From IMG/VR virus record IMGVR_UViG_3300040770_000293, positions 1-64,000 of that record: a stretch of DNA of 64,000 nucleotides; one strand, 5' to 3'. Numbering within the stretch: the first letter of the stretch is position 1; every line of letters starts with the position of its first letter. The stretch is from a virus. The notes below the pieces were generated by a model. The model was not told the origin of the DNA. It saw only the letters and a program-made list of their open reading frames with translations, and did no database searches. This document shows, piece by piece, positions 1 to 64,000 of the stretch. Made by a program: the position numbers and the translations under genes.

Positions 1-127
1 CAGCTACTAATCGCAATAGCGGGATTTGGCTGAAATTAAAACGGTTTTGTACTTGGAGAAATTGGCGAAACCTCCAAAAAAATTGAATTTTAACCCGCTA
101 CATCGCCTAGTAGCAGAACGTTATATG
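1..127. repeat. attC-like imperfect palindrome, left copy
   Basis: Arm 1-23 is complementary to 94-116 at 17 of 23 positions. An inner stem (TTGGAG 53-58 with CTCCAA 72-77) sits between them. The right arm runs into GCAGAACGTT (113-122). A second element with the same plan and the same GCAGAACGTT end lies at 951-1087. Long imperfect palindromes with unpaired bases, ending in a GTT core and separating small unrelated genes, are the hallmark of integron attC sites. The left end is cut by the window edge. The attC identity is inference. Plain secondary structure or a host intergenic repeat is the alternative. Confidence 0.5.
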
Positions 128-206
128 ATAGCTTAACCAAAATTCCGCAGAAAACTAAAACGGAAAAATAGCAGTTTGAAAGCGTTACTAAATAAAAAAT
201 AATATA

Positions 207-458
207 ATGCAATACCAACCAACAGAAGAGCAAATCCAAAAATGGGGGCAAAAAATCACAGAGTCCTTATATGGGTTTACAAAAGAGGATTTAGAACCAT
301 TATTTGAAAAATATGTTTTACCTATTTACAGAATGATTGCAAGAAGCCCTGTAGAAAAATCTAAATGGAAAATTGTAAACCGTGAAACAGGAGAAGAGTA
401 CTCTTTAGAAACAGCCAGAAAAGAGTTAATAGAACAGAAATTAGTTAATTGGAAATAA
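207..458 (+). CDS. Hypothetical protein, cassette-type gene
   Basis: An 83-aa soluble protein of unknown family, predicted mostly helical, with no Cys pairs or membrane segment. The ATG follows an A-rich stretch typical of Bacteroidota starts. It lies alone between two attC-like palindromes and converges on the minus-strand gene at 441-653, overlapping it by 18 bp. Its orientation differs from its two cassette neighbours, which suggests independent acquisition. Confidence 0.7.
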   Translation: MQYQPTEEQIQKWGQKITESLYGFTKEDLEPLFEKYVLPIYRMIARSPVEKSKWKIVNRETGEEYSLETARKELIEQKLVNWK

Positions 459-653
459 TTCACTTTCAGGAATAGCAAATTCATCTCCTCCATCAGGATA
501 TGCTTTATATAGCCAAGCAATTCTTTGAGCAGGTGTTCTATCCCAACGAGATATTAAAATAACTGTTGTTTCTAACTTTGAGTTAGGATTTATAATTTTT
601 AAAATATCTCCTTCTTGATATTTTGGCACTTTTAGTTCAGACTTTTTAGCCAT
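441..653 (-). CDS. Hypothetical protein, possible SH3-like fold
   Basis: A 70-aa protein with a basic N-terminus, then a beta-rich stretch (YQEGDILKIINP near 12-23) of the kind seen in small SH3-like barrels. Function is unknown. It is the downstream partner of 656-877 on the minus strand, 2 bp apart, so the two are probably co-transcribed. Both are boxed in by the attC-like palindromes. Confidence 0.7.
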   Translation of the reverse strand: MAKKSELKVPKYQEGDILKIINPNSKLETTVILISRWDRTPAQRIAWLYKAYPDGGDEFAIPESELFPIN

Positions 654-655
654 AA

Positions 656-877
656 TTATTGTTTTAATCTTAATTCAGAGTGATAGACTCTATATTCTTT
701 TTTTGTTTCAATGTCTCTAATCCAATAGTTTTCTATAAAAGGTCTATCTTCAAAACTTCCGTCCTTATTTGGTAAAACATCTATAACTTGATACGAAGCG
801 TCAGAAAGGACACCATTACGGGAAGTGTACAATACTAAATCATTAACAGTAAATTTACAAGAACCAAATTTATGCAT
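656..877 (-). CDS. Hypothetical protein, possible SH3-like fold
   Basis: A 73-aa beta-rich protein (FTVNDLVLYTS near 9-19; ends in an RVYHSELRLK strand). It resembles its downstream neighbour in size and in its early DIL/DLVLY-type strand, so the two may be diverged relatives. No recognised family. No clear TAnnTTTG promoter was seen upstream on the minus strand. Confidence 0.7.
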   Translation of the reverse strand: MHKFGSCKFTVNDLVLYTSRNGVLSDASYQVIDVLPNKDGSFEDRPFIENYWIRDIETKKEYRVYHSELRLKQ

Positions 878-950
878 AATAAATATTTTTGCCGAAAGTA
901 CTAAAAAGAATTATATTTGGAAAGGAATATTAAAATAAAAACAACAACGA

Positions 951-1087
951 AGTCATAACAGCGGTTTGTAGCTATTGTGGCAATTAGGCTTATTTGGAAT
1001 AATTTTGGCGGAAATAAAAATTAATAATAATCGGTTTTGAATGGTGTTGACTCCGCCACAACAGCTTCAAGCCGCAGAACGTTGCAC
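951..1087. repeat. attC-like imperfect palindrome, second copy
   Basis: Arm 959-981 is complementary to 1055-1077 at 19 of 23 positions. The centre, about 70 bp, is AT-rich. The left arm follows ATAAC and the right arm ends GCAGAACGTT, the same terminus as the element at 1-127. Together they delimit a unit of about 0.95 kb holding three small genes. The arm sequence TTGTAGCT also occurs in the element at 16785-16881. Confidence 0.55.
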
Positions 1088-1135
1088 ATTTCAAGTAATA
1101 AACATATAAATTGCATTATCCTTGCAATAAAATTT

Positions 1136-1166
1136 AAGCAGAGACCTAAAAGTTTCTGCTTTTTTG
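1136..1166 (+). terminator. Rho-independent terminator
   Basis: The stem AAGCAGA (1136-1142) / TCTGCTT (1155-1161) is followed by a T-run. No plus-strand gene lies just upstream, so it may insulate the following operon from read-through out of the cassette region. Confidence 0.7.
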
Positions 1167-1167
1167 T

Positions 1168-1198
1168 TTTGTATAATGAAATAAGTTTTGTATATTTG
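1168..1198 (+). promoter_or_regulatory. Bacteroidota-type promoter
   Basis: TTTG at 1168-1171 and TATATTTG at 1191-1198 are separated by 19 bp. This matches the Bacteroidota -33/-7 pattern and sits 18 bp upstream of the ATG at 1216. It should drive the small-gene operon to 4165. Confidence 0.75.
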
Positions 1199-1215
1199 TA
1201 AAAAATAAATACATT

Positions 1216-1596
1216 ATGACAATAAATAGAACTTTAGATAAATGGGAAACTTTTACAAACAAACTAGTAGAGCACTTTATTAAAAAATATTTTGAATTAG
1301 AGGATGAAGAAATAACAGTGGATTGGATTGGAGATGACGTAGGATCAGTTTGTATGATTAACGATTACTTCTTCAATATGAGTGATATTAAGTTTTGCCT
1401 AAAAAATAATGTAGAGGTTAATAAATTGTTTGAGTGGTACGACTATGTTATTGAAACTCCAGATGAATATATAAATTTAAACTCTTTTAATATGGGAGCA
1501 GAATCTGTTATAAAATCCCGCAAAGAAAGTTTAGAGAAAAGTAAAATAGCAGTAGAGGAATCAGAAAAACTATTTTTTAAAATGTTAAAAGATTAA
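1216..1596 (+). CDS. Hypothetical phage protein
   Basis: A 126-aa acidic protein, first gene of a ten-gene operon behind the promoter at 1168-1198. The middle has aromatic and acidic stretches (DWIGDDVGSVCMINDYFF) and the last 30 residues are a charged helix. It resembles small phage proteins that are common but uncharacterised. No family assigned. Confidence 0.8.
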   Translation: MTINRTLDKWETFTNKLVEHFIKKYFELEDEEITVDWIGDDVGSVCMINDYFFNMSDIKFCLKNNVEVNKLFEWYDYVIETPDEYINLNSFNMGAESVIKSRKESLEKSKIAVEESEKLFFKMLKD

Positions 1597-1598
1597 TT

Positions 1599-2186
1599 AT
1601 GAGAATAACAACTAGAATTAAGAATTTTATATTTCTTTGGCGGGAAAATAAAAAAGATACAATGAGAGAAGACTTTAATGTAGATAATATATTAAATCTT
1701 ATTAAAATCTTGTATAAAACAAAAGGATGTATAGTTAGAAATTTAACTTGTTCCATAATTAGAAAACATAGAAAAGAACACCCTTACAGAGTTAAAGATT
1801 ATTCCAAAGTAAAACAGTTATATGACAGTTTAATACCTTTAGATTTTTCAAAAGTAACTGTTGACAGTTATGTTGTAAAGTTTTCTGTGGAGTATCCTGT
1901 TAAAGGTAATAGATGGTGTGAATATTATGTTGATAGAGGAGGAGATGTAAGCACTTATAAAGTTCATAGTAAAAAATCTAGTCCTTACAGTTATTGGAGC
2001 TTGGAAGACTATAGGGGTGAGTGGAATCATTTTACTGTTTTAAAAGAAAAAACTTTAAGAGCTTTCCGTTTTGCTACAGAGATAGAGATTGAGAACTTTA
2101 AAAATCGCCGAAAAAACTATGAAACAAAGTTAAAACAGATAGAAGAAAAACAAAAAGAGATAGACAAATTACGTAGCGAATTATAA
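1599..2186 (+). CDS. Hypothetical phage protein with C-terminal coiled coil
   Basis: A 195-aa basic protein. The first 30 residues are Arg/Lys/Trp-rich and the centre is Tyr-rich. The last 35 residues form a Lys/Glu heptad-like helix that probably makes a coiled coil. It starts 2 bp after its neighbour's stop. A copy of the dispersed T-tract/GC/A-tract motif lies inside the gene near 1636-1648 and another near 2103-2116. Function unknown. Confidence 0.8.
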   Translation: MRITTRIKNFIFLWRENKKDTMREDFNVDNILNLIKILYKTKGCIVRNLTCSIIRKHRKEHPYRVKDYSKVKQLYDSLIPLDFSKVTVDSYVVKFSVEYPVKGNRWCEYYVDRGGDVSTYKVHSKKSSPYSYWSLEDYRGEWNHFTVLKEKTLRAFRFATEIEIENFKNRRKNYETKLKQIEEKQKEIDKLRSEL

Positions 2187-2191
2187 CAAAT

Positions 2192-2431
2192 ATGGTACTT
2201 AGATTATATAAAGTAGATGAAGTTACAGGTAAATGTACAGGAGCTAAAAGAGATTATCCTTCAAAAGAACATTTCATTAAATATGGATTAGAGACTTATG
2301 AAAGATATGATAGGGAGTATTACTCAGAAAACCGCCCTACGGGGACAAAAGCTAAGCTTTGCTTTTTAAATGAAAACAATAAATGGGAAGAGTTACATAA
2401 AAGTATTGTAGAGGAGATAATAAAAGGATAG
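2192..2431 (+). CDS. Hypothetical phage protein
   Basis: A 79-aa protein opening with MVLRLYKVDEVTGK, a beta-hairpin-like start seen in small phage proteins. It is rich in Tyr and Lys. Spacing to neighbours is 5 bp and 2 bp, consistent with a tight operon. No function can be assigned. Confidence 0.75.
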   Translation: MVLRLYKVDEVTGKCTGAKRDYPSKEHFIKYGLETYERYDREYYSENRPTGTKAKLCFLNENNKWEELHKSIVEEIIKG

Positions 2432-2433
2432 TT

Positions 2434-2637
2434 ATGAAAGTAAAAGAAAAAAGGATAGTGTTTCAAGTATGGAACGAAGATGACAATAGTAAAACAGGTT
2501 GGATATCTTACGGCTGGGTATTTAAAGATAGTTGGGATTATATACGAGATTTAGATTGGACAGTAGTAGAGCACTTAGAATCAGATAAATTTGGAAATCC
2601 TACGTTAGGTGTTGCTGAGAAAGAAACAGAGATATAA
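2434..2637 (+). CDS. Hypothetical phage protein
   Basis: A 67-aa protein with many Trp residues (six) and a beta-rich pattern. Its TAA shares an A with the ATG of the next gene, indicating translational coupling. Family unknown. Confidence 0.75.
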   Translation: MKVKEKRIVFQVWNEDDNSKTGWISYGWVFKDSWDYIRDLDWTVVEHLESDKFGNPTLGVAEKETEI

Positions 2638-2813
2638 TGACAGAAGAGGAGATAGAAAAATATAGACTAACATCTATGAGTAACGGTTGGTATAGAAGTC
2701 AACAAGGATTGATATTTATGCCAGGAGATTACAAAAGAGCTTACTTATCAAAAGTATTTAAAATGAATGAACAAGATGATAATACAAATAAATTAATATT
2801 AAATAAATTATGA
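2637..2813 (+). CDS. Hypothetical small phage protein
   Basis: A 58-aa open frame from ATG at 2637 to TGA at 2811-2813. It overlaps the stop of the preceding gene by 1 bp and the start of the next by 4 bp (ATGA). It fills what would otherwise be the only gap in the operon, and both overlaps are of the coupled type, which supports it being real. Confidence 0.65.
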   Translation: MTEEEIEKYRLTSMSNGWYRSQQGLIFMPGDYKRAYLSKVFKMNEQDDNTNKLILNKL

Positions 2814-3109
2814 AAAATAAAGTGACATTTGCAGAAGAGCCAACTCTATTTGAAGAAATATCTGAGTTTGAAATAGACTCTATTCAAGACCATAGGAGAG
2901 GAAGCGGTTTTTGGCGAGAAGATATTATAGAATTAAAAGCAGAACATAAAGAATACTTTCTTGAAGTAAAAGATTTTGAACAGTATTTAGGAACTTGGAA
3001 AACTAATCAAGTTTTGTGGGACAGTGAATATGGTTTTGAAGAAACATTTTCAGAACTTTACAGAGTTGAGAAAGAAGAGATACTTTCCTATGAGTGGGTA
3101 ACAGTATAA
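2810..3109 (+). CDS. Hypothetical acidic phage protein
   Basis: A 99-aa acidic protein with Glu-rich blocks and several Trp. The ATGA overlap with the previous stop indicates coupled translation. No family recognised. Confidence 0.75.
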   Translation: MKNKVTFAEEPTLFEEISEFEIDSIQDHRRGSGFWREDIIELKAEHKEYFLEVKDFEQYLGTWKTNQVLWDSEYGFEETFSELYRVEKEEILSYEWVTV

Positions 3110-3112
3110 ATT

Positions 3113-3322
3113 ATGACAAACAAGGAAGAAATAATAGCAGCTCTAATAAATGTAGGTTTTACTAGAAGATATGATGGAGATGACTCTAATTGGATTTATA
3201 AAAGTTATTCAATAAAAATAAAAGAAAATGCGACTCTAACAGATGTATTTAAACTTTTAATGAGAGCTTCAGAAACAATAAAAATTTGGGAAATAAAATC
3301 AGTATTAAATATATTACAATAA
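3113..3322 (+). CDS. Hypothetical phage protein
   Basis: A 69-aa protein. NKEEIIAALINVGFTRRYDG reads like a helix followed by a strand turn, a layout seen in many small phage proteins. No function assigned. It lies 3 bp after the preceding gene. Confidence 0.75.
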   Translation: MTNKEEIIAALINVGFTRRYDGDDSNWIYKSYSIKIKENATLTDVFKLLMRASETIKIWEIKSVLNILQ

Positions 3323-3324
3323 AA

Positions 3325-3639
3325 ATGATAGAAACAGTAGAACAATTAAAAGAAAGAAGACCAGAATTGGTTAGTGAATTTGAAGCTATGAGCCGAGAAG
3401 AATTATTAAATCAAATTTACTTAGAAGTTATTGATGGAATAAACATGGAAGATAGAGTGCAACTATTTATGTCAGAGTGTACAGATATGAGTAAGACAAC
3501 TTACACTTTAGAAACTCTTAAAAAATTGATTAATGACAGGCGTATTAGAGATATTAGTTTTTTCTGTGAAGCTATGTTGGAAGACATTGAAGGTATGGAT
3601 ATAGAAGAAGTAAAACAGTATTTAATAGAAGAGGTATAA
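3325..3639 (+). CDS. Hypothetical helical phage protein
   Basis: A 104-aa acidic, wholly helical protein. An in-frame ATG exists upstream at 3286, but it lies deep in the preceding gene. The ATG at 3325, 2 bp after that gene's stop and preceded by A-rich sequence, is the better start. Function unknown. Confidence 0.75.
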   Translation: MIETVEQLKERRPELVSEFEAMSREELLNQIYLEVIDGINMEDRVQLFMSECTDMSKTTYTLETLKKLINDRRIRDISFFCEAMLEDIEGMDIEEVKQYLIEEV

Positions 3640-3641
3640 AA

Positions 3642-3881
3642 ATGAATTTAGAAGAATTATCACACGACACATTTTACAGAATGGAAAACTACAGTCAAAT
3701 TGTTATTGACTTAGTTTCAGACGCAGAAGACTTATATACTTATGAAGAAAATAAGTATGGTTTTGGAGCTTTAGCTTATACAGTTGGAAATGTCATTGAG
3801 GTTATAGATAAAACTAGAGAGCACGATTTAAAAGCTTTGAAAGACCTTTACAGAATATTAATGGACGAATTAGAAAAATAA
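3642..3881 (+). CDS. Hypothetical phage protein
   Basis: A 79-aa acidic helical protein. Spacing is 2 bp to both neighbours. No motif recognised. Confidence 0.75.
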   Translation: MNLEELSHDTFYRMENYSQIVIDLVSDAEDLYTYEENKYGFGALAYTVGNVIEVIDKTREHDLKALKDLYRILMDELEK

Positions 3882-3883
3882 AA

Positions 3884-4165
3884 ATGACTTTAGAACAAAT
3901 TAAAAACAAACAAGAACTACTCAATGAAGACCTTTACACCTTATTATCAAACTTAAGTGTAGTAGTAGAAAGAGTAGTTGGAGCACAATCTATGAAAGAA
4001 CAAGAACTAGCTTTATCAGACTTTCCAGGATCAGGATTACTATTTGAAATAACAAACAGTCAAAACCTTACAGAAGACTGTATTAGTAGACTTTTTGACT
4101 ATCAAAGACTTTTAAGTAATGGGGTATATAGTCCTGTAGAACCTTGTGTTGAAGTAAAAAATTGA
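3884..4165 (+). CDS. Hypothetical phage protein, last gene of operon
   Basis: A 93-aa helical protein followed about 35 bp later by a terminator. This ends the operon that starts at 1216. Family unknown. Confidence 0.75.
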   Translation: MTLEQIKNKQELLNEDLYTLLSNLSVVVERVVGAQSMKEQELALSDFPGSGLLFEITNSQNLTEDCISRLFDYQRLLSNGVYSPVEPCVEVKN

Positions 4166-4201
4166 AAATTATAATAAAGTAGTATCTGACATAAACCACT
4201 A

Positions 4202-4241
4202 AAGGGTAAGGAGAACTAAAAAGCTCCCTGCCCTTTTTTTT
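4202..4241 (+). terminator. Rho-independent terminator
   Basis: An imperfect stem (AAGGGTAAGGAG with CTCCCTGCCCTT) has a loop of about 10 nt and is followed by eight Ts. It closes the 1216-4165 operon. Confidence 0.8.
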
Positions 4242-4348
4242 GTATCCTATGGTGTAATTATATAGAGGGGTTAGGTAAAAATAAAAACTTGATATGTAAT
4301 TAAATTTATAACTACATAGTATTTCAATACCTTTAACAAAAAAATATT

Positions 4349-5434
4349 ATGGCAACAGGTAAGATAAATCACATAGGTGAGGTTTTTGGAAATTTAGAAG
4401 TAGTAGGCGAAGCGGAAGGCTATAAACAACCAAGTGGTAAGTTTGTAAAAAAAGTTTTATGCAAATGCTTATGCGGAACAGAAAAAATAATAGTTTACAA
4501 AGATTTAAAAAGTGGGGATACTAAATCCTGTGGATGCTATAGAAACAGTTTTAAAAACGACATTGTTAAAAATAATGTTTATGGGTTATTGACTATCATA
4601 GAAGAAGTTGAAAAATACATAAGTCCTGGCGGAGCTAAAACTAGAAGGGTGCTTTGCGAATGTGCTTGTGGTAAAAAGAAAGAGTACAACTTACAAACTT
4701 TGAAGTCGGGTAATAATAAAGATTGCGGTTGTGTTTTTAAAAAAGAGGTCGCTCTAAAAAGAAAAATAAAAGAAGATATCACTGTTAAAAAAGAGGTTAC
4801 TTTAAAACCAGAAGATACAAAAGAAGAGCAATGGAAAGAATCAATAATAAGCAGTGATTACTTAGTAAGTACTTTAGGAAGAATGTTTTCAACTAAATCA
4901 AATAACTACTTAAATACTAACAGAACTAGCATTAGGTTACATATAAATAAAATTGAAAAAGAATATGTCATATCTAAAATTATTTACGAAACATTTATAG
5001 AAAAAATAGACACTGTTAAATACCTTATATTTTTTATAGATGAAAACAATTTAAATTCTTCACTAAATAATTTATTTCTAGCTCGGCGTACAAAAGTAGG
5101 TAGTTCAAATTGGGTTACTAGGTTATACGCTGCTATGAAAACTAATGGAAAAGAAAAGTTAGGACAGAGATTTAAAGAAAGAACTGTTTCTAAAAAACAA
5201 TTAATAGATTTATATAAAGAACAAAAAGGATTATCTTATTTTTTAGGTATTAAAATGGATATGACGTGTAGCGATAAATTACTATCAGTTTCTGTTGATA
5301 GAATAGATAACGATAAGGATTATATAGAGGGAAATATTAGATTGGTGACAAGATTTGAAAATATGGGTAGACGGGATGCAACTTCAGAAGAATTTTCTAA
5401 CTTTTGTAAAAAATTAAAATACAATAATTTTTAA
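4349..5434 (+). CDS. HNH homing endonuclease with two zinc-binding repeats
   Basis: A 361-aa free-standing homing endonuclease. Residues about 1-75 and 76-130 are two copies of a small module carrying CxCxCG...CGC cysteine clusters, a zinc/AP2-like DNA-binding repeat known in phage endonucleases. The middle has a NUMOD4-like stretch (YLVSTLGRMFS). The C-terminus has the HNH-type signature SVDRIDNDKDYIEGNIRLV seen in phage HNH enzymes. It would cut a specific target to promote its own spread. It stands alone between a terminator and a long non-coding region. Which gene its target once lay in is not visible. Confidence 0.85.
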   Translation: MATGKINHIGEVFGNLEVVGEAEGYKQPSGKFVKKVLCKCLCGTEKIIVYKDLKSGDTKSCGCYRNSFKNDIVKNNVYGLLTIIEEVEKYISPGGAKTRRVLCECACGKKKEYNLQTLKSGNNKDCGCVFKKEVALKRKIKEDITVKKEVTLKPEDTKEEQWKESIISSDYLVSTLGRMFSTKSNNYLNTNRTSIRLHINKIEKEYVISKIIYETFIEKIDTVKYLIFFIDENNLNSSLNNLFLARRTKVGSSNWVTRLYAAMKTNGKEKLGQRFKERTVSKKQLIDLYKEQKGLSYFLGIKMDMTCSDKLLSVSVDRIDNDKDYIEGNIRLVTRFENMGRRDATSEEFSNFCKKLKYNNF

Positions 5435-5927
5435 AATGTTGAGTGTCTATTTGCTTCTATATCGTCCTACTAGAGAGACCCCCGCAAAAAAGTAAGATTC
5501 TTCCTAACCCCCACCTACATTTTTCAAGGCTTCAAAAATTTCCCACCAAAACCCAAAAAACACTTTTCAGAATTTGAACTTTGCACCTATTTAACATTTA
5601 TCTTATAGTATATCACTATATAGGCTTAAATACTTGTTTTAAGACTTTTTAAGGCACTATTTTAGTAGTCTTGGTATCTAAGTATTACTTTATTTAATTT
5701 GTAGCTTAATTGCAAAATTCAATATTTGTATAATAATTCTTACGCTCAATTGTTTAGCCCTTTTCTTACTTTATATACTTTGTAAGAATTTACTAACTCT
5801 GTTAAGCCTTGATTTTGTTGACTTCTTAATATTTATTGAAAATAGTTACCTTTTTTGTATTGTTTTACTCTAGTGTTGTTGTATCTTTGACCCAACAAAT
5901 AACAACAACCATTTAAACACTTATATT
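5435..5927. other. Long non-coding region with nested inverted repeats
   Basis: No credible gene in 493 bp. The left part has C-runs on the plus strand (ACCCCCG, AACCCCCACC). Farther right are inverted repeats: AATACTT/AAGTATT (5629-5635, 5680-5686) enclosing AAGACT/AGTCTT (5641-5646, 5667-5672), and AATTCTTAC/GTAAGAATT (5735-5743, 5782-5790). It ends in the promoter at 5860-5889. It could be a replication origin or regulatory hub; the sequence alone cannot say which. Confidence 0.5.
5860..5889 (+). promoter_or_regulatory. Bacteroidota-type promoter
   Basis: TTG at 5860-5862 and TATCTTTG at 5882-5889, with a 19-bp spacer, lie 38 bp upstream of the ATG at 5928. Confidence 0.75.
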
Positions 5928-6179
5928 ATGCTTAACTACCAAAAATTAATGGATAACGACCCTACGGAATACGAAAGATTTTTAAACAGTTTAGGGCAAG
6001 AGATTGTATTTTACGAACATCCTTTTAAAGGCGATGAAGCCGAAGTAATATGCGTATGCCATAAATTGAAATTGGCTTCATATAGCGGATTTTTTGAGAC
6101 TTCTGATATGTTAGAAGATCATAAAGAATATGAACCAACTTTTGTTGATGGTAAGTATTTAGTTGGTGGTTGGGAATAA
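5928..6179 (+). CDS. Hypothetical phage protein
   Basis: An 83-aa acidic protein with two nearby Cys and one His (VICVCHKLK). It is the first gene after the promoter at 5860-5889. No family recognised. It is followed by a non-coding spacer with a T-tract/GGCGC/A-tract motif at 6201-6214. Confidence 0.75.
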   Translation: MLNYQKLMDNDPTEYERFLNSLGQEIVFYEHPFKGDEAEVICVCHKLKLASYSGFFETSDMLEDHKEYEPTFVDGKYLVGGWE

Positions 6180-6251
6180 CTAACCTTTGCTTTTTATTCT
6201 TTTTTGGCGCAAAATTAAAAAAGAAAATTTTAACCTTTAAATAATAATATT

Positions 6252-6425
6252 ATGATACTTAATAGCGTTTACCTTCTTATTTTTATAGCAGTTTTATTTG
6301 TTGTAGTTTCTTTTTTGGCGCAAAAAACTGAGAAACAATTTATAGTGAAGTTTGGAATAGTTTTAATTATTGTCTTCTCACTTACATTTTTCAACTTACT
6401 TTTAACACTAACAAATCAAATATAA
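6252..6425 (+). CDS. Small membrane protein
   Basis: A 57-aa open frame with two hydrophobic segments (about residues 5-22 and 33-54) separated by a short charged loop (QKTEKQ). Probably an inner-membrane hairpin protein. A TTTTTTGGCGCAAAAA motif lies inside the gene at 6311-6326. Confidence 0.55.
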   Translation: MILNSVYLLIFIAVLFVVVSFLAQKTEKQFIVKFGIVLIIVFSLTFFNLLLTLTNQI

Positions 6426-6429
6426 TATT

Positions 6430-6597
6430 ATGAAAATGTTAAACAACGGTATGCAATGCGAAATTTTAAAGGTATTTAAAAACGCTTCAAACAATACAAA
6501 GATAGTTAACGAACAAACGGTATTTACTGACTTGTTACGGGTTAAACTTTCAAGCGGTAAAATAGTATTAATTTGTGAGTCTGAACTAGAAAACTAA
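6430..6597 (+). CDS. Hypothetical small phage protein
   Basis: A 55-aa beta-rich open frame, 4 bp after the membrane protein. The strand-turn-strand pattern (MQCEILKVFK, RVKLSSGKIVLIC) suggests a small barrel. Function unknown. Confidence 0.5.
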   Translation: MKMLNNGMQCEILKVFKNASNNTKIVNEQTVFTDLLRVKLSSGKIVLICESELEN

Positions 6598-6602
6598 AAG
6601 TT

Positions 6603-6680
6603 ATGACAAAGATATTAAATAAAATTTATAGAGAATTAACGGAACTTGGTAGAATTGCTGGACAAATAAAAAGACAATAA
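6603..6680 (+). CDS. Possible 25-aa peptide
   Basis: A very short frame with an amphipathic basic helix. It is supported only by position, filling the gap between two genes with the same A-rich start context. It may be spurious. Confidence 0.25.
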   Translation: MTKILNKIYRELTELGRIAGQIKRQ

Positions 6681-6698
6681 AAACTAAAAAATAGTATT

Positions 6699-7112
6699 AT
6701 GAAGAGTAAAAGAGAATTTTTAAAAGAAGTAAGCAGTCAAAAATTAGCCAATGCAGTTATAAACCAAATAGGGCTACCATTTAAAGAGTTGTTACAGTAT
6801 GCAAATGATTATCGGGATGCAAGTGGAGGAGTGAGTGGTTTTATTTATTATGTTGATACGCATAAATTCGCAATAAAAAACAGAAAGGAAATTGTAAAAC
6901 TGTTAGAAGAGTATTCAGATAGTTTAGGCGAAAATGTAATAGACTTTGTAAAGGAGTTTCAATGTTTAGAACTAGATAAGGAAGACTTAAAAGAATTGTA
7001 TAAGTTTTTAGGCGGTGCGAAGGTGGAACAAAGTAGTATAACAAATGCTTTGGCTTGGTTCGCTCTTGAAACAATTATTTATGAACTTATAAACTATAAA
7101 GAAAATGACTAA
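6699..7112 (+). CDS. DUF7222-type phage protein
   Basis: A 137-aa protein whose layout matches my recollection of the DUF7222 family from Bacteroidota phages and plasmids: GVSGFIYYVDTHKF followed by a helical second half ending NALAWFALETIIYEL. Function is unknown. The stop overlaps the ATG of the next gene by 8 bp, implying coupled translation. Confidence 0.7.
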   Translation: MKSKREFLKEVSSQKLANAVINQIGLPFKELLQYANDYRDASGGVSGFIYYVDTHKFAIKNRKEIVKLLEEYSDSLGENVIDFVKEFQCLELDKEDLKELYKFLGGAKVEQSSITNALAWFALETIIYELINYKEND

Positions 7113-7416
7113 TAAAGAAAAGGTTAATTTGTACTTAGACTACGTGAACAACTATTTAACAGTTGGTAAGTTTTCACTGAACAACGGTTTAACGTTTAAT
7201 GAAGCAGTTATAGTTATTAGTGAGGGTAAAGCATTAAATGAAGAATTGGCGCAAAAGAAAAAAATAAAAGGGAATAATCTAATAACAACCGTTTCAAACA
7301 TACTTAACAAAAGAGTAACAGAAACGGAAGCCAAACAATTTGCTCTAGATAACTACGGAATTTTAGCCACACATATAAGGCAAAATTTTATAGAAAAGAA
7401 TAGGAATAACCAATAA
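7105..7416 (+). CDS. Hypothetical phage protein
   Basis: A 103-aa basic helical protein overlapping the end of the DUF7222 gene by 8 bp. It carries a TTGGCGCAAAA motif in frame (ELAQKKK). No family recognised. Confidence 0.7.
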   Translation: MTNKEKVNLYLDYVNNYLTVGKFSLNNGLTFNEAVIVISEGKALNEELAQKKKIKGNNLITTVSNILNKRVTETEAKQFALDNYGILATHIRQNFIEKNRNNQ

Positions 7417-7423
7417 AAATTAT

Positions 7424-7431
7424 TATCTTTG
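7424..7431 (+). promoter_or_regulatory. -7 element (TATCTTTG)
   Basis: A perfect TAnnTTTG box. Transcription would start near 7440, so the upstream in-frame ATG at 7429 cannot be the start of the next gene. The ATG at 7462 is preferred. Confidence 0.6.
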
Positions 7432-7461
7432 CTTTTTATTGGTAATCAAAACAAGTCAAAA

Positions 7462-7683
7462 ATGTATATAATCATAAACAAAGCAACACAAGAAAGTGCA
7501 ATAATCAAAGAAAAAATAGCCGTTTCCTCTTATATAGGTAAAAGTGTGAGTACAATTTATAGAAACAAGGAGTTAAAATGGTGGGAAACTGACAAGTTTT
7601 TAATTTATAACCCTCAAATAATACTATTAAAGAGTAATAGAGGGGGTAAAAACAACTTTAAAGGGACAAATGATATGTATTGA
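7462..7683 (+). CDS. Small helix-turn-helix-like protein
   Basis: A 73-aa protein. IAVSSYIGKSVSTIYRNK near residues 20-37 reads as a helix-turn-helix (helix, GKS turn, recognition helix), similar to small phage regulators of unknown target. The start at 7462 was chosen because the in-frame ATG at 7429 lies inside the -7 promoter box. The HTH assignment is a visual judgement. Confidence 0.65.
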   Translation: MYIIINKATQESAIIKEKIAVSSYIGKSVSTIYRNKELKWWETDKFLIYNPQIILLKSNRGGKNNFKGTNDMY

Positions 7684-7734
7684 TTAACAAAACAAATCAC
7701 AAAAATCCGCAAAACAATAAAAAACAGAAGAAAA

Positions 7735-7920
7735 ATGGAACTAATTACCCTATACGCAACTAGAGAAAGAAAGAGTCCTTACAACATACAAACTATACTA
7801 AGATATAAAGATGGTAAAGTAAAAGCAGTCTTCAGTAGTATGCTAAAACAACCTCGAAAAGGTACTAAAACCCTGATTATCAATTGTTTTAGGTACAAAA
7901 TTAATTGGGATAACGTTTAA
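7735..7920 (+). CDS. Hypothetical basic protein
   Basis: A 61-aa basic, beta-rich protein. It ends 7 bp before the parS-like palindrome. No family recognised. Confidence 0.65.
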   Translation: MELITLYATRERKSPYNIQTILRYKDGKVKAVFSSMLKQPRKGTKTLIINCFRYKINWDNV

Positions 7921-7927
7921 AAATGAG

Positions 7928-15571: not shown

Positions 15572-15853
15572 ATGACACATTTAGAAAAAGCAAAAGAGAT
15601 TTTAGAAAAAGTCAACAACGGTAAAATATCAAAAGCATTATGGGAAAATTGTTCAAATTATGCTAAAACAGATTTAAAAAGAAAAGCATTTTTGATAGTG
15701 GATGAAGTTGTTTCAGCACTCACGGAACTAGGAGAAGAACTTCATAATAAACAAGGTAGTGATTCTTACAATGCAAGGTGCTTAAATCACGATAAAAAAG
15801 CATATTACAAAGATGTAAGAGAGTCTATCGGTAATTTTAATCTACTCCAATAG
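15572..15853 (+). CDS. Hypothetical protein, cassette-type gene
   Basis: A 93-aa helical protein bracketed by inverted repeats: GTTAGGGATA before it and TATCCCTAAC directly after its stop. This is the arrangement expected of a gene between attC core sites. No family recognised. Confidence 0.65.
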   Translation: MTHLEKAKEILEKVNNGKISKALWENCSNYAKTDLKRKAFLIVDEVVSALTELGEELHNKQGSDSYNARCLNHDKKAYYKDVRESIGNFNLLQ

Positions 15854-15932
15854 GCGGTTATCCCTAACGGATGGTGCTATACTTAGTGCCGATTTATGAA
15901 AACGAATTATTCTAACTAAAAAAAACGAACTT
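15854..15932. repeat. Cassette-boundary-like spacer
   Basis: It holds TATCCCTAAC, inverse to the left boundary of the preceding gene, and an imperfect hairpin GGTGCTA/TTAGTGCC. No matching right core (GTTRRR) is visible before the next gene, so as an attC site it would be incomplete. Confidence 0.35.
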
Positions 15933-16229
15933 ATGAAAACAGAAGTTAATAATACCGAAAACGAGGCATTGAGTATAGCAGGTGTTACCAGTAGTGTTTC
16001 TCATGATGATTGGCTATCAAAATTTAATAAGACAAAAGAGGGTAAAATGTTCAATCTTAATTATGAATTTAAAAGTTTAATTAATCCACTAACAAGAGGC
16101 AGTGTTAATCATTTATCTTATTTATCAAATGCTTTATGGATTGCTGTTAAAGGGACTAAAATGCAAGATGATGCTGAAGAAATGATAAAAAATATTTATC
16201 CTGATTTTTTTAATGATGTTACTAAATAA
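15933..16229 (+). CDS. Hypothetical protein
   Basis: A 98-aa protein with a low-complexity polar N-terminus (NNTENEALSIAGVTSSVSHDD) and a helical remainder. Paired 3 bp upstream of the next gene. Function unknown. Confidence 0.65.
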   Translation: MKTEVNNTENEALSIAGVTSSVSHDDWLSKFNKTKEGKMFNLNYEFKSLINPLTRGSVNHLSYLSNALWIAVKGTKMQDDAEEMIKNIYPDFFNDVTK

Positions 16230-16232
16230 ACT

Positions 16233-16457
16233 ATGGAAAATCCAAATATAAATACAAAGGTTGTTCATTCTGAATCAAAGAATGCTTGGAATATAATAGG
16301 CACAAGTTTAGGTGCAAAATATAAAATAGCAAGAATACCATATTTAACTACAAGTAATGAAATAATTGATACTACAGAAAAATCAGAAGCGTTAAGACAT
16401 GCGAAATTCATAAGTGAATGTTTCAATAAATCAGATTATATTTTACCGCTACTGTAG
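16233..16457 (+). CDS. Hypothetical protein
   Basis: A 74-aa protein: a beta-rich first half (KVVHSESKNAWNIIGT) and a helical end (EALRHAKFISECFN), resembling small restriction-alleviation-like domains but not assignable. Its stop codon lies inside the hairpin at 16453-16502. Confidence 0.65.
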   Translation: MENPNINTKVVHSESKNAWNIIGTSLGAKYKIARIPYLTTSNEIIDTTEKSEALRHAKFISECFNKSDYILPLL

Positions 16458-16502
16458 CATTACTGGTAACGTTTCGCACATAGGCGAAGGCAATTGCTGA
16501 CA
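16453..16502. repeat. attC-like hairpin with extrahelical bases
   Basis: TGTAGCATT (16453-16461) pairs with AATTGCTGACA (16492-16502) leaving two unpaired single bases. An inner stem TTCGC/GCGAA (16473-16477, 16484-16488) closes a 6-nt loop. It overlaps the stop codon of the upstream gene. Unpaired bases in an imperfect stem are characteristic of attC recognition, but the core GTT box is not obvious. Confidence 0.4.
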
Positions 16503-16539
16503 AAAAACAATAATTATATTAATTATAAATAACAACAAA

Positions 16540-16788
16540 ATGAAAACAAAATTTAAATTCAATACCCAATTAATTGCTTGCGCTTATGTGCTGTTAGTAG
16601 CTGTGTTTATTTTTAGCTTAAAAAATAAGATAGTTAAAGAGACAAATTTAGATTATGAAACCTACAAAGTAGTCGAAAAAGTAGAAGATAGTCAAAAAGA
16701 AATAGAAGAAAAAGAATGTGGTCATATTTTCCTTAATAAATATTGTAGGCTTTGTAAAGAATATCGTCTTCGTCAACAGGGTTTCTAA
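16540..16788 (+). CDS. Membrane-anchored protein with C-terminal Cys/His cluster
   Basis: An 82-aa protein with one transmembrane helix (about residues 10-27), a charged linker, then CGHIFLNKYCRLCKEY near 60-75, which could bind zinc. Its TAA stop lies inside the left core (CTAAC) of the palindrome at 16785-16881, a common arrangement in integron cassettes. Confidence 0.65.
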   Translation: MKTKFKFNTQLIACAYVLLVAVFIFSLKNKIVKETNLDYETYKVVEKVEDSQKEIEEKECGHIFLNKYCRLCKEYRLRQQGF

Positions 16789-16881
16789 CATTGCTACTAA
16801 CGGAAAAGCTTGTAGCTGTATGCCACCGCAATCGTGAATAAAAGCAGGGAGTTTCTGCATATAGCTACAAGCGTATGTTAG
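16785..16881. repeat. attC-like imperfect palindrome
   Basis: Outer boxes CTAACAT (16785-16791) and ATGTTAG (16875-16881) are exact complements. Inner arms 16808-16823 and 16857-16872 pair at 15 of 16 positions. The left spacer (16 nt) is longer than the right (2 nt), giving the asymmetry seen in attC sites. The left box resembles RYYYAAC and the right box GTTRRR. This is the best attC-like site in the window. Confidence 0.6.
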
Positions 16882-16915
16882 GGCAAGTACGGATTATTAA
16901 ACTAAAAATATTGTT

Positions 16916-17314
16916 ATGAAAAATGAATTAAGAATTGGGAATTTTATTTCAAGATTAGACTTAGGAAGCGGAATACCAAGAACTGAACAAATATTAGAGT
17001 TATTAGAAAAAAGAGCAGTTGCTTCTGGACCTTGTAGAGTAATTATTTTATATGAAGATATTAAACCAATACCGTTAACAGAAGAATGGCTACGCAAATT
17101 TAATGCAGAAAGCTACTTTACTTCTGACCCACAAGAAATACAAGCGAGCAAAGCTTTTAAATTTGGAGATGTAAAAATTCATATGTGTAATGAGGATGTA
17201 GAGGAATTTATGTTTGAATCATTTGAGTTTATTAAAATAAAAACAGTTCATCAGCTACAAAATTTATATTTCGCACTCACAGGAACTGAATTGACTTATG
17301 AAAACAAAACATAG
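16916..17314 (+). CDS. Conserved Bacteroidota phage protein (ELRIGN / VHQLQNLYFALTG type)
   Basis: A 132-aa protein. It begins KNELRIGNFI, has PIPLTEEWLRKF in the middle and ends VHQLQNLYFALTGTELT. I recognise this set as a widespread Bacteroidota phage/prophage family of unknown function. It is flanked by near-complementary ends (GGGCAAGTACGG at 16880-16891 and CCGTAACTTGTGC after the stop). Confidence 0.8.
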   Translation: MKNELRIGNFISRLDLGSGIPRTEQILELLEKRAVASGPCRVIILYEDIKPIPLTEEWLRKFNAESYFTSDPQEIQASKAFKFGDVKIHMCNEDVEEFMFESFEFIKIKTVHQLQNLYFALTGTELTYENKT

Positions 17315-17377
17315 TATTTGCCGTAACTTGTGCATACACGTAACTAATGTGGTAACTCAACACTAAAATAAAGTCCT
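17315..17377. repeat. Cassette-boundary-like spacer
   Basis: GCCGTAACTTG is complementary, with one bulge, to CAAGTACGG before the upstream gene. A short GTG-CATA-CAC hairpin and two further GTAACT copies follow. It may be the last, degraded boundary of the cassette-like stretch. Confidence 0.35.
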
Positions 17378-17638
17378 ATGATTACCACATTACAATTTAA
17401 ATACGGTTTTACATATAAAAATGTAAACTATGGATGGAAAGATAAAAAGTTATATAAATTGCCTTACTTAAAAGATAATAGGTCTTACGGTTTAAAAGAA
17501 ATTCCTTTTTATGTTTTTAAGGCGACAATTGTATATAACATTCAAAGACAAAAACTAACTATAAATAAATTAAAATTTTTAACAAAAAGTATAGACTATA
17601 AATTAGAAATAGTTGAAGCTGATACAATACCATTTTAA
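17378..17638 (+). CDS. Hypothetical basic protein
   Basis: An 86-aa Lys/Tyr-rich protein with a beta-rich first half (LQFKYGFTYKNVNYGWKD) that recalls small phage proteins. It is followed 4 bp later by the next start. Function unknown. Confidence 0.65.
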   Translation: MITTLQFKYGFTYKNVNYGWKDKKLYKLPYLKDNRSYGLKEIPFYVFKATIVYNIQRQKLTINKLKFLTKSIDYKLEIVEADTIPF

Positions 17639-17642
17639 AATT

Positions 17643-17873
17643 ATGACACAAAGAATTAAAAGTTGGAGAGAAAATAGAAAACAGTCAAATCACGAAAGAG
17701 AGTTAATGACTAGGAAAGAAACAATATTGTATAACCTTTTAAATGATTTAACTACAGAGGAGAGTTTAAATATGTTTGAAGATATTAATAGTTTGTTTTT
17801 AAGTAATGTTAATAGTAGGTTACAGTCTATTAGTGAAGAGAAGTTATTAATTGAAAAGTTTTTAAGTAAATAA
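17643..17873 (+). CDS. Hypothetical helical protein
   Basis: A 76-aa fully helical charged protein. The start at 17643 is preferred over an in-frame ATG at 17613 inside the upstream gene. No family recognised. Confidence 0.65.
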   Translation: MTQRIKSWRENRKQSNHERELMTRKETILYNLLNDLTTEESLNMFEDINSLFLSNVNSRLQSISEEKLLIEKFLSK

Positions 17874-17908
17874 AGACTGTTTTATTTTTTATCTCGCCGA
17901 AAAAGTAA

Positions 17909-17916
17909 TATATTTG
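17909..17916 (+). promoter_or_regulatory. -7 element with adjacent TCGCCGAAAAA motif
   Basis: TATATTTG lies 17 bp before the ATG at 17933. A copy of the dispersed GC-core motif (17892-17904) is immediately upstream. It likely starts the exonuclease operon. Confidence 0.65.
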
Positions 17917-17932
17917 TAAAAAATTAATAAAT

Positions 17933-18055
17933 ATGTATACTGAAAAAGATTTAGAAAGAGCTTTTCAAGCTGGTAATAGGTTGCCAATATCTCGTAACGA
18001 AACAGTTATAAAAGAAAATTTTGAGCAATGGGTTAAAAAAAACAAAAATAAATAG
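17933..18055 (+). CDS. Small conserved protein (YTEKDLERAFQAG type)
   Basis: A 40-aa protein. Its YTEKDLERAFQAG start is familiar from short proteins in Bacteroidota phages. Behind a clear -7 box and followed 2 bp later by another gene. Function unknown. Confidence 0.6.
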   Translation: MYTEKDLERAFQAGNRLPISRNETVIKENFEQWVKKNKNK

Positions 18056-18057
18056 GT

Positions 18058-18231
18058 ATGGAAAAATTAATTTATCTTGAAGCCACACTCAATATTTTGG
18101 CGCAAAAAGATTTAGAACAAACTCAAAACTTAGTAGCTCAAGGAACTATAAAAGAAATAGAATTAGAAAGCGGAGCACAAGGATATAAGTATTTATTAAT
18201 AACTGAAAAAAACAATGAATCAAACAATTAA
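18058..18231 (+). CDS. Hypothetical small protein
   Basis: A 57-aa helix-then-strand protein overlapping the exonuclease gene by 17 bp. It contains an in-frame TTTTGGCGCAAAAA motif (18095-18108). Function unknown. Confidence 0.55.
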   Translation: MEKLIYLEATLNILAQKDLEQTQNLVAQGTIKEIELESGAQGYKYLLITEKNNESNN

Positions 18232-19183
18232 AAAAATCAATGAAGAAAAAGTCTTATTCTTCGATTTAGAAGTAGTAAGGCGTAACAAGGATTTAGATAT
18301 AAACTCTAAGGAATTTGAATTGTTTCAAAAGAAAACTAGAAACATAGAAACAGATGAATTATTACCTGATGATGAAGTAGTAGAACAATATAATAAAAGA
18401 GCTGCATTAAAAATGTGTTACACTAAAATTGTATCTGTTGGTGTAGGTTTTATTAAAGATGGAGAAGTTCACATAAAAGCTTTAGAAGGAGATGAAGAGA
18501 GCGTTTTGAGACAATTCTGCTCTATTGCAAATACCTTTGATTATGTTTGTGGCGCAAATATTTTAGGATATGACCTCCCAATGGTTGCAGTTAATGGCAT
18601 GAGGTATTTCAATGTAACTGAAAACTTAGTTGATAGATTTTTGACAAGTGGGAAAAAATCATGGAACTTAGACAGATGCTTAGACTTAATGGATATTTTT
18701 AAGGGCACTCATTATGCAAATACTTCTTTAGACGAAATGTGTTATCATTTTAATATACCAAGTCCTAAAACAGATTTAGATGGCTCTATGGTTTCAAATG
18801 AATATTGGAATAATGGGTTAGATAAAATTAATTCTTATGTTAAACAAGATGTTTTTGCAGGAATTAATATATTTAAAAAAATGCGTTTTGAACAACCATT
18901 TGAAGTATTTATTGACAAGAACCAAACTACAACTGTACAGCCTTTTGCAGAAGATTTACCAATTCTTGAAAAAATTTACAAGGCTACAAATTTAGATATT
19001 AAAACAAAAGAAAAGTTAGAAAAATTATTGTCAAAAAAGAAAGTGACTAAAAAAGAGAAATTAATATTAGAAGATATATTAGTTAGTCTATATATTGACA
19101 ACACTATGTTTGCGTCAGATAAAGTAGAAGTTAAAGTGAGAAAAAAACAAGAAATTAAAGAAATTTTAGATGCAATCAAATAA
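18215..19183 (+). CDS. 3'-5' exonuclease, DEDD family
   Basis: A 322-aa protein with the exonuclease I motif FFDLEVV (D17, E19), a second region GANILGYDLPMVAV near residue 112-125 and a third Asp in YVKQDVFAGINIF near 208-220. This matches predicted PolB-like 3'-5' exonucleases found in phage replication modules. It would degrade single strands or proofread. It overlaps the next nuclease gene by 14 bp, so the two are probably co-translated and act together. Confidence 0.85.
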   Translation: MNQTIKKINEEKVLFFDLEVVRRNKDLDINSKEFELFQKKTRNIETDELLPDDEVVEQYNKRAALKMCYTKIVSVGVGFIKDGEVHIKALEGDEESVLRQFCSIANTFDYVCGANILGYDLPMVAVNGMRYFNVTENLVDRFLTSGKKSWNLDRCLDLMDIFKGTHYANTSLDEMCYHFNIPSPKTDLDGSMVSNEYWNNGLDKINSYVKQDVFAGINIFKKMRFEQPFEVFIDKNQTTTVQPFAEDLPILEKIYKATNLDIKTKEKLEKLLSKKKVTKKEKLILEDILVSLYIDNTMFASDKVEVKVRKKQEIKEILDAIK

Positions 19184-19856
19184 AATATTACCAAAAATAT
19201 ATGAAGATGGTCAAGGAAACTATCCTCAACATAAAGGAAAGCCTAAGTTAAGTTATTCTGCTTATAATAGTTTTTTAGAAGATGGGTATAGAGGAGAAAT
19301 GTTTGCTAATTATTTTTTAGGTTTAAGTAATGATGGAAATATTTTCACTTCATACGGTTCAAAATGTGGACAATATTTTGAGGATAAAACCGATACAGGG
19401 TTAACTGATTTTGATCGTTCTGTTATTGACTCTATAAAAAGACCTGAAAATGCTAGATATGAATCTGAAATAGTTGTTGACAGAGGTTGGTATGTTATAC
19501 AAGGATTTTCAGATAGGGAATATTTTCACCAAGATGGGTTAGTAGTAGAAGATTTAAAGACAGGAGCTGTAAGTTCAAAAGTTTCTTATTATGGTAGTGA
19601 CGACTATCAACAGACAACACTTTACTCTTATCAAAGAGAGGTGGAAGGTCATAATATCATAAACTCAAGAGTTATACTTTTGGACAGAAAAGGAAACGGG
19701 CAAGAAAAGTACCCACTAAGGCTTACAGGAGATGTAAAATATATTGAAACTCCATATTCTACAGAGCGTGCAGAAAAGTTCTTAAAAAAGTTTGACGAAG
19801 TAGCTGAACAAATATCCGAGTATTATAAAGTTTACAATAAGTTTTTTACAAAATAA
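19170..19856 (+). CDS. PD-(D/E)XK nuclease, RecB/Cas4-like
   Basis: A 228-aa protein. GFSDREYF (D115) and VVEDLKTG (D128, K130) form the PD-(D/E)XK core, and QQTTLYSYQ just after is the QxxxY motif of the RecB/Cas4 branch. The N-terminal YSAYNSFLED helix also fits that branch. It probably acts in recombination or end processing with the overlapping upstream exonuclease. No Cys cluster was seen, so it is not Cas4 proper. Confidence 0.85.
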   Translation: MQSNKILPKIYEDGQGNYPQHKGKPKLSYSAYNSFLEDGYRGEMFANYFLGLSNDGNIFTSYGSKCGQYFEDKTDTGLTDFDRSVIDSIKRPENARYESEIVVDRGWYVIQGFSDREYFHQDGLVVEDLKTGAVSSKVSYYGSDDYQQTTLYSYQREVEGHNIINSRVILLDRKGNGQEKYPLRLTGDVKYIETPYSTERAEKFLKKFDEVAEQISEYYKVYNKFFTK

Positions 19857-19867
19857 ATAGAAATAAA

Positions 19868-19899
19868 TTTGCAAGAGTAAAACATTAGTTGTATATTTG
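19868..19899 (+). promoter_or_regulatory. Bacteroidota-type promoter
   Basis: TTTG (19868-19871) and TATATTTG (19892-19899), spacer 20 bp, upstream of the ATG at 19931. Confidence 0.75.
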
Positions 19900-19930
19900 T
19901 TAAAGAAATAAATTTAAAACAAAAATTAAA

Positions 19931-20056
19931 ATGAAAGAAGTGTCAAAAGATTTTTACAGTAGAAACAATGCAAGTACTTACAGTGAAAAAGTACAAGGAA
20001 GCAGTTCTTATGATTCAGAAACAGGAAAAACAACTGTAACCCATTACGAAGAATAG
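19931..20056 (+). CDS. Hypothetical small Ser/Thr-rich protein
   Basis: A 41-aa polar peptide behind a strong promoter. It is followed by a long non-coding structured stretch. The strong promoter may be for the RNA as much as for the peptide. Confidence 0.5.
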   Translation: MKEVSKDFYSRNNASTYSEKVQGSSSYDSETGKTTVTHYEE

Positions 20057-20345
20057 ATTAAATTTAAAACACGCATAGAAAAGCAAACAAATAGTAAATA
20101 GAATTTGTAAAAGTAAAACGCAAACCCGTAGTTGATTATAACCGTAAGCTTTGCAACAAGGTGTGTAAATAAGGGGGCACACTACAACACTGGATGACCT
20201 CTTTACAAAACTATTTATTACAACACTACAAGAGGTGTTAAGTTTGTTGAGTAAGATAAATAAGTATGTAGAATGTCAATGGACAACGTTAGTATACTGA
20301 AAATATTTATTCCTATCTTGAAGGATGTGTGTTATTTTTAAAATA
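20057..20345 (+). ncRNA. Candidate structured non-coding RNA
   Basis: About 290 bp without a gene, richer in G than its surroundings. Paired segments include GCAAA/TTTGC, GTGTG/CACAC around a G-run, and ACCTCTT/AAGAGGT (20197-20203, 20230-20236). It lies downstream of the promoter at 19868-19899 with no terminator between. The RNA role is inferred from structure and context only. Confidence 0.4.
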
Positions 20346-20360
20346 AATTAAATAAAAATT

Positions 20361-20534
20361 ATGAAAGAAGACTTGAGACATGATATGCAGAATGAAGCTG
20401 TCCAACTGGATAAATTAGAGTTTGGAGATGGTGAGACTGAAAGAAATGCTAGGAGAGCTTTCAATAGGCGTGTAGATAGAAATGGAGTTAAGCAAAAATT
20501 CCTAGGTAAGAAAAATATATTTAAAAATAAATAA
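20361..20534 (+). CDS. Hypothetical small basic protein
   Basis: A 57-aa protein. Its basic C-terminal half (RNARRAFNRRVDRNG) could contact nucleic acid. It sits between the non-coding stretch and the DUF4494 gene. No family recognised. Confidence 0.6.
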   Translation: MKEDLRHDMQNEAVQLDKLEFGDGETERNARRAFNRRVDRNGVKQKFLGKKNIFKNK

Positions 20535-20551
20535 ATTAAAAACCAATAAAT

Positions 20552-20980
20552 ATGAATAAATATTTCGATTGTTCTGTAAAATTTAGAAAAACAGACGAGC
20601 AAGGAGTTAACAAAGTAGTGACAGAAAGTTACATAGTTAGTGCTTTATCATTTAGTGAAGCAGAAAGCAATATTAATGAACAAATGAAGATTTATGTAGG
20701 AGAAGATTTTAAAGTAGTAAATATTAAACTCACCAACTATTCAGAGATTACTGCTTTTGAAGATACTGATAAGTGGTTTAAGTCGAAAGTTTCACTACTG
20801 TTTTTTGACGAAGATTCTGGAAAGGAAAAAAGACAAAATGTATATATACTAGTTCAAGCAAACAACGCTAAACAAGCCTATGAAAATACTGTTATTACTA
20901 TGAAAGGAACAATGGATTTTTCTATTCCCTCCGTTTCTGAAACAAAAATCGTTGAAGTTTTTCAGCACTTAGTAGAATAA
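20552..20980 (+). CDS. DUF4494 family protein
   Basis: A 142-aa protein matching the DUF4494 layout: FDCSVKFRKTDEQG..., VTESYIVSALSFSEAE, NIKLTNYSEI, a second strand-rich copy starting KWFKSKVSLL, and the ending VSETKIVEVF. Common in Bacteroidota and their phages, function unknown. It is complete at its C-terminus, so the element that follows does not split it. Confidence 0.9.
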   Translation: MNKYFDCSVKFRKTDEQGVNKVVTESYIVSALSFSEAESNINEQMKIYVGEDFKVVNIKLTNYSEITAFEDTDKWFKSKVSLLFFDEDSGKEKRQNVYILVQANNAKQAYENTVITMKGTMDFSIPSVSETKIVEVFQHLVE

Positions 20981-20987
20981 AAATATA

Positions 20988-21145
20988 AACCTTGTACTAT
21001 GTAACGACACGTGAAATTAATATCGACATATACTGCCTGAAAGGTCAGGCTACAAGGTTTTAAGAAACGAGGCTGTTTTCATTTGAATAACAGCACGCTA
21101 CCTCGGACTATGATATAGTGACCGCACAATCGCGGTAAATTTTTA
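20988..21145 (+). ncRNA. Structured RNA, 5' part (flanks HNH gene)
   Basis: A closing stem AACCTTGTA/TACAAGGTT encloses TATGT/ACATA and GCCTGA-AAGG-TCAGGC. Then come GCTGTT/AACAGC nested in CGAGG/CCTCG, a GGACTAT/ATAGTgaCC hairpin and CCGC/GCGG. This is far more pairing than neighbouring spacers. With the matching structured stretch after the HNH gene (21645-21825) it may be one RNA interrupted by an endonuclease, for example a group I-type intron. Canonical P7/S motifs were not found with confidence. Confidence 0.5.
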
Positions 21146-21149
21146 AAAT

Positions 21150-21644
21150 ATGAGTAAAAGCAATGAAGCCTTATTACAGGCATACAAATTAGGATATAGG
21201 ATAAGTACATGTGGTGTAAAACTACAAACCCCATTTAATTTAATAGAATTAAGAATACTAAATAATGATGGGTATCCAATATTCTCAACTAGGGTGTTTG
21301 GAGAACCTTTCCCGATATCTTGGCACAGATTACAAGCCTATCAAAAGTATGGAGAAAGAATATTTGAAAAAAATACAGTTGTAAGACATAAAAATAACAT
21401 AAAAACAGATTGTAGTTGGGACAATATTTTAATAGGTACTCAAAAAGAAAATGTAAATGACAATCCAGCAGAAAAAAGATTAAAATACTCTTTAAATGCT
21501 ACAGATAAATGGAGAAAGTACAACGCTACTGAAGTAAAAGATTTTTACAAAAATTGCAAAAGCTATAAACAAACAATGGAAAACTTTGAAATATCCTCTA
21601 AAGGGACTTTACACTTTATACTAAACAATGCAAAATATAGTTAA
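21150..21644 (+). CDS. HNH homing endonuclease
   Basis: A 164-aa protein of the phage HNH_3 type: WHRLQAYQKYGERIFEKNTVVRHKNN followed by CSWDNILIGTQKENVND, with the zinc-free HNH core near residues 55-110. The C-terminal helical part (EVKDFYKNCKSYKQTMENF) likely contacts DNA. It lies between two structured non-coding stretches, suggesting it rides inside a structured RNA element. Confidence 0.85.
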   Translation: MSKSNEALLQAYKLGYRISTCGVKLQTPFNLIELRILNNDGYPIFSTRVFGEPFPISWHRLQAYQKYGERIFEKNTVVRHKNNIKTDCSWDNILIGTQKENVNDNPAEKRLKYSLNATDKWRKYNATEVKDFYKNCKSYKQTMENFEISSKGTLHFILNNAKYS

Positions 21645-21825
21645 AACAGTCTTATATCTCAGCAAAAGAGGTGTCAACCTAGTGATTGACAAGAGAAGCT
21701 GTCTTGTAAGTTGTATTTTAAAGAAACAGATAAACCCAATCGTGAGGGGTTTTATAGAGGACAAAGCGAATAAGTCGGATATACTATTTTAGGAGAGGTA
21801 ATTTAAAGAGTTATAAAATCTTCTG
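21645..21825 (+). ncRNA. Structured RNA, 3' part (flanks HNH gene)
   Basis: Hairpins TGTCAA/TTGACA, ACAAGA/TCTTGT and AAACCC/GGGTTT follow one another with short loops. No gene. They mirror the dense structure upstream of the HNH gene, supporting one bipartite element of about 840 bp. Confidence 0.5.
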
Positions 21826-21840
21826 TTTCTTTATTTTTTA

Positions 21841-21872
21841 TTTGCGGAATTAAAATTAATATTATATATTTG
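21841..21872 (+). promoter_or_regulatory. Bacteroidota-type promoter with GC-core -33 box
   Basis: TTTGCGGAA (TTTG 21841-21844) and TATATTTG (21865-21872), spacer 20 bp, 21 bp upstream of the ATG at 21893. The -33 box coincides with the dispersed GC-core motif. Confidence 0.75.
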
Positions 21873-21892
21873 CACAACAAAAACTTAAAACT

Positions 21893-22111
21893 ATGACAAC
21901 AACAGAATTCTTATTCAGTTTTACATTTGTATTTGGAGTAATATACTTACTATCACATACAACACTATTTACAAAAAGTTTAGAGACTTTTACAGAAGCC
22001 TTTACTATTAAAACTCCTACATGGTTAAAGTTTGTTGGTTATTGGGGAGTCTATGTATCTCTTTTTTATCAATCTTTATTTTGGGCTAAATATTTTAACA
22101 TTTTAAATTAA
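21893..22111 (+). CDS. Small membrane protein
   Basis: A 72-aa hydrophobic protein with two likely transmembrane helices (about 6-22 and 44-66). First of four co-oriented genes, three of them membrane proteins. Confidence 0.7.
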   Translation: MTTTEFLFSFTFVFGVIYLLSHTTLFTKSLETFTEAFTIKTPTWLKFVGYWGVYVSLFYQSLFWAKYFNILN

Positions 22112-22116
22112 ACATT

Positions 22117-22446
22117 ATGAATAAAGTTTTCACACAAAAAAGTAAAATAGAGTTAGACCTTAATTGGGATTTAACCTCAGATGGGGATTATGGATTAGTC
22201 CTAACTTTCTCAGAGACAAGACAAAGAGATAAAACCGTAAAAGAAAACGGCAAAACAATTAAAACAGGAGAAAAAGAAGACTACTTATATGAAAGTAAAA
22301 CATACCATACAAGAGTAGCGCAAGCTTTAAGATACTATGTAGAAAAATCCTTAAATAAGTGTAAAACTTTAGAAGAGATAATTAGTAAGGAAGATAAACT
22401 ATTAAGTATTATAGAAGATTTAGATAGAAATTTTAAACAATTTTAA
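22117..22446 (+). CDS. Conserved phage protein
   Basis: A 109-aa soluble protein with beta-strands then a helical end. The sentence-like stretch EDYLYESKTYHTRVAQALRYYVEKSLN is familiar from Gram-positive and Bacteroidota phages, where the function is unknown. Confidence 0.7.
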   Translation: MNKVFTQKSKIELDLNWDLTSDGDYGLVLTFSETRQRDKTVKENGKTIKTGEKEDYLYESKTYHTRVAQALRYYVEKSLNKCKTLEEIISKEDKLLSIIEDLDRNFKQF

Positions 22447-22448
22447 TT

Positions 22449-22655
22449 ATGACATTAGGAGATTTAGTATTAGGTATTATTATGATTGCGATATTAATAG
22501 AAGCTTTTATAAACATTAAAAAGTTAGGTTTTGAAAAATATTCAATAGGTAGAAGTTTTTCATATTGGATGATATTTTGTGGTAAACTTGTATTCTTAAT
22601 TATTGCACTTGTTTACTTTTTAGATAAAATAAATTGGAACTATAAAATATTTTAA
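22449..22655 (+). CDS. Small membrane protein
   Basis: A 68-aa protein with two hydrophobic segments (about 2-20 and 37-58). Joined to its neighbours by TAATTATG junctions. Role unknown. Confidence 0.65.
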   Translation: MTLGDLVLGIIMIAILIEAFINIKKLGFEKYSIGRSFSYWMIFCGKLVFLIIALVYFLDKINWNYKIF

Positions 22656-22657
22656 TT

Positions 22658-22897
22658 ATGATAATAGCAATTTTAATATTATTTTACATTGGTTCTATTT
22701 TTCTTTGCCGATATGCTTTTAGAATGCAATATATTTGGCATGATTGGCTTAAAAAAGATGTAAAATTAAATATACTGTGGTTTATTCCTTTTGGTAATTT
22801 TATTGTAGGTATTTTATTTTTAATCGTTGGGTACCCTTTTAAAAAAATAAGTTTTACAAATAAATTTTTAAGATGGTTTAGTAATCAAGATTTATAA
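22658..22897 (+). CDS. Small membrane protein
   Basis: A 79-aa protein with two hydrophobic segments (about 2-18 and 38-58) and Trp-rich interface regions. Last gene of the membrane cluster. Confidence 0.65.
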   Translation: MIIAILILFYIGSIFLCRYAFRMQYIWHDWLKKDVKLNILWFIPFGNFIVGILFLIVGYPFKKISFTNKFLRWFSNQDL

Positions 22898-22984
22898 AAA
22901 AATTAGACATACTTTAATTTAAAAACTAAAGTATAATCTATTTTATAATTCAATATAAATATTGTACTTTTACAAAACATTATA

Positions 22985-23090
22985 TAAGAGGTTGTCCGAG
23001 ACACCTGAATTACAGTAGACTTTAACGAGTGCTGAGAGTTCAAATAAATACAAATCCTCAACGTTAATTCGTTGAGGATTTTTTTACCAC
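22985..23090 (+). other. Structured leader upstream of nrdB
   Basis: A hairpin AGG-t-TGTC/GACACCT (22990s), a weaker CAG..ACT/AGT.CTG stem, and the strong terminator hairpin at 23053-23087. The spacing of an upstream fold and a terminator before nrdB is what an attenuator or riboswitch would show, but it also fits debris of a mobile element, since an endonuclease relic follows. Confidence 0.4.
23053..23087 (+). terminator. Strong Rho-independent terminator
   Basis: A perfect 11-bp stem AATCCTCAACG/CGTTGAGGATT with a 6-nt loop, followed by seven Ts. It separates the membrane-protein cluster from nrdB. Confidence 0.9.
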
Positions 23091-23115
23091 CAAAAATATA
23101 TGAAAAGATTAAAGA

Positions 23116-23214
23116 GCTCACATAAAAGAAGTAGCAAATATTTGGAAGGATAAGATAACAGACCAAGTTTATCAAGCATTAATAAATTACGAAGTAGACA
23201 TAACAAATTTATAA
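23116..23214 (+). pseudogene. 3' relic of an HNH endonuclease gene
   Basis: The frame reads HIKEVANIWKDKITDQVYQ... and aligns with the C-terminus of the HNH gene at 46935-47687 (LAKELANKWNGQITEQVYQ...). A 35-bp stretch is identical (23164-23198 and 47640-47674). Upstream codons contain stops, so only the last 30 or so codons survive. A relative of that endonuclease was evidently once inserted before nrdB. Confidence 0.85.
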
Positions 23215-23233
23215 CTATAAAACAATTAAATAA

Positions 23234-24217
23234 ATGAGTATTTTTGACAAGAGGGTTGCAGTTAAGCCCTATGAGTATCCAGAATTACTACACTACATGA
23301 ACGCCATTCGAGGCACTATATGGTATGTAGATGAATTCAGAGAAAGATTAGATAGAGATGTAAGCGATTATCACAATGTATTAACTGATAAAGAACGAGG
23401 AGTTATAAAAAGAGCCTTATTAGCTATCTCTCAAATTGAGGTTTCTGTTAAAACTTTTTGGGGTAAAGTTGGTGATAATTTACCTAAACCAGAAGTTTAT
23501 ATGGTAGGATACACCTTTGCTATGAATGAAATTATTCACCAAGAAGCTTATAGTGAGCTACTTACGAGATTAGGTTTAGAAAATGAGTTTGCAAAAGCTT
23601 TAAAAGAACCTGTTATAGAAGGAAGGGTAGAATACCTTACAAAGTATATAAAAGGAGCTTCTGAGAACAAAAGGGAAAATTATGTATTAAATTTATTATT
23701 GTTTAGTTCTTTTATAGAGTCGTGTTCTTTATTTAGTCAGTTCTATATTGTTAAATCTTTTTGCCAAAAAAGACAGAAACTTAAAACTATCGACAATATC
23801 ATCATGGCTACAGCTAAAGAAGAAGATGTGCATTTTCAGTTTGGTGTGGCTCTTATCAACATTATTAAGAAAGAATACCCTGAATGGTTTAATGAAGATT
23901 TCTATAATAAGATTAGAAGAGCATGTAAAAAAGCTTATGATGCAGAATTAAAGATTATAGATTGGATATTTGATGGCGAAGACTTAGATTTTATATCTAA
24001 AAATGATGTAGAGTTGTTTATTCAAGACCGCTTTAATAAAGCTTTAAATGCTATAGGTATAGAAAGTATGTTTGAAATAGATGTAAATCAATTAGGTGAA
24101 TCTACAAAATGGTTTGAAGAAGAAAGAATTTTAGATGTAAGAGTAGATTTTTTTGATGTACAATCTCCAAATTATACAATAGGTCAGCAAGATATTTCGG
24201 CTGATTCGTTGTTTTAA
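23234..24217 (+). CDS. nrdB: Ribonucleotide reductase class I, small (beta) subunit
   Basis: A 327-aa protein carrying the di-iron ligands E69, E99-x2-H102 (NEIIHQEAY), E162 (FIES) and E197-x2-H200 (KEEDVHF). Tyr106 is in the radical position four residues after H102. With NrdA it reduces ribonucleotides to dNTPs for phage replication. The nrdB-nrdA order with a 15-bp gap indicates one transcript. It is preceded by a terminator and an endonuclease relic rather than a clear promoter. Confidence 0.95.
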   Translation: MSIFDKRVAVKPYEYPELLHYMNAIRGTIWYVDEFRERLDRDVSDYHNVLTDKERGVIKRALLAISQIEVSVKTFWGKVGDNLPKPEVYMVGYTFAMNEIIHQEAYSELLTRLGLENEFAKALKEPVIEGRVEYLTKYIKGASENKRENYVLNLLLFSSFIESCSLFSQFYIVKSFCQKRQKLKTIDNIIMATAKEEDVHFQFGVALINIIKKEYPEWFNEDFYNKIRRACKKAYDAELKIIDWIFDGEDLDFISKNDVELFIQDRFNKALNAIGIESMFEIDVNQLGESTKWFEEERILDVRVDFFDVQSPNYTIGQQDISADSLF

Positions 24218-24232
24218 AAATTAATAATAAAA

Positions 24233-25891
24233 ATGAAAAAAGAATTTGAAAAGTGGTATTGGTTAAATGAACAAAGTAAATTATTCTTACAAAACGGGTA
24301 CATAAAAGGAGACGAAATAGAGCACTTTAAAAAAATAGGGGATAAAGCAGAGGGTATTTTAGATAAAAAAGGTTATTCTGAAAAGTTTTTAGACTATTTA
24401 TCAAGAGGTTGGTTTTTACTTCCTACGCCAGGTATAACTAATTATTTAGATAAAAAAGAAAGTGCGATTTCCTGTTTTGGGAGCTATGCAGAGGACTCTG
24501 TAGAAGGGCTATTATTTACAGACGCTGAAGTTGGAATGCTGTCAAAAATTGGAGGAGGGACTTCAGGAGATCTTTCTGCCATTAGAAAAGAAGGTGCACC
24601 AATAACGGGCGGAGGTTTTGCTGATGGAGTTATGAGATATGTAAAAAGACTTCAAGATACGACTAGTTGGATTAGTCAAAGAAGTAGAAGAGGTAAGTTT
24701 GCAGCTTATTTAGATGTTGAACACCCAGACATTGATAAGTTTTTGACTATTAAAGATAAAACTTCTGATATACATGAAGTGCCTTTTGCAGTAAAAATAG
24801 GAGATGAATGGATAAGACAGTTAAAAGAAGGAGATATTGATAAAAGGAATATTTGGGCTAAAATAATTAAGAAGAAGTTTGAGACAGGGTTTCCTTATAT
24901 AATGTTTAAAGACAATGTTAATAACAACAGACCTGATATTTACAAAGAATTAGGTAAGTATGTAAATAACAGTAATTTATGTACTGAGATACTTTTAAAT
25001 AATGATCATAAAAACACTTTTGTCTGTTGTATTGGAGCTATGAATCTAGTACACTTTGATGAGTGGAAAGATACAGATGCTGTAGAAGTTTTACTTAATC
25101 TTTTAGATACTTTTTTATTAGATTTTATAGCTAAAAATGAAGACAATCCTTTAATGCAACGAACTGTTAGATTTGCAAAGGATCAAATGGCAGTTGGTAT
25201 TGGAGCTAGTGGATACCACTCTTACTTACAGATGAATATGATTCCTTTAGAAAGTATGGAAGCTAAGTTTAAAAATACAGAGATATTTGGTAAGCTTAGA
25301 GAGATGTCTTATAAAGCTTCTGAAAAGATGGCTTTGGAATATGGGAAAGCTCCTATGTTAAAAGATGATAAATACAAGAGAAGACATGTCACTTTAAATG
25401 CTATTGCTCCTAACACTTCAAGTAGTGAAATTGTTGGACAATGGTCTCAAAGTATAGAGCCCGTTTATAGTAACTACTTTATTAAGGCTTTAGCTAAATC
25501 AAAACACTCTCAAAAAAATGTATTCTTAGAAGAGTTATTAAAAAGTAAAGGTAAAAACACAGAACATGTTTGGGAAAGTATTAAGAACAATAATGGTTCA
25601 GTTCAACACTTAAGTTTTTTAACTGATATAGAAAGATCTGTTTTTAAAACTTTTCCTGAAGTAAGTCCTATGGAACTTTTAATACAAAATGCCACTAGAA
25701 CAAAGTTTATTGACCAAGGTATTTCATTTAATACTATGATTCCTTTTGGTACATCTGCTAAAGAAGTTAGTGATTACTACTTAAAAGCACATGAAATGGG
25801 TGTAAAAACTTTGTATTATCAATTGAATCAGAATGCGGCTCAAAACTTTACAAGAAAGTCAATACTAGAATGTGACAGTTGTGCTGGATAA
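24233..25891 (+). CDS. nrdA: Ribonucleotide reductase class I, large (alpha) subunit
   Basis: A 552-aa protein with GGGTSGDLSAIR, the active-site Cys in NSNLCTEILL, and a C-terminal CDSC pair for thioredoxin/glutaredoxin reduction. SCFGSYAEDS holds the other redox Cys. It is shorter than cellular NrdA because the N-terminal ATP cone is absent, as in many phage enzymes, so dATP feedback control is probably lost. It ends at a terminator. Confidence 0.95.
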   Translation: MKKEFEKWYWLNEQSKLFLQNGYIKGDEIEHFKKIGDKAEGILDKKGYSEKFLDYLSRGWFLLPTPGITNYLDKKESAISCFGSYAEDSVEGLLFTDAEVGMLSKIGGGTSGDLSAIRKEGAPITGGGFADGVMRYVKRLQDTTSWISQRSRRGKFAAYLDVEHPDIDKFLTIKDKTSDIHEVPFAVKIGDEWIRQLKEGDIDKRNIWAKIIKKKFETGFPYIMFKDNVNNNRPDIYKELGKYVNNSNLCTEILLNNDHKNTFVCCIGAMNLVHFDEWKDTDAVEVLLNLLDTFLLDFIAKNEDNPLMQRTVRFAKDQMAVGIGASGYHSYLQMNMIPLESMEAKFKNTEIFGKLREMSYKASEKMALEYGKAPMLKDDKYKRRHVTLNAIAPNTSSSEIVGQWSQSIEPVYSNYFIKALAKSKHSQKNVFLEELLKSKGKNTEHVWESIKNNNGSVQHLSFLTDIERSVFKTFPEVSPMELLIQNATRTKFIDQGISFNTMIPFGTSAKEVSDYYLKAHEMGVKTLYYQLNQNAAQNFTRKSILECDSCAG

Positions 25892-25915
25892 ATTATACAA
25901 ATAAACAACAAGACT

Positions 25916-25945
25916 AAGACTCACCTAAAAAGTGGGTCTTTTTTA
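25916..25945 (+). terminator. Rho-independent terminator after nrdA
   Basis: AAGACTCAC (25916-25924) pairs with GTGGGTCTT (25932-25940) including one G-T pair, then a T-run. Confidence 0.85.
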
Positions 25946-25998
25946 TTTTTATTAAGTTTTTCTTGCGGGAATGGAAAATAATACATATATTTGTAAAA
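25946..25998 (+). promoter_or_regulatory. Repeated promoter cassette, copy A
   Basis: About 53 bp nearly identical to 35985-36038 and 40734-40787: ATTAAGTTTTTCTTGCGGGA, then an A-rich spacer, then TATATTTGTAAAA. TTG (25963-25965) and TATATTTG (25986-25993) are 20 bp apart. It drives the RNA-repair operon. Confidence 0.85.
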
Positions 25999-26019
25999 GA
26001 AATTTAAAACAATAACACT

Positions 26020-26307
26020 ATGAAGAATATATTTTTATTACCAACAGATAAACCGAGTAAGTTATTTATAGACGTAGATAACAATAAATTAACTATAACT
26101 GATAGACCTATTGGTGGTGAGCATTTTAAAAACCAAAACATTTATATTACTTCTGATGAAGAAATTAAGACAGGAGACTGGTATAAGTCTGGTAAGTATA
26201 TTTGGAAAATGAGATACTTTAAGTGGGGTAAAGACTCTTGGGATACTTACGAAGAATCTGAAATAACTTGTTTAAATAAATTAATAGAAATAGTAAAAAA
26301 TAAATGA
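26020..26307 (+). CDS. Hypothetical phage protein
   Basis: A 95-aa protein with the beta-rich pattern IYITSDEEIKTGDWYKSGKYIWKM, which I recall from uncharacterised Bacteroidota phage proteins. First gene behind promoter cassette A. It overlaps the next gene by 4 bp. Confidence 0.75.
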   Translation: MKNIFLLPTDKPSKLFIDVDNNKLTITDRPIGGEHFKNQNIYITSDEEIKTGDWYKSGKYIWKMRYFKWGKDSWDTYEESEITCLNKLIEIVKNK

Positions 26308-26501
26308 AACGGGTAGTATTTGAGATACATCCTTTGTATCGTTGTTTAGGAGATAAGTATGAGTTACCTGAGTTTTATATTGTTAAATCAGTTTATTATT
26401 TTAATTTTTTATTTCGTCGAAAAACAATAGGACAAGACTTAATTAACACACCATTCCAAGACATAGAAAGTGTTGAAGAATATTTAAAAATGATATTATG
26501 A
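26304..26501 (+). CDS. Hypothetical small protein
   Basis: A 65-aa basic/aromatic protein. The start overlaps the previous stop (ATGA). A TTTCGTCGAAAAA motif lies inside the gene near 26411. Function unknown. Confidence 0.65.
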   Translation: MKRVVFEIHPLYRCLGDKYELPEFYIVKSVYYFNFLFRRKTIGQDLINTPFQDIESVEEYLKMIL

Positions 26502-26510
26502 AGATAGCTA

Positions 26511-26684
26511 ATGGAAGATAGAAAAGAAAAAAGAGCCTTTAATTCTGAAGCGGAAGCTAGAGAGGAATTAGAGAGAATAATAAATACAAACTATAACACA
26601 TGTAAAGCTGTAAAACCATGTAGATATTATGAGGAAAATGGGTTGTGGTATTTAACAAGTAAGAAAAAAATAATTATATATTAA
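26511..26684 (+). CDS. Hypothetical small protein
   Basis: A 57-aa protein: a charged helix, then two Cys (TCKAVKPC) and a Tyr-rich end. It is 5 bp upstream of the RNA ligase gene. Alternative tiny frames exist, so it is supported mainly by spacing. Confidence 0.5.
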   Translation: MEDRKEKRAFNSEAEAREELERIINTNYNTCKAVKPCRYYEENGLWYLTSKKKIIIY

Positions 26685-26689
26685 AAACT

Positions 26690-27952
26690 ATGAAATTAGA
26701 AATTAAAGAGGGAAGTAAAAATTACGCTTGCTCAGTAGTAGAGATTAAAGATTTGTTTCCTATTGAGGGAGCAGATGCGATTGTTAGAACAGTGATAAAT
26801 GGAAATAATGTTGTCGTACCTAAAACAACACAAGTTGGGTCTAAAATGCTTTACTTTTGTAGTGGCACAAAATTATCAGCTGATTATTGTAAAATGAATA
26901 ATTTGTATGATAAAGAAGAAAACAATTTAGATACCACAAAACGTGGTTTTATAAGTTCTAAGCAGTCTAGAGTTAAAAGTATAAAATTAAGAGGTATTAT
27001 ATCAGATGGTATGTTACTTCCTTTAGATAGTCTATTTTATTTTTTAAATAATGTGAGTTGGTTAAAATTAGGAGATGAGTTTACAGATATTGATGGTATT
27101 TCTATTTGTGAGAAGTATGTTGTTGCAGTTAGGGAGTCTAGTCAAGGCGGTCAAAAAACAGTAAAGACAAATAAACTTAAAGACTTAATTTTAGAGTCAC
27201 AGTTTCGTTTTCACCATGAAACAGAGCATTTTGTAAAGCATCAAGATAAATTTACACAAGAAACTGAAGTAGTTATAACAAGAAAGTTACATGGTTCTTC
27301 TTTAATATTATCTAATGTTTTAATAAATAAACAGTTGGCTTTTAAAGAAAAAGTTTTTAAGTTTTTTGGTGCGGAAACTCCAACGTCAGAATATGGTATT
27401 ATATGGTCGAGTGGCAAACCTAGAGGAAGACTTCCTAAAGGGATTGAATCTCAAACTAACAAATGGGAAACTCCAAATCCAAGCTACTATACTTCTGATA
27501 TTTGGGCAAGAGCTTATAAAGAGATTGGACATACAGTAGAAAAAGGAGTTTCAATATATGCAGAAATAGTAGGTAAAGGTATTCAAGGAGATAAATTTAC
27601 TTACAATCAAGAGTACGGGATTCATATTTATAGAATCACTCAAACTTCAATTGATGGTAATGTTATAGAGTTTTCTTGGGAACAAGTAAAAAAATACTGT
27701 GAAAAATATGGTTTAAATCATGTTCAAGAGTATTTTATAGGTAAGATTAAAGAAATGGTTGTAGATGATAGCAGTTTATTAGGCTATTTACAACAAACTT
27801 ATCTGAACAAAAGTTACAGTGATTGTAAGATTGATGAAGGTATTTGTGTTAGAATAAGAGAAACTGATGAAATATTTAAATTGAAGTCACCAAATTTTAT
27901 TAAGATGGAAAGTGATGACCAAGAAAATGAAGTAGAAGAAAAAGAATCATAA
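26690..27952 (+). CDS. RNA ligase, Rnl5/DraRnl-like
   Basis: A 420-aa ATP-dependent RNA ligase. The nucleotidyl-acceptor motif I is RKLHGSS with Lys199. Motif IIIa-like IYAEIVGKG is near 289-297, motif IV EGICVRI near 383-389, motif V FKLKS near 396-400. The first 150 residues look like the N-terminal OB-type domain of the Deinococcus radiodurans-type ligase family. It would seal 3'-OH/5'-PO4 nicks, for example in tRNA cut by host defence nucleases. The next two genes supply the end-healing activities. Confidence 0.85.
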   Translation: MKLEIKEGSKNYACSVVEIKDLFPIEGADAIVRTVINGNNVVVPKTTQVGSKMLYFCSGTKLSADYCKMNNLYDKEENNLDTTKRGFISSKQSRVKSIKLRGIISDGMLLPLDSLFYFLNNVSWLKLGDEFTDIDGISICEKYVVAVRESSQGGQKTVKTNKLKDLILESQFRFHHETEHFVKHQDKFTQETEVVITRKLHGSSLILSNVLINKQLAFKEKVFKFFGAETPTSEYGIIWSSGKPRGRLPKGIESQTNKWETPNPSYYTSDIWARAYKEIGHTVEKGVSIYAEIVGKGIQGDKFTYNQEYGIHIYRITQTSIDGNVIEFSWEQVKKYCEKYGLNHVQEYFIGKIKEMVVDDSSLLGYLQQTYLNKSYSDCKIDEGICVRIRETDEIFKLKSPNFIKMESDDQENEVEEKES

Positions 27953-27955
27953 ATT

Positions 27956-28579
27956 ATGAAAGTTAAAATACTAACAAGTTATCCAAAACAAACTTTAGAG
28001 ATTAATAATATTTTCTTCAGTTCTGATTTACATTTAGATCATCAAGCGGTTATAGATTTTGGACGCAATTTTCAAAATTTAGAGTGGATGAATAAATACA
28101 TTACTGATGAAATTAACGCTAAAGTTGGTAAGAATGACTTGTTAGTTTTATTGGGAGATACAATGATGGCTGAAAAACAATACGCTAGATTTTTAAGTGA
28201 TATTGTTTGCGAGAATGTAATCATCTTATTTGGTAATCACTGTAACATAGGTAAATTAAAAAAGGTAGAAAAGGATTGTCAGTTTGACAAGTTATTGTAT
28301 ATTGGCTATTATTTAGAATTAAATATAGAGGGGCAAATTATATGTTGCTCTCATTACCCCATGTTTAACTGGAATTATCAAGATGATGGTTCTATTAGTT
28401 TACACGGACATCTACATGCAGATGAAAGCGACGTAGTAAAAGAAATCCATAAATATAAATCTATGGATGTTGGAATTGATTCTTACTATAATATGTTTGG
28501 AGAATACAGTATATTTTCATTTGAACAGGTAAAAGATATTTTAAAAGATAAATTAATTATTGGAAGACATGAAAACTAA
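27956..28579 (+). CDS. Calcineurin-like metallophosphoesterase
   Basis: A 207-aa two-metal phosphoesterase with all family motifs: SDLHLDH (D24, H26), GDT near 67, GNH near 96, SHYP near 137 and HGHLH near 152. It starts 3 bp after the ligase gene and overlaps the kinase gene by 20 bp. In bacterial Pnkp the 3' phosphatase domain belongs to this superfamily, so a role removing 3' phosphates or 2',3'-cyclic phosphates before ligation is likely. Confidence 0.85.
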   Translation: MKVKILTSYPKQTLEINNIFFSSDLHLDHQAVIDFGRNFQNLEWMNKYITDEINAKVGKNDLLVLLGDTMMAEKQYARFLSDIVCENVIILFGNHCNIGKLKKVEKDCQFDKLLYIGYYLELNIEGQIICCSHYPMFNWNYQDDGSISLHGHLHADESDVVKEIHKYKSMDVGIDSYYNMFGEYSIFSFEQVKDILKDKLIIGRHEN

Positions 28580-28961
28580 AGAATTATATATCCTAAGAGG
28601 CTGTCCTGGGGCTGGTAAAAGTACTCTAGCTAAATCTTTAGGTGGAAAACACGTTGAAGCAGATATGTATCACATTAATAAAGATGGAATATATAATTGG
28701 AAACCTGAAAAAGTTAAAGACGCTCATTCGTGGTGTCAAAACCAAGTAGGGGAATGGATGGTAAATAAAGAAACTAAGATTATAGTTAGTAATACTTTTA
28801 CTCAAGAATGGGAAATGCAGTGGTATTATGATTGGGCTGAAAAGTTTGATTATAAAGTTTATTCCTTAATTGTTGAAAACAGACATGGTGGAATTAATCA
28901 ACACAATGTACCTCAAGAAAGTATTGATAAAATGAAAGGTAGATTTGAAATAAAACTTTAA
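28560..28961 (+). CDS. P-loop polynucleotide-kinase-like protein
   Basis: A 133-aa P-loop protein with Walker A GCPGAGKST (14-22), an ADMYH switch and IVSNTFTQEWEM near 75-86. It resembles the N4BP2/T4-Pnk-type kinase superfamily. It would phosphorylate 5'-OH RNA ends. It is translated from within the end of the phosphoesterase gene (an in-frame ATG at 28569 is an alternative start). With the two upstream genes it completes a kinase-phosphatase-ligase set. Confidence 0.8.
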   Translation: MEDMKTKELYILRGCPGAGKSTLAKSLGGKHVEADMYHINKDGIYNWKPEKVKDAHSWCQNQVGEWMVNKETKIIVSNTFTQEWEMQWYYDWAEKFDYKVYSLIVENRHGGINQHNVPQESIDKMKGRFEIKL

Positions 28962-28967
28962 AAATAG

Positions 28968-28998
28968 TTGCACAATCAAAATAAAAGTAATACATTTG
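28968..28998 (+). promoter_or_regulatory. Bacteroidota-type promoter
   Basis: TTG (28968-28970) and TACATTTG (28991-28998), spacer 20 bp, before the ATG at 29028. Confidence 0.75.
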
Positions 28999-29027
28999 TA
29001 AAATAAATTTAATAAAAACCAATAAAG

Positions 29028-29312
29028 ATGAACAGAAAACAATTATTAGAGTCAGCAATGACAGAAGAAAAAAACGTAGCAACAGTAGTTACAACTACTT
29101 TGAAAAAAGATGCTAAAGTATTAAGTAAAGCTAAAAGAGATTTAGAAGATGCTTTGGATGAAGCAGACGAAGCTTTAGAGGAAAGGTTATCTTCAAACGT
29201 ACCTTTAGACAAATCAGTAGTTGAAGTGTTGTTTGCTAAAATACAAGGTTTGAGAAAGCTATTAGATTTGTATGACGAATTTGAAGAGGCTTATTTTACA
29301 GATTTAAAGTAA
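29028..29312 (+). CDS. Coiled-coil phage protein
   Basis: A 94-aa helical protein. Residues about 25-60 form an acidic coiled coil (LSKAKRDLEDALDEADEALEE). It has its own promoter and terminator, so it is a separate unit. The pattern is common in phages; no function is known to me. Confidence 0.75.
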   Translation: MNRKQLLESAMTEEKNVATVVTTTLKKDAKVLSKAKRDLEDALDEADEALEERLSSNVPLDKSVVEVLFAKIQGLRKLLDLYDEFEEAYFTDLK

Positions 29313-29324
29313 TTAGTTGTTCAC

Positions 29325-29358
29325 TCCCCTTTGAAATATTTTCTTAGGGGAATTTTTT
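29325..29358 (+). terminator. Rho-independent terminator
   Basis: TCCCCT/AGGGGA stem with a loop of about 15 nt and a T-run, just after the coiled-coil gene. Confidence 0.7.
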
Positions 29359-29372
29359 AAAATTTAAATAAT

Positions 29373-30725
29373 ATGAAAATATATTTTTATACTCCCACTT
29401 TAATATCACACATAGATTTAATGTCTATGGGAGGAAGTGAAAAAGCCTATGATGAAACTAAATTAGGCAGATATTGTTCAGGATTAAAACATGCCATAGC
29501 TTTATTTTTGCGAAATAAGGTAGACATGTCAATTAAAGTTTTAGACTCTGCTTACTCTGATAATTTTGATAGAGAAAGAAAGACTTATTATAACTTTAAT
29601 AAATATGTAGCTTGTTGCGAACAAACAGGTAAAGAGAAAGAGCTTATTCAAATTAATAAAGATGTTAATCTAGAATCTTTTTTTAGTGTTCATTGTGAAG
29701 ATTTAGGTGGAGGTGACTTAGATACTGAAATCATAGAAACAGGGTTCAGTACAGCCCTAGGTATTGACTGGGAGTTGTACATGGGACTTAGGGAAATCTA
29801 TAGTAATATGATTGATGAAGCAGGTTACTACAGCCTAGAAAAAGATTTAACTTTTAAATATGGAACTGTAGTAGAGTTAGAGTTTGAAGAAGGCTCTGAT
29901 TTTTATAATATTTGGCAAGATAGGCATCTATACATTAACGAAAAAGAGCCTCTTTTTAAAGTTTCAGATAAAGTTGAGATTTTAGAAAACCCTGAAGGTT
30001 ATTTAAGAATCTATAAACAAAACATCTTAGTTTATGAAGACAGAAAAAAAGTAAGTAGATTTGCTTTTAATGTTAAATTAGGAACTATAGATGAAAGAAG
30101 AATTTTGTCTAATGTATATGAAGTTGAAGGTAGTGTTTGTAATGCTATAATGTATTCTTCAAATGAAGAATTTTTAAGACAAATTATTACTTCTGATTTT
30201 AAAGTTTCTGAAAATGAATTTTTATCTGATAGAGGGACTTATGCTGCAGCTTCTGATTTATTACATAAGATAGCTTTTGAAGTTCAAGAAGAGTTTGGTC
30301 AAGTTAATTCTTATTCATGGTTAATGGATAAGATAAAAAGCATGAAAGGTTGTAAAATTGCTGGAAAAACTCTGTCTAATATAGGAGATCATGTATGGTC
30401 ATATTCAAGTAAAGTGACTGTTGAGTCTGTTCCTGAACCTTATGCTGAGCCTGCTATTATAGTTGAAGATGTAGAATATATATGTCCTTTTTCGGCGGAA
30501 ATAAAAAAATACTACAACTTTGATTTGGATGTAGAAGTTAAAAAAGCTAAATTATTAGGCTCAAAAGCTATAGCAGATAAATTTGATAATTGTATAATTA
30601 TAGATGAGAATTTTAATGTAAGTGAAGACTTTTATCTGTTCTTAGTACAATATCTAGATTTAACAAAGAAAGGAAATATAATTGATAATCTTAGTCACTA
30701 TATTTGTGGCTTAATAAAAAAGTAA
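29373..30725 (+). CDS. Large uncharacterised phage protein, possible GHKL-type ATPase
   Basis: A 450-aa protein that I do not recognise with certainty. GFSTALGIDWELYMGLREIYSNMIDEAG near residues 127-155 contains an ExxxNxxDE pattern like the N-box of GHKL (Hsp90/histidine kinase/MutL) ATPases, but a matching DxGxG box is not evident. The middle is strand-rich. Its TAA shares a base with the ATG of the thymidylate-synthase-like gene, so the two are coupled. Confidence 0.6.
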   Translation: MKIYFYTPTLISHIDLMSMGGSEKAYDETKLGRYCSGLKHAIALFLRNKVDMSIKVLDSAYSDNFDRERKTYYNFNKYVACCEQTGKEKELIQINKDVNLESFFSVHCEDLGGGDLDTEIIETGFSTALGIDWELYMGLREIYSNMIDEAGYYSLEKDLTFKYGTVVELEFEEGSDFYNIWQDRHLYINEKEPLFKVSDKVEILENPEGYLRIYKQNILVYEDRKKVSRFAFNVKLGTIDERRILSNVYEVEGSVCNAIMYSSNEEFLRQIITSDFKVSENEFLSDRGTYAAASDLLHKIAFEVQEEFGQVNSYSWLMDKIKSMKGCKIAGKTLSNIGDHVWSYSSKVTVESVPEPYAEPAIIVEDVEYICPFSAEIKKYYNFDLDVEVKKAKLLGSKAIADKFDNCIIIDENFNVSEDFYLFLVQYLDLTKKGNIIDNLSHYICGLIKK

Positions 30726-31630
30726 TGATAAAAGCAGATAAATACTTAAAGGAAACAATTTATGAAATTCTTGAAGAAGGGCAGTGGGACAAAAATCCTA
30801 GAACACATTGGGCTGATGGTACGCCTGCACATTCAAAGTTTGTAACTCAAAAAGTATTTCAATACGATATTAGTAAAGGAGAATTTCCTATTAACACTTT
30901 GAGAACAACTGCTTTAAAAGGGGCTTTTCACGATATTGAAGCTATTTATATTAAACAGGTTAATTATTTAGAAGCAATGCACTCAAGTATCTATAGTTGG
31001 TGGAAAGATTTTAGTTGGAGAGAAAAGTTCTGTGCTTCGGGGATAGGTAGGGAAAGTTATATAAATACTATAGGTAAAACTTACGGAGACACAGTAAAAC
31101 GTTATAAGTTAGTTGATAAGCTGTTAAACGGTTTAGAAGAAAATACGTTTGGTAGAAGACATAAAATTAGTTTGTGGCAAGAACAACAGGTTATTGATGA
31201 CCCGAAAGCTTTAGAGCCTTGTGCTGGACTTACGTTTTGGAGTGTTAGAGATTACGATAAGTTTGAGGTAAATAAAAGATACCTTGATATAACTTTAATG
31301 CAAAGGTCAATGGACTTAGCTGTCACAAGTTCTATAAATCCTGCTCAATACGTAATGTTTGCTATGATGGTCTGTAACCACTTGACATTTAAAACAGGTA
31401 TTAAACATGAAGTTGGTAAATTGTTACATGTAGTTCAAAACTGCCACATATATGATAGACATTTAGATTCGGCAAAAGAGGTATTAAAAAGAAAGCCTAC
31501 AAAGTTACAGCCTAAAATAGAGTTGATTTGTGAACCTAAAGATTTTTATTCTCATATAGTTGAAGATTTTAAATTTACTAATTTAGAAGATATTAAAGCA
31601 CTAACAAAAAAATTAGAAATTGCAATATGA
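30725..31630 (+). CDS. Thymidylate synthase-like protein
   Basis: A 301-aa divergent ThyA homologue. Visible elements are the N-terminal DKYLKETIYEIL helix, FPINTLRTT, catalytic Cys166 in EPCAGLTFW, the phosphate-binding QRSMDLA (193-199), N205 of SINPAQY and the NCHIYDRHLD end motif. The Asn (rather than Asp) favours dUMP over dCMP. The residue after Cys is Ala where ThyA has His, and the usual LWF loop is unclear, so a methylase or hydroxymethylase role cannot be separated. The ATG at 30725 is used because the upstream in-frame start lies inside the previous gene. Confidence 0.8.
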   Translation: MIKADKYLKETIYEILEEGQWDKNPRTHWADGTPAHSKFVTQKVFQYDISKGEFPINTLRTTALKGAFHDIEAIYIKQVNYLEAMHSSIYSWWKDFSWREKFCASGIGRESYINTIGKTYGDTVKRYKLVDKLLNGLEENTFGRRHKISLWQEQQVIDDPKALEPCAGLTFWSVRDYDKFEVNKRYLDITLMQRSMDLAVTSSINPAQYVMFAMMVCNHLTFKTGIKHEVGKLLHVVQNCHIYDRHLDSAKEVLKRKPTKLQPKIELICEPKDFYSHIVEDFKFTNLEDIKALTKKLEIAI

Positions 31631-31857
31631 AAAAAGAACTATTTATTCAATGTGAATGTCAAGGAGAGATTTTAAAAATAGATAAGTTTGAAGATGAAAG
31701 TGAATATTATTTGACTGTTTTTAAATATTATTTTCCTTCTTTAACCCTTTTCCGCCGAATTAAATACGCTTGGAAAATTCTAAAAGGGGAGGGAATAAGA
31801 ACTGCAGATATAGTTTTAAGTCAAGAGAGTTTTAACAAAATAAAAAATTTTAAATAA
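31627..31857 (+). CDS. Conserved small phage protein
   Basis: A 76-aa protein beginning LFIQCECQGEILKI and ending in the ADIVLSQESFNKIKNF helix, a layout I know from uncharacterised phage proteins. It overlaps the thymidylate-synthase-like gene by 4 bp. Confidence 0.7.
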   Translation: MKKELFIQCECQGEILKIDKFEDESEYYLTVFKYYFPSLTLFRRIKYAWKILKGEGIRTADIVLSQESFNKIKNFK

Positions 31858-31858
31858 A

Positions 31859-32266
31859 ATGCAAAAACAATTAACACAAGTTGCAACTTTCCAAAGTGCT
31901 TTTGGTCAGAATATAGAGCCTAGCCCTACTTTAATAACCAAAGACACAGCTCATCTACGTTTTGAGTTAATGAAGGAAGAGAATGAAGAATATTTAGAAG
32001 CTATTGAAAATAATGATTTACTAGAAGTAGCTGATGCACTTACAGATCAGCTCTATATTCTATGTGGAACTATTTTAGAACATGGAATGCAGAACATAAT
32101 AGAAAAATGCTTTGAAGAAGTTCAACGTTCAAATATGAGCAAATTAGATGATAATGGTTTACCTATAATCAATGGAGAAAATGGGGTATTAGACACTAAA
32201 AAAGCAATAGGTAAAATTCTAAAATCTAAAAATTTCTCAGAGCCTAACCTTAAACAGTTTTTATAA
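31859..32266 (+). CDS. MazG-like nucleotide pyrophosphohydrolase
   Basis: A 135-aa all-alpha protein with the MazG/HisE-type pattern FELMKEENEEYLEA ... DLLEVADALTDQLYILCGT (EExxE and ExxD metal ligands near 41-46 and 60-65). The C-terminal half (NMSKLDDNGLPI) matches the phage variety. It would hydrolyse non-canonical or excess NTPs, fitting the nucleotide-metabolism block (RNR, ThyA-like). Confidence 0.8.
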   Translation: MQKQLTQVATFQSAFGQNIEPSPTLITKDTAHLRFELMKEENEEYLEAIENNDLLEVADALTDQLYILCGTILEHGMQNIIEKCFEEVQRSNMSKLDDNGLPIINGENGVLDTKKAIGKILKSKNFSEPNLKQFL

Positions 32267-32406
32267 TGGACACAAAACATTTTAAATACGCAAACGATTT
32301 AACTGATTGGGTTCACAGTAACATACAAATTAGTCAGATTATATCAATAGCTTCAGCAGGTGCACATTCTGAAGGATATGTACTATTTTATAAATTAAAA
32401 CCTTAA
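32266..32406 (+). CDS. Hypothetical small protein
   Basis: A 46-aa protein overlapping the MazG-like stop by 1 bp and followed by a 2-bp gap. Function unknown. Confidence 0.55.
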   Translation: MDTKHFKYANDLTDWVHSNIQISQIISIASAGAHSEGYVLFYKLKP

Positions 32407-32408
32407 TT

Positions 32409-32606
32409 ATGAATTACTATTACGACCCTATATTAGGGCTACAATACGATTTTTTAGGAAATTGGATAGTTATAGAAATAGAAGCTTTACCCAAGAATTT
32501 AGAGTTTGATGTAACACTTTGGAAGAAATATACTAACCAAAAAGGTATTAGCCTTTTAAATACAAAACCTGAAGAACTTGTAAAAATAACAGATTATATG
32601 CTATGA
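32409..32606 (+). CDS. Hypothetical small protein
   Basis: A 65-aa aromatic-rich protein (MNYYYDPILGLQYDF). Overlaps the next start by 4 bp. Family unknown. Confidence 0.6.
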   Translation: MNYYYDPILGLQYDFLGNWIVIEIEALPKNLEFDVTLWKKYTNQKGISLLNTKPEELVKITDYML

Positions 32607-32707
32607 AATTTAAAGACTTTATTTTAGGATCTATACCTTACATGGTTATATATGGGTTGTGTTACTTAGTGTTTAGAGTTATTGCTTATTTAATAGGAGA
32701 GATTTAA
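32603..32707 (+). CDS. Tiny membrane peptide
   Basis: 34 aa with one hydrophobic helix. The stop lies inside the following terminator stem, so the gene is tightly packed. Supported by the ATGA overlap. Confidence 0.45.
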   Translation: MKFKDFILGSIPYMVIYGLCYLVFRVIAYLIGEI

Positions 32708-32724
32708 AAGTTTCTCCTTTTTTA
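32695..32724 (+). terminator. Rho-independent terminator
   Basis: AGGAGA (32695-32700) pairs with TCTCCT (32713-32718), followed by a T-run. It ends the 29373-32707 operon. Confidence 0.75.
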
Positions 32725-32756
32725 TTTGTTTTCGGCGAGAATTAGTTATACATTTG
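32725..32756 (+). promoter_or_regulatory. Bacteroidota-type promoter with TTTTCGGCGA motif
   Basis: TTTG (32725-32728) and TACATTTG (32749-32756), spacer 20 bp. The GC-core motif lies inside the spacer next to the -33 box. Confidence 0.75.
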
Positions 32757-32773
32757 TAAAAAATAAAAACAAT

Positions 32774-32956
32774 ATGAAAAATAAAATACTAGAAAATTGG
32801 ACTGCACTTGAAGATATTGAAAAACAAGTAAAAGAACAGACCAATGATCCTGATGCTGGGTTTAATGCATCAACTTTCTTTTTTGGAAGTGAGGGTCGTC
32901 ATTTAATGATTCCCGCAATGTATAGAACTAAAAAAGGTGAAAACTACTCTAAGTAA
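32774..32956 (+). CDS. Hypothetical small protein
   Basis: A 60-aa protein. The start at 32774 is chosen because the in-frame ATG at 32726 lies within the promoter. It has FNASTFFFGSEGRHLMIP in the centre. Function unknown. Confidence 0.65.
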   Translation: MKNKILENWTALEDIEKQVKEQTNDPDAGFNASTFFFGSEGRHLMIPAMYRTKKGENYSK

Positions 32957-33146
32957 TATAAAGAAATGATGGTGCATGCAAAATTTTGCCCTTTTACTGG
33001 AAAACCTTTATATAAAGAAGATTTAACCTAAAAAAGGGTTGTACTAAGTTAAATCTTAAAACCCATCATCAGAACCCTTGAAAGACCCGATAAAGAATGA
33101 AAATTCAGTAAAGCTGTTAATGGTGGGTATTTAAAAATAAAAAGTT
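32957..33146 (+). ncRNA. Candidate structured RNA, with a possible 21-aa peptide frame
   Basis: The stem AAGATTTAAC/GTTAAATCTT is a 10-bp match (near 33018 and 33054). ATGATGG near 32966 pairs with CCATCAT near 33062. TAATGGTGGG near 33119 can pair with the same CCCATCATCA segment, so two alternative folds are possible. A short frame at 32966-33031 (contains FCPFTGKPL) may be a peptide or chance. Confidence 0.4.
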
Positions 33147-33413
33147 ATGAAAATAGAATTCAAAGGTAAAAGAAGTAATTGGAGCATTAACCCTAGAGCG
33201 TTAAGAAATATTAAGTGTGGAGAAATTACTATTGCTAATTGCTCTGGAGGTCAAAGTGGGGACAATGAAGAAGAAGAGATAGCCAACGCTGTATTAATTT
33301 CACAGTCTCTAAACATGTTTGATATGTTGAATGATATTTTAGAACAGGAAAATATAAGCCAATCTGCACACGATGAAATAGTAAAATTAATCACAAAAGC
33401 AACAACAACATGA
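33147..33413 (+). CDS. Hypothetical phage protein
   Basis: An 88-aa protein with a basic N-terminus and a helical, acidic remainder. The stop overlaps the next ATG by 4 bp. Family unknown. Confidence 0.7.
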   Translation: MKIEFKGKRSNWSINPRALRNIKCGEITIANCSGGQSGDNEEEEIANAVLISQSLNMFDMLNDILEQENISQSAHDEIVKLITKATTT

Positions 33414-33655
33414 AAACTAAATTAATTTTTGATAATGACAGTCCAGATGATGCTTTACAGTTAAAACGCTGTTTAGCTTCCAACCATTTAGTTACCGCTT
33501 TGTGGGAAATAAATCGGCTTAAAAAGAAATTAGAACAGAAATTTGAAAATCAAGACAATAATAACGATTTGTTTGATGGAATAGAATTAAGTTTCTCTGA
33601 AATACAAAAGATATTAGATAATTGGAATATTAATGTTGACGAATTAATAGGGTAA
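33410..33655 (+). CDS. Hypothetical phage protein
   Basis: An 81-aa protein: FDNDSPDDALQLKRCLASNHLVTALWEI, a layout I recall in uncharacterised phage proteins placed near replication genes. Its C-terminus is acidic and helical. It is 3 bp upstream of the methyltransferase gene. Confidence 0.7.
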   Translation: MKTKLIFDNDSPDDALQLKRCLASNHLVTALWEINRLKKKLEQKFENQDNNNDLFDGIELSFSEIQKILDNWNINVDELIG

Positions 33656-33658
33656 GGT

Positions 33659-34282
33659 ATGAAAAAACGAGTTTTAAATCTTTATGCGGGATTAGGTGGA
33701 AATAGGCAAAAATGGGATGACGAATTATATGAAGTAGTTTCTGTTGAACTTGAACCTAATATTGCATCAGTCTATGTTAAATTGTATCCTCAAGATACTT
33801 TAATAGTTGGAGATGCTCATCAATACTTGTTAGACCATTATGATGAATTTGATATTATTTGGAGTTCTCCTCCTTGCCAAACTCATAGTAAAATGATGAA
33901 AGCAACTAGACATAAAAAGAGAAGGTACTCTGACATGAGTCTGTATCAAGAGATTATATTTTTACAACACTTCTTTAAAGGTAAGTGGATTGTAGAAAAC
34001 GTAAAGCCTTACTACGAACCCTTAATTCCACCTACAAAAACTTTAGGTAGACATTATATTTGGAGTAATTTTGAAATAGCTGATTTTGATTTACCAAACA
34101 TAAAAGGATTTATAACTAAAGGTACAGTTGCTGAAACTCAACATTTAAAAGACTGGTTAGGTATTCAGTATGAAGGAAATTTGTATTATAAAGGGAATCA
34201 TTGTCCAGGTCAAATATTAAGAAATTGTGTTCATCCTGATATGGGTAAACATATTATTAATCAAGTAGAACTATGCATGTAA
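33659..34282 (+). CDS. Orphan cytosine-C5 DNA methyltransferase
   Basis: A 207-aa short C5 methyltransferase. Motif I is LNLYAGLGG (6-14), the acidic SAM ligand is VELEP (30), motif IV with the catalytic Cys is PPCQTHS (71-77), motif VI is ENV (113-115). It is much shorter than restriction-system enzymes, with little room for a target-recognition domain, as in other phage forms. No restriction partner is present, so it more likely shields phage DNA. It overlaps the next gene by 10 bp. Confidence 0.9.
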   Translation: MKKRVLNLYAGLGGNRQKWDDELYEVVSVELEPNIASVYVKLYPQDTLIVGDAHQYLLDHYDEFDIIWSSPPCQTHSKMMKATRHKKRRYSDMSLYQEIIFLQHFFKGKWIVENVKPYYEPLIPPTKTLGRHYIWSNFEIADFDLPNIKGFITKGTVAETQHLKDWLGIQYEGNLYYKGNHCPGQILRNCVHPDMGKHIINQVELCM

Positions 34283-34863
34283 ATTTTAAACTATTAAATG
34301 GTAGAGGAATAAGTCCAAATGAATTTATGTTTCTTTTGGCGGCAAAAACAAATAAAACAGAAGATAATTCAGGTATAATAGAATACTACTTTAAAGACAT
34401 TCTAAGCAAGTTTAAAGAGACAAACCTAATAACATTTGTAAAAGCTAAAAACAAGTCTGAAAATGAATATAATACTGTTCGTTTATCTTCTGTAGGTAAT
34501 GATTGGATTGATGATATTACTACAGCAGGTATAACTGAAGATGATATTAAACTGTTTACTTGGTTGGAGAATGTATATAAATCTATGGATAAAGAGGCTG
34601 GGAATAAAAGAAAATGTAAAAATTTTATTGCTCAGTTTAGGGCTAATTCAGGTATTTGTAAAAATCATCTAGCTTTTCTTTGTCAAACATTTATAAATGA
34701 TGATAAAGAAATAGAATACAGTCAAAAACTTGAATTTTTATTTTTTAAGGGGGCTAATTTATTTGAAACTAAGTTTGACATTTATCAAAGCCGACTGTTT
34801 CAATATTATGAAAAAAGAAAAGAATTTTTTGAAGATGCTTTCACAAGAATAAACAACAACTAA
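34273..34863 (+). CDS. Hypothetical protein upstream of helicase
   Basis: A 196-aa mainly helical protein with a winged-helix-like N-terminus (FKLLNGRGISPNEFMFLLAAK). It lies directly before the DnaB-like helicase with no gap. That position is typical for a helicase loader or replication initiator, but no diagnostic motif is seen. Confidence 0.65.
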   Translation: MHVNFKLLNGRGISPNEFMFLLAAKTNKTEDNSGIIEYYFKDILSKFKETNLITFVKAKNKSENEYNTVRLSSVGNDWIDDITTAGITEDDIKLFTWLENVYKSMDKEAGNKRKCKNFIAQFRANSGICKNHLAFLCQTFINDDKEIEYSQKLEFLFFKGANLFETKFDIYQSRLFQYYEKRKEFFEDAFTRINNN

Positions 34864-35982
34864 ATGCAAGAAATTACCTTAGATAATAGAATAAGAAAAG
34901 TAGGAGATGCAGCTACAGAAGCTTTTTGTGAATTAAATAAAATACAGAAAAAAGAGAAGTTAATACTAAAGACAGGAGAAGAAATGATAGACTGCCATAT
35001 TGGTGGGTTATTAGTAGGAGATTGTGTTTTATTAGCTGGTGCTCCAAGTTCAGGTAAATCTGAAACTCTTTATAGAATGATTGAAAAAATAATGAGTAAA
35101 GAAGTTAACTTTTTTGCTGATAATTTTGTTAGTCTAGAATTTAGTATGGAGATGAGGATGTTAAATAAATTACTTCGTTCTACTCACACTTTACTAGGAA
35201 AGAAAAAATCAGATATTCTATTTGAACCTTTTAATGAAGATGAAGCGAAAAAAGTAAAAGAATATTATGAAAATTTAAAAGATAACAGAAGATATGTAGT
35301 ACAAGCTCCTGTAACTCCAGAAGAATTTTACAAAATGACTAAAGAGTTTTGCTTACTAAATACCTCAAAAGACGCTATAATTCTTTCAATTGACCACTTG
35401 TTGCTTTTTTCAGGCTCTGATAAACAGTCTGTTCTTGAAAGAATTTCTGAGTTTGTCAACTTATTAAAATTAGAATTCAAAAATATATATTTTATTCTTT
35501 TATCTCAATTAAATCGTTCTCACAATGCTATAATAAAAGTTAAATCTAACGATATGATACCTACCAATTCTTTACTTTTTGGTTCGTCCTTTATGGAGCA
35601 ATTAGCATCTTACATTGTGATTATAACTAACCCTTTTAAACAGTCTATTGACCAATATTTAAAAGTTAATATTAATAGATACGACTATTTATCAGAGTTT
35701 TTTGGTGAAGAAGATAAAAATGACAGAGTTTCGTTTTCTACTGTTGGGAATCTGTTCTTTTTTGTTACAAAAACTAGGGAGTCAGATAATGCTTGGAAAG
35801 ATTTATTTATTAAACGTTTAGATTTAAATGAGGATCAACTTAAAAAAATGAAACAATCTGTTGTGGATAATTCTTTATCTTTACCTACTCCAAACTTTAC
35901 TTCAACACCTGTATTTAATTATCCACCTGTAACTCCTAACTTTTATTTGGAAGATGCTTTTGGAGATGATAAGCCGTTTTAA
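34864..35982 (+). CDS. DnaB-like replicative helicase
   Basis: A 372-aa RecA-fold ATPase. Walker A is GAPSSGKSE near 59-67, Walker B is AIILSIDHLLL near 171-181, and LLSQLNRS near 215-222 is the DnaB sensor/Gln motif. The C-terminus is Pro-rich and disordered. Compared with cellular DnaB the N-terminal primase-binding domain is missing. It should unwind DNA at the phage fork with the PolA at 38735. Confidence 0.85.
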   Translation: MQEITLDNRIRKVGDAATEAFCELNKIQKKEKLILKTGEEMIDCHIGGLLVGDCVLLAGAPSSGKSETLYRMIEKIMSKEVNFFADNFVSLEFSMEMRMLNKLLRSTHTLLGKKKSDILFEPFNEDEAKKVKEYYENLKDNRRYVVQAPVTPEEFYKMTKEFCLLNTSKDAIILSIDHLLLFSGSDKQSVLERISEFVNLLKLEFKNIYFILLSQLNRSHNAIIKVKSNDMIPTNSLLFGSSFMEQLASYIVIITNPFKQSIDQYLKVNINRYDYLSEFFGEEDKNDRVSFSTVGNLFFFVTKTRESDNAWKDLFIKRLDLNEDQLKKMKQSVVDNSLSLPTPNFTSTPVFNYPPVTPNFYLEDAFGDDKPF

Positions 35983-35984
35983 AC

Positions 35985-36038
35985 TTTTTTATTAAGTTTT
36001 TCTTGCGGGAATAAAAGATAATACATATATTTGTAAAA
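35985..36038 (+). promoter_or_regulatory. Repeated promoter cassette, copy B
   Basis: Almost identical to copies A (25946) and C (40734): ATTAAGTTTTTCTTGCGGGA, spacer, TATATTTGTAAAA. It starts 2 bp after the helicase stop with no hairpin terminator between, unlike A and C. Confidence 0.85.
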
Positions 36039-36049
36039 AATAAAAAATT

Positions 36050-36364
36050 ATGGAGATAAGTTTAAAATTAAATCATGGTTCTGCTTATTTAAAAGTAGAA
36101 GCAGATAACGTAAGAATAGAAGAACATATAAGTGAAACTATTTATGGAGTAAAGGAGGACGGCACTAAAGATTTTAGTCAAAGATTTGGCTATGATATAA
36201 GTGATGAATACTTAACTCAACTAGAAAGGGTCTTAGAAGATATGTTTTATTATAGAGTTAAAGAGTATGACAGTAATGGTTTGATAAGGCAAGCCTTTAA
36301 TAAGTTGCCTGAAGATGTGAAAAAAGATATGTTAAAAGAATTAAATGAGACTCATGGATTATAA
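36050..36364 (+). CDS. Hypothetical phage protein
   Basis: A 104-aa acidic protein with a strand-rich first half and helical second half. First gene behind promoter copy B. It overlaps the next gene. Confidence 0.75.
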   Translation: MEISLKLNHGSAYLKVEADNVRIEEHISETIYGVKEDGTKDFSQRFGYDISDEYLTQLERVLEDMFYYRVKEYDSNGLIRQAFNKLPEDVKKDMLKELNETHGL

Positions 36365-36743
36365 AACAGCTTGGAATAAATACGTGGAAACCATACAAAG
36401 TTCTGCTTACATGCAAAGATTAACTCTTGCTAATGAAGAAAAGTTATTTAAAGCAGGATTTGAATATGCTAGAAATAATGAAAAGCTCTACACAGAAAAA
36501 GCAAAACAATTTCTAGAAAGTAAGCAAGAAGAGCATTTCAATAAGTTTGATGTATATGCTGATACTAACAGTAAGATAGCTGAATGGATGGAGGAGTATG
36601 CTAGAAACTTTAAAGTAGATAAATTAGAAATAATAGATCATACACCTAATGGAGAAGGTAGAGCTTACATTAAAAGAGGAGATATAACGGGAGAAATACA
36701 ATTACAAGACGAGGGTAAAAGTTTTAAAATATTTTTAAAATAA
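36354..36743 (+). CDS. Hypothetical phage protein
   Basis: A 129-aa protein, helical with a beta-rich end (GRAYIKRGDITGEIQL). Two in-frame starts (36345, 36354) both overlap the previous gene; MDYKTAW at 36354 is chosen for the smaller overlap. Function unknown. Confidence 0.7.
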   Translation: MDYKTAWNKYVETIQSSAYMQRLTLANEEKLFKAGFEYARNNEKLYTEKAKQFLESKQEEHFNKFDVYADTNSKIAEWMEEYARNFKVDKLEIIDHTPNGEGRAYIKRGDITGEIQLQDEGKSFKIFLK

Positions 36744-36749
36744 ATTATT

Positions 36750-36923
36750 ATGTGGGAATTAATTAAAAAATGGATTGAGAATAAGTCTTACAGATGTGAG
36801 CATAATTGGGAATTGCTTACAGAAAAAGATGTGTATTTAACTAGTAGTGATAAAATGCCACATATGACAAAATTTGTTTATAGGTGTAAAAAGTGTTGTA
36901 AATCTAAAACTATAAAGACTTAA
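36750..36923 (+). CDS. Small zinc-ribbon-like protein
   Basis: A 57-aa protein with YRCEHNWEL and, later, YRCKKCCKSK. The C...H...C..C arrangement suits zinc binding. It lies 2 bp before the next gene. Confidence 0.6.
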   Translation: MWELIKKWIENKSYRCEHNWELLTEKDVYLTSSDKMPHMTKFVYRCKKCCKSKTIKT

Positions 36924-36925
36924 CT

Positions 36926-37096
36926 ATGAAAGAAGTAAGGTTTAAAACTATAAATATAGGAGAAGTATTTTTTATTAAAACTGAAGATTATAACCGTATC
37001 TCTCAATGTGTTAAAGTTGGTGATTTATTAGGAGAAGAGATTTTTGGTGGTTTATTTCCTTTGGCGGAAAGTGATTTAATACTTGTAGAAGAATGA
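36926..37096 (+). CDS. Hypothetical small protein
   Basis: A 56-aa beta-rich protein (IGEVFFIKTEDYNRISQCVKVGDLLG), overlapping the next start by 4 bp. The N-terminal pattern recalls small phage proteins of unknown role. Confidence 0.6.
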   Translation: MKEVRFKTINIGEVFFIKTEDYNRISQCVKVGDLLGEEIFGGLFPLAESDLILVEE

Positions 37097-37557
37097 CACA
37101 AATAATTCTTAAGGATGTTATACAAATAACAGATAAAGATATATTAAACGCAATGGCTTACACGTTATATAAACTAAACTATGAAGAAGTTTTAAGGAAT
37201 AATGAGCTAGAGTGGGAAGATGTTTGTCAAGAGTTTATAAATGCTATAGAAAGCCCTAAACTAATTGAATTTTATTTGTTGGGAGCTTTCGTAAAAAGTA
37301 TGTCAAATATAGAAATAGCATGTATAAAATTTAATAGTTTTAAAGTTTCTATGTATATCACAGATAAATTTTTAGTTAATGAAGTTTATAAAGATTATTT
37401 TAAAGTGGGGTTATTAAACGATAGTGACAAAAGAGAGTTTAAAAGAGTGGGAAAATACGAGGAAATTATAAAATTCTTAAAAGAGTTACAATTCCCTTAT
37501 GTATGGGAGTATGAGAAATTTTTTAGATTGGGATGTTCTTTTAATAAAAATAATTAA
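37093..37557 (+). CDS. Hypothetical phage protein
   Basis: A 154-aa helical protein. No recognised motif. It is linked to its neighbours by an ATGA overlap upstream and a TAATTATG junction downstream. Confidence 0.75.
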   Translation: MTQIILKDVIQITDKDILNAMAYTLYKLNYEEVLRNNELEWEDVCQEFINAIESPKLIEFYLLGAFVKSMSNIEIACIKFNSFKVSMYITDKFLVNEVYKDYFKVGLLNDSDKREFKRVGKYEEIIKFLKELQFPYVWEYEKFFRLGCSFNKNN

Positions 37558-37559
37558 TT

Positions 37560-38249
37560 ATGTTAGAAAAATTTATAGAAGAGTGGCTTCCTAAAACAAT
37601 ACAATGGGATAATATAGGTAAATTTATATTAGAATCAGGTATAGAAATTACAGAAGAACAGAATCCTAAATGGTTGACAGGTTATACAAACATTGGTAAA
37701 AGTCATAAACCACATCACAAAGATGAGTATGTGCGTTACATGGAAGAAAGTCTATTTGTGCTTCATGATGTAGTTCATCAAATATTTACCTTAGAAACTG
37801 AATGCTCAAAGGAAGAATATGTAAAACGTCAACTATACGGAGAGTTATTTACCTTTTACTTAACAGAGTATGTGATACCTAGTTATTGGTATATTACTCA
37901 TTCTAAATACCTAGATGACGATAGGGGATGTTTTTGGTTAATGTATGATATACTTAAGGATAAACCTAAAGATATTAATATTATTGATTGGATGTGGGAT
38001 ATTTTTATAGATGAAAGTAGAGGAGTATGGACTATCAATATAAAAGGTTTAGAGAAATATAGAAAGATGTTCCAAGAAGATTTAGAAAACTCTAAGAAAA
38101 ATTACAAGAATTTACCTAAGATTAAAAGTTATTGCATGGTTGGGGCTTCAAGTCAAAATCATATAGACTTTTTTGAAGCTGTTTCTTGTGGCGCAATAAA
38201 AAATATAAAAAGAGATTTTAATTTAGAACTGCCAAGTAATTGGATTTAA
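37560..38249 (+). CDS. Uncharacterised phage protein, possible metal-dependent enzyme
   Basis: A 229-aa helical protein. LHDVVHQIFTL near 69-79 and GELFTFYLTEY near 94-104 give a His/Asp...Glu arrangement that could bind a metal, but I do not recognise the family. It sits in the operon leading to DNA polymerase. Confidence 0.7.
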   Translation: MLEKFIEEWLPKTIQWDNIGKFILESGIEITEEQNPKWLTGYTNIGKSHKPHHKDEYVRYMEESLFVLHDVVHQIFTLETECSKEEYVKRQLYGELFTFYLTEYVIPSYWYITHSKYLDDDRGCFWLMYDILKDKPKDINIIDWMWDIFIDESRGVWTINIKGLEKYRKMFQEDLENSKKNYKNLPKIKSYCMVGASSQNHIDFFEAVSCGAIKNIKRDFNLELPSNWI

Positions 38250-38273
38250 TTTCAGCAAAAAAAATAAAAACAG

Positions 38274-38420
38274 ATGGAAGAGATAAAAGAATGTAACTTA
38301 AACGAAAATGGTAACTGTACTTGTTACTTGGAAAAGTGTTCTGAAATAAGTGATTGTGCACCAAAGTTGATTATAAAAAGAAATATGTTAACAGTAAATA
38401 AATTGATAAATGAAAAGTAA
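38274..38420 (+). CDS. Small Cys-rich protein
   Basis: A 48-aa protein with five Cys in the first 28 residues (ECNLNENGNCTCYLEKC, then DC), which suggests a zinc knuckle. It overlaps the next gene by 11 bp. Related in style to the Cys-rich protein at 42202. Confidence 0.55.
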   Translation: MEEIKECNLNENGNCTCYLEKCSEISDCAPKLIIKRNMLTVNKLINEK

Positions 38421-38742
38421 GGCAACAAACACAGAGGTAATGTTATTTTTTATAGGTTTTATATTTTCGATTATTAGTTTATTCACTTTGAACGACTATG
38501 TAATTGGATTGAGTATAGGAATACTAAGTACTTTAAATGTAATTTGGTATTTTTCAGATATCTTTAATAAAAAACCAGAAAGATACACTTATAAAGGCAA
38601 CACCTACACTTTTAATTATTACTGTTCTTTTAAGCACCCTGAAAATAGAGGTTGGGTTACAGCGGTAAACTATTCTGACAAAGCAGGTAATAAATATATA
38701 AGAGAAGTTTCTGAATTTAATAAATTATTTATAAATGAGTAA
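38410..38742 (+). CDS. Small membrane protein
   Basis: A 110-aa protein with two transmembrane helices (about 10-30 and 34-50) and a soluble C-terminal beta domain. It overlaps the polymerase start by 8 bp. Role unknown. Confidence 0.7.
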   Translation: MKSKATNTEVMLFFIGFIFSIISLFTLNDYVIGLSIGILSTLNVIWYFSDIFNKKPERYTYKGNTYTFNYYCSFKHPENRGWVTAVNYSDKAGNKYIREVSEFNKLFINE

Positions 38743-40696
38743 GTTTAATTTAGATGGAGCTTTTGTAATTGATATTGAAACTAGAGGTCTTTTAGATAAG
38801 TTAAAGTCTAAGGAAGATTTACATGTAATGTCTGTTGGGTGGAAATCTGATGGTAAGTGGAATATTAAATCTACAAATAGAGAAGAAGATATTGCTAAGA
38901 TATTTGAAAATCCTAACAATACTGTTGTTGGTCATTTTTTTATTGCCTATGACTTACCTGCTCTTAAGATAATGTTTCCTAATATTAATTTTAGAGCAAA
39001 GATTATTGACTCATTAGCTTTAAGTCACTATCTATTTAATGATAGACTGAAGCATGGGCTTGAAGATTATGGTGTTGAATTTGGGTATGAGAAGGTTAAA
39101 ATTAGTGAGGAAGAGTGGGAAAATCTTACCTATGATAAAGCTAAAGAAAGATGTGAAAGAGACGTTCAAATAAACTGTATACTTTGGGATAAACAGTTAA
39201 CCCTACTTAGAGAGTTATATGAAACGGATGATGAAATTTATTCTCCCATTGCAAGATGTAATTTTAAAATGGAACTTCTACACATCCAAGAAAATAATAG
39301 GATAAAGCTTGACCTAGAAATGTGTGAGAAAAATTTAGAATTCTTAGAAGATATTATAAGTAAAAAAGAGATTGAATTAAACTCTATACTTCCTAAAATA
39401 AAAAATATAGCTATAAGAAAAAAACCAAAAACTTTATTTAAAGCTAATGGTCAACTTTCAGTAGTTGGAGAAAAGTGGGTAAATATGGTTAAATATTTAA
39501 GCTTGCCTGAAGATTATTCTGGAGATATTAATGAAGTAGTTTCAGAGTCTGAACCAAACTGCCAATCAACTAAACAAATGAAAGATTATCTTTTCTCAAA
39601 AGGTTGGAAACCTAAATTGTTTAAAGACGGAGCTAATGGTAAAGTTCCTCAGTTAAGGGATGATAGTAAAATGTTATGCTCTAGTATTAAATTACTAATT
39701 AAAACTGTACCTGAATTAGAGGCTCTTGATGGACTTTCAGTTGCTCAACATAGGGCTGGATATTTAAAGGCATTTAGAGACACTGTAGATACTAATGGTT
39801 ATGTTAAAGCAGGTTGGTCAGGTATGGCAAAAACCTTTCGTGTAAAACATAATAAACCCATAGTTAATTTGCCCTCTAATGGTTCTCAATATGGTGATTT
39901 AGTTAGGGCTGTATTAATCGCTCCAAAAGGTAAGGTTTTTGTCAATGCGGATTTGAGTAGTTTAGAGGATAAAACTAAGCAATGTTGTATATTTCCTTAC
40001 GACCCAGACTATGTTCAAACTTTAAATACTCCAGGATACGATGCCCACTTGCGTATTGCTAAATTAGGAGGTTTCATGTCTGACGATGAAATTGAGTTTT
40101 TTAAGTGGTATAAAACTAAAGATAAAAAACAGTCAGATTTACCTGAGTCATTTAAGTTGTACTCAGAAGAAGAATTATCGTTACAGTTCAAACGGTTGTC
40201 TAAAGTTAGGCATTCAGCCAAAACTACAAATTATTCAGCGACTTATGGCGCATCTTACAAAAAGATTGCAGAGTCAGCAGACATACCTGAAAAAGATGCA
40301 AAAGCTTTACATAGCACTTATTGGGAATTAAATTGGAGTGTTAAAAAATTTGCAAATGATTTAAAGACAAAAGATGTTGATGGTAGAACTTGGATTTATT
40401 CTCCTTTTACAAAACTTTGGTTACTACTAACTTCAGATCATATCCGTTTTTCTGCTGTAAATCAAAACTTTGGAGCTTGTGTGTTTGATACTTTTTTATG
40501 GTTTTTAATTCAAGCAGGAGTTAAACCTATAATGAACATACATGATGAATTATCTTTTTATATTAACGAAGGGCAAGAAGACTGGGCAAGAAGAGTTATT
40601 AAAGAGAGTATGGATAAAGTAAATGCAATCTTTAATCAACCTATAAAATTTGAGTCTGAACCTGAGTTTGCAACATCTTATGGAAATGTCCATTAA
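38735..40696 (+). CDS. DNA polymerase family A with 3'-5' exonuclease
   Basis: A 653-aa T7-like polymerase. The N-terminal exonuclease domain is active in appearance: DIETRG (exo I), HFFIAYDLPAL (exo II), YDKAKERCERDV (exo III). Polymerase motifs are A (NADLSSLEDK, near 404), B (TTNYSATYGASYKKI, near 500) and C (NIHDELSF, near 602). It replicates the phage genome with the DnaB-like helicase. Last gene of the operon from promoter copy B and followed by a terminator. Confidence 0.95.
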   Translation: MSKFNLDGAFVIDIETRGLLDKLKSKEDLHVMSVGWKSDGKWNIKSTNREEDIAKIFENPNNTVVGHFFIAYDLPALKIMFPNINFRAKIIDSLALSHYLFNDRLKHGLEDYGVEFGYEKVKISEEEWENLTYDKAKERCERDVQINCILWDKQLTLLRELYETDDEIYSPIARCNFKMELLHIQENNRIKLDLEMCEKNLEFLEDIISKKEIELNSILPKIKNIAIRKKPKTLFKANGQLSVVGEKWVNMVKYLSLPEDYSGDINEVVSESEPNCQSTKQMKDYLFSKGWKPKLFKDGANGKVPQLRDDSKMLCSSIKLLIKTVPELEALDGLSVAQHRAGYLKAFRDTVDTNGYVKAGWSGMAKTFRVKHNKPIVNLPSNGSQYGDLVRAVLIAPKGKVFVNADLSSLEDKTKQCCIFPYDPDYVQTLNTPGYDAHLRIAKLGGFMSDDEIEFFKWYKTKDKKQSDLPESFKLYSEEELSLQFKRLSKVRHSAKTTNYSATYGASYKKIAESADIPEKDAKALHSTYWELNWSVKKFANDLKTKDVDGRTWIYSPFTKLWLLLTSDHIRFSAVNQNFGACVFDTFLWFLIQAGVKPIMNIHDELSFYINEGQEDWARRVIKESMDKVNAIFNQPIKFESEPEFATSYGNVH

Positions 40697-40704
40697 TTTA
40701 TATC

Positions 40705-40733
40705 AAAGAGTCTAGTAATTAGGCTCTTTTTTA
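40705..40733 (+). terminator. Rho-independent terminator after DNA polymerase
   Basis: AAAGAGTCT (40705-40713) pairs with AGGCTCTTT (40721-40729), then a T-run. Confidence 0.85.
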
Positions 40734-40787
40734 TTTTTATTAAGTTTTTCTTGCGGGAATAAAAAATAATGTATATATTTGTAAAAT
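40734..40787 (+). promoter_or_regulatory. Repeated promoter cassette, copy C
   Basis: Third copy of the promoter sequence (see 25946 and 35985). TTGCGGG and TATATTTG keep the same spacing. It drives the operon beginning at 40801. Confidence 0.85.
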
Positions 40788-40800
40788 AAAACTAGAAACT

Positions 40801-41058
40801 ATGAAAACAAGTGGATTTAAAGAGTATAGACTGAATAAAGAAGATAAGTACTATGCTACAGAGATTAAAGCTTTAGAAATATTTAATAAGGGCTATTTAG
40901 AAGATGCGGACTTAATTGTTTTTGGGCAAAAAGATGGAACTTGTATGGAAGCAAAAGATAGTTTAACTGACAGGGAAGAAAAAATAGTTTTAGGGGTCAT
41001 ACAATGGTTGGGGACTCCAGTAGGGCAAGGTTTTATCAGAGAATTAAAGGATGAATAA
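40801..41058 (+). CDS. Hypothetical phage protein
   Basis: An 85-aa protein behind promoter copy C. Charged helices around EIKALEIFNKGYLEDADLIVFG. Its stop shares an A with the ATG of the next, interrupted frame. Confidence 0.7.
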   Translation: MKTSGFKEYRLNKEDKYYATEIKALEIFNKGYLEDADLIVFGQKDGTCMEAKDSLTDREEKIVLGVIQWLGTPVGQGFIRELKDE

Positions 41059-41312
41059 TGGGAGAAATAGAAAAAATTAAATAAAGATTTGAGAGAGGGT
41101 ATACTGTAGCTTTATATGGTACTAGAGAATTAGTGCATGAGCAGATGGAAGAAGATATTAATTCTCTTTTAATTTTGTTTTCGGCGAAAAATAAAAATAT
41201 AGAAGCTAAATTAGAAATGTTAAAGGAGGAGAGACTACTGTTACAAGATACAAGTATAGTTGACAATTACTTTAGATATAGAATTAAAGAACTAACAAAT
41301 TTATTAAAATGA
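41058..41312 (+). pseudogene. Coiled-coil protein gene with in-frame TAA at codon 9
   Basis: The ATG at 41058 reads MGEIEKIK, then TAA (41082-41084), then the same frame stays open for 75 codons (RFERGYTVALYG... to KELTNLLK). It overlaps the next start by 4 bp, just as intact neighbours do. Either a recent nonsense mutation, read-through, or restart at the internal ATG near 41142. The downstream part is a charged helix. Confidence 0.6.
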
Positions 41313-41659
41313 ATATAAAATTAAATCAAGAAGTAATAATAGTAGGTATTGGAAACTGTGCTAGATATTCTACTCCTATACATAAAGGATTTGTAAACAA
41401 GATAGGTAGAAAATGGTTTGAAGTTGATACAGAAAATTATGTAGGAAAAAGAGAGAAGTTTTCATTAGAGGATGGAAAAAGTGATGGAGGTAATTTTATG
41501 TCAGAATGGAGAGCTTTTGAATCTGAAGATGCCTATAATGAACATTTAAACAAACCTGGACTAAATAACTTAATTGTAAATAGTTTAAAAGGTTTGTCTT
41601 TTAAAGATTTAGAAAAAGTATATGATTTAATAAAATTACTTAACTTAAATAAATTATGA
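41309..41659 (+). CDS. Hypothetical phage protein
   Basis: A 116-aa protein with a beta-rich first half (VIIVGIGNCARYSTPIHKGFVNKIGRKWFEVD, small-barrel-like) and a C-terminal helix. Family unknown. Confidence 0.7.
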   Translation: MNIKLNQEVIIVGIGNCARYSTPIHKGFVNKIGRKWFEVDTENYVGKREKFSLEDGKSDGGNFMSEWRAFESEDAYNEHLNKPGLNNLIVNSLKGLSFKDLEKVYDLIKLLNLNKL

Positions 41660-41811
41660 TTATACTAACATTATTACTTGTACTGCTTACAGAGATTTAT
41701 TTTAAACCTAGATTTCAGTATTTAGATGAGCCAAAGCTGTTTCTTATTTTTTATTCAGCAAAATCTAAAGAGGGCGCAAAAACTAGAAAAAGACTAATAA
41801 TTAAATTATGA
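41656..41811 (+). CDS. Small membrane-anchored peptide
   Basis: 51 aa: one N-terminal hydrophobic helix (IILTLLLVLLTEIYF) and a basic tail. ATGA overlaps at both ends support translation. Confidence 0.55.
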   Translation: MIILTLLLVLLTEIYFKPRFQYLDEPKLFLIFYSAKSKEGAKTRKRLIIKL

Positions 41812-42209
41812 AATTAGAATTAAAACATTTAGCACCTTATTTGCCTTATGGATTGAAAGGGTATTGCACAGATGATATGCAAGGCGAAGAAGTATTTTTA
41901 GGAATAGAAATAAAAAAGAGGCAAATACTTTTAATAACTGATAAACTACCTATGGATTTAGAGTACTTTAAACCAATCCTACGCCCACTTTCAGACCTTA
42001 CAAAAGAGATTGAAGTAAATGGAGAAAAGTTTGTGCCTAGAAAAATATTAATTAGTCATTTTGATTTTTACTATTCAGATTTAAATAAATATGATTTAGA
42101 TAAGTGGGAATATAGAGTAGTTGATAAACTACTAGAATGGCACTTCGATATTTACGGATTAATAGAGAACGGATTAGCAATTAATATAAATACATTAAAC
42201 TATGAGTGA
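41808..42209 (+). CDS. Conserved phage/mobile-element protein
   Basis: A 133-aa protein beginning LKHLAPYLPYGLKG, an opening very common in Bacteroidota phage and prophage proteins of unknown function. The second half is helical (YDLDKWEYRVVDKLLEWHFDIYGLIENGLAI), matching the usual ending of that group. It overlaps the next start by 8 bp. Confidence 0.8.
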   Translation: MKLELKHLAPYLPYGLKGYCTDDMQGEEVFLGIEIKKRQILLITDKLPMDLEYFKPILRPLSDLTKEIEVNGEKFVPRKILISHFDFYYSDLNKYDLDKWEYRVVDKLLEWHFDIYGLIENGLAININTLNYE

Positions 42210-42357
42210 TATAACAAAGTGTAATCCGAAAAATTGCCCACTAAAAGAAATGTGTTACAGGTTTACTGCGCCTGCAGATGATATGTGGCAAAGTTATTTT
42301 GTGGAAACACCTTATGATCAGGAGAAAAAAGAATGTAAATATTATTATAAAAGATAA
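42202..42357 (+). CDS. Small Cys-rich phage protein
   Basis: A 51-aa protein: KCNPKNCPLKEMCYRFTAP ... ECKYY. Four to five Cys suggest a zinc knuckle. I recognise this pattern in short phage proteins of unknown role. Confidence 0.7.
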   Translation: MSDITKCNPKNCPLKEMCYRFTAPADDMWQSYFVETPYDQEKKECKYYYKR

Positions 42358-42362
42358 AAATT

Positions 42363-42575
42363 ATGCTATTTAAAGATATAGAAGTTTATGGAGTTTCACT
42401 AACTGTTTGTTATGTTGAACATGGAAAATATATGCCCGCCACTGAATTAGACCCAGAGGAATTTGCTGAAATTGAGATTATTTCAATTTGTGCTCAAGAT
42501 AGTAATATTGATTTGCAAAATGTTATAGATGAAACTTTTGTTGATTATATAGTAGAGGAATTACATGAGCGTTAG
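42363..42575 (+). CDS. Hypothetical phage protein
   Basis: A 70-aa acidic protein opening LFKDIEVYGVSLTVCYVEHG, a strand pair. It overlaps the primase-like gene by 11 bp. Confidence 0.65.
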   Translation: MLFKDIEVYGVSLTVCYVEHGKYMPATELDPEEFAEIEIISICAQDSNIDLQNVIDETFVDYIVEELHER

Positions 42576-43476
42576 TTTTATTGACTCAGTGTCTTTTCAG
42601 TTTTTTCCTGCCCGAATTTGGGATGCTACTCCTCTTGGAGAATTAACTTTAAGGCAATTTTTAGACGTTCATAGAGAGCCAAAAGAATCTACGGTAAAAG
42701 TTATTGAAGAGATTAAAGAAGCAGCTAAAAACAATGATTTAAAGCTTAAGGATTCTCTAAAGCAAAATAATCTATATTCTTTTGTTCCGTCTGTTAAATT
42801 AGATGGTTTAGGTAGAGCGTATTCAAATGTTGTTGATTTTAATCCCGTAATGATTTGTGAGTTTGATAAAATTGACCACGCAAAAGAATTGAAAGAAAGG
42901 CTCTTTAATAATTTAAAATGTGTTATAGCTGCTTGGATTTCACCTTCAGGTAGAGGATTAAAACTTTTAATTCGTATAGAAAAACCTACTTCAATTGATA
43001 ATTATAAAGAATATTATTGTGGTTTGGCTTACTATCTATCTCAATATGAGGGTTTTGACCCAGCTAATTTCAACTGTTGTTTACCTTTATTCTTGTCTTA
43101 CGATAAAGAGATATTGATTAGAGAGGATGCAGAAGTTTGGACTCGACGAGGAGGTAAAATAAATGCTTTTCAAAATTATCATGGAGAATTTGAAATTCCC
43201 AACACTATTGATGATGAAGTAAAACAAAGAATAATAAATAAAATAACATACTTAGTTGACAGAATTGATGACGGGGCACATCCAAAAATAAGAAGTATAG
43301 CAACTATTTTTGGAGGTTTTTGTTCCTATTACGGATTTTCCTTAGAAGATGCAGATAATTTAATTTGTGAGTTAATATCAAATAATAAGTATATGCAAAA
43401 AGACATAAGGGGTTATTCAAAAACAGGTACAAGCTTTATAAGAAAAGGCATGTTGTCTCCTTTAGAATTGGATTAA
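42565..43476 (+). CDS. Primase-like protein, VirE N-terminal/BT4734-like domain
   Basis: A 303-aa protein. FVPSVKLDGLGRAYSNVVDFNPVMICEFDKID (about 72-104) followed by CVIAAWISPSGRGLKLLIRIE (about 118-138) matches the BT4734/VirE N-terminal domain, related to archaeo-eukaryotic primases. The SPSGRGLK motif is its most recognisable part. A role in priming the DnaB/PolA fork is likely but not shown. The helicase half present in longer relatives is absent. Confidence 0.75.
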   Translation: MSVSFIDSVSFQFFPARIWDATPLGELTLRQFLDVHREPKESTVKVIEEIKEAAKNNDLKLKDSLKQNNLYSFVPSVKLDGLGRAYSNVVDFNPVMICEFDKIDHAKELKERLFNNLKCVIAAWISPSGRGLKLLIRIEKPTSIDNYKEYYCGLAYYLSQYEGFDPANFNCCLPLFLSYDKEILIREDAEVWTRRGGKINAFQNYHGEFEIPNTIDDEVKQRIINKITYLVDRIDDGAHPKIRSIATIFGGFCSYYGFSLEDADNLICELISNNKYMQKDIRGYSKTGTSFIRKGMLSPLELD

Positions 43477-43532
43477 ATTTTGGCACGGTATTTGGTATAT
43501 TGTAATTACAAACATATTAAAAATTAATTACA

Positions 43533-43670
43533 ATGAAAAAAGAATTATTACAAATTAGAATTGATGAAGAATTATTAAATCAGTTAAAAGAATTAGCAGA
43601 TTCAAATGCTATTTCTATTTCAGGTCAAGTTAGAATGCTAATTAAAAAAGCTGTTAGAGATGGGAAGTAG
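43533..43670 (+). CDS. Ribbon-helix-helix regulator
   Basis: A 45-aa Arc/CopG-type protein: LLQIRIDEELLNQLKELADSNAISISGQVRMLIKKAV gives strand, helix, turn and helix. It should bind operator DNA as a dimer. It overlaps the start of the HNH gene at 43660 by 11 bp, so it may control that gene or be part of its unit. Confidence 0.8.
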   Translation: MKKELLQIRIDEELLNQLKELADSNAISISGQVRMLIKKAVRDGK

Positions 43671-44664
43671 TCGGATTATTAATACAAAGATAGCTATAGA
43701 GGAATCCAAGGCTATACACGGAAATAAATATGATTATAGCTTACTTGAATATATTAATTATACTATCCCTTTAAAAATAATCTGCAAAGAGCATGGAGTA
43801 TTTAAACAAAAATATCAAAAGCATTGTAAATTAGGAAGAGGTTGCTGGGAATGTGGAAAAAAATCTTGTATAGAGAATAGGTTAACTCTTACACAAGAGC
43901 TTTTAGTAGAAAGAGCTCATAAAATACATGATAATTTTTATAACTATGATAAAACCATATATAAAAATTACTCCGATAAAATCACAATTATATGTCCTAT
44001 ACATGGAGAATTTTTACAATTGGTTAATACACACCTACAAGGAGGTGGGTGTGTTAATTGTGGCAAAATAAAGGCAGGAAAAAGTAGAAGAGTTGGTAAA
44101 GTACATATTTTAAATCTATTTACTAAAAAACATGGGGATTTTTACACTTATGAAATAGAGGAAGACTCTAAAACAGATGATATTATTAGTATTATATGCC
44201 CAATACACGGAAAATTTAGTCAAATAGTTAATGTCCATTATTATTGTGGTTGCCCTAAATGTGGTAACGAAGTAATATCTAAAAAGTTAAGAAAAATACC
44301 AAAAGAATTAGATAATCTATGTAATAATGTTAGAAGAAGAGTTAAAGGTTTTATAAAAGCAAAGGGATATAAAAAATCGTCTAAGACTTCAGAGATTTTA
44401 GGGACATCTTGGGAAAATTTAAAATTACACTTAGAAGATAATAATTATGGATTTTTAATAAATTCTAAGGGTATAGATGTAGACCATATAATTCCCCTAT
44501 GCTCAGCAAAAACTGAAAACGATATTTATAAGTTAAATCATTATACAAATTTACAACTCCTCCCAAGTGAGTACAATCAGTTTATAAAATCAAATAATGA
44601 TTTTAATAGATTGCATTTTGAGACTTGGTTAAAAAATAACCCAATACCTATTGATAATGTATAG
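43660..44664 (+). CDS. HNH endonuclease with three zinc-finger-like repeats
   Basis: A 334-aa protein. Three repeats of about 60 aa each carry an IHGxxYxY start, C-x3-HG and C-x2-C (CWECG, CVNCG, CPKCG), as in phage DUF723-type DNA-binding repeats. The C-terminus holds the HNH core (DVDHIIPLCSA, LNHYTNLQLLP, N of the SEYN end). A homing-type nuclease. It overlaps the RHH gene upstream and the next gene downstream by a few bases, so it is well integrated. Confidence 0.85.
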   Translation: MGSSRIINTKIAIEESKAIHGNKYDYSLLEYINYTIPLKIICKEHGVFKQKYQKHCKLGRGCWECGKKSCIENRLTLTQELLVERAHKIHDNFYNYDKTIYKNYSDKITIICPIHGEFLQLVNTHLQGGGCVNCGKIKAGKSRRVGKVHILNLFTKKHGDFYTYEIEEDSKTDDIISIICPIHGKFSQIVNVHYYCGCPKCGNEVISKKLRKIPKELDNLCNNVRRRVKGFIKAKGYKKSSKTSEILGTSWENLKLHLEDNNYGFLINSKGIDVDHIIPLCSAKTENDIYKLNHYTNLQLLPSEYNQFIKSNNDFNRLHFETWLKNNPIPIDNV

Positions 44665-44797
44665 TAAGGATTTTAAACAGAAGTATTTTTTACTTTGCCG
44701 AGAAAAAAAGTTAGAAATAAAAAAATATTCAGATTTACTTGCACAAGAAGTTAGAAAGCGTTATATTTGTAAAGTTATTAATATAAAAGAGATTTAA
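44657..44797 (+). CDS. Hypothetical small basic protein
   Basis: A 46-aa Lys/Tyr-rich helical protein overlapping the end of the HNH gene by 8 bp. Function unknown. Confidence 0.5.
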   Translation: MYSKDFKQKYFLLCREKKLEIKKYSDLLAQEVRKRYICKVINIKEI

Positions 44798-44799
44798 TT

Positions 44800-44898
44800 A
44801 TGCCATACGTAGGAGAAGAGGGTAATAAAGGATTGCCAATATGGATTATTATATTCTTTATTTGTTTAGTAATTTTTGGCGCAACAACATTAGTATAA
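44800..44898 (+). CDS. Tiny membrane peptide
   Basis: 32 aa: a polar start then one hydrophobic helix (PIWIIIFFICLVIFGATTLV). Supported by a TTATG junction with the previous stop. Confidence 0.45.
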   Translation: MPYVGEEGNKGLPIWIIIFFICLVIFGATTLV

Positions 44899-44901
44899 TT
44901 T

Positions 44902-45123
44902 ATGAAAACAGGTACTTTTTATTGGGAGACAAAAGAATATCATCATGATAATACTTTCACTTTAAATGATTGGTTAGAAAATCAAATGGAAGAATTAGTA
45001 GAAATCACTTTACAAGACGGAGGTTATTGTGAAGTTACAAATGCCTTTGAAGAAAATTATTCTTTGATGGCTAGTGGTAATGGAAACAGTTTTAATCATC
45101 AAATTAAAATAAAAAAATTATGA
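44902..45123 (+). CDS. Hypothetical phage protein
   Basis: A 73-aa protein with strands and an acidic helix. ATGA overlap with the next gene. Family unknown. Confidence 0.65.
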   Translation: MKTGTFYWETKEYHHDNTFTLNDWLENQMEELVEITLQDGGYCEVTNAFEENYSLMASGNGNSFNHQIKIKKL

Positions 45124-45353
45124 AATTAGAAGACAAATTAAGACATTGTTTATTAGGACATTTATCAGATGATAATACAGAAACAGATGTTACTATTGCT
45201 TCTCTTATAGTTAGGGAATTTGCAGTTTCTTTTTCAGTTTTTGTTGCGGAAAATACTTTAACATATTCGGATGGAAAATACAGGACGCGAGACTTAATAC
45301 CTACATGTAAAACAACGGAAGAACTGCTCGAAATATATGAAGATGGGATATAG
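45120..45353 (+). CDS. Hypothetical phage protein
   Basis: A 77-aa protein. A copy of the GC-core motif (TTTTTGTTGCGGAAAA) lies inside. It overlaps the next gene by 17 bp. Function unknown. Confidence 0.65.
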   Translation: MKLEDKLRHCLLGHLSDDNTETDVTIASLIVREFAVSFSVFVAENTLTYSDGKYRTRDLIPTCKTTEELLEIYEDGI

Positions 45354-45525
45354 TTTATTTCAATTGGAAAGAAAGTATTTTAATCCATTAACTTATGTTG
45401 GAGAGGTTGGAAGTCAACTTGTAGAGAACTGTTGTATTCACTTAGGGACATTTGATACTTTAGAACAAGCTAAGTTAGAGCAAAGAGAACGTGATTTTAA
45501 AACAATAGTATTAGAAAGTTATTAA
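45337..45525 (+). CDS. Hypothetical small protein
   Basis: A 62-aa protein. The start may be 45337 or the next in-frame ATG at 45343; both lie in the upstream gene. It ends with the TAATTATG junction. Confidence 0.55.
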   Translation: MKMGYSLFQLERKYFNPLTYVGEVGSQLVENCCIHLGTFDTLEQAKLEQRERDFKTIVLESY

Positions 45526-45527
45526 TT

Positions 45528-45713
45528 ATGACAGATGTAAAATTAACAGGAAATTGGTATATTAAAAAGAGGCTCTTCGGTTTTAATATTATGGTTGAAA
45601 TTGAGTATGAATTTATGGATGATTGTCCTTATACTTTTACTTGGCATAATGTAAAGAAGTATAGAGTGGCAAAACCAAGTGATTTAATAGAATTAAAAAT
45701 AAATATAATGTAA
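45528..45713 (+). CDS. Hypothetical small protein
   Basis: A 61-aa beta-rich protein with several Trp. No family recognised. Confidence 0.6.
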   Translation: MTDVKLTGNWYIKKRLFGFNIMVEIEYEFMDDCPYTFTWHNVKKYRVAKPSDLIELKINIM

Positions 45714-45716
45714 ATT

Positions 45717-45893
45717 ATGGAAATTAAAATAAGATATTATTTAGATAACAATACTTGGTCTGATGAAGAATTTGAATACGCAGGAGATATTGAAAATGTT
45801 TTTACAATTACACAAGATATGATTATTGATTTAATTAGAGAAAGAGTGAGGCTAAACTCTGGAGATTTTATATCAGAAATAGAAGGATTATGA
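45717..45893 (+). CDS. Hypothetical small protein
   Basis: A 58-aa acidic protein, 3 bp after its neighbour and overlapping the next ATG. Function unknown. Confidence 0.6.
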   Translation: MEIKIRYYLDNNTWSDEEFEYAGDIENVFTITQDMIIDLIRERVRLNSGDFISEIEGL

Positions 45894-46318
45894 AAGATAT
45901 TAGATGGGTTGGTAAGCAAGTTTTTGATAATGTAGAAGAACTTGAAGATGGTCATGTGGAAATAGTTGTTGATGTAAGTGATTTTCTAGATGAAGTAGAT
46001 ACAGATGTTCTTGAAAAATATGCGAAGTATCATTTAGATTTAATTCATCTTGACAACTGTGATACTGTTGAAGATGCTTCTGTAGATGATCTAGTTTGGG
46101 AATTAAGTCGTAGAAACTCTTTTAGTTTTTTAGGCGAAATTGAAGATGAGGAAATGATTGAACATCTACAAGACTGTGGATATAAAGTTGTAGACAATGA
46201 AGATACTTTAAATGATAGTCTCGACTTTGTTCATCAAGGCATGTTAGATGAAATAACTAAAAAATTTTTAGAAAGTTCTTGGGAAGAAAGGGATTTAATA
46301 TATAAAAAGATTATATAA
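45890..46318 (+). CDS. Acidic phage protein
   Basis: A 142-aa very acidic protein. The stop shares one base with the ATG of the next gene. EIVVDVSDFLDEVDTDVLEKYAKYH and GYKVVDNEDTL recall uncharacterised phage proteins near replication genes. Confidence 0.7.
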   Translation: MKDIRWVGKQVFDNVEELEDGHVEIVVDVSDFLDEVDTDVLEKYAKYHLDLIHLDNCDTVEDASVDDLVWELSRRNSFSFLGEIEDEEMIEHLQDCGYKVVDNEDTLNDSLDFVHQGMLDEITKKFLESSWEERDLIYKKII

Positions 46319-46938
46319 TGATTAAGTACAAATATTCAAAATTATATTGGTTTTTAAGATACTTTGAGTGGATGTCTGTATACTTCTCACCTTTTAGACC
46401 GCCAATTCCAATAGTGTATATTGGTAAAGTTGCCATAGGAACACCTTATTTCTTTCCTCGTGTATGGAAAAAAGCTACTCCTAAAAAAGCTATAGAAGCT
46501 ACTTTAAAAGAAATTAAAGAAGTTAGAGAGTATAATGAAAGAGAGCAAACTTATAAACGTACAATTAGGACTTTTGATGAATTGTATGAACAGAAATTAA
46601 AGGGTTCTTTTGCGCAACCTAAAAAAATAGGTTTTGACTTTGTTCAACTTGGATGGAAAACGAAATGGGAAAGAGATAACTATAGATTTGAATGGAGTCC
46701 TATGTGGAGTTTTGTTTTCTTTGGTTATCAAATTGCCATAACTTTTGTAGCTGTTGATATGTATCGCTTTTGGGAATGTTGGCTTACTTACTCTCGTGAG
46801 ACAAATAAAAAGTTAAGTGTTAGAGCCCGTTTAGATGATTGTATTAAACGTTATCCTTGTAAGTGGACATCTTACTCAGGAGATAAAAAAGAAACAGTAG
46901 ATTATTGGACTAAAATACTTAAAAACAAGTGGTTATGA
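46318..46938 (+). CDS. Hypothetical Trp-rich phage protein
   Basis: A 206-aa protein with many Trp/Tyr and a central helix. No signal peptide or clear membrane helix. It overlaps the HNH gene by 4 bp (ATGA). Family unknown. Confidence 0.7.
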   Translation: MIKYKYSKLYWFLRYFEWMSVYFSPFRPPIPIVYIGKVAIGTPYFFPRVWKKATPKKAIEATLKEIKEVREYNEREQTYKRTIRTFDELYEQKLKGSFAQPKKIGFDFVQLGWKTKWERDNYRFEWSPMWSFVFFGYQIAITFVAVDMYRFWECWLTYSRETNKKLSVRARLDDCIKRYPCKWTSYSGDKKETVDYWTKILKNKWL

Positions 46939-47687
46939 AAAATCTAGAAAGAATAGGTGAAGAATATCTAACTCTTGAAGGAGATAAAGTTAAGGTTGTA
47001 GACTATAAAGGTATTCATGGTACAGATGTAAAACTTGATAGTGGTCATATTTTTACTGTTCAATATGGTCATTTAGTAAGAGGGAAAGTTAAAAACCCTT
47101 ACCACCCCTTAATTTTTAGTGTGGGATTTATAGGTGTTGGTAAATATAAAACAAAAGACGGTGGTAAACATTTTAAATCTTATACAACTTGGAGAAATAT
47201 GTTAGAAAGAGGTTGTAGTGAAATATATAAAAAAGAATTTACCTCTTATAAGGAAGCAAGTGTTTGTGAAGAATGGTATAATTTTCAGAACTTTGCTAAA
47301 TGGTTTGAAGAAAACTACAACCCTGAAACAATGCAAGGTTGGCACCTTGATAAAGACATTCTAGTTAAAGGAAATAAAATTTACAGTCCTGAAACTTGTT
47401 GTTTTGTACCAAGAGAAGTTAATTCCTTTTTTGTAAAAGGTAAGAGCAGAAGAGGAAATTACCTAATAGGTGTATATTTACATAAGGATGGTAAATTTAT
47501 GGTAAGTTGTAATGTAAATAAAAAAATTAAAAATTTAGGCTATTTTACATTAGAATTAAAGGCTTTTCAAGTTTACAAAACTTTTAAAGAAAATTTAGCA
47601 AAAGAATTAGCTAACAAATGGAATGGGCAAATAACTGAGCAAGTTTATCAAGCATTAATAAATTACGAAGTAGAAATAACAGATTAA
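46935..47687 (+). CDS. HNH/AP2-type homing endonuclease
   Basis: A 250-aa protein with the phage HNH layout: TTWRNMLERGC, VCEEWYNFQNFAKWFEEN, then GWHLDKDILVKGNKIYSPETCCFVP with the catalytic His/Asp/Asn set, followed by an AP2-like beta domain (RGNYLIGVYLHKDGKFMVSC). The ATG at 46935 is preferred over an in-frame GTG 6 bp earlier. A relic of a close relative lies before nrdB (23116-23214). Confidence 0.85.
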   Translation: MKNLERIGEEYLTLEGDKVKVVDYKGIHGTDVKLDSGHIFTVQYGHLVRGKVKNPYHPLIFSVGFIGVGKYKTKDGGKHFKSYTTWRNMLERGCSEIYKKEFTSYKEASVCEEWYNFQNFAKWFEENYNPETMQGWHLDKDILVKGNKIYSPETCCFVPREVNSFFVKGKSRRGNYLIGVYLHKDGKFMVSCNVNKKIKNLGYFTLELKAFQVYKTFKENLAKELANKWNGQITEQVYQALINYEVEITD

Positions 47688-47690
47688 ATT

Positions 47691-49277
47691 ATGAGTAAAA
47701 AGAAATATACAGAAGAAGAGATTAATTTTGTAAAGGATTTAGTCGAAAAAGGAAGTGATGTAACCCCTGCGGCTAGGTTAATGTGTGAGTATTTTGGAAA
47801 GTTTTTCACTGATTCTATTGGGCGTAAAATGCGAGATAAGATGCAGAAAATGAAAGTAACTAATAACGTACAAGTTATTGAAGATACCGATGTATTTAAA
47901 GAAGCGCAAAATAAACAACATGATAACACAAAGAAAAGGTTTTTAGTTACTTGGGCACAATCAGATACAGCTGTTCATAAGGGATTTCTTAAAAATATAG
48001 AATCCTATGCTAAATATGTTGATGCTGATATTTTATGTATTGCTGGACGATATTCTAACCCTTCATCTCTATCTGCAAGCAGAGCTATAAAATCAAAAGA
48101 AAAAGCTATTAAAAACACTTGGGATAATTCTATTTTACCTTATCTTGATGCTAACCGTCATAACTTACATCAACATTTAGCTGTTCTTTCAGATGTTAAA
48201 ATTCAGCCTACTGCGTCTACTCCTTTATCAGGCATGAATGGTATAACAGGGGTAGAAAGTTGTATTGTGGGTCATCCTCGCGTACAACTTCAATCTTTAC
48301 CTGTTATGGAAGGTTATCCTAATAAACTGTTAGTGACAACAGGAGCATGTACTTTACCTAATTATACAGATACAAAAGTTGGTAAAAAAAGTGAGTTTCA
48401 TCATCAATTAGGTTTTGTAATTGTAGAGGTAGATGGTAAAGATTTCCATATTAGACAAATCGTTGCAGATAAAAAAGGTAATTTTTATGATTTAATTTTT
48501 TGTGCGAAAAATGGAGAAATTAGTGAATGTGGTGAAGGTGTACCTGCTTTAATATTTGGAGACTTACACTTGCACGAAGAGGATAAAAAAGCTGTAAAAA
48601 CTTCTTTTAAAATGGCAGAATTATTAAAGCCTGAAAATATATTCTTACATGATTTAGGAAATGGGCATTCAGTTTCTCACCACGAACAAAGAGATCCTTT
48701 TATATTATTGGAGAGAGAAGAAGACGGTTCCTGGAGCTTACAAAAAGAATTAGATAATATTGTAGAATGGTTGAACAGCTATCCTCAATATAATTTTGTA
48801 TCCGTGCAATCCAATCATAATGAATTTATTGATAGATGGTTACGAAGTGAAGATTGGCGTAAGACTAAAAATAAAAAATTGTATTTAGAATTTTCAAATG
48901 TAGTGGTTAAAGGATTAGCTCCAAAAGGTATATTAGCTTATTATTTAAATAATCATGTACCTCATTTGTACTCTTTAGGATTAGATGAGTCTTACAATGT
49001 TTTAGGCTTTGAACTGGGAATACACTCTCACGTTGGTGTACATGGGAGCAGGTCTTCTCCTATACAACTAAAAAACTTGCCAATGAAGAGCGTAGTTGGA
49101 CATAGTCATGTCCCTCACCGATATGATGGGTCATTGTCTGTAGGTACTTTAACTAAGTTAAGATTAAATTATAATAAGGGTTGTTCGGCTTGGTTGCACT
49201 CCAATGTTGTTATTTATCCTAATGGTAAAGCTTCTCACATACATATTACTAATGGTAAGTTTACTACCTTAGTTTAA
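47691..49277 (+). CDS. Large metallophosphoesterase with N-terminal helix-turn-helix
   Basis: A 528-aa protein. An N-terminal helical segment (about 8-48) looks like a DNA-binding helix-turn-helix. Near residues 285-290 FGDLHLH starts a calcineurin-like phosphoesterase; HDLGNGHSVSHHEQ, SNHNEF, IHSH and GHSHVPH supply the remaining ligands. It could be a DNA nuclease (SbcD/Mre11 or phage T5 A1-like), which is a guess from layout. It is the last gene before a terminator and directly follows an HNH gene. Confidence 0.75.
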   Translation: MSKKKYTEEEINFVKDLVEKGSDVTPAARLMCEYFGKFFTDSIGRKMRDKMQKMKVTNNVQVIEDTDVFKEAQNKQHDNTKKRFLVTWAQSDTAVHKGFLKNIESYAKYVDADILCIAGRYSNPSSLSASRAIKSKEKAIKNTWDNSILPYLDANRHNLHQHLAVLSDVKIQPTASTPLSGMNGITGVESCIVGHPRVQLQSLPVMEGYPNKLLVTTGACTLPNYTDTKVGKKSEFHHQLGFVIVEVDGKDFHIRQIVADKKGNFYDLIFCAKNGEISECGEGVPALIFGDLHLHEEDKKAVKTSFKMAELLKPENIFLHDLGNGHSVSHHEQRDPFILLEREEDGSWSLQKELDNIVEWLNSYPQYNFVSVQSNHNEFIDRWLRSEDWRKTKNKKLYLEFSNVVVKGLAPKGILAYYLNNHVPHLYSLGLDESYNVLGFELGIHSHVGVHGSRSSPIQLKNLPMKSVVGHSHVPHRYDGSLSVGTLTKLRLNYNKGCSAWLHSNVVIYPNGKASHIHITNGKFTTLV

Positions 49278-49285
49278 ATTATTTT

Positions 49286-49315
49286 AAACCCTTGCAAAAA
49301 TTTGTGAGGGTTTTT
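49286..49315 (+). terminator. Rho-independent terminator
   Basis: AAACCCT (49286-49292) pairs with AGGGTTT (49307-49313), extended by TGC/GTG-type pairs, then a T-run. Confidence 0.8.
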
Positions 49316-49339
49316 GTTGTTTAAACCATTTTTTATGTT

Positions 49340-49347
49340 TATCTTTG
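49340..49347 (+). promoter_or_regulatory. -7 element (TATCTTTG)
   Basis: A perfect -7 box about 60 bp upstream of the ATG at 49409. The untranslated leader that results contains the perfect palindrome at 49381-49396. Confidence 0.65.
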
Positions 49348-49380
49348 CTTTTCAAATAAGTAAAAAGGCTGTTTTTATTC

Positions 49381-49396
49381 TTTTTTGCGCAAAAAA
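49381..49396. repeat. Perfect palindromic copy of the dispersed GC-core motif
   Basis: TTTTTTGCGCAAAAAA, 16 bp perfectly palindromic. This is the most symmetric member of a motif (T-tract, 4-6 bp GC core, A-tract) that recurs throughout the window. It lies between a -7 box and the start of 49409. Confidence 0.6.
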
Positions 49397-49408
49397 TAAA
49401 CATAAAAA

Positions 49409-49567
49409 ATGGAATATTACAAAATGATGATAAATAATGCTAAAGAGTATTTGAAAAATGCAGATACTTTAAGTGAAGATTATGTTAATGCTTTTACTAT
49501 TAGCGAAGCACTAGCTATTTGTACAGGTAGGTTAAAAGAAGAAATAGTATTAGATTTAATAAATTAG
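49409..49567 (+). CDS. Hypothetical small helical protein
   Basis: A 52-aa helical protein (YYKMMINNAKEYLKNADTLSED), first gene behind the promoter at 49340. The pattern is familiar from short phage proteins. Function unknown. Confidence 0.65.
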   Translation: MEYYKMMINNAKEYLKNADTLSEDYVNAFTISEALAICTGRLKEEIVLDLIN

Positions 49568-49572
49568 AAATT

Positions 49573-49764
49573 ATGAAAGTATTAGGAATAGAACTAGGTG
49601 GAGGTGTTGATACATCTGCTTACGATTTTAGAGATGATTTAATAACCGAATTAGAAAAATGTATTGAAATACCTTTTGCTATGAACTCTTTTACAGAGAG
49701 TAGACTATTTGGTCAGCAAGAGTGTTTGAAAGATATTATAGAATATTTAAAACAAATAATATGA
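49573..49764 (+). CDS. Hypothetical small protein
   Basis: A 63-aa protein overlapping the next start by 4 bp. The N-terminus LGIELGGGVDTSAYDFRDD is Gly-rich, the rest helical. Family unknown. Confidence 0.65.
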   Translation: MKVLGIELGGGVDTSAYDFRDDLITELEKCIEIPFAMNSFTESRLFGQQECLKDIIEYLKQII

Positions 49765-50024
49765 AAACAATTTACAAATACGTTATAGAAGTTGAAGATG
49801 AACAAGAATTAAATCTTCCTTTAGGTGCAATGATATTATCAGCTGCTTTTCAAGGAAAAACTCTTTGTATGTGGGTTTTAGTTGATAAAGATGAAGACTA
49901 TAGTAAAAAACAAACTGTTTACATATATGGTACAGGGCATAATATTGTAGAAGAAAATAGTAGATTTATAAATACTGTTTTTATGGACTATTTAGTTTTT
50001 CACGTCTTCGTTAGAAATTATTAA
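49761..50024 (+). CDS. DUF7352-type protein
   Basis: An 87-aa protein. MKTIYKYVIEVEDEQELNLP, then GAMILSAAFQGKTLCMWVLVD and YIYGTGHNI match the DUF7352 layout known from phages and bacterial genomes; function unknown. The ATG at 49761 is the correct start, since the in-frame ATG at 49722 lies in the upstream gene. Confidence 0.85.
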   Translation: MKTIYKYVIEVEDEQELNLPLGAMILSAAFQGKTLCMWVLVDKDEDYSKKQTVYIYGTGHNIVEENSRFINTVFMDYLVFHVFVRNY

Positions 50025-50026
50025 TT

Positions 50027-50353
50027 ATGAAAATATACAAATTTGAACATAATATACCAGGAGGTGAAACTGATTGGGTATGTGCTCCAAACATTAATAA
50101 AGCAATAGATTTTTATTACGACCACACAGGGATAAATTATTTTGAAGATATTATTGTTAAAGCATTAACTAAAAAAGAATTAGAAAGTAGTTATCTTTTA
50201 GATGTGAGTGAATAAGAGCCTGATTTTGATGATGACTATAGTGGAAATTTAACAGAAGAAGATTTTTGTAATGGATATTTAATTATAGAATCTTTTGCCG
50301 AATATTTAAAAACAGCTAAATCTATTGATATAGTAGCTACAACAGCATATTAA
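50027..50353 (+). pseudogene. Phage protein gene split by an in-frame TAA
   Basis: The first 62 codons (MKIYKFEHNIPGGETDWVCAP...) end in TAA at 50213-50215. The same frame then continues for 45 codons (EPDFDDDYSGNLTEEDFC... to SIDIVATTAY). I recall intact phage proteins with both halves in one chain, the second half ending in an FAEYLK...IATT motif. So this is probably one gene of about 108 aa broken by a nonsense codon, or read through. Confidence 0.65.
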
Positions 50354-50365
50354 AAAATAAAAATT

Positions 50366-50638
50366 ATGAAAAAAGTAGATTTAAACATTTGTAAAAAAGG
50401 AGATATTTTAATATCAAAACATGGAGCTATTTTAAAATATTTAGAGCCACTACCTGAAGAACATTATTATGACCATAGAATAGAATATTTGTGTTTAGAT
50501 GGAGTTTTAAATGAAGGTCAACTTGGTAGTGGTACTAGAAATAATGATGGAACTGTATTTAAAAATAAACATTTAGATACTGACCATGATATTGTATCTA
50601 TAATACCTTTGGAAACCTTTAAAAAATTATATTTATGA
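50366..50638 (+). CDS. Hypothetical phage protein
   Basis: A 90-aa protein starting KKVDLNICKKGDILISKHGAILKYLEP, a small SH3-like barrel pattern that I recall from many phage proteins. ATGA overlap with the next gene. Confidence 0.7.
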   Translation: MKKVDLNICKKGDILISKHGAILKYLEPLPEEHYYDHRIEYLCLDGVLNEGQLGSGTRNNDGTVFKNKHLDTDHDIVSIIPLETFKKLYL

Positions 50639-50943
50639 AATTAATAGAAGAATTTGACGAGATTTGTAATAAGATTGGAAAACACGTAGGTTATGATGGA
50701 TACGTAGAGAATCATTCTCTTGACACATCTAATATTAATAATTTTTGGCAATCTTGTTCAAATGATGATAGTATTTATTGGGCAGAAACCAAAGAAGACA
50801 TATTAGAAGATACAGGAGATATTTATCACTCTGATACAAGAGGTATACATAGAGGAGAAGAAATTACATTAGCTTTAGTTACTAGTGATTTTGGAGATGG
50901 AGACTATTGGTTAGTTTTAGATACTAAAAATGAAATAAAATAA
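50635..50943 (+). CDS. Hypothetical acidic phage protein
   Basis: A 102-aa acidic protein. It reads like a short beta-domain (GEEITLALVTSDFGDGDYWLVLD) after a polar first half. No family assigned. Confidence 0.7.
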   Translation: MKLIEEFDEICNKIGKHVGYDGYVENHSLDTSNINNFWQSCSNDDSIYWAETKEDILEDTGDIYHSDTRGIHRGEEITLALVTSDFGDGDYWLVLDTKNEIK

Positions 50944-50945
50944 TA

Positions 50946-51173
50946 ATGGCAAACAGACATTACGCAGTAGACAGGGATTATGATATTACTCTAAATTTTA
51001 AAGTTAAAGTAAATCATATTAGTAATTATTATAATTTATCAGAAGAAGATATTAAAAATGTTCTTGATAATTTAGAGGAGGATTTTAAGTCTTATTTTTT
51101 GTGGAAAATTAGAAATGAACACAGATTAGAAGATGCTGGAGTAGATTTTGTAACTTTTGAAGTGAAAGATTAA
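50946..51173 (+). CDS. Hypothetical phage protein
   Basis: A 75-aa protein: a strand (ITLNFKVKVNHI), then a helix pair. Ends at a TAATTATG junction. Function unknown. Confidence 0.65.
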   Translation: MANRHYAVDRDYDITLNFKVKVNHISNYYNLSEEDIKNVLDNLEEDFKSYFLWKIRNEHRLEDAGVDFVTFEVKD

Positions 51174-51175
51174 TT

Positions 51176-51430
51176 ATGAATTTTACTAAAGATGAATGGA
51201 AAGAACTGGCTAAAAGATTTAACGAGAAAAAGTTCTTAGGTAAATTATTACTTATAAAACAAAATCCTACTTTATTTAAACTTGAAATAGATTCAGGTTG
51301 GATGATGTTAAGGCTTCACAGTGAAGAAGCTATGCAACAGGAATTTGACATGTTATTTGAATTCTCAAATGAATTATCTTCAAGTGATATAAATGATTTA
51401 TTTTGGGCGGCAGACATAAAAACTTATTAA
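51176..51430 (+). CDS. Hypothetical phage protein
   Basis: An 84-aa protein with mixed helix and strand. No motif seen. Ends at a TAATTATG junction. Confidence 0.65.
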   Translation: MNFTKDEWKELAKRFNEKKFLGKLLLIKQNPTLFKLEIDSGWMMLRLHSEEAMQQEFDMLFEFSNELSSSDINDLFWAADIKTY

Positions 51431-51432
51431 TT

Positions 51433-51660
51433 ATGATAAAATGGAAAACAACAAAACCCACTGATAGAAGCGGGTTAACTTACTACGATGAAAGAGAAGT
51501 AATTTGTAGCAAACCTCTTTTAGTTAAATACAGAGTTGGGAATTACACTTTCTTTGCCAAAGCTACGTATATTCCTTGTAAAAAAGAGTGGCAAGATTGG
51601 GAGTCTTTTCAACTAGAAAATGTAATTGGATGGTATGACTTAAAAGATGATTTGAAATGA
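51433..51660 (+). CDS. Hypothetical phage protein
   Basis: A 75-aa beta-rich protein (KWKTTKPTDRSGLTYYDERE). The ATG at 51433 is chosen over an upstream in-frame ATG (51403) in the previous gene. The ending WESFQLENVIGWYDL is common in small phage proteins. Overlaps the next start by 4 bp. Confidence 0.65.
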   Translation: MIKWKTTKPTDRSGLTYYDEREVICSKPLLVKYRVGNYTFFAKATYIPCKKEWQDWESFQLENVIGWYDLKDDLK

Positions 51661-51974
51661 AAAAATTAATTGAAAATATAGGGTCAATATTATTTGAACC
51701 TTACAAAGATTTACCTTGGGAAAAAATAAATAATGTATTATTGTGGAGCTTAAAACTTTATAGTCTTGTATTAGTACCTTATTTAACTGCTGTTTTTATT
51801 GGTACTCTGCTTTCTATTCTTTTTGGTGGATTTACAGATTTTATTTCTAATGTACCTAATTTTACAGTTAATTATTTTTATGATGGTCATCTTTTTAACC
51901 TTATAGCTTGGAGAGTACATTTGTTTTGGTTTGCTTTGTGTCTTTTAATTAATATAAATGAAGAATTAAGGTAA
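51657..51974 (+). CDS. Membrane protein
   Basis: A 105-aa protein with two hydrophobic segments (about 27-52 and 80-100). Inner-membrane protein of unknown role. Confidence 0.7.
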   Translation: MKKLIENIGSILFEPYKDLPWEKINNVLLWSLKLYSLVLVPYLTAVFIGTLLSILFGGFTDFISNVPNFTVNYFYDGHLFNLIAWRVHLFWFALCLLININEELR

Positions 51975-51975
51975 A

Positions 51976-52182
51976 ATGGAGATAGAATATTTACAAATTA
52001 GAGAAAAGGTTTTAGATGAAATATCTTTAGAAAATTTTAAGACTTGGAAGTTTTTAGATGAACATGGTAACTTACAAAATACAATTCAATTTGAAGATGA
52101 CATAGAAAGAGAGCTCTTAAAAAGAGAGAGATATGATTTACTTATTGATTTAAAAAACCCCCTAGAGATTGTTAGTCTTTAG
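51976..52182 (+). CDS. Hypothetical acidic helical protein
   Basis: A 68-aa acidic protein, last gene on the plus strand. Its 3' end lies inside the shared terminator and overlaps the end of the minus-strand gene at 52162. Confidence 0.65.
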   Translation: MEIEYLQIREKVLDEISLENFKTWKFLDEHGNLQNTIQFEDDIERELLKRERYDLLIDLKNPLEIVSL

Positions 52183-52197
52183 AGGGTTTCTTTTTAT
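52152..52197. terminator. Bidirectional terminator between convergent operons
   Basis: An A-run, an imperfect stem (AAACCCCCTAGAG with CTTTAGAGGGTTT) and a T-run, so it can work on both strands. It separates the plus-strand early/replication region from the minus-strand block. Confidence 0.75.
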
Positions 52198-52368
52198 TTC
52201 ATATATTGTGTCCATATTATAACCACTTGTCTCTTTAAATGCAATTCTCTCTTTTGTTTCTGCATCTATATAAAATGTTGCGTGAAACCATACACCTTGC
52301 GCTACCCTGTAATTTTTATCTTTTAAAAAGTTATAAAATTCTTCTTCATTTACTTTTGTCCATCTCAT
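52162..52368 (-). CDS. Hypothetical phage protein
   Basis: A 68-aa protein (KVNEEEFYNFLKDKNYRVAQGVWFHATFYIDAETKERIAF). Last gene of the small minus-strand operon, overlapping its upstream neighbour by 4 bp. Function unknown. Confidence 0.65.
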   Translation of the reverse strand: MRWTKVNEEEFYNFLKDKNYRVAQGVWFHATFYIDAETKERIAFKETSGYNMDTIYEIKRNPLKTNNL

Positions 52369-52631
52369 AACTTATTTAATTTATTTTTTAGTTTTAATAA
52401 TACCTCTATACAAGCTTTGTAATACACTTGTTTTTCAAAGTTATCTGTACGTCCTAGTTTAGGAGTTTGTTCTTGAGAGAGCTCAGATTTGTACTTATTT
52501 AGACTGTCTAGTACTATTCGATTGAATTCTTTTTTGGCGGCTAAAAAACCTGCTTCAAAATCATTAAAGGAAGACTCGTCATCTATACTTCTACTTCTGT
52601 ATTTTGCGTAATGTGTTGCTATTGTTTTCAT
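52365..52631 (-). CDS. Hypothetical helical phage protein
   Basis: An 88-aa helical, charged protein. DFEAGFLAAKKEF contains a copy of the GC-core motif on the opposite strand (52531-52546). Family unknown. Confidence 0.65.
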   Translation of the reverse strand: MKTIATHYAKYRSRSIDDESSFNDFEAGFLAAKKEFNRIVLDSLNKYKSELSQEQTPKLGRTDNFEKQVYYKACIEVLLKLKNKLNKL

Positions 52632-52715
52632 TTTCTATGTATCCGTTATGTATCCATTTTTTGTAGTGATATTTAAAGCACTCTGTTTTAGTTTTTTCTT
52701 GTGGCGGTTTTTCTT

Positions 52716-53003
52716 TCAAAGTTCTGCTTTTATTTTTACTAGTTGTTGTAAAGCTTCCTCAAATACTTCATCAAAATGCTGTTCACTTGTAAGATTACTT
52801 ATTATTTGATACTCTTCGTAAAAAGTATTACTGTTACACTCAATTTTAAAACCAAAAGAGTCGTACTTAACTATCACTTGATATTTAGGATATACTTTTA
52901 CAAGCTCATCTTGACATAACTCATCTTGAAAATATAAGTAATAAGGGTATTCTAAGTCTAATTCTTTTTCTGTTATTTCTCTAACTTTGCATTTTACTTT
53001 CAT
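52716..53003 (-). CDS. Hypothetical phage protein
   Basis: A 95-aa acidic protein with strands then a helix. Its start overlaps the end of the SLOG gene by 4 bp. Function unknown. Confidence 0.65.
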   Translation of the reverse strand: MKVKCKVREITEKELDLEYPYYLYFQDELCQDELVKVYPKYQVIVKYDSFGFKIECNSNTFYEEYQIISNLTSEQHFDEVFEEALQQLVKIKAEL

Positions 53004-53368
53004 ATAGTAATTATTTTAATTGGTAATCCTCTTTTAATTGCTTTGTTTATTGCGTTTTGCGTACCTCTTGAGTTGTACTGTTGCATTGCTATAAAATAGT
53101 CTGAGTTATCTACTATGGTTTGATTTCTTAAGATAGGTGCTACTTTTGGATTATTATTTTTATAATCGGGTAAATATATCTCTGTCTTTATTCCTTTTTC
53201 TTGCGCCCATAGCTCACATAAACTATCAAACCCTTTAGCTCCTCCGTGAACTATTATACATTCGTTATCTTTTAAAAGGCGGCTCAAATAAAAATCAAGT
53301 TGTTGAAAAACAAAATCTTTATCTGTGATTGTACGTGAACCTGAGACTCCTATTCTAACTGTTCTCAT
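53000..53368 (-). CDS. SLOG/DUF2493-type nucleotide-binding protein
   Basis: A 122-aa Rossmann-like protein: RIGVSGSRTITD (strand, SGSR loop), IIVHGGAKGFDSL (GGAxGxD loop) and a C-terminal QQYNSRGTQNAINKAIKRG. These are the hallmarks of the DUF2493 (YspA/cpYpsA-like) SLOG family, which bind nucleotide-derived ligands and often occur in phages and defence islands. Translationally coupled (4-bp overlap) to both neighbours. Confidence 0.85.
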   Translation of the reverse strand: MRTVRIGVSGSRTITDKDFVFQQLDFYLSRLLKDNECIIVHGGAKGFDSLCELWAQEKGIKTEIYLPDYKNNNPKVAPILRNQTIVDNSDYFIAMQQYNSRGTQNAINKAIKRGLPIKIITI

Positions 53369-53784
53369 AAATAGATTTGCCCTTTAATTTCTACTTCTCT
53401 TAAAAAATTGTGTAATTCATCTTTTTTAGTAATTACTTCTTTCTCATCATCACTCCATAAAATACAGTTATTTTTATGTAAATCAGGAAGGTAGATATTT
53501 AAACGGTAAATGATTGGAAAAATATAACCTCCTTTTCCATCATCTCTTTGCTCACCTCTACTTGTAATTTCATCTTCTGAGAGTTTATTAGTATAAGGTA
53601 AAGTAAGAATATTATTTTTAATTCTGTTATACAGTAAAATTAATCTTTCGGGTCTTTTACCACTAATTAAGCACCACCCTAAGACATCATAATTAAAGTG
53701 ATTATAATATCTTTCGTCTTTGGCTCTTAACGATTGCATTACAATCGATTTAGTCACTTTTGTCTTTTTTAACTCTACTGTCAT
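53365..53784 (-). CDS. Hypothetical phage protein
   Basis: A 139-aa protein with a strand-rich second half (GGY..FPIIYRLNIYLPDLHKNNCILW). It overlaps both neighbours by one to four bases. Function unknown. Confidence 0.7.
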   Translation of the reverse strand: MTVELKKTKVTKSIVMQSLRAKDERYYNHFNYDVLGWCLISGKRPERLILLYNRIKNNILTLPYTNKLSEDEITSRGEQRDDGKGGYIFPIIYRLNIYLPDLHKNNCILWSDDEKEVITKKDELHNFLREVEIKGQIYL

Positions 53785-53933
53785 TATAATTCAAATTTAT
53801 CACAGATTTTACTTTTTAAAGTTAAAGGTTCTTCTGTTAAGTTACATTTATGTTGTTTTCTTTTTCCTTTATAATGGTAATCAAACCACTTACAATGTTT
53901 ACACTTCGCTTCATATATTATCTCTACTTTCAT
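53784..53933 (-). CDS. Small zinc-binding phage protein
   Basis: 49 aa with KCKHCKWF, then QHKCN and ICDKFEL. Four to five Cys plus His match a zinc-ribbon layout common in short phage proteins. Its stop is shared with the next start and its own start lies inside the upstream gene. Confidence 0.65.
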   Translation of the reverse strand: MKVEIIYEAKCKHCKWFDYHYKGKRKQHKCNLTEEPLTLKSKICDKFEL

Positions 53934-54258
53934 CTCTTAAAATATAATCTGTTGGTTTTAAATTTAATTTGCGTGCCAAAGTTTGAAAACTGTCACTAGC
54001 TGAATCATAGTGATGTTCCCCTAGCTCATAATCCATGTATAGTCTATTTTTACCTTCACTTACAATATCCTTAGAAAATGCTTCAGCATAAGGTGCGTTT
54101 ATACATTCATCTGCTATTCCTAGTAGAGTATAATTTTTATGTGGTAGTTTTACTCTTTCACCACTTGTGGAAGTTAAATATCCATCTGAAGTATCCGCAT
54201 TAACTCCTTCTTGACTGTTTGGTAATTCTACAAAGATGTAGTTTTTATATTTTTTCAT
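53911..54258 (-). CDS. Hypothetical phage protein
   Basis: A 115-aa protein with a strand-rich, Ser/Asp-rich N-terminal half (VELPNSQEGVNADTSDGYLTSTSG) and a helical end. Overlaps the zinc-binding gene by 23 bp. Family unknown. Confidence 0.7.
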   Translation of the reverse strand: MKKYKNYIFVELPNSQEGVNADTSDGYLTSTSGERVKLPHKNYTLLGIADECINAPYAEAFSKDIVSEGKNRLYMDYELGEHHYDSASDSFQTLARKLNLKPTDYILRDESRDNI

Positions 54259-54435
54259 TTAATTAGTTGGTTTTTTGTGTCTAAACAACTCAATCTTAAA
54301 TCTTTCTTTCTCTCTTACTTCTAGTTCATCAAATAAATGACTAGCTACGTTGATTAAGTCTTGAAATATTTCTATGGTAGTTTTATCAGTATTTATACCA
54401 AGTCTTTTTAGTTTTTGTATCTGTTGTTTATCCAT
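54259..54435 (-). CDS. Hypothetical small helical protein
   Basis: A 58-aa charged helical protein filling the gap between two genes, overlapping the one upstream by 8 bp. Supported by tight spacing on both sides. Confidence 0.55.
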   Translation of the reverse strand: MDKQQIQKLKRLGINTDKTTIEIFQDLINVASHLFDELEVREKERFKIELFRHKKPTN

Positions 54436-55018
54436 TGAGTCTATAAGTTTTTAATCTTTCTATTTCTGTTTCTTTTGCGGAAATTTTTAAATCTATTTCT
54501 GAATTAAATTGTTTTATATCTAAAAGTCTGACTGCCTCTTGTCTATCATAGCTACTTCCTCTCACAATTTTGTAAGCTTCTTCTGTGGTATACTTTCCTG
54601 CAAATGATATGTTTGAAGAATAGCCACTATGATTTGCACCCCAATATTGTCCGTAACAACCTGCGTAAACTACAGCTAAATCTTGAGGATTAGAAATAGT
54701 TAATAATCTTGCACTTTCATCTCTTTCTTTACACCATAAATAGCTTTTTAAATCTCTACGTCTGAGTTCTTTACCTTCATATAGTATTACATCAGAATAT
54801 TTATCTCGAGTTGCTATTACATCTATATATTTAATTTCGTTATCTTGATACTTATGAATTGCATCTATAGTTGCCCCTTGATATATTAATTCGGATAATC
54901 CTTTACTTCTGGCTTCTCCTCTTGTTTCTGCCAAAACTATAATTTCGTCATAATACCAAGGTTCAAACAAGTCTTTTGCAGTTATTTTCCAAGCTTTCTT
55001 TAATATTGTCTCTTTCAT
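54428..55018 (-). CDS. Conserved phage protein
   Basis: A 196-aa protein. An N-terminal KETILKKAWKITAKDLFEPWYYDEIIVLAETRGEARSKG-type start and YRDRD...VLYEGKELRRRDL recall uncharacterised phage proteins. First gene of the small minus-strand operon behind the promoter at 55068-55098. Confidence 0.7.
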   Translation of the reverse strand: MKETILKKAWKITAKDLFEPWYYDEIIVLAETRGEARSKGLSELIYQGATIDAIHKYQDNEIKYIDVIATRDKYSDVILYEGKELRRRDLKSYLWCKERDESARLLTISNPQDLAVVYAGCYGQYWGANHSGYSSNISFAGKYTTEEAYKIVRGSSYDRQEAVRLLDIKQFNSEIDLKISAKETEIERLKTYRLNG

Positions 55019-55067
55019 ATTTTTAGTTTTTTTGGCGGGAATAAAATTAAAACAGCCTTTTCAAACA

Positions 55068-55098
55068 CAAAGATAACAATAATAAATCTATTAAACAA
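55068..55098 (-). promoter_or_regulatory. Bacteroidota-type promoter, minus strand
   Basis: On the minus strand TTG (55096-55098) and TATCTTTG (55068-55075) are 20 bp apart. A GC-core motif (CCCGCCAAAAAAA) lies in the leader before the ATG at 55018. Confidence 0.75.
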
Positions 55099-55100
55099 GA

Positions 55101-55140
55101 AAAAAGCCTGTAAATTACCAAAGAGGCTTTTTACAGGCTA
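55101..55140 (-). terminator. Rho-independent terminator after giant gene
   Basis: A perfect 10-bp stem AGCCTGTAAA/TTTACAGGCT with an inner loop and a T-run in the minus direction. It ends the giant-gene transcript just before the promoter of the small operon. Confidence 0.9.
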
Positions 55141-55160
55141 ATTATTTTAAGATTTAAATT

Positions 55161-58100
55161 CTATTTCTTATCTTCCTTGTCTTCTGATAATAGGTAAGCT
55201 GGAGTGAAATACATAAATGTACCTGAATTTAAAATGTATTGATCTTTTACTCGTTGCACGTTTTTGAGGTTAAAATATTCCTTGACCAATCCCGTATTGC
55301 GTCCCCAATACCTAAGATTTTTTGTAGCTCCAGTCCATTTACCACTTGAAACTATTTCATCGCTTCCGATATCTGTTACAGCTAATACATCAGGGATAAC
55401 ATTTAAGCCAACAAAACTTGATTCCACAACTTCGTAATATGTTGCTGGTAAAGCTACACCTACAGATGCCGTTTCATTTGTTAATCTGAGCATTAGATAA
55501 TTTGCAGCCTGTATTAAAAAAACGTCTTTATTTTCTTCGTCATCAGCTAATTTAGCTAGTAAAATACTTAACCCTGCTATAAGGTTTAACATTATAAAAT
55601 CTTTACCATTACGTTGCATGTTCATTTTAGCATTAACATCATCTTGAGTAAATTCTGCCCAATAGGTTTTTATATCCTTACCTAAATTCTTTACGTCGTC
55701 CTTAGTAAACTGTTCAAAATAACCTTTAACAAATCTCCCTAAAGTTCTGTAAGAGCCTTCTTCAACTTGTCCTGACATTAAAGAAGTATGTTTATTTTTA
55801 AATCTCCTTGCTGTGGCTATCGGAATGAAGGATCTGTGAACGGTAAGTAACTGTAAAAATAGGTTACGAGCCGAAATGCTCTTCTCTTCTTCAGGCATTT
55901 GACCATCTATATTCTGAACTGCATAACTAATTCTTTGATAGATTGCTTCGTTTTTAAGCTTTAAATACTTTTCTAAGTCTTCTCCAGATCTGTTTAATAA
56001 GCCCTCCATTTTAGCTTTGTCATAATTAAACTTTCCATCATCTGTAAGCATAAAATTATACATGGTATTTTGCTCATTTGCATTCCAAGTGTTTTTAAGC
56101 TCTAGACTTGATAATGTTGGGTTAGCTTTTTTAAACTCGTTAAAGTTTTGAATACTCCCATTTACAATTCTGTAATCATACATTACGCTTAAAGCTATTC
56201 TAGGAATAACTGGAAAGTTACCCATAGAGTGTGTAGCATAAGGTAGTTTTACCATATTTCTCATAACCTTTCCAAAGGATGAGTTTTTCAATCTCTCTGC
56301 TTTATTATAAACTAAGAAATTTTCCAATAGTATATTTAACCTTGCTTTTGAATTTATTTCGCCCGTTTCTGCTATAGCTTTTCCTGCTAACTTTCTAAAC
56401 TCTTTATTAGCCATCTTAGTGGAGGTCATATCTACATGCTCTCCTACTTTATTCTCCAAATAAAACTGACTTTGAGCTGTTATCCAGGATGTTGCTGGAG
56501 AAATAACTGCAAAACCTAAGTTTCTAAATCTTACAAATGTTGAAAATATTCTTAAAAGTTTTGAAACATTTATATTGTAATTCTTAAAAAAGTTTATATT
56601 GTAATCAATATCTTCCTTAACTCCAAAATAGGCTTCATCCATGTGAGAATTAAACATCTTTAAAGTTGCTGTAGCTGCAGCTTCTTTATTTGAATAAGTA
56701 TCATTCAAAACAGAACTTTGCAACATTAAAGCTTGTCCTATATGCTCTTTCCTTGCTCTATATAACATACCTTGCTCATGCATCCAACTGTAGCTTGTTA
56801 GAAGTTCATCTGATAAGTCATCCTGATTGGCTAAATCTCTAAAGCCGTATTTAGGTATAATTTTCATATCTTGGACCTTAAACTTTTCGCTTCCCTCTAT
56901 AACTTCACCTGTTGCTATGTCTTCCTCTCTATAACCTACTGAATCTTTTATTCCCTCTCTAATTTTACCAAAAGAAGGTTGTTTTGCAAAGGCTTCCACT
57001 TTTCTAAGGCTTGACTTACTCTGTTGAGGTAGCTTAAATAAGTTGTGTTGATTTAAAGTGTCTGTTGCTTGTAAGGACTCTTTATGATAATCTAATAAGG
57101 CTTGTCTAGCTTTAAATAGTTTTTCATTTTTTGTTGCGTTTCTATTTTTATCTGGCGCAAAAAGATTTACATACTCTGAACTTTTAAAATCATTTCCCTT
57201 AAATTGATACCTTCCTCCTTCATAATTTTTAATGTATTTCTCATTTAAATCTGTTCTTTCCTCTGCTTCAAAGAAACTATAATTTGGAGTTACAGTTAAA
57301 GGAGATTCTCCATTTGAAACTTCCTGTAATAGTTGAGAAACTTTTTTAGTCCCTTCTCCTAGTTCTTGAATTAAACTGTCATAACCTACAGGTGAAAATT
57401 TAGTGTAGTAGGGTAATAATTTTGTTTGAGAATATTTTACTAAATCTTTATAAACAGCTATTTGTCTTTCCTCTAAATCTTTAGGGTAGTTAGAACTAAA
57501 ATGTTTTTCAAATTTTTTAGGTATATTCACCAATTGACCTTTAAGTAACATATTTACAAATGTTTTAGCTGAATCTATGTCTGCTTTGCCATTTGAAGTT
57601 GTATGTTCTCTAATAAAATCAAGTTCCTGTATACCTCTTATTCCTAAATCTTTTAAAGAATCTCTATAAGCTTGATTAACTGTATTCTCTGTTGTTTCTT
57701 CAACTTCTTCCTCGTTTTTTTCTTTCTTAAAAAATGTTGAGGCTTCTTGATATAGCAGTTGTAACTTCTCTGTATACTCTTTTATGTATTCTTTTTCAGA
57801 TGTTGACATTCTCTCTACGTCTGTCTCTGAAGGTTGGTTTAAAACTCTATTACCTTTAATTATATTATTTCTCTTACTTTGTAACTCTTTAATAGAAAAA
57901 ATTAATTCTTCTGCTCTTTGCTGATTATCTCCTTCAACATTTGACAGTCTGTCCATTAAGCTTTCTTTACCCCCCAAACTATCCCAAAATTCTCTATTAA
58001 ACCCTAAATAAGAGTTTAGTTTCAAGTAGTCAAAAGCTCCTTTAAAATCTCCTTGGGCTTCTAATTTTTCTATTTCTTCTATAAACTTAGTTGGAATACC

Positions 58101-60707
58101 TTGTTTATCTTTTTTATTGTCTTGCAGATCTTTCAAGAAAATTTTATCAAGTTTTGCAAGTTCATAAGCTCTTGAAGCTTCTTCTGAAGTGTCTCCAACT
58201 ATAACTATTTCTAAATTACCCTCAGAATCTATAACTCCACTAAGACCTCTTTTATAACTACCATCTGTTGTGTAAGGACTTTTTGCAAAGGCTCTTTCTT
58301 TAGCTATTTGCTCTAAATTAAATTTTAAATCTTCTGTTAAAACTATAGTTCCACTTTCATCTTTAGCTCTTTGATATATTGAAGCTACATCACTAGATAT
58401 AGTACTTAACCACTTTCTAGTCTCTAAAGAAATATTTTCTTGTTCGTAAAGAGCTTCTTTTTTAGTATAGTATTCATCTTTAAAAGGTCTCTCTAAATAC
58501 TGATTAAGTTCGTCTTTAACTTCTTCTCTATATTCTTGAAATTTATCGTTTGGAACATCTGGTAAAACTCCCTCTCTTTTTTTAATTAAATATTCTTTAA
58601 TATCTAAAGTAGCTTGTCCAGAGAATTGATTGTAAGCTTTAAGTTCTATTTCATTTACCTTATCTTCTACTTTTTGGTGGTCTACTTCATCTATTAAAAA
58701 ACTACCTCTCCTTAAAGAGTTTACTTCTTTTTGACTAACACCTAAAGATTCTAAGGTTAATAACAAATCTGTTGTTGGATTAGCATGGTATCTGTAAGTC
58801 TGTAAAGTTACTTTTTTAATGTTTTCGCCAAAAAGATTTAAGAGAGGGTTTTCAGCATGATTTAAACTTCCAAAATAAGCATGTGCCCAATTAGTGTCTT
58901 TCTTTGCTGCTTTAGCTACTTTAAGATAATTAATTTTTGAATCTTCTGACCAGTTGTGTTTTATGGCTAAATCGTCAACTAGATTTTCAAGTACTTGATA
59001 ATTGTCAATTTTACTAACTTCTCCATATAAATCTTGAATACCTACTATAGCTTGATCTATTTCTGCCTTAATAAGTCTATCATTGTATTTTGAAAGTTCT
59101 AGTAAACCTCCTACTTCACTTAGTATAGGTCTCATTTGGTTTAATAATGTCATGTAAACTACATTCTCTTCTGTTGAGAAAGGGTGTTTACTTTTATCAT
59201 TATTTTTTAAAGCTTTATTTAAATATTTAATTTGGGTTTTTACAGAAGCTGTGATCCCTGCAAAGGATGCTATTTTATTTTGTTCGTCAATATCATCTAA
59301 ATTTCGTTTTAATCTTAAAACAGCCTCTTTACTTGAAGTAATTCCACTAACCTTTGAAAGTTGGTTTTGAGTTATTTCTAATATCTCTATAGCTTTCTTA
59401 GCTACAGCCACTTGTAGTGCCATAGGGTCTTTTGAGCTGTTTGGTACACTGTATAAAGTTAACTTACTAGTTGATAACTGTTCGTTTGATAAATAGTTTT
59501 GTAGCTCATCCTGCTGTAATAATTGAACTACTTGGTTATTAAAACTTTGTAGATCTGAAATATATTGAGGTTTAAATAAAGCTTGTACTTTAGTAAAAAA
59601 GTTTTGAAAAAGTTTTCTAACTCTCTCAATAAAGTTTTGTTGAGTTTCTGTTTTATTTTCTGTTTGGAAATTACTTTGTATTGCGTTTTTTAATACTTTA
59701 CCTAAAATTTCTTTTCTTAAAACTTTATCTAACTCTTCTCCACTATAAGTTTTAGAATATATATCTCTATAATTTTCACTTAACTCCGCCCACTCTTCTG
59801 TTCTATGTATATTCCTAAGTAAGTTTTCTATTTCTTCTGAATTCCAACCTTCAACTATTAAGTGAGCTGTTTCTTCTGTTAAATCTTCAACCTCTATTTG
59901 ACCTCCTTGAAAAGCTACTACTCTATTAGCTATATCAACTAAAGCTTGTGCTGTAGGCTCTACTCCGTTTTTAATATTATATTTTGAAATATATTCAGAA
60001 ATACCCATAGTTTTAACCCCTAATTTATTAAGTAAGGATAATAATTGAACCTTTAGATTGTCTTCATTGGGAAGTTCTACTTCGTCTTGAATAACTTTAG
60101 AATCTCCATAAGGTCTATACATAGGATCTGCACTCAACTCTTCTTCAAAAGTTTTGTAATCTTTTGGCAATTCTTTTTGTCCCTCTTCAAGAATTATAAA
60201 ATTACCATTACTCAACCTCTTAATTTTATTAATTCCAATATAACCATAAGAACTATCTTGAAAAAGTTGAGATTTTATAGCTCTCATAACTTCCGAAGCT
60301 CCAGAAACTTGAATTACTTTTTGTCCGTTGTCAAATAAAGTCTCTCCTAAAATTACATCTTCCTTAATCATAGAGTTTAAAAAACCAGAAAGTGATTCAG
60401 GATTAGAACCACTGTCTATAGAAAACATTAAATTATCTCCACTATAACCTTGAATATCTCCTGACGAGGTGCTATCTAAAGCGTCTTTAAAATTTTGAAA
60501 TACTTCTCCATTAACGTTTCTATATTCTATTGGAAGTTGCTCACCTTTAAATTTTTTAGAGAAGCTGTTTTTATAGATATCTACTGCTTGTTCAACGGAC
60601 AAGTGAGGGTTGGAAACTATAGAATTAAATAATGCAGAAGTTTTACCCTCTGCATCTTTTACCCCTGTTATTTTATTTTGTGCATTATATTCTAGTATAC
60701 AGCTCAT
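55161..60707 (-). CDS. Giant phage protein, probable virion-associated injected protein
   Basis: An 1848-aa, mostly helical protein. Long charged helical stretches fill residues about 400-1300. The C-terminal third contains hydrophobic segments (for example FRNLGFAVISPATSWITAQ near 1400 and LIAGLSILLAKL near 1715). No catalytic motif is recognised. Size, layout, and position next to the other large minus-strand gene resemble ejected internal virion proteins of podovirus and crAss-like Bacteroidota phages. That role is inferred. It ends at a strong terminator. Confidence 0.7.
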   Translation of the reverse strand: MSCILEYNAQNKITGVKDAEGKTSALFNSIVSNPHLSVEQAVDIYKNSFSKKFKGEQLPIEYRNVNGEVFQNFKDALDSTSSGDIQGYSGDNLMFSIDSGSNPESLSGFLNSMIKEDVILGETLFDNGQKVIQVSGASEVMRAIKSQLFQDSSYGYIGINKIKRLSNGNFIILEEGQKELPKDYKTFEEELSADPMYRPYGDSKVIQDEVELPNEDNLKVQLLSLLNKLGVKTMGISEYISKYNIKNGVEPTAQALVDIANRVVAFQGGQIEVEDLTEETAHLIVEGWNSEEIENLLRNIHRTEEWAELSENYRDIYSKTYSGEELDKVLRKEILGKVLKNAIQSNFQTENKTETQQNFIERVRKLFQNFFTKVQALFKPQYISDLQSFNNQVVQLLQQDELQNYLSNEQLSTSKLTLYSVPNSSKDPMALQVAVAKKAIEILEITQNQLSKVSGITSSKEAVLRLKRNLDDIDEQNKIASFAGITASVKTQIKYLNKALKNNDKSKHPFSTEENVVYMTLLNQMRPILSEVGGLLELSKYNDRLIKAEIDQAIVGIQDLYGEVSKIDNYQVLENLVDDLAIKHNWSEDSKINYLKVAKAAKKDTNWAHAYFGSLNHAENPLLNLFGENIKKVTLQTYRYHANPTTDLLLTLESLGVSQKEVNSLRRGSFLIDEVDHQKVEDKVNEIELKAYNQFSGQATLDIKEYLIKKREGVLPDVPNDKFQEYREEVKDELNQYLERPFKDEYYTKKEALYEQENISLETRKWLSTISSDVASIYQRAKDESGTIVLTEDLKFNLEQIAKERAFAKSPYTTDGSYKRGLSGVIDSEGNLEIVIVGDTSEEASRAYELAKLDKIFLKDLQDNKKDKQGIPTKFIEEIEKLEAQGDFKGAFDYLKLNSYLGFNREFWDSLGGKESLMDRLSNVEGDNQQRAEELIFSIKELQSKRNNIIKGNRVLNQPSETDVERMSTSEKEYIKEYTEKLQLLYQEASTFFKKEKNEEEVEETTENTVNQAYRDSLKDLGIRGIQELDFIREHTTSNGKADIDSAKTFVNMLLKGQLVNIPKKFEKHFSSNYPKDLEERQIAVYKDLVKYSQTKLLPYYTKFSPVGYDSLIQELGEGTKKVSQLLQEVSNGESPLTVTPNYSFFEAEERTDLNEKYIKNYEGGRYQFKGNDFKSSEYVNLFAPDKNRNATKNEKLFKARQALLDYHKESLQATDTLNQHNLFKLPQQSKSSLRKVEAFAKQPSFGKIREGIKDSVGYREEDIATGEVIEGSEKFKVQDMKIIPKYGFRDLANQDDLSDELLTSYSWMHEQGMLYRARKEHIGQALMLQSSVLNDTYSNKEAAATATLKMFNSHMDEAYFGVKEDIDYNINFFKNYNINVSKLLRIFSTFVRFRNLGFAVISPATSWITAQSQFYLENKVGEHVDMTSTKMANKEFRKLAGKAIAETGEINSKARLNILLENFLVYNKAERLKNSSFGKVMRNMVKLPYATHSMGNFPVIPRIALSVMYDYRIVNGSIQNFNEFKKANPTLSSLELKNTWNANEQNTMYNFMLTDDGKFNYDKAKMEGLLNRSGEDLEKYLKLKNEAIYQRISYAVQNIDGQMPEEEKSISARNLFLQLLTVHRSFIPIATARRFKNKHTSLMSGQVEEGSYRTLGRFVKGYFEQFTKDDVKNLGKDIKTYWAEFTQDDVNAKMNMQRNGKDFIMLNLIAGLSILLAKLADDEENKDVFLIQAANYLMLRLTNETASVGVALPATYYEVVESSFVGLNVIPDVLAVTDIGSDEIVSSGKWTGATKNLRYWGRNTGLVKEYFNLKNVQRVKDQYILNSGTFMYFTPAYLLSEDKEDKK

Positions 60708-60714
60708 TTATCTT

Positions 60715-61149
60715 TTATTTTATTAATTTTAATGCTACTTGTAATCCTGCTTCTAAAGCTTCTTCGTAAGTGCTATAATTTATTTTACTATACTTATGAT
60801 TTTGTAAGTTTTTTTTATTTAAATCTACATTTTTGTAAATCATAAAGTATATTTCAAAAGAAAAAATATCTGTATTAGAAGAATGTAATTTTACATGAAT
60901 ATTCTGAACCTCTCTCAACCATTTTTGAAGTAAAGACTGTGTTGGTGCATTACAATGGATTATATCCCATTTATCATAACTGCGACTAGAAAGTACCCTT
61001 GGGGATTGATAGGCAAAAGTACAATCTCCGCCTCTGCCCATTTCAAGAGTATGCTCTAAAGTCTCTACATATTTATTTTTACATTCAATATTAAATCCTT
61101 TTTCTTTAGCTACCTTAGCTGTCTCGAAACTTATTAATTGCTCTTCCAT
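60715..61149 (-). CDS. Hypothetical phage protein
   Basis: A 144-aa protein, strand-rich in the middle with a helical end. It lies 7 bp before the giant gene and behind its own promoter (61167-61197), so both are likely expressed together. Family unknown. Confidence 0.65.
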   Translation of the reverse strand: MEEQLISFETAKVAKEKGFNIECKNKYVETLEHTLEMGRGGDCTFAYQSPRVLSSRSYDKWDIIHCNAPTQSLLQKWLREVQNIHVKLHSSNTDIFSFEIYFMIYKNVDLNKKNLQNHKYSKINYSTYEEALEAGLQVALKLIK

Positions 61150-61166
61150 ATATATTTATTTTTTTA

Positions 61167-61197
61167 CAAATATAGAAAGAAAATTACAAACATTCAA
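61167..61197 (-). promoter_or_regulatory. Bacteroidota-type promoter, minus strand
   Basis: On the minus strand TTG (61195-61197) and TATATTTG (61167-61174) are 20 bp apart, upstream of the ATG at 61149. The -33 box overlaps the end of the 792-aa gene. Confidence 0.75.
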
Positions 61198-63562
61198 AAC
61201 TTTCTTCATTTATTTTTTGTTCCTCCGCTTTGGAGTAGTATTTTTCAATTTTTACTGGTGGAACTTCATCTAATCTTTCTGCTCCATAGTTGTCTAAGTT
61301 TACACTTAAAACAGGTTGAGATACATTAAAAGTTTTATACTCAGATGTGTTTACAGGAACTTCTTCATAAAAACTATTACCCCCCTTTGTATCTACAAGT
61401 TCAAACACTCTGTCTTTAACTCTTATAAAATTATCTATACTGTTGTTTTTTACTATTGTAGTGTCTGTTATAAACTTATATTCTCCCTTTACTTTGTCCA
61501 AACTCATTGGGTTGTTAATATAATTTGTTCTATAGAAATCTCTAGTGTAATCGGAACTAGGTTTTTCTAAAGTTTTTAAGTTTGGTATTTGGTCTGTTAA
61601 TAATGAATAGTTCTCTAAATCTTTAGCTTGCTTAATGTTTTTTTCGGCTAAATAGTCCTTAATTTTCTGAACTGTTATTGCGTCATCATTTACAAGTACT
61701 ATTCCTCTCTCATTTATTGAAAAGTTACTATAGAACTCTTTATATTTTTCACTGTCTTTTATTTTTTCTTGCAAAAATTCTGAATAGAAGTCAGCTATAA
61801 AATCTGTTTTTAAATACTCTTCGTTCCCATCAAAAGCTTCAAAACTGTTAAACTCTTCTTGAAAATCTACGTTCTTTTTAAAAGTCATAGGATGTCCAAA
61901 AGCATATTTATTAATAACCATTTGTTGTAAAACAGTATTATCTAAAGATACTGAGGGTACGTCTAATTTTGACACTTCATTCTCTATAAATCTTTTTATG
62001 TCGGCAACTATTAATTCTCTATTTTCAATATTTCTTAAAGTTTCAAGATTTAGCTCTCCTGCTTGATTTGCTAAAGGAAATGCCTCTTTAGGTAATATAT
62101 TTTCATTGTATTGAGAAATAGCATAAAGTTTATTATATAATGTGTCTAAATCTTCTTTTTCAATTTGTTGATATATATTTTCTGATACCTTTAATAATCC
62201 AAAATCATTAAAAAGAGTGTACTCTGAAAGTTTAGTTTTTAGAGATATTAAGCTTTTATTTAAATTATTTTCAGAAACTACTTCAACCTTTGTTATAGGA
62301 ATTACTTCTGTTTCAAATACTATTTGATGTTGCCCTATGAAGTCGTTGAAAGACTGCTCTGAAGGCTCTAAAAGCAATGTGTTTAGACTTTCTAAAAGGT
62401 CATATATTTCATCCCTACTTTTTGAAAACACTTTACTTGAAAGCCCTACTATATCAACTCCTTGTTTAGCAGATTTAACCTCTATTTCTTTAATTAATTC
62501 TTTTACATCTTCAATATTTTCATAGTATAAATCTTGACCTAATTCATTAAGGTAAATTATGTCAGAAGATATAGAAAGGTTATCACTTAAATTTAAAGTC
62601 TGTTCTAGTTGTACTCTTATGTCATTTTGATTAACAGCAGTTAAAGTATCACCTTCTATTTTCATTTGGGACATTCGTTTAAACTCTTGCATTTTTTCAA
62701 ATAGTGTTTTACTTTCTGAAGAACTATTTAAATTTTCTTGAGGTAATGCATTTACTTTATCATGTATATCTTTTAACTCTCTTCTGCTATATTTTTTAGT
62801 GTTTCCTGTATCATATCCCCATTCGTTTATGTCATTACCATCCCACCATAAGTCATTTAATTTTACCTCTTGCTCAATTATTTTGTAAGTTTTCTCTCCA
62901 AATCTTGCTTCTCCATGATTTTCAGCGTACCCTTTTGAAAAAGTCACCCAATCATAATCTTTAAGACTATCTAAATCAATGTCTAAAGGGATAGCTCTAT
63001 ATGATGTAATAGTTACATTATCTTTACCTGCTTTTAAAGCTCTTATTACATTGCTTATAGCTGTAAAAGACTGCATACCCTCGTTGTTGTCATAACCATA
63101 GTATCTCGCCCCTACTTTAGGCTCAAAATAATCAGAAGGTTGGTTATGGAATCCATTAGCTACTTCCATTAATGAGAAGTCACCTCCTGTTTCTAGCTTT
63201 TCTTTTGTTAACCCCTCATCTTTACTTGGTGCTGAATGTCCATCTCTGAAATCAGACATAACTTCTACAAAATTTTCAAAATCAGAATTTTGTTTTGCTT
63301 TTTCATAGACTGAATCTAAATCGTTATCAAAAACTTCCTCTACAACAGTTTCTTTTTGTAGTATTTCTGGAATTTCTAAGATTATTTTTTCTAGTAAAGG
63401 TAGTTCTAATTCTGCTCTTAACCTATTAACTTTATCAATTATTTTATTTGCTTGTTCTGTTATAACTTCTTTTACAGATTGTGCCTCCTCTATACCTTGA
63501 GATACCTTTAATTCAAATTCATCCTGTAAAGATGTTCCTTGAAAACATTTTATTTTTGACAT
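61184..63562 (-). CDS. Large phage protein with ADP-ribosyltransferase-like domain
   Basis: A 792-aa protein. Residues about 105-256 match the ART domain of polyvalent phage proteins: HSAPSK, QPSDYFEPKVGARYYGY, SYRAIP (R189), WVTFSKGYAENHG (S209) and WWDGNDINEWGYD (E247), i.e. the R-S-E set. The rest is mostly helical. Such proteins are often injected with phage DNA and modify host proteins. No membrane segment was seen. It starts inside the preceding small gene (13-bp overlap). Confidence 0.75.
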   Translation of the reverse strand: MSKIKCFQGTSLQDEFELKVSQGIEEAQSVKEVITEQANKIIDKVNRLRAELELPLLEKIILEIPEILQKETVVEEVFDNDLDSVYEKAKQNSDFENFVEVMSDFRDGHSAPSKDEGLTKEKLETGGDFSLMEVANGFHNQPSDYFEPKVGARYYGYDNNEGMQSFTAISNVIRALKAGKDNVTITSYRAIPLDIDLDSLKDYDWVTFSKGYAENHGEARFGEKTYKIIEQEVKLNDLWWDGNDINEWGYDTGNTKKYSRRELKDIHDKVNALPQENLNSSSESKTLFEKMQEFKRMSQMKIEGDTLTAVNQNDIRVQLEQTLNLSDNLSISSDIIYLNELGQDLYYENIEDVKELIKEIEVKSAKQGVDIVGLSSKVFSKSRDEIYDLLESLNTLLLEPSEQSFNDFIGQHQIVFETEVIPITKVEVVSENNLNKSLISLKTKLSEYTLFNDFGLLKVSENIYQQIEKEDLDTLYNKLYAISQYNENILPKEAFPLANQAGELNLETLRNIENRELIVADIKRFIENEVSKLDVPSVSLDNTVLQQMVINKYAFGHPMTFKKNVDFQEEFNSFEAFDGNEEYLKTDFIADFYSEFLQEKIKDSEKYKEFYSNFSINERGIVLVNDDAITVQKIKDYLAEKNIKQAKDLENYSLLTDQIPNLKTLEKPSSDYTRDFYRTNYINNPMSLDKVKGEYKFITDTTIVKNNSIDNFIRVKDRVFELVDTKGGNSFYEEVPVNTSEYKTFNVSQPVLSVNLDNYGAERLDEVPPVKIEKYYSKAEEQKINEESFECL

Positions 63563-63807
63563 TGTAAAAATATTTTTATCATTGTTAACATTTCATCATC
63601 TTCTCGAATTATTTTTTCATATAAGATGTTTTTTTCTATGTTCTGTACAAACTTTTTACTGTGAGTGGTAGAACCTTTTATTACAGTTGGTTTTACAGGA
63701 ATTCCCTGAGCCATAATAACCATTAAACCTAAAGTAGAATAAGTTAAAGCCTTTTTAACACTCTTACTTATTCTACCTCTTGTGGCTATGGATATGGGAC
63801 TAATCAT
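63550..63807 (-). CDS. Small protein with one hydrophobic segment
   Basis: An 85-aa protein with a basic start (ISIATRGRISKSVKKAL) and a hydrophobic helix near 22-36. It may be a membrane-associated or virion protein. Overlaps genes on both sides. Confidence 0.6.
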   Translation of the reverse strand: MISPISIATRGRISKSVKKALTYSTLGLMVIMAQGIPVKPTVIKGSTTHSKKFVQNIEKNILYEKIIREDDEMLTMIKIFLQCQK

Positions 63808-64000
63808 TTCTTGTAAATGTTGTTGAAGTTTCTCCGTCTCCTGTAATGTCTATAGTGATACTTCCTACTGAAATTTCATTAGCTGTAGTTGTGGCTGGAT
63901 TTTCTGAATCAAGTCCTCCTACTTTATGAAGTTCATCTATTTTAGTTGTTTGATCTATGGCGTTTTGATTACTCCAAACATTAATTGGTATAGTTTCTAA
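63800..64000 (-). CDS. Partial gene, 3' end of a hypothetical phage protein
   Basis: The frame is open from the window edge to TAG at 63800-63802 (66 residues). It has a polar, strand-rich end (ISVGSITIDITGDGETSTTF). This resembles the tail end of a structural or virion protein, but the start lies outside the window. It overlaps the next gene by 8 bp. Confidence 0.6.
   Translation of the reverse strand, partial: LETIPINVWSNQNAIDQTTKIDELHKVGGLDSENPATTTANEISVGSITIDITGDGETSTTFTRND

Follow-up and report, generated by a model that had tools for sequence, protein, structure and literature searches.

Three adjacent genes of a virus record, predicted to encode an RNA ligase, a phosphoesterase and a P-loop kinase, raise the question of whether their products act together on broken RNA, and of whether the set is a bacterial Pnkp split into separate genes, as the original prediction had it. 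They lie in the window, the whole stretch of DNA analysed here, which covers the initial 64 kb of a virus record 98,514 bases long. On the evidence of sequence comparisons and structural models, the three genes likely form a modular operon with which a Bacteroidota phage heals and seals RNA that has 5'-OH and 2',3'-phosphate ends.

The assignment of the host comes from a structural protein of 1848 aa (55161-60707), which is related over its full length to proteins of Cellulophaga phages phi17:2 and phi4:1 and of a crAss-like gut phage. The window phage is thus a distant relative of these phages, and its host is probably a member of the Bacteroidota. The window also encodes a 528-aa "DNA transfer protein" (47691-49277), 47% identical to gp020 of phi17:2 and bearing the calcineurin-like motifs GDLH, SNHNE and GHSH, as well as HNH-type endonucleases (43660-44664 and 46929-47687; PHROGs), possibly homing genes.

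The locus and its three predicted enzymes

The three open reading frames were found where they had been predicted, all on the + strand. The ligase gene (26690-27952, 420 aa) is followed after a 3-bp gap by the phosphoesterase gene (27956-28579, 207 aa), which overlaps the kinase gene (28569-28961, 130 aa). This overlap had been given as 20 bp, assuming a kinase start at TTG 28560 (133 aa); it is present, but is more likely 11 bp long, since the consensus of the kinase family begins at ATG 28569, and the TTG start is disfavoured. We propose that the three genes are parts of a translationally coupled cassette.

A Bacteroidota-like promoter (TTG-N-TAnnTTTG), "cassette A" of the original prediction, was predicted by a consensus scan at 25963-25993 on the + strand (TTGCGGGAATGGAAAATAATACATATATTTG). 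Near-identical copies occur at 36003 and 40751, and 22 sites matching the consensus were observed on the + strand, about 8 being expected. Three small open reading frames on the same strand come next. One of 95 aa (26020-26307), the first gene past the promoter, showed weak PHROG matches of unknown function only; one of 65 aa (26304-26501) had no family match in Pfam or PHROGs; one of 57 aa (26511-26684) ends 5 bp upstream of the ligase gene. The next intergenic promoter-like site found by the scan (28968-28998, + strand) lies directly 3' of the kinase gene and likely marks the end of the transcription unit. With this arrangement, one transcript for the six genes is plausible, and the promoter at 25963-25993 may well drive the operon. 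The operon is flanked by genes for a ribonucleotide reductase small subunit with a probable large subunit adjacent, and for thymidylate synthase (23234-25891 and 30704-31630). A 450-aa protein encoded downstream (29373-30725) matches phrog_8203 in two stretches.

The ligase matched the Pfam families PF21189 (OB-fold, residues 15-112, 1.2e-7) and PF09414 (RNA_ligase, residues 193-399, 2.3e-9), both above cut-off, and the RNA ligase family phrog_968 (5e-63). An N-terminal OB-type module followed by a nucleotidyltransferase domain with the KxxG lysine is the architecture of Rnl5. Lys199 (in ITRK199LHG), the putative nucleophile, was invariant across 30 relatives, as were Glu292, Glu383 and Lys397, and the profile of the ligase family matched Naegleria gruberi Rnl (NgrRnl), a structurally characterised Rnl5 member, at 3.9e-47. 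These data bear out the prediction of an Rnl5-like ligase with Lys199. The match to TIGR02306 (DRB0094) was 6.8e-18 with 64.6 bits, below the equivalog cut-off of 151. By its sequence, the ligase is thus Rnl5-type in the broad sense, a relative of DRB0094 and not its equivalog. It shares its two-domain architecture with DraRnl (DRB0094) and NgrRnl, but is about 50-80 aa longer, and its operon partners are a metallophosphoesterase and a kinase; DraRnl, by contrast, lies near an HD-type phosphatase-kinase.

The second protein had no Pfam match, and a search of PDB sequences with the single protein gave none either. It matched the phosphoesterase family phrog_547 (4.5e-38), and all five metallophosphoesterase motifs (DxH, GD, GNH, H, GHxH) were found, in agreement with the fold; D24, H26, D68, N94, H95, H133, H152 and H154 were invariant among 32 relatives. 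The AlphaFold model (pLDDT 84.5) has as its nearest solved fold Aquifex 1xm7, itself uncharacterised, followed by enzymes of the LpxH type, with Mre11/SbcD and Pol D exonuclease folds as distant matches. A calcineurin-like phosphoesterase, as predicted, is therefore indicated by complete motifs, fold and family; it is a stand-alone protein, and we propose that it acts as an RNA 2',3'-cyclic phosphodiesterase and 3'-phosphatase.

The third protein matched AAA_33 in Pfam (3e-10) and, among PHROGs, the "ATPase" family phrog_2071 (4e-42) and the polynucleotide kinase family phrog_505 (6e-8). The family alignment shows that it retains the P-loop (K17), Asp32 and Arg105/Arg125. No arginine corresponds to the second Arg of the RDxxR motif of T4 Pnk (Asp35, Arg38), although Asp32 is conserved, and the substrate is thus not readable from sequence alone. 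The best PDB fold for the AlphaFold model (pLDDT 86.5) was T4 Pnk (4.5e-6), and the kinase domain of CthPnkp (Clostridium thermocellum), with a TM-score of 0.77 for the query, was also among the closest; PFKFB and PSTK (phosphoseryl-tRNA) kinases scored nearly as well. The AlphaFold check suggested at the outset thus returned a metallophosphoesterase fold and a T4 Pnk-like P-loop kinase fold, and with the family matches it upholds the call of a small P-loop kinase, the proposed RNA 5'-OH kinase. One homologue, a 283-aa open reading frame (L017:5530-6381), carries the kinase with about 150 extra N-terminal residues without Pfam match.

Conserved linkage and exchange of parts in other phages

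When viral contigs were scanned for the kinase, 80 loci were obtained, representing 48 non-redundant neighbourhoods, in which all open reading frames were clustered without prior choice. The commonest neighbours among the 48 were the phosphoesterase (36), the Rnl5-type ligase (27), cRec (PF20274; 16) and a T4 Rnl1-type ligase (PF09511; 11). Upon checking, six of the 36 phosphoesterases proved to be degenerate copies without catalytic motifs (L018:4012-4530, L021:3377-3895, L033:4014-4532, L085:4299-4817, L080:4305-4808, L076:1995-2498), with for example SNQQF for SDLHF, LGNF for LGDF and GEFD for GNHD, so that neighbours with intact motifs number nearer 30 than 36. For three of these six, the same or a related contig has an intact copy elsewhere, and the degenerate proteins are possibly pseudoenzymes that serve in structure or regulation.

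On contigs longer than 44 kb, the distance to the kinase was at most 3.5 kb for the phosphoesterase in 14 of 18 cases (1.2 expected) and for the ligase in 15 of 19 (1.5 expected), the expectations being those of uniform placement, a null that disregards the general clustering of phage metabolic genes. Around the phosphoesterase (79 viral loci), the kinase was found within 6 kb in 75 and the ligase in 45; around the ligase (76 loci), the kinase was found in 43 and the phosphoesterase in 39. Ligase, phosphatase and kinase are thus conserved neighbours, as in a phage RNA-repair module. Their order varies: the window has ligase-phosphoesterase-kinase, and other loci showed phosphoesterase-kinase-ligase, kinase-phosphoesterase-ligase and kinase-ligase-phosphoesterase.

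About 40% of the loci with phosphoesterase and kinase had no ligase within 6 kb. When nine such contigs longer than 40 kb were searched whole for PF09414, Rnl5, Rnl1 and RtcB ligases (the Rnl1 search having no positive control), the sole find was the beginning of an Rnl5-type ligase, cut off by the end of one contig; on two other contigs with the pair, a ligase lay about 7 kb away. Cellulophaga phage phi17:2 has the phosphoesterase, and neither such a kinase nor such a ligase was found in it. Of 80 genome loci with chromosomal relatives of the kinase (Vibrio and others), 77 had the kinase standing by itself. Kinase homologues in L140 and in other Vibrio, Psychromonas, Halomonas and Flammeovirga loci are about 40-50% identical and usually lack RNA-repair neighbours.

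The closest relatives of the locus are informative with respect to function. Six loci (L009, L010, L011, L013, L014, L178) have a ligase or a phosphoesterase 67-75% identical to that of the window. L009 combines an Rnl5 ligase, an RlaP-like nucleotidyltransferase, the phosphoesterase and a T4-Pnk-like kinase (PDB 1ly1, 4e-7); L178 has an Rnl1-type ligase with the RlaP-like gene, the phosphoesterase and a T4-Pnk-like kinase; L014 has an Rnl1-type ligase, the phosphoesterase and a T4-Pnk-like kinase. In L011, the Rnl5 ligase, 72% identical to that of the window, and the RlaP-like gene are followed by a 303-aa protein in which an AAA_33 kinase is joined to a HAD_PNKP phosphatase (1.8e-34), that is, by a T4-type Pnkp, and no phosphoesterase was found on this contig. 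L010 and L013 hold the ligase alone or the phosphoesterase alone. The RlaP-like gene was recognised weakly by Pfam (0.009) and more firmly as a phage nucleotidyltransferase (phrog_388, 4e-6).

A tree of the phosphoesterases nests the copy of the window in the clade whose partners are T4-Pnk-like kinases (support 99/86 with L178, 100/99 for the clade), whereas the window kinase shares 60-67% identity with kinases from the remaining, distant clades. The DNA homology of the window to L009, L013 and L178 stops no more than 3 bp from the kinase ATG; that to L009 is broken exactly at the position of the RlaP-like gene. The nesting and the end of homology at the ATG indicate that the kinase of the window took the place of a T4-Pnk-like kinase, the exchange falling at the start codon. 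As read from these loci, members of the cassette are exchanged between phages for functional equivalents. The replacement of these genes by a T4-Pnk-like kinase or a T4-type Pnkp is the strongest argument that the kinase and phosphoesterase of the window would act like T4 Pnkp. Conserved linkage and natural swaps (T4-type Pnk, T4-type Pnkp, Rnl1-type ligase) lend strong support to the original prediction that a 5'-kinase, a 3'-phosphatase and an RNA ligase act jointly on broken RNA.

Comparison with known repair systems

The bacterial Pnkp/Hen1 system (CthPnkp) has the same three activities as those proposed for the window set, and its phosphatase is likewise a metallophosphoesterase. However, bacterial Pnkp is a single chain with a ligase of another family, whereas the window has three open reading frames in the reverse order, ligase-phosphatase-kinase, with a ligase of the Rnl5 group. 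None of the three proteins matched TIGR04075 (bacterial Pnkp of NCBIfam) at E 0.1, and no match to Hen1 (TIGR04074) was found in the 98.5-kb record, which is possibly incomplete. Family searches, gene order and the failure to find Hen1 lead us to reject a Pnkp split into three genes by descent, and the original prediction finds no support on this point. Pnkp and Pnkp1 phosphatases belong to different superfamilies (PMC4411300).

T4 Pnkp/Rnl1 resembles the window set in that the phage itself makes a kinase, a 3'-phosphatase and an ATP-dependent RNA ligase, as predicted here, and T4-Pnk-like kinases and Rnl1-type ligases replace the corresponding parts in close relatives. The enzymes differ: T4 has a HAD phosphatase fused to its kinase, as has the relative L011, whereas the window has a metallophosphoesterase, a separate and different P-loop kinase of 130 aa without HAD domain, and an Rnl5-type ligase. 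The same families as in the window occur in Pakpunavirus and Vequintavirinae (PAK_P1, Amme-3, KB57), where about 3 kb hold a phrog_547 phosphoesterase, an RNA ligase and a phrog_2071 "ATPase". In these clusters small genes intervene, the PAK_P1 ligase is of the T4 Rnl1 type (PF09511), unlike that of the window, and the records do not call them a repair system. A Pakpunavirus genome additionally lists a separate T4-type 3'-phosphatase/5'-kinase (PMC10511388); having both, these phages suggest that the phosphoesterase-kinase pair may not simply substitute for the T4-type enzyme.

RNA repair modules of jumbo phages (Iyer et al. 2021; PMC7824862) associate a ligase with kinases and phosphoesterases and have cRec and RlaP as operon partners. 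There cRec is predicted to open cyclic phosphates, and calcineurin-like phosphatases are noted in few phages; in the passages covered, neither the specific pair of phosphoesterase and small AAA_33 kinase nor any swapping of it is mentioned.

Proposed function and significance

In the proposed mechanism, a metal-independent RNase of the host or of a rival would cut a tRNA or another RNA into ends bearing a 2',3'-cyclic phosphate and a 5'-OH. By opening and removing the cyclic phosphate, the metallophosphoesterase would produce 2'-OH and 3'-OH, the small P-loop kinase would phosphorylate the 5'-OH with an NTP, and the Rnl5-type ligase, after self-adenylylation at Lys199, would activate the 5'-phosphate and seal the ends. 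In bacterial Pnkp, the phosphatase performs both 3' steps itself. The phosphoesterase here would do the same, since no cRec was detected in the 98.5-kb record, though it is a frequent partner in relatives; a search of the record without positive control detected no RlaP-like gene either. The operon probably serves tRNA repair, and the likely target would be host tRNA cleaved by defence nucleases, among them perhaps the anticodon nucleases of the original prediction.

The phosphoesterase-kinase pair could have a separate role, as the ligase-less loci, phi17:2, the stand-alone chromosomal kinases and the second enzyme of Pakpunavirus allow. Its substrates might be signalling molecules or small nucleotides, such as cyclic or oligo nucleotides that host defence makes and that the pair would clear, the ligase being a mere neighbour. 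The tighter linkage of the phosphoesterase to the kinase (75/79) than to the ligase (45/79) and the pair-bearing contigs without detected ligase would agree with this, as would the folds, given the uncharacterised structure and LpxH-type enzymes near the phosphoesterase and PFKFB and PSTK near the kinase. However, many contigs are fragments, and the other recurrent neighbours are cRec, RlaP-like genes and two unrelated kinds of ligase. Moreover, the nearest relatives fill the kinase slot with T4-Pnk-like kinases, and a T4-type Pnkp replaces the pair beside the 72% identical ligase. We regard such a separate function as unlikely.

Maturation or splicing of the phage's own RNA (a tRNA after ribozyme cleavage, an intron, an mRNA), instead of repair of defence damage, is suggested by the enrichment of DRB0094-family ligases in gut phages that have theta ribozymes linked to tRNAs (PMC10879173), the ligase of the window being a distant DRB0094 relative. 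The record speaks against it, as no tRNA, tmRNA or Rfam match was found in its 98.5 kb, although the record is possibly incomplete and the ribozyme possibly missing from Rfam; we hold such a role to be quite improbable. A phage record without tRNA gene fits the repair of host tRNA, but proves nothing. Polynucleotide kinases and phosphoesterases can act on DNA too, and Mre11/SbcD and Pol D exonuclease folds are among the distant matches of the phosphoesterase, so that nicked DNA could be considered as substrate. Yet the ligase groups with RNA ligases, the partners in relatives belong to RNA-repair families (Rnl1-type ligase, cRec, RlaP-like), and PAK_P1 and KB57 separately encode an ATP-dependent DNA ligase close to the module, which leaves very little room for DNA repair. 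RNA healing and sealing is thus the reading that we retain.

Beyond the window, we lean towards the view that the phrog_547-type phosphoesterase and the phrog_2071-type kinase work as an RNA end-healing pair widespread among phages, with interchangeable Rnl5 and Rnl1 ligases and optional cRec or RlaP-like helpers, which undoes RNase-based defence of the host. In an annotated phage collection, 610 records have the kinase and 1284 the phosphoesterase; the two families are currently filed as "ATPase" and "phosphoesterase" without stated role. The recurrence and gene-for-gene swapping of the parts across many phages point to a common, largely unannotated counter to RNA-cutting defences. In the literature covered, which is incomplete, no earlier account was found that treats the phosphoesterase and the small kinase as a recurring pair, so that an earlier mention is possible. 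If this view is correct, hundreds of phage records hold RNA-healing genes annotated as miscellaneous, and two common PHROG families would gain a function. Phage RNA repair would then be built from exchangeable parts, and would offer a counter-defence, open to experimental test, against immunity that cuts RNA, anticodon nucleases included, in phages of Bacteroidota, Pseudomonas, Klebsiella and Vibrio.
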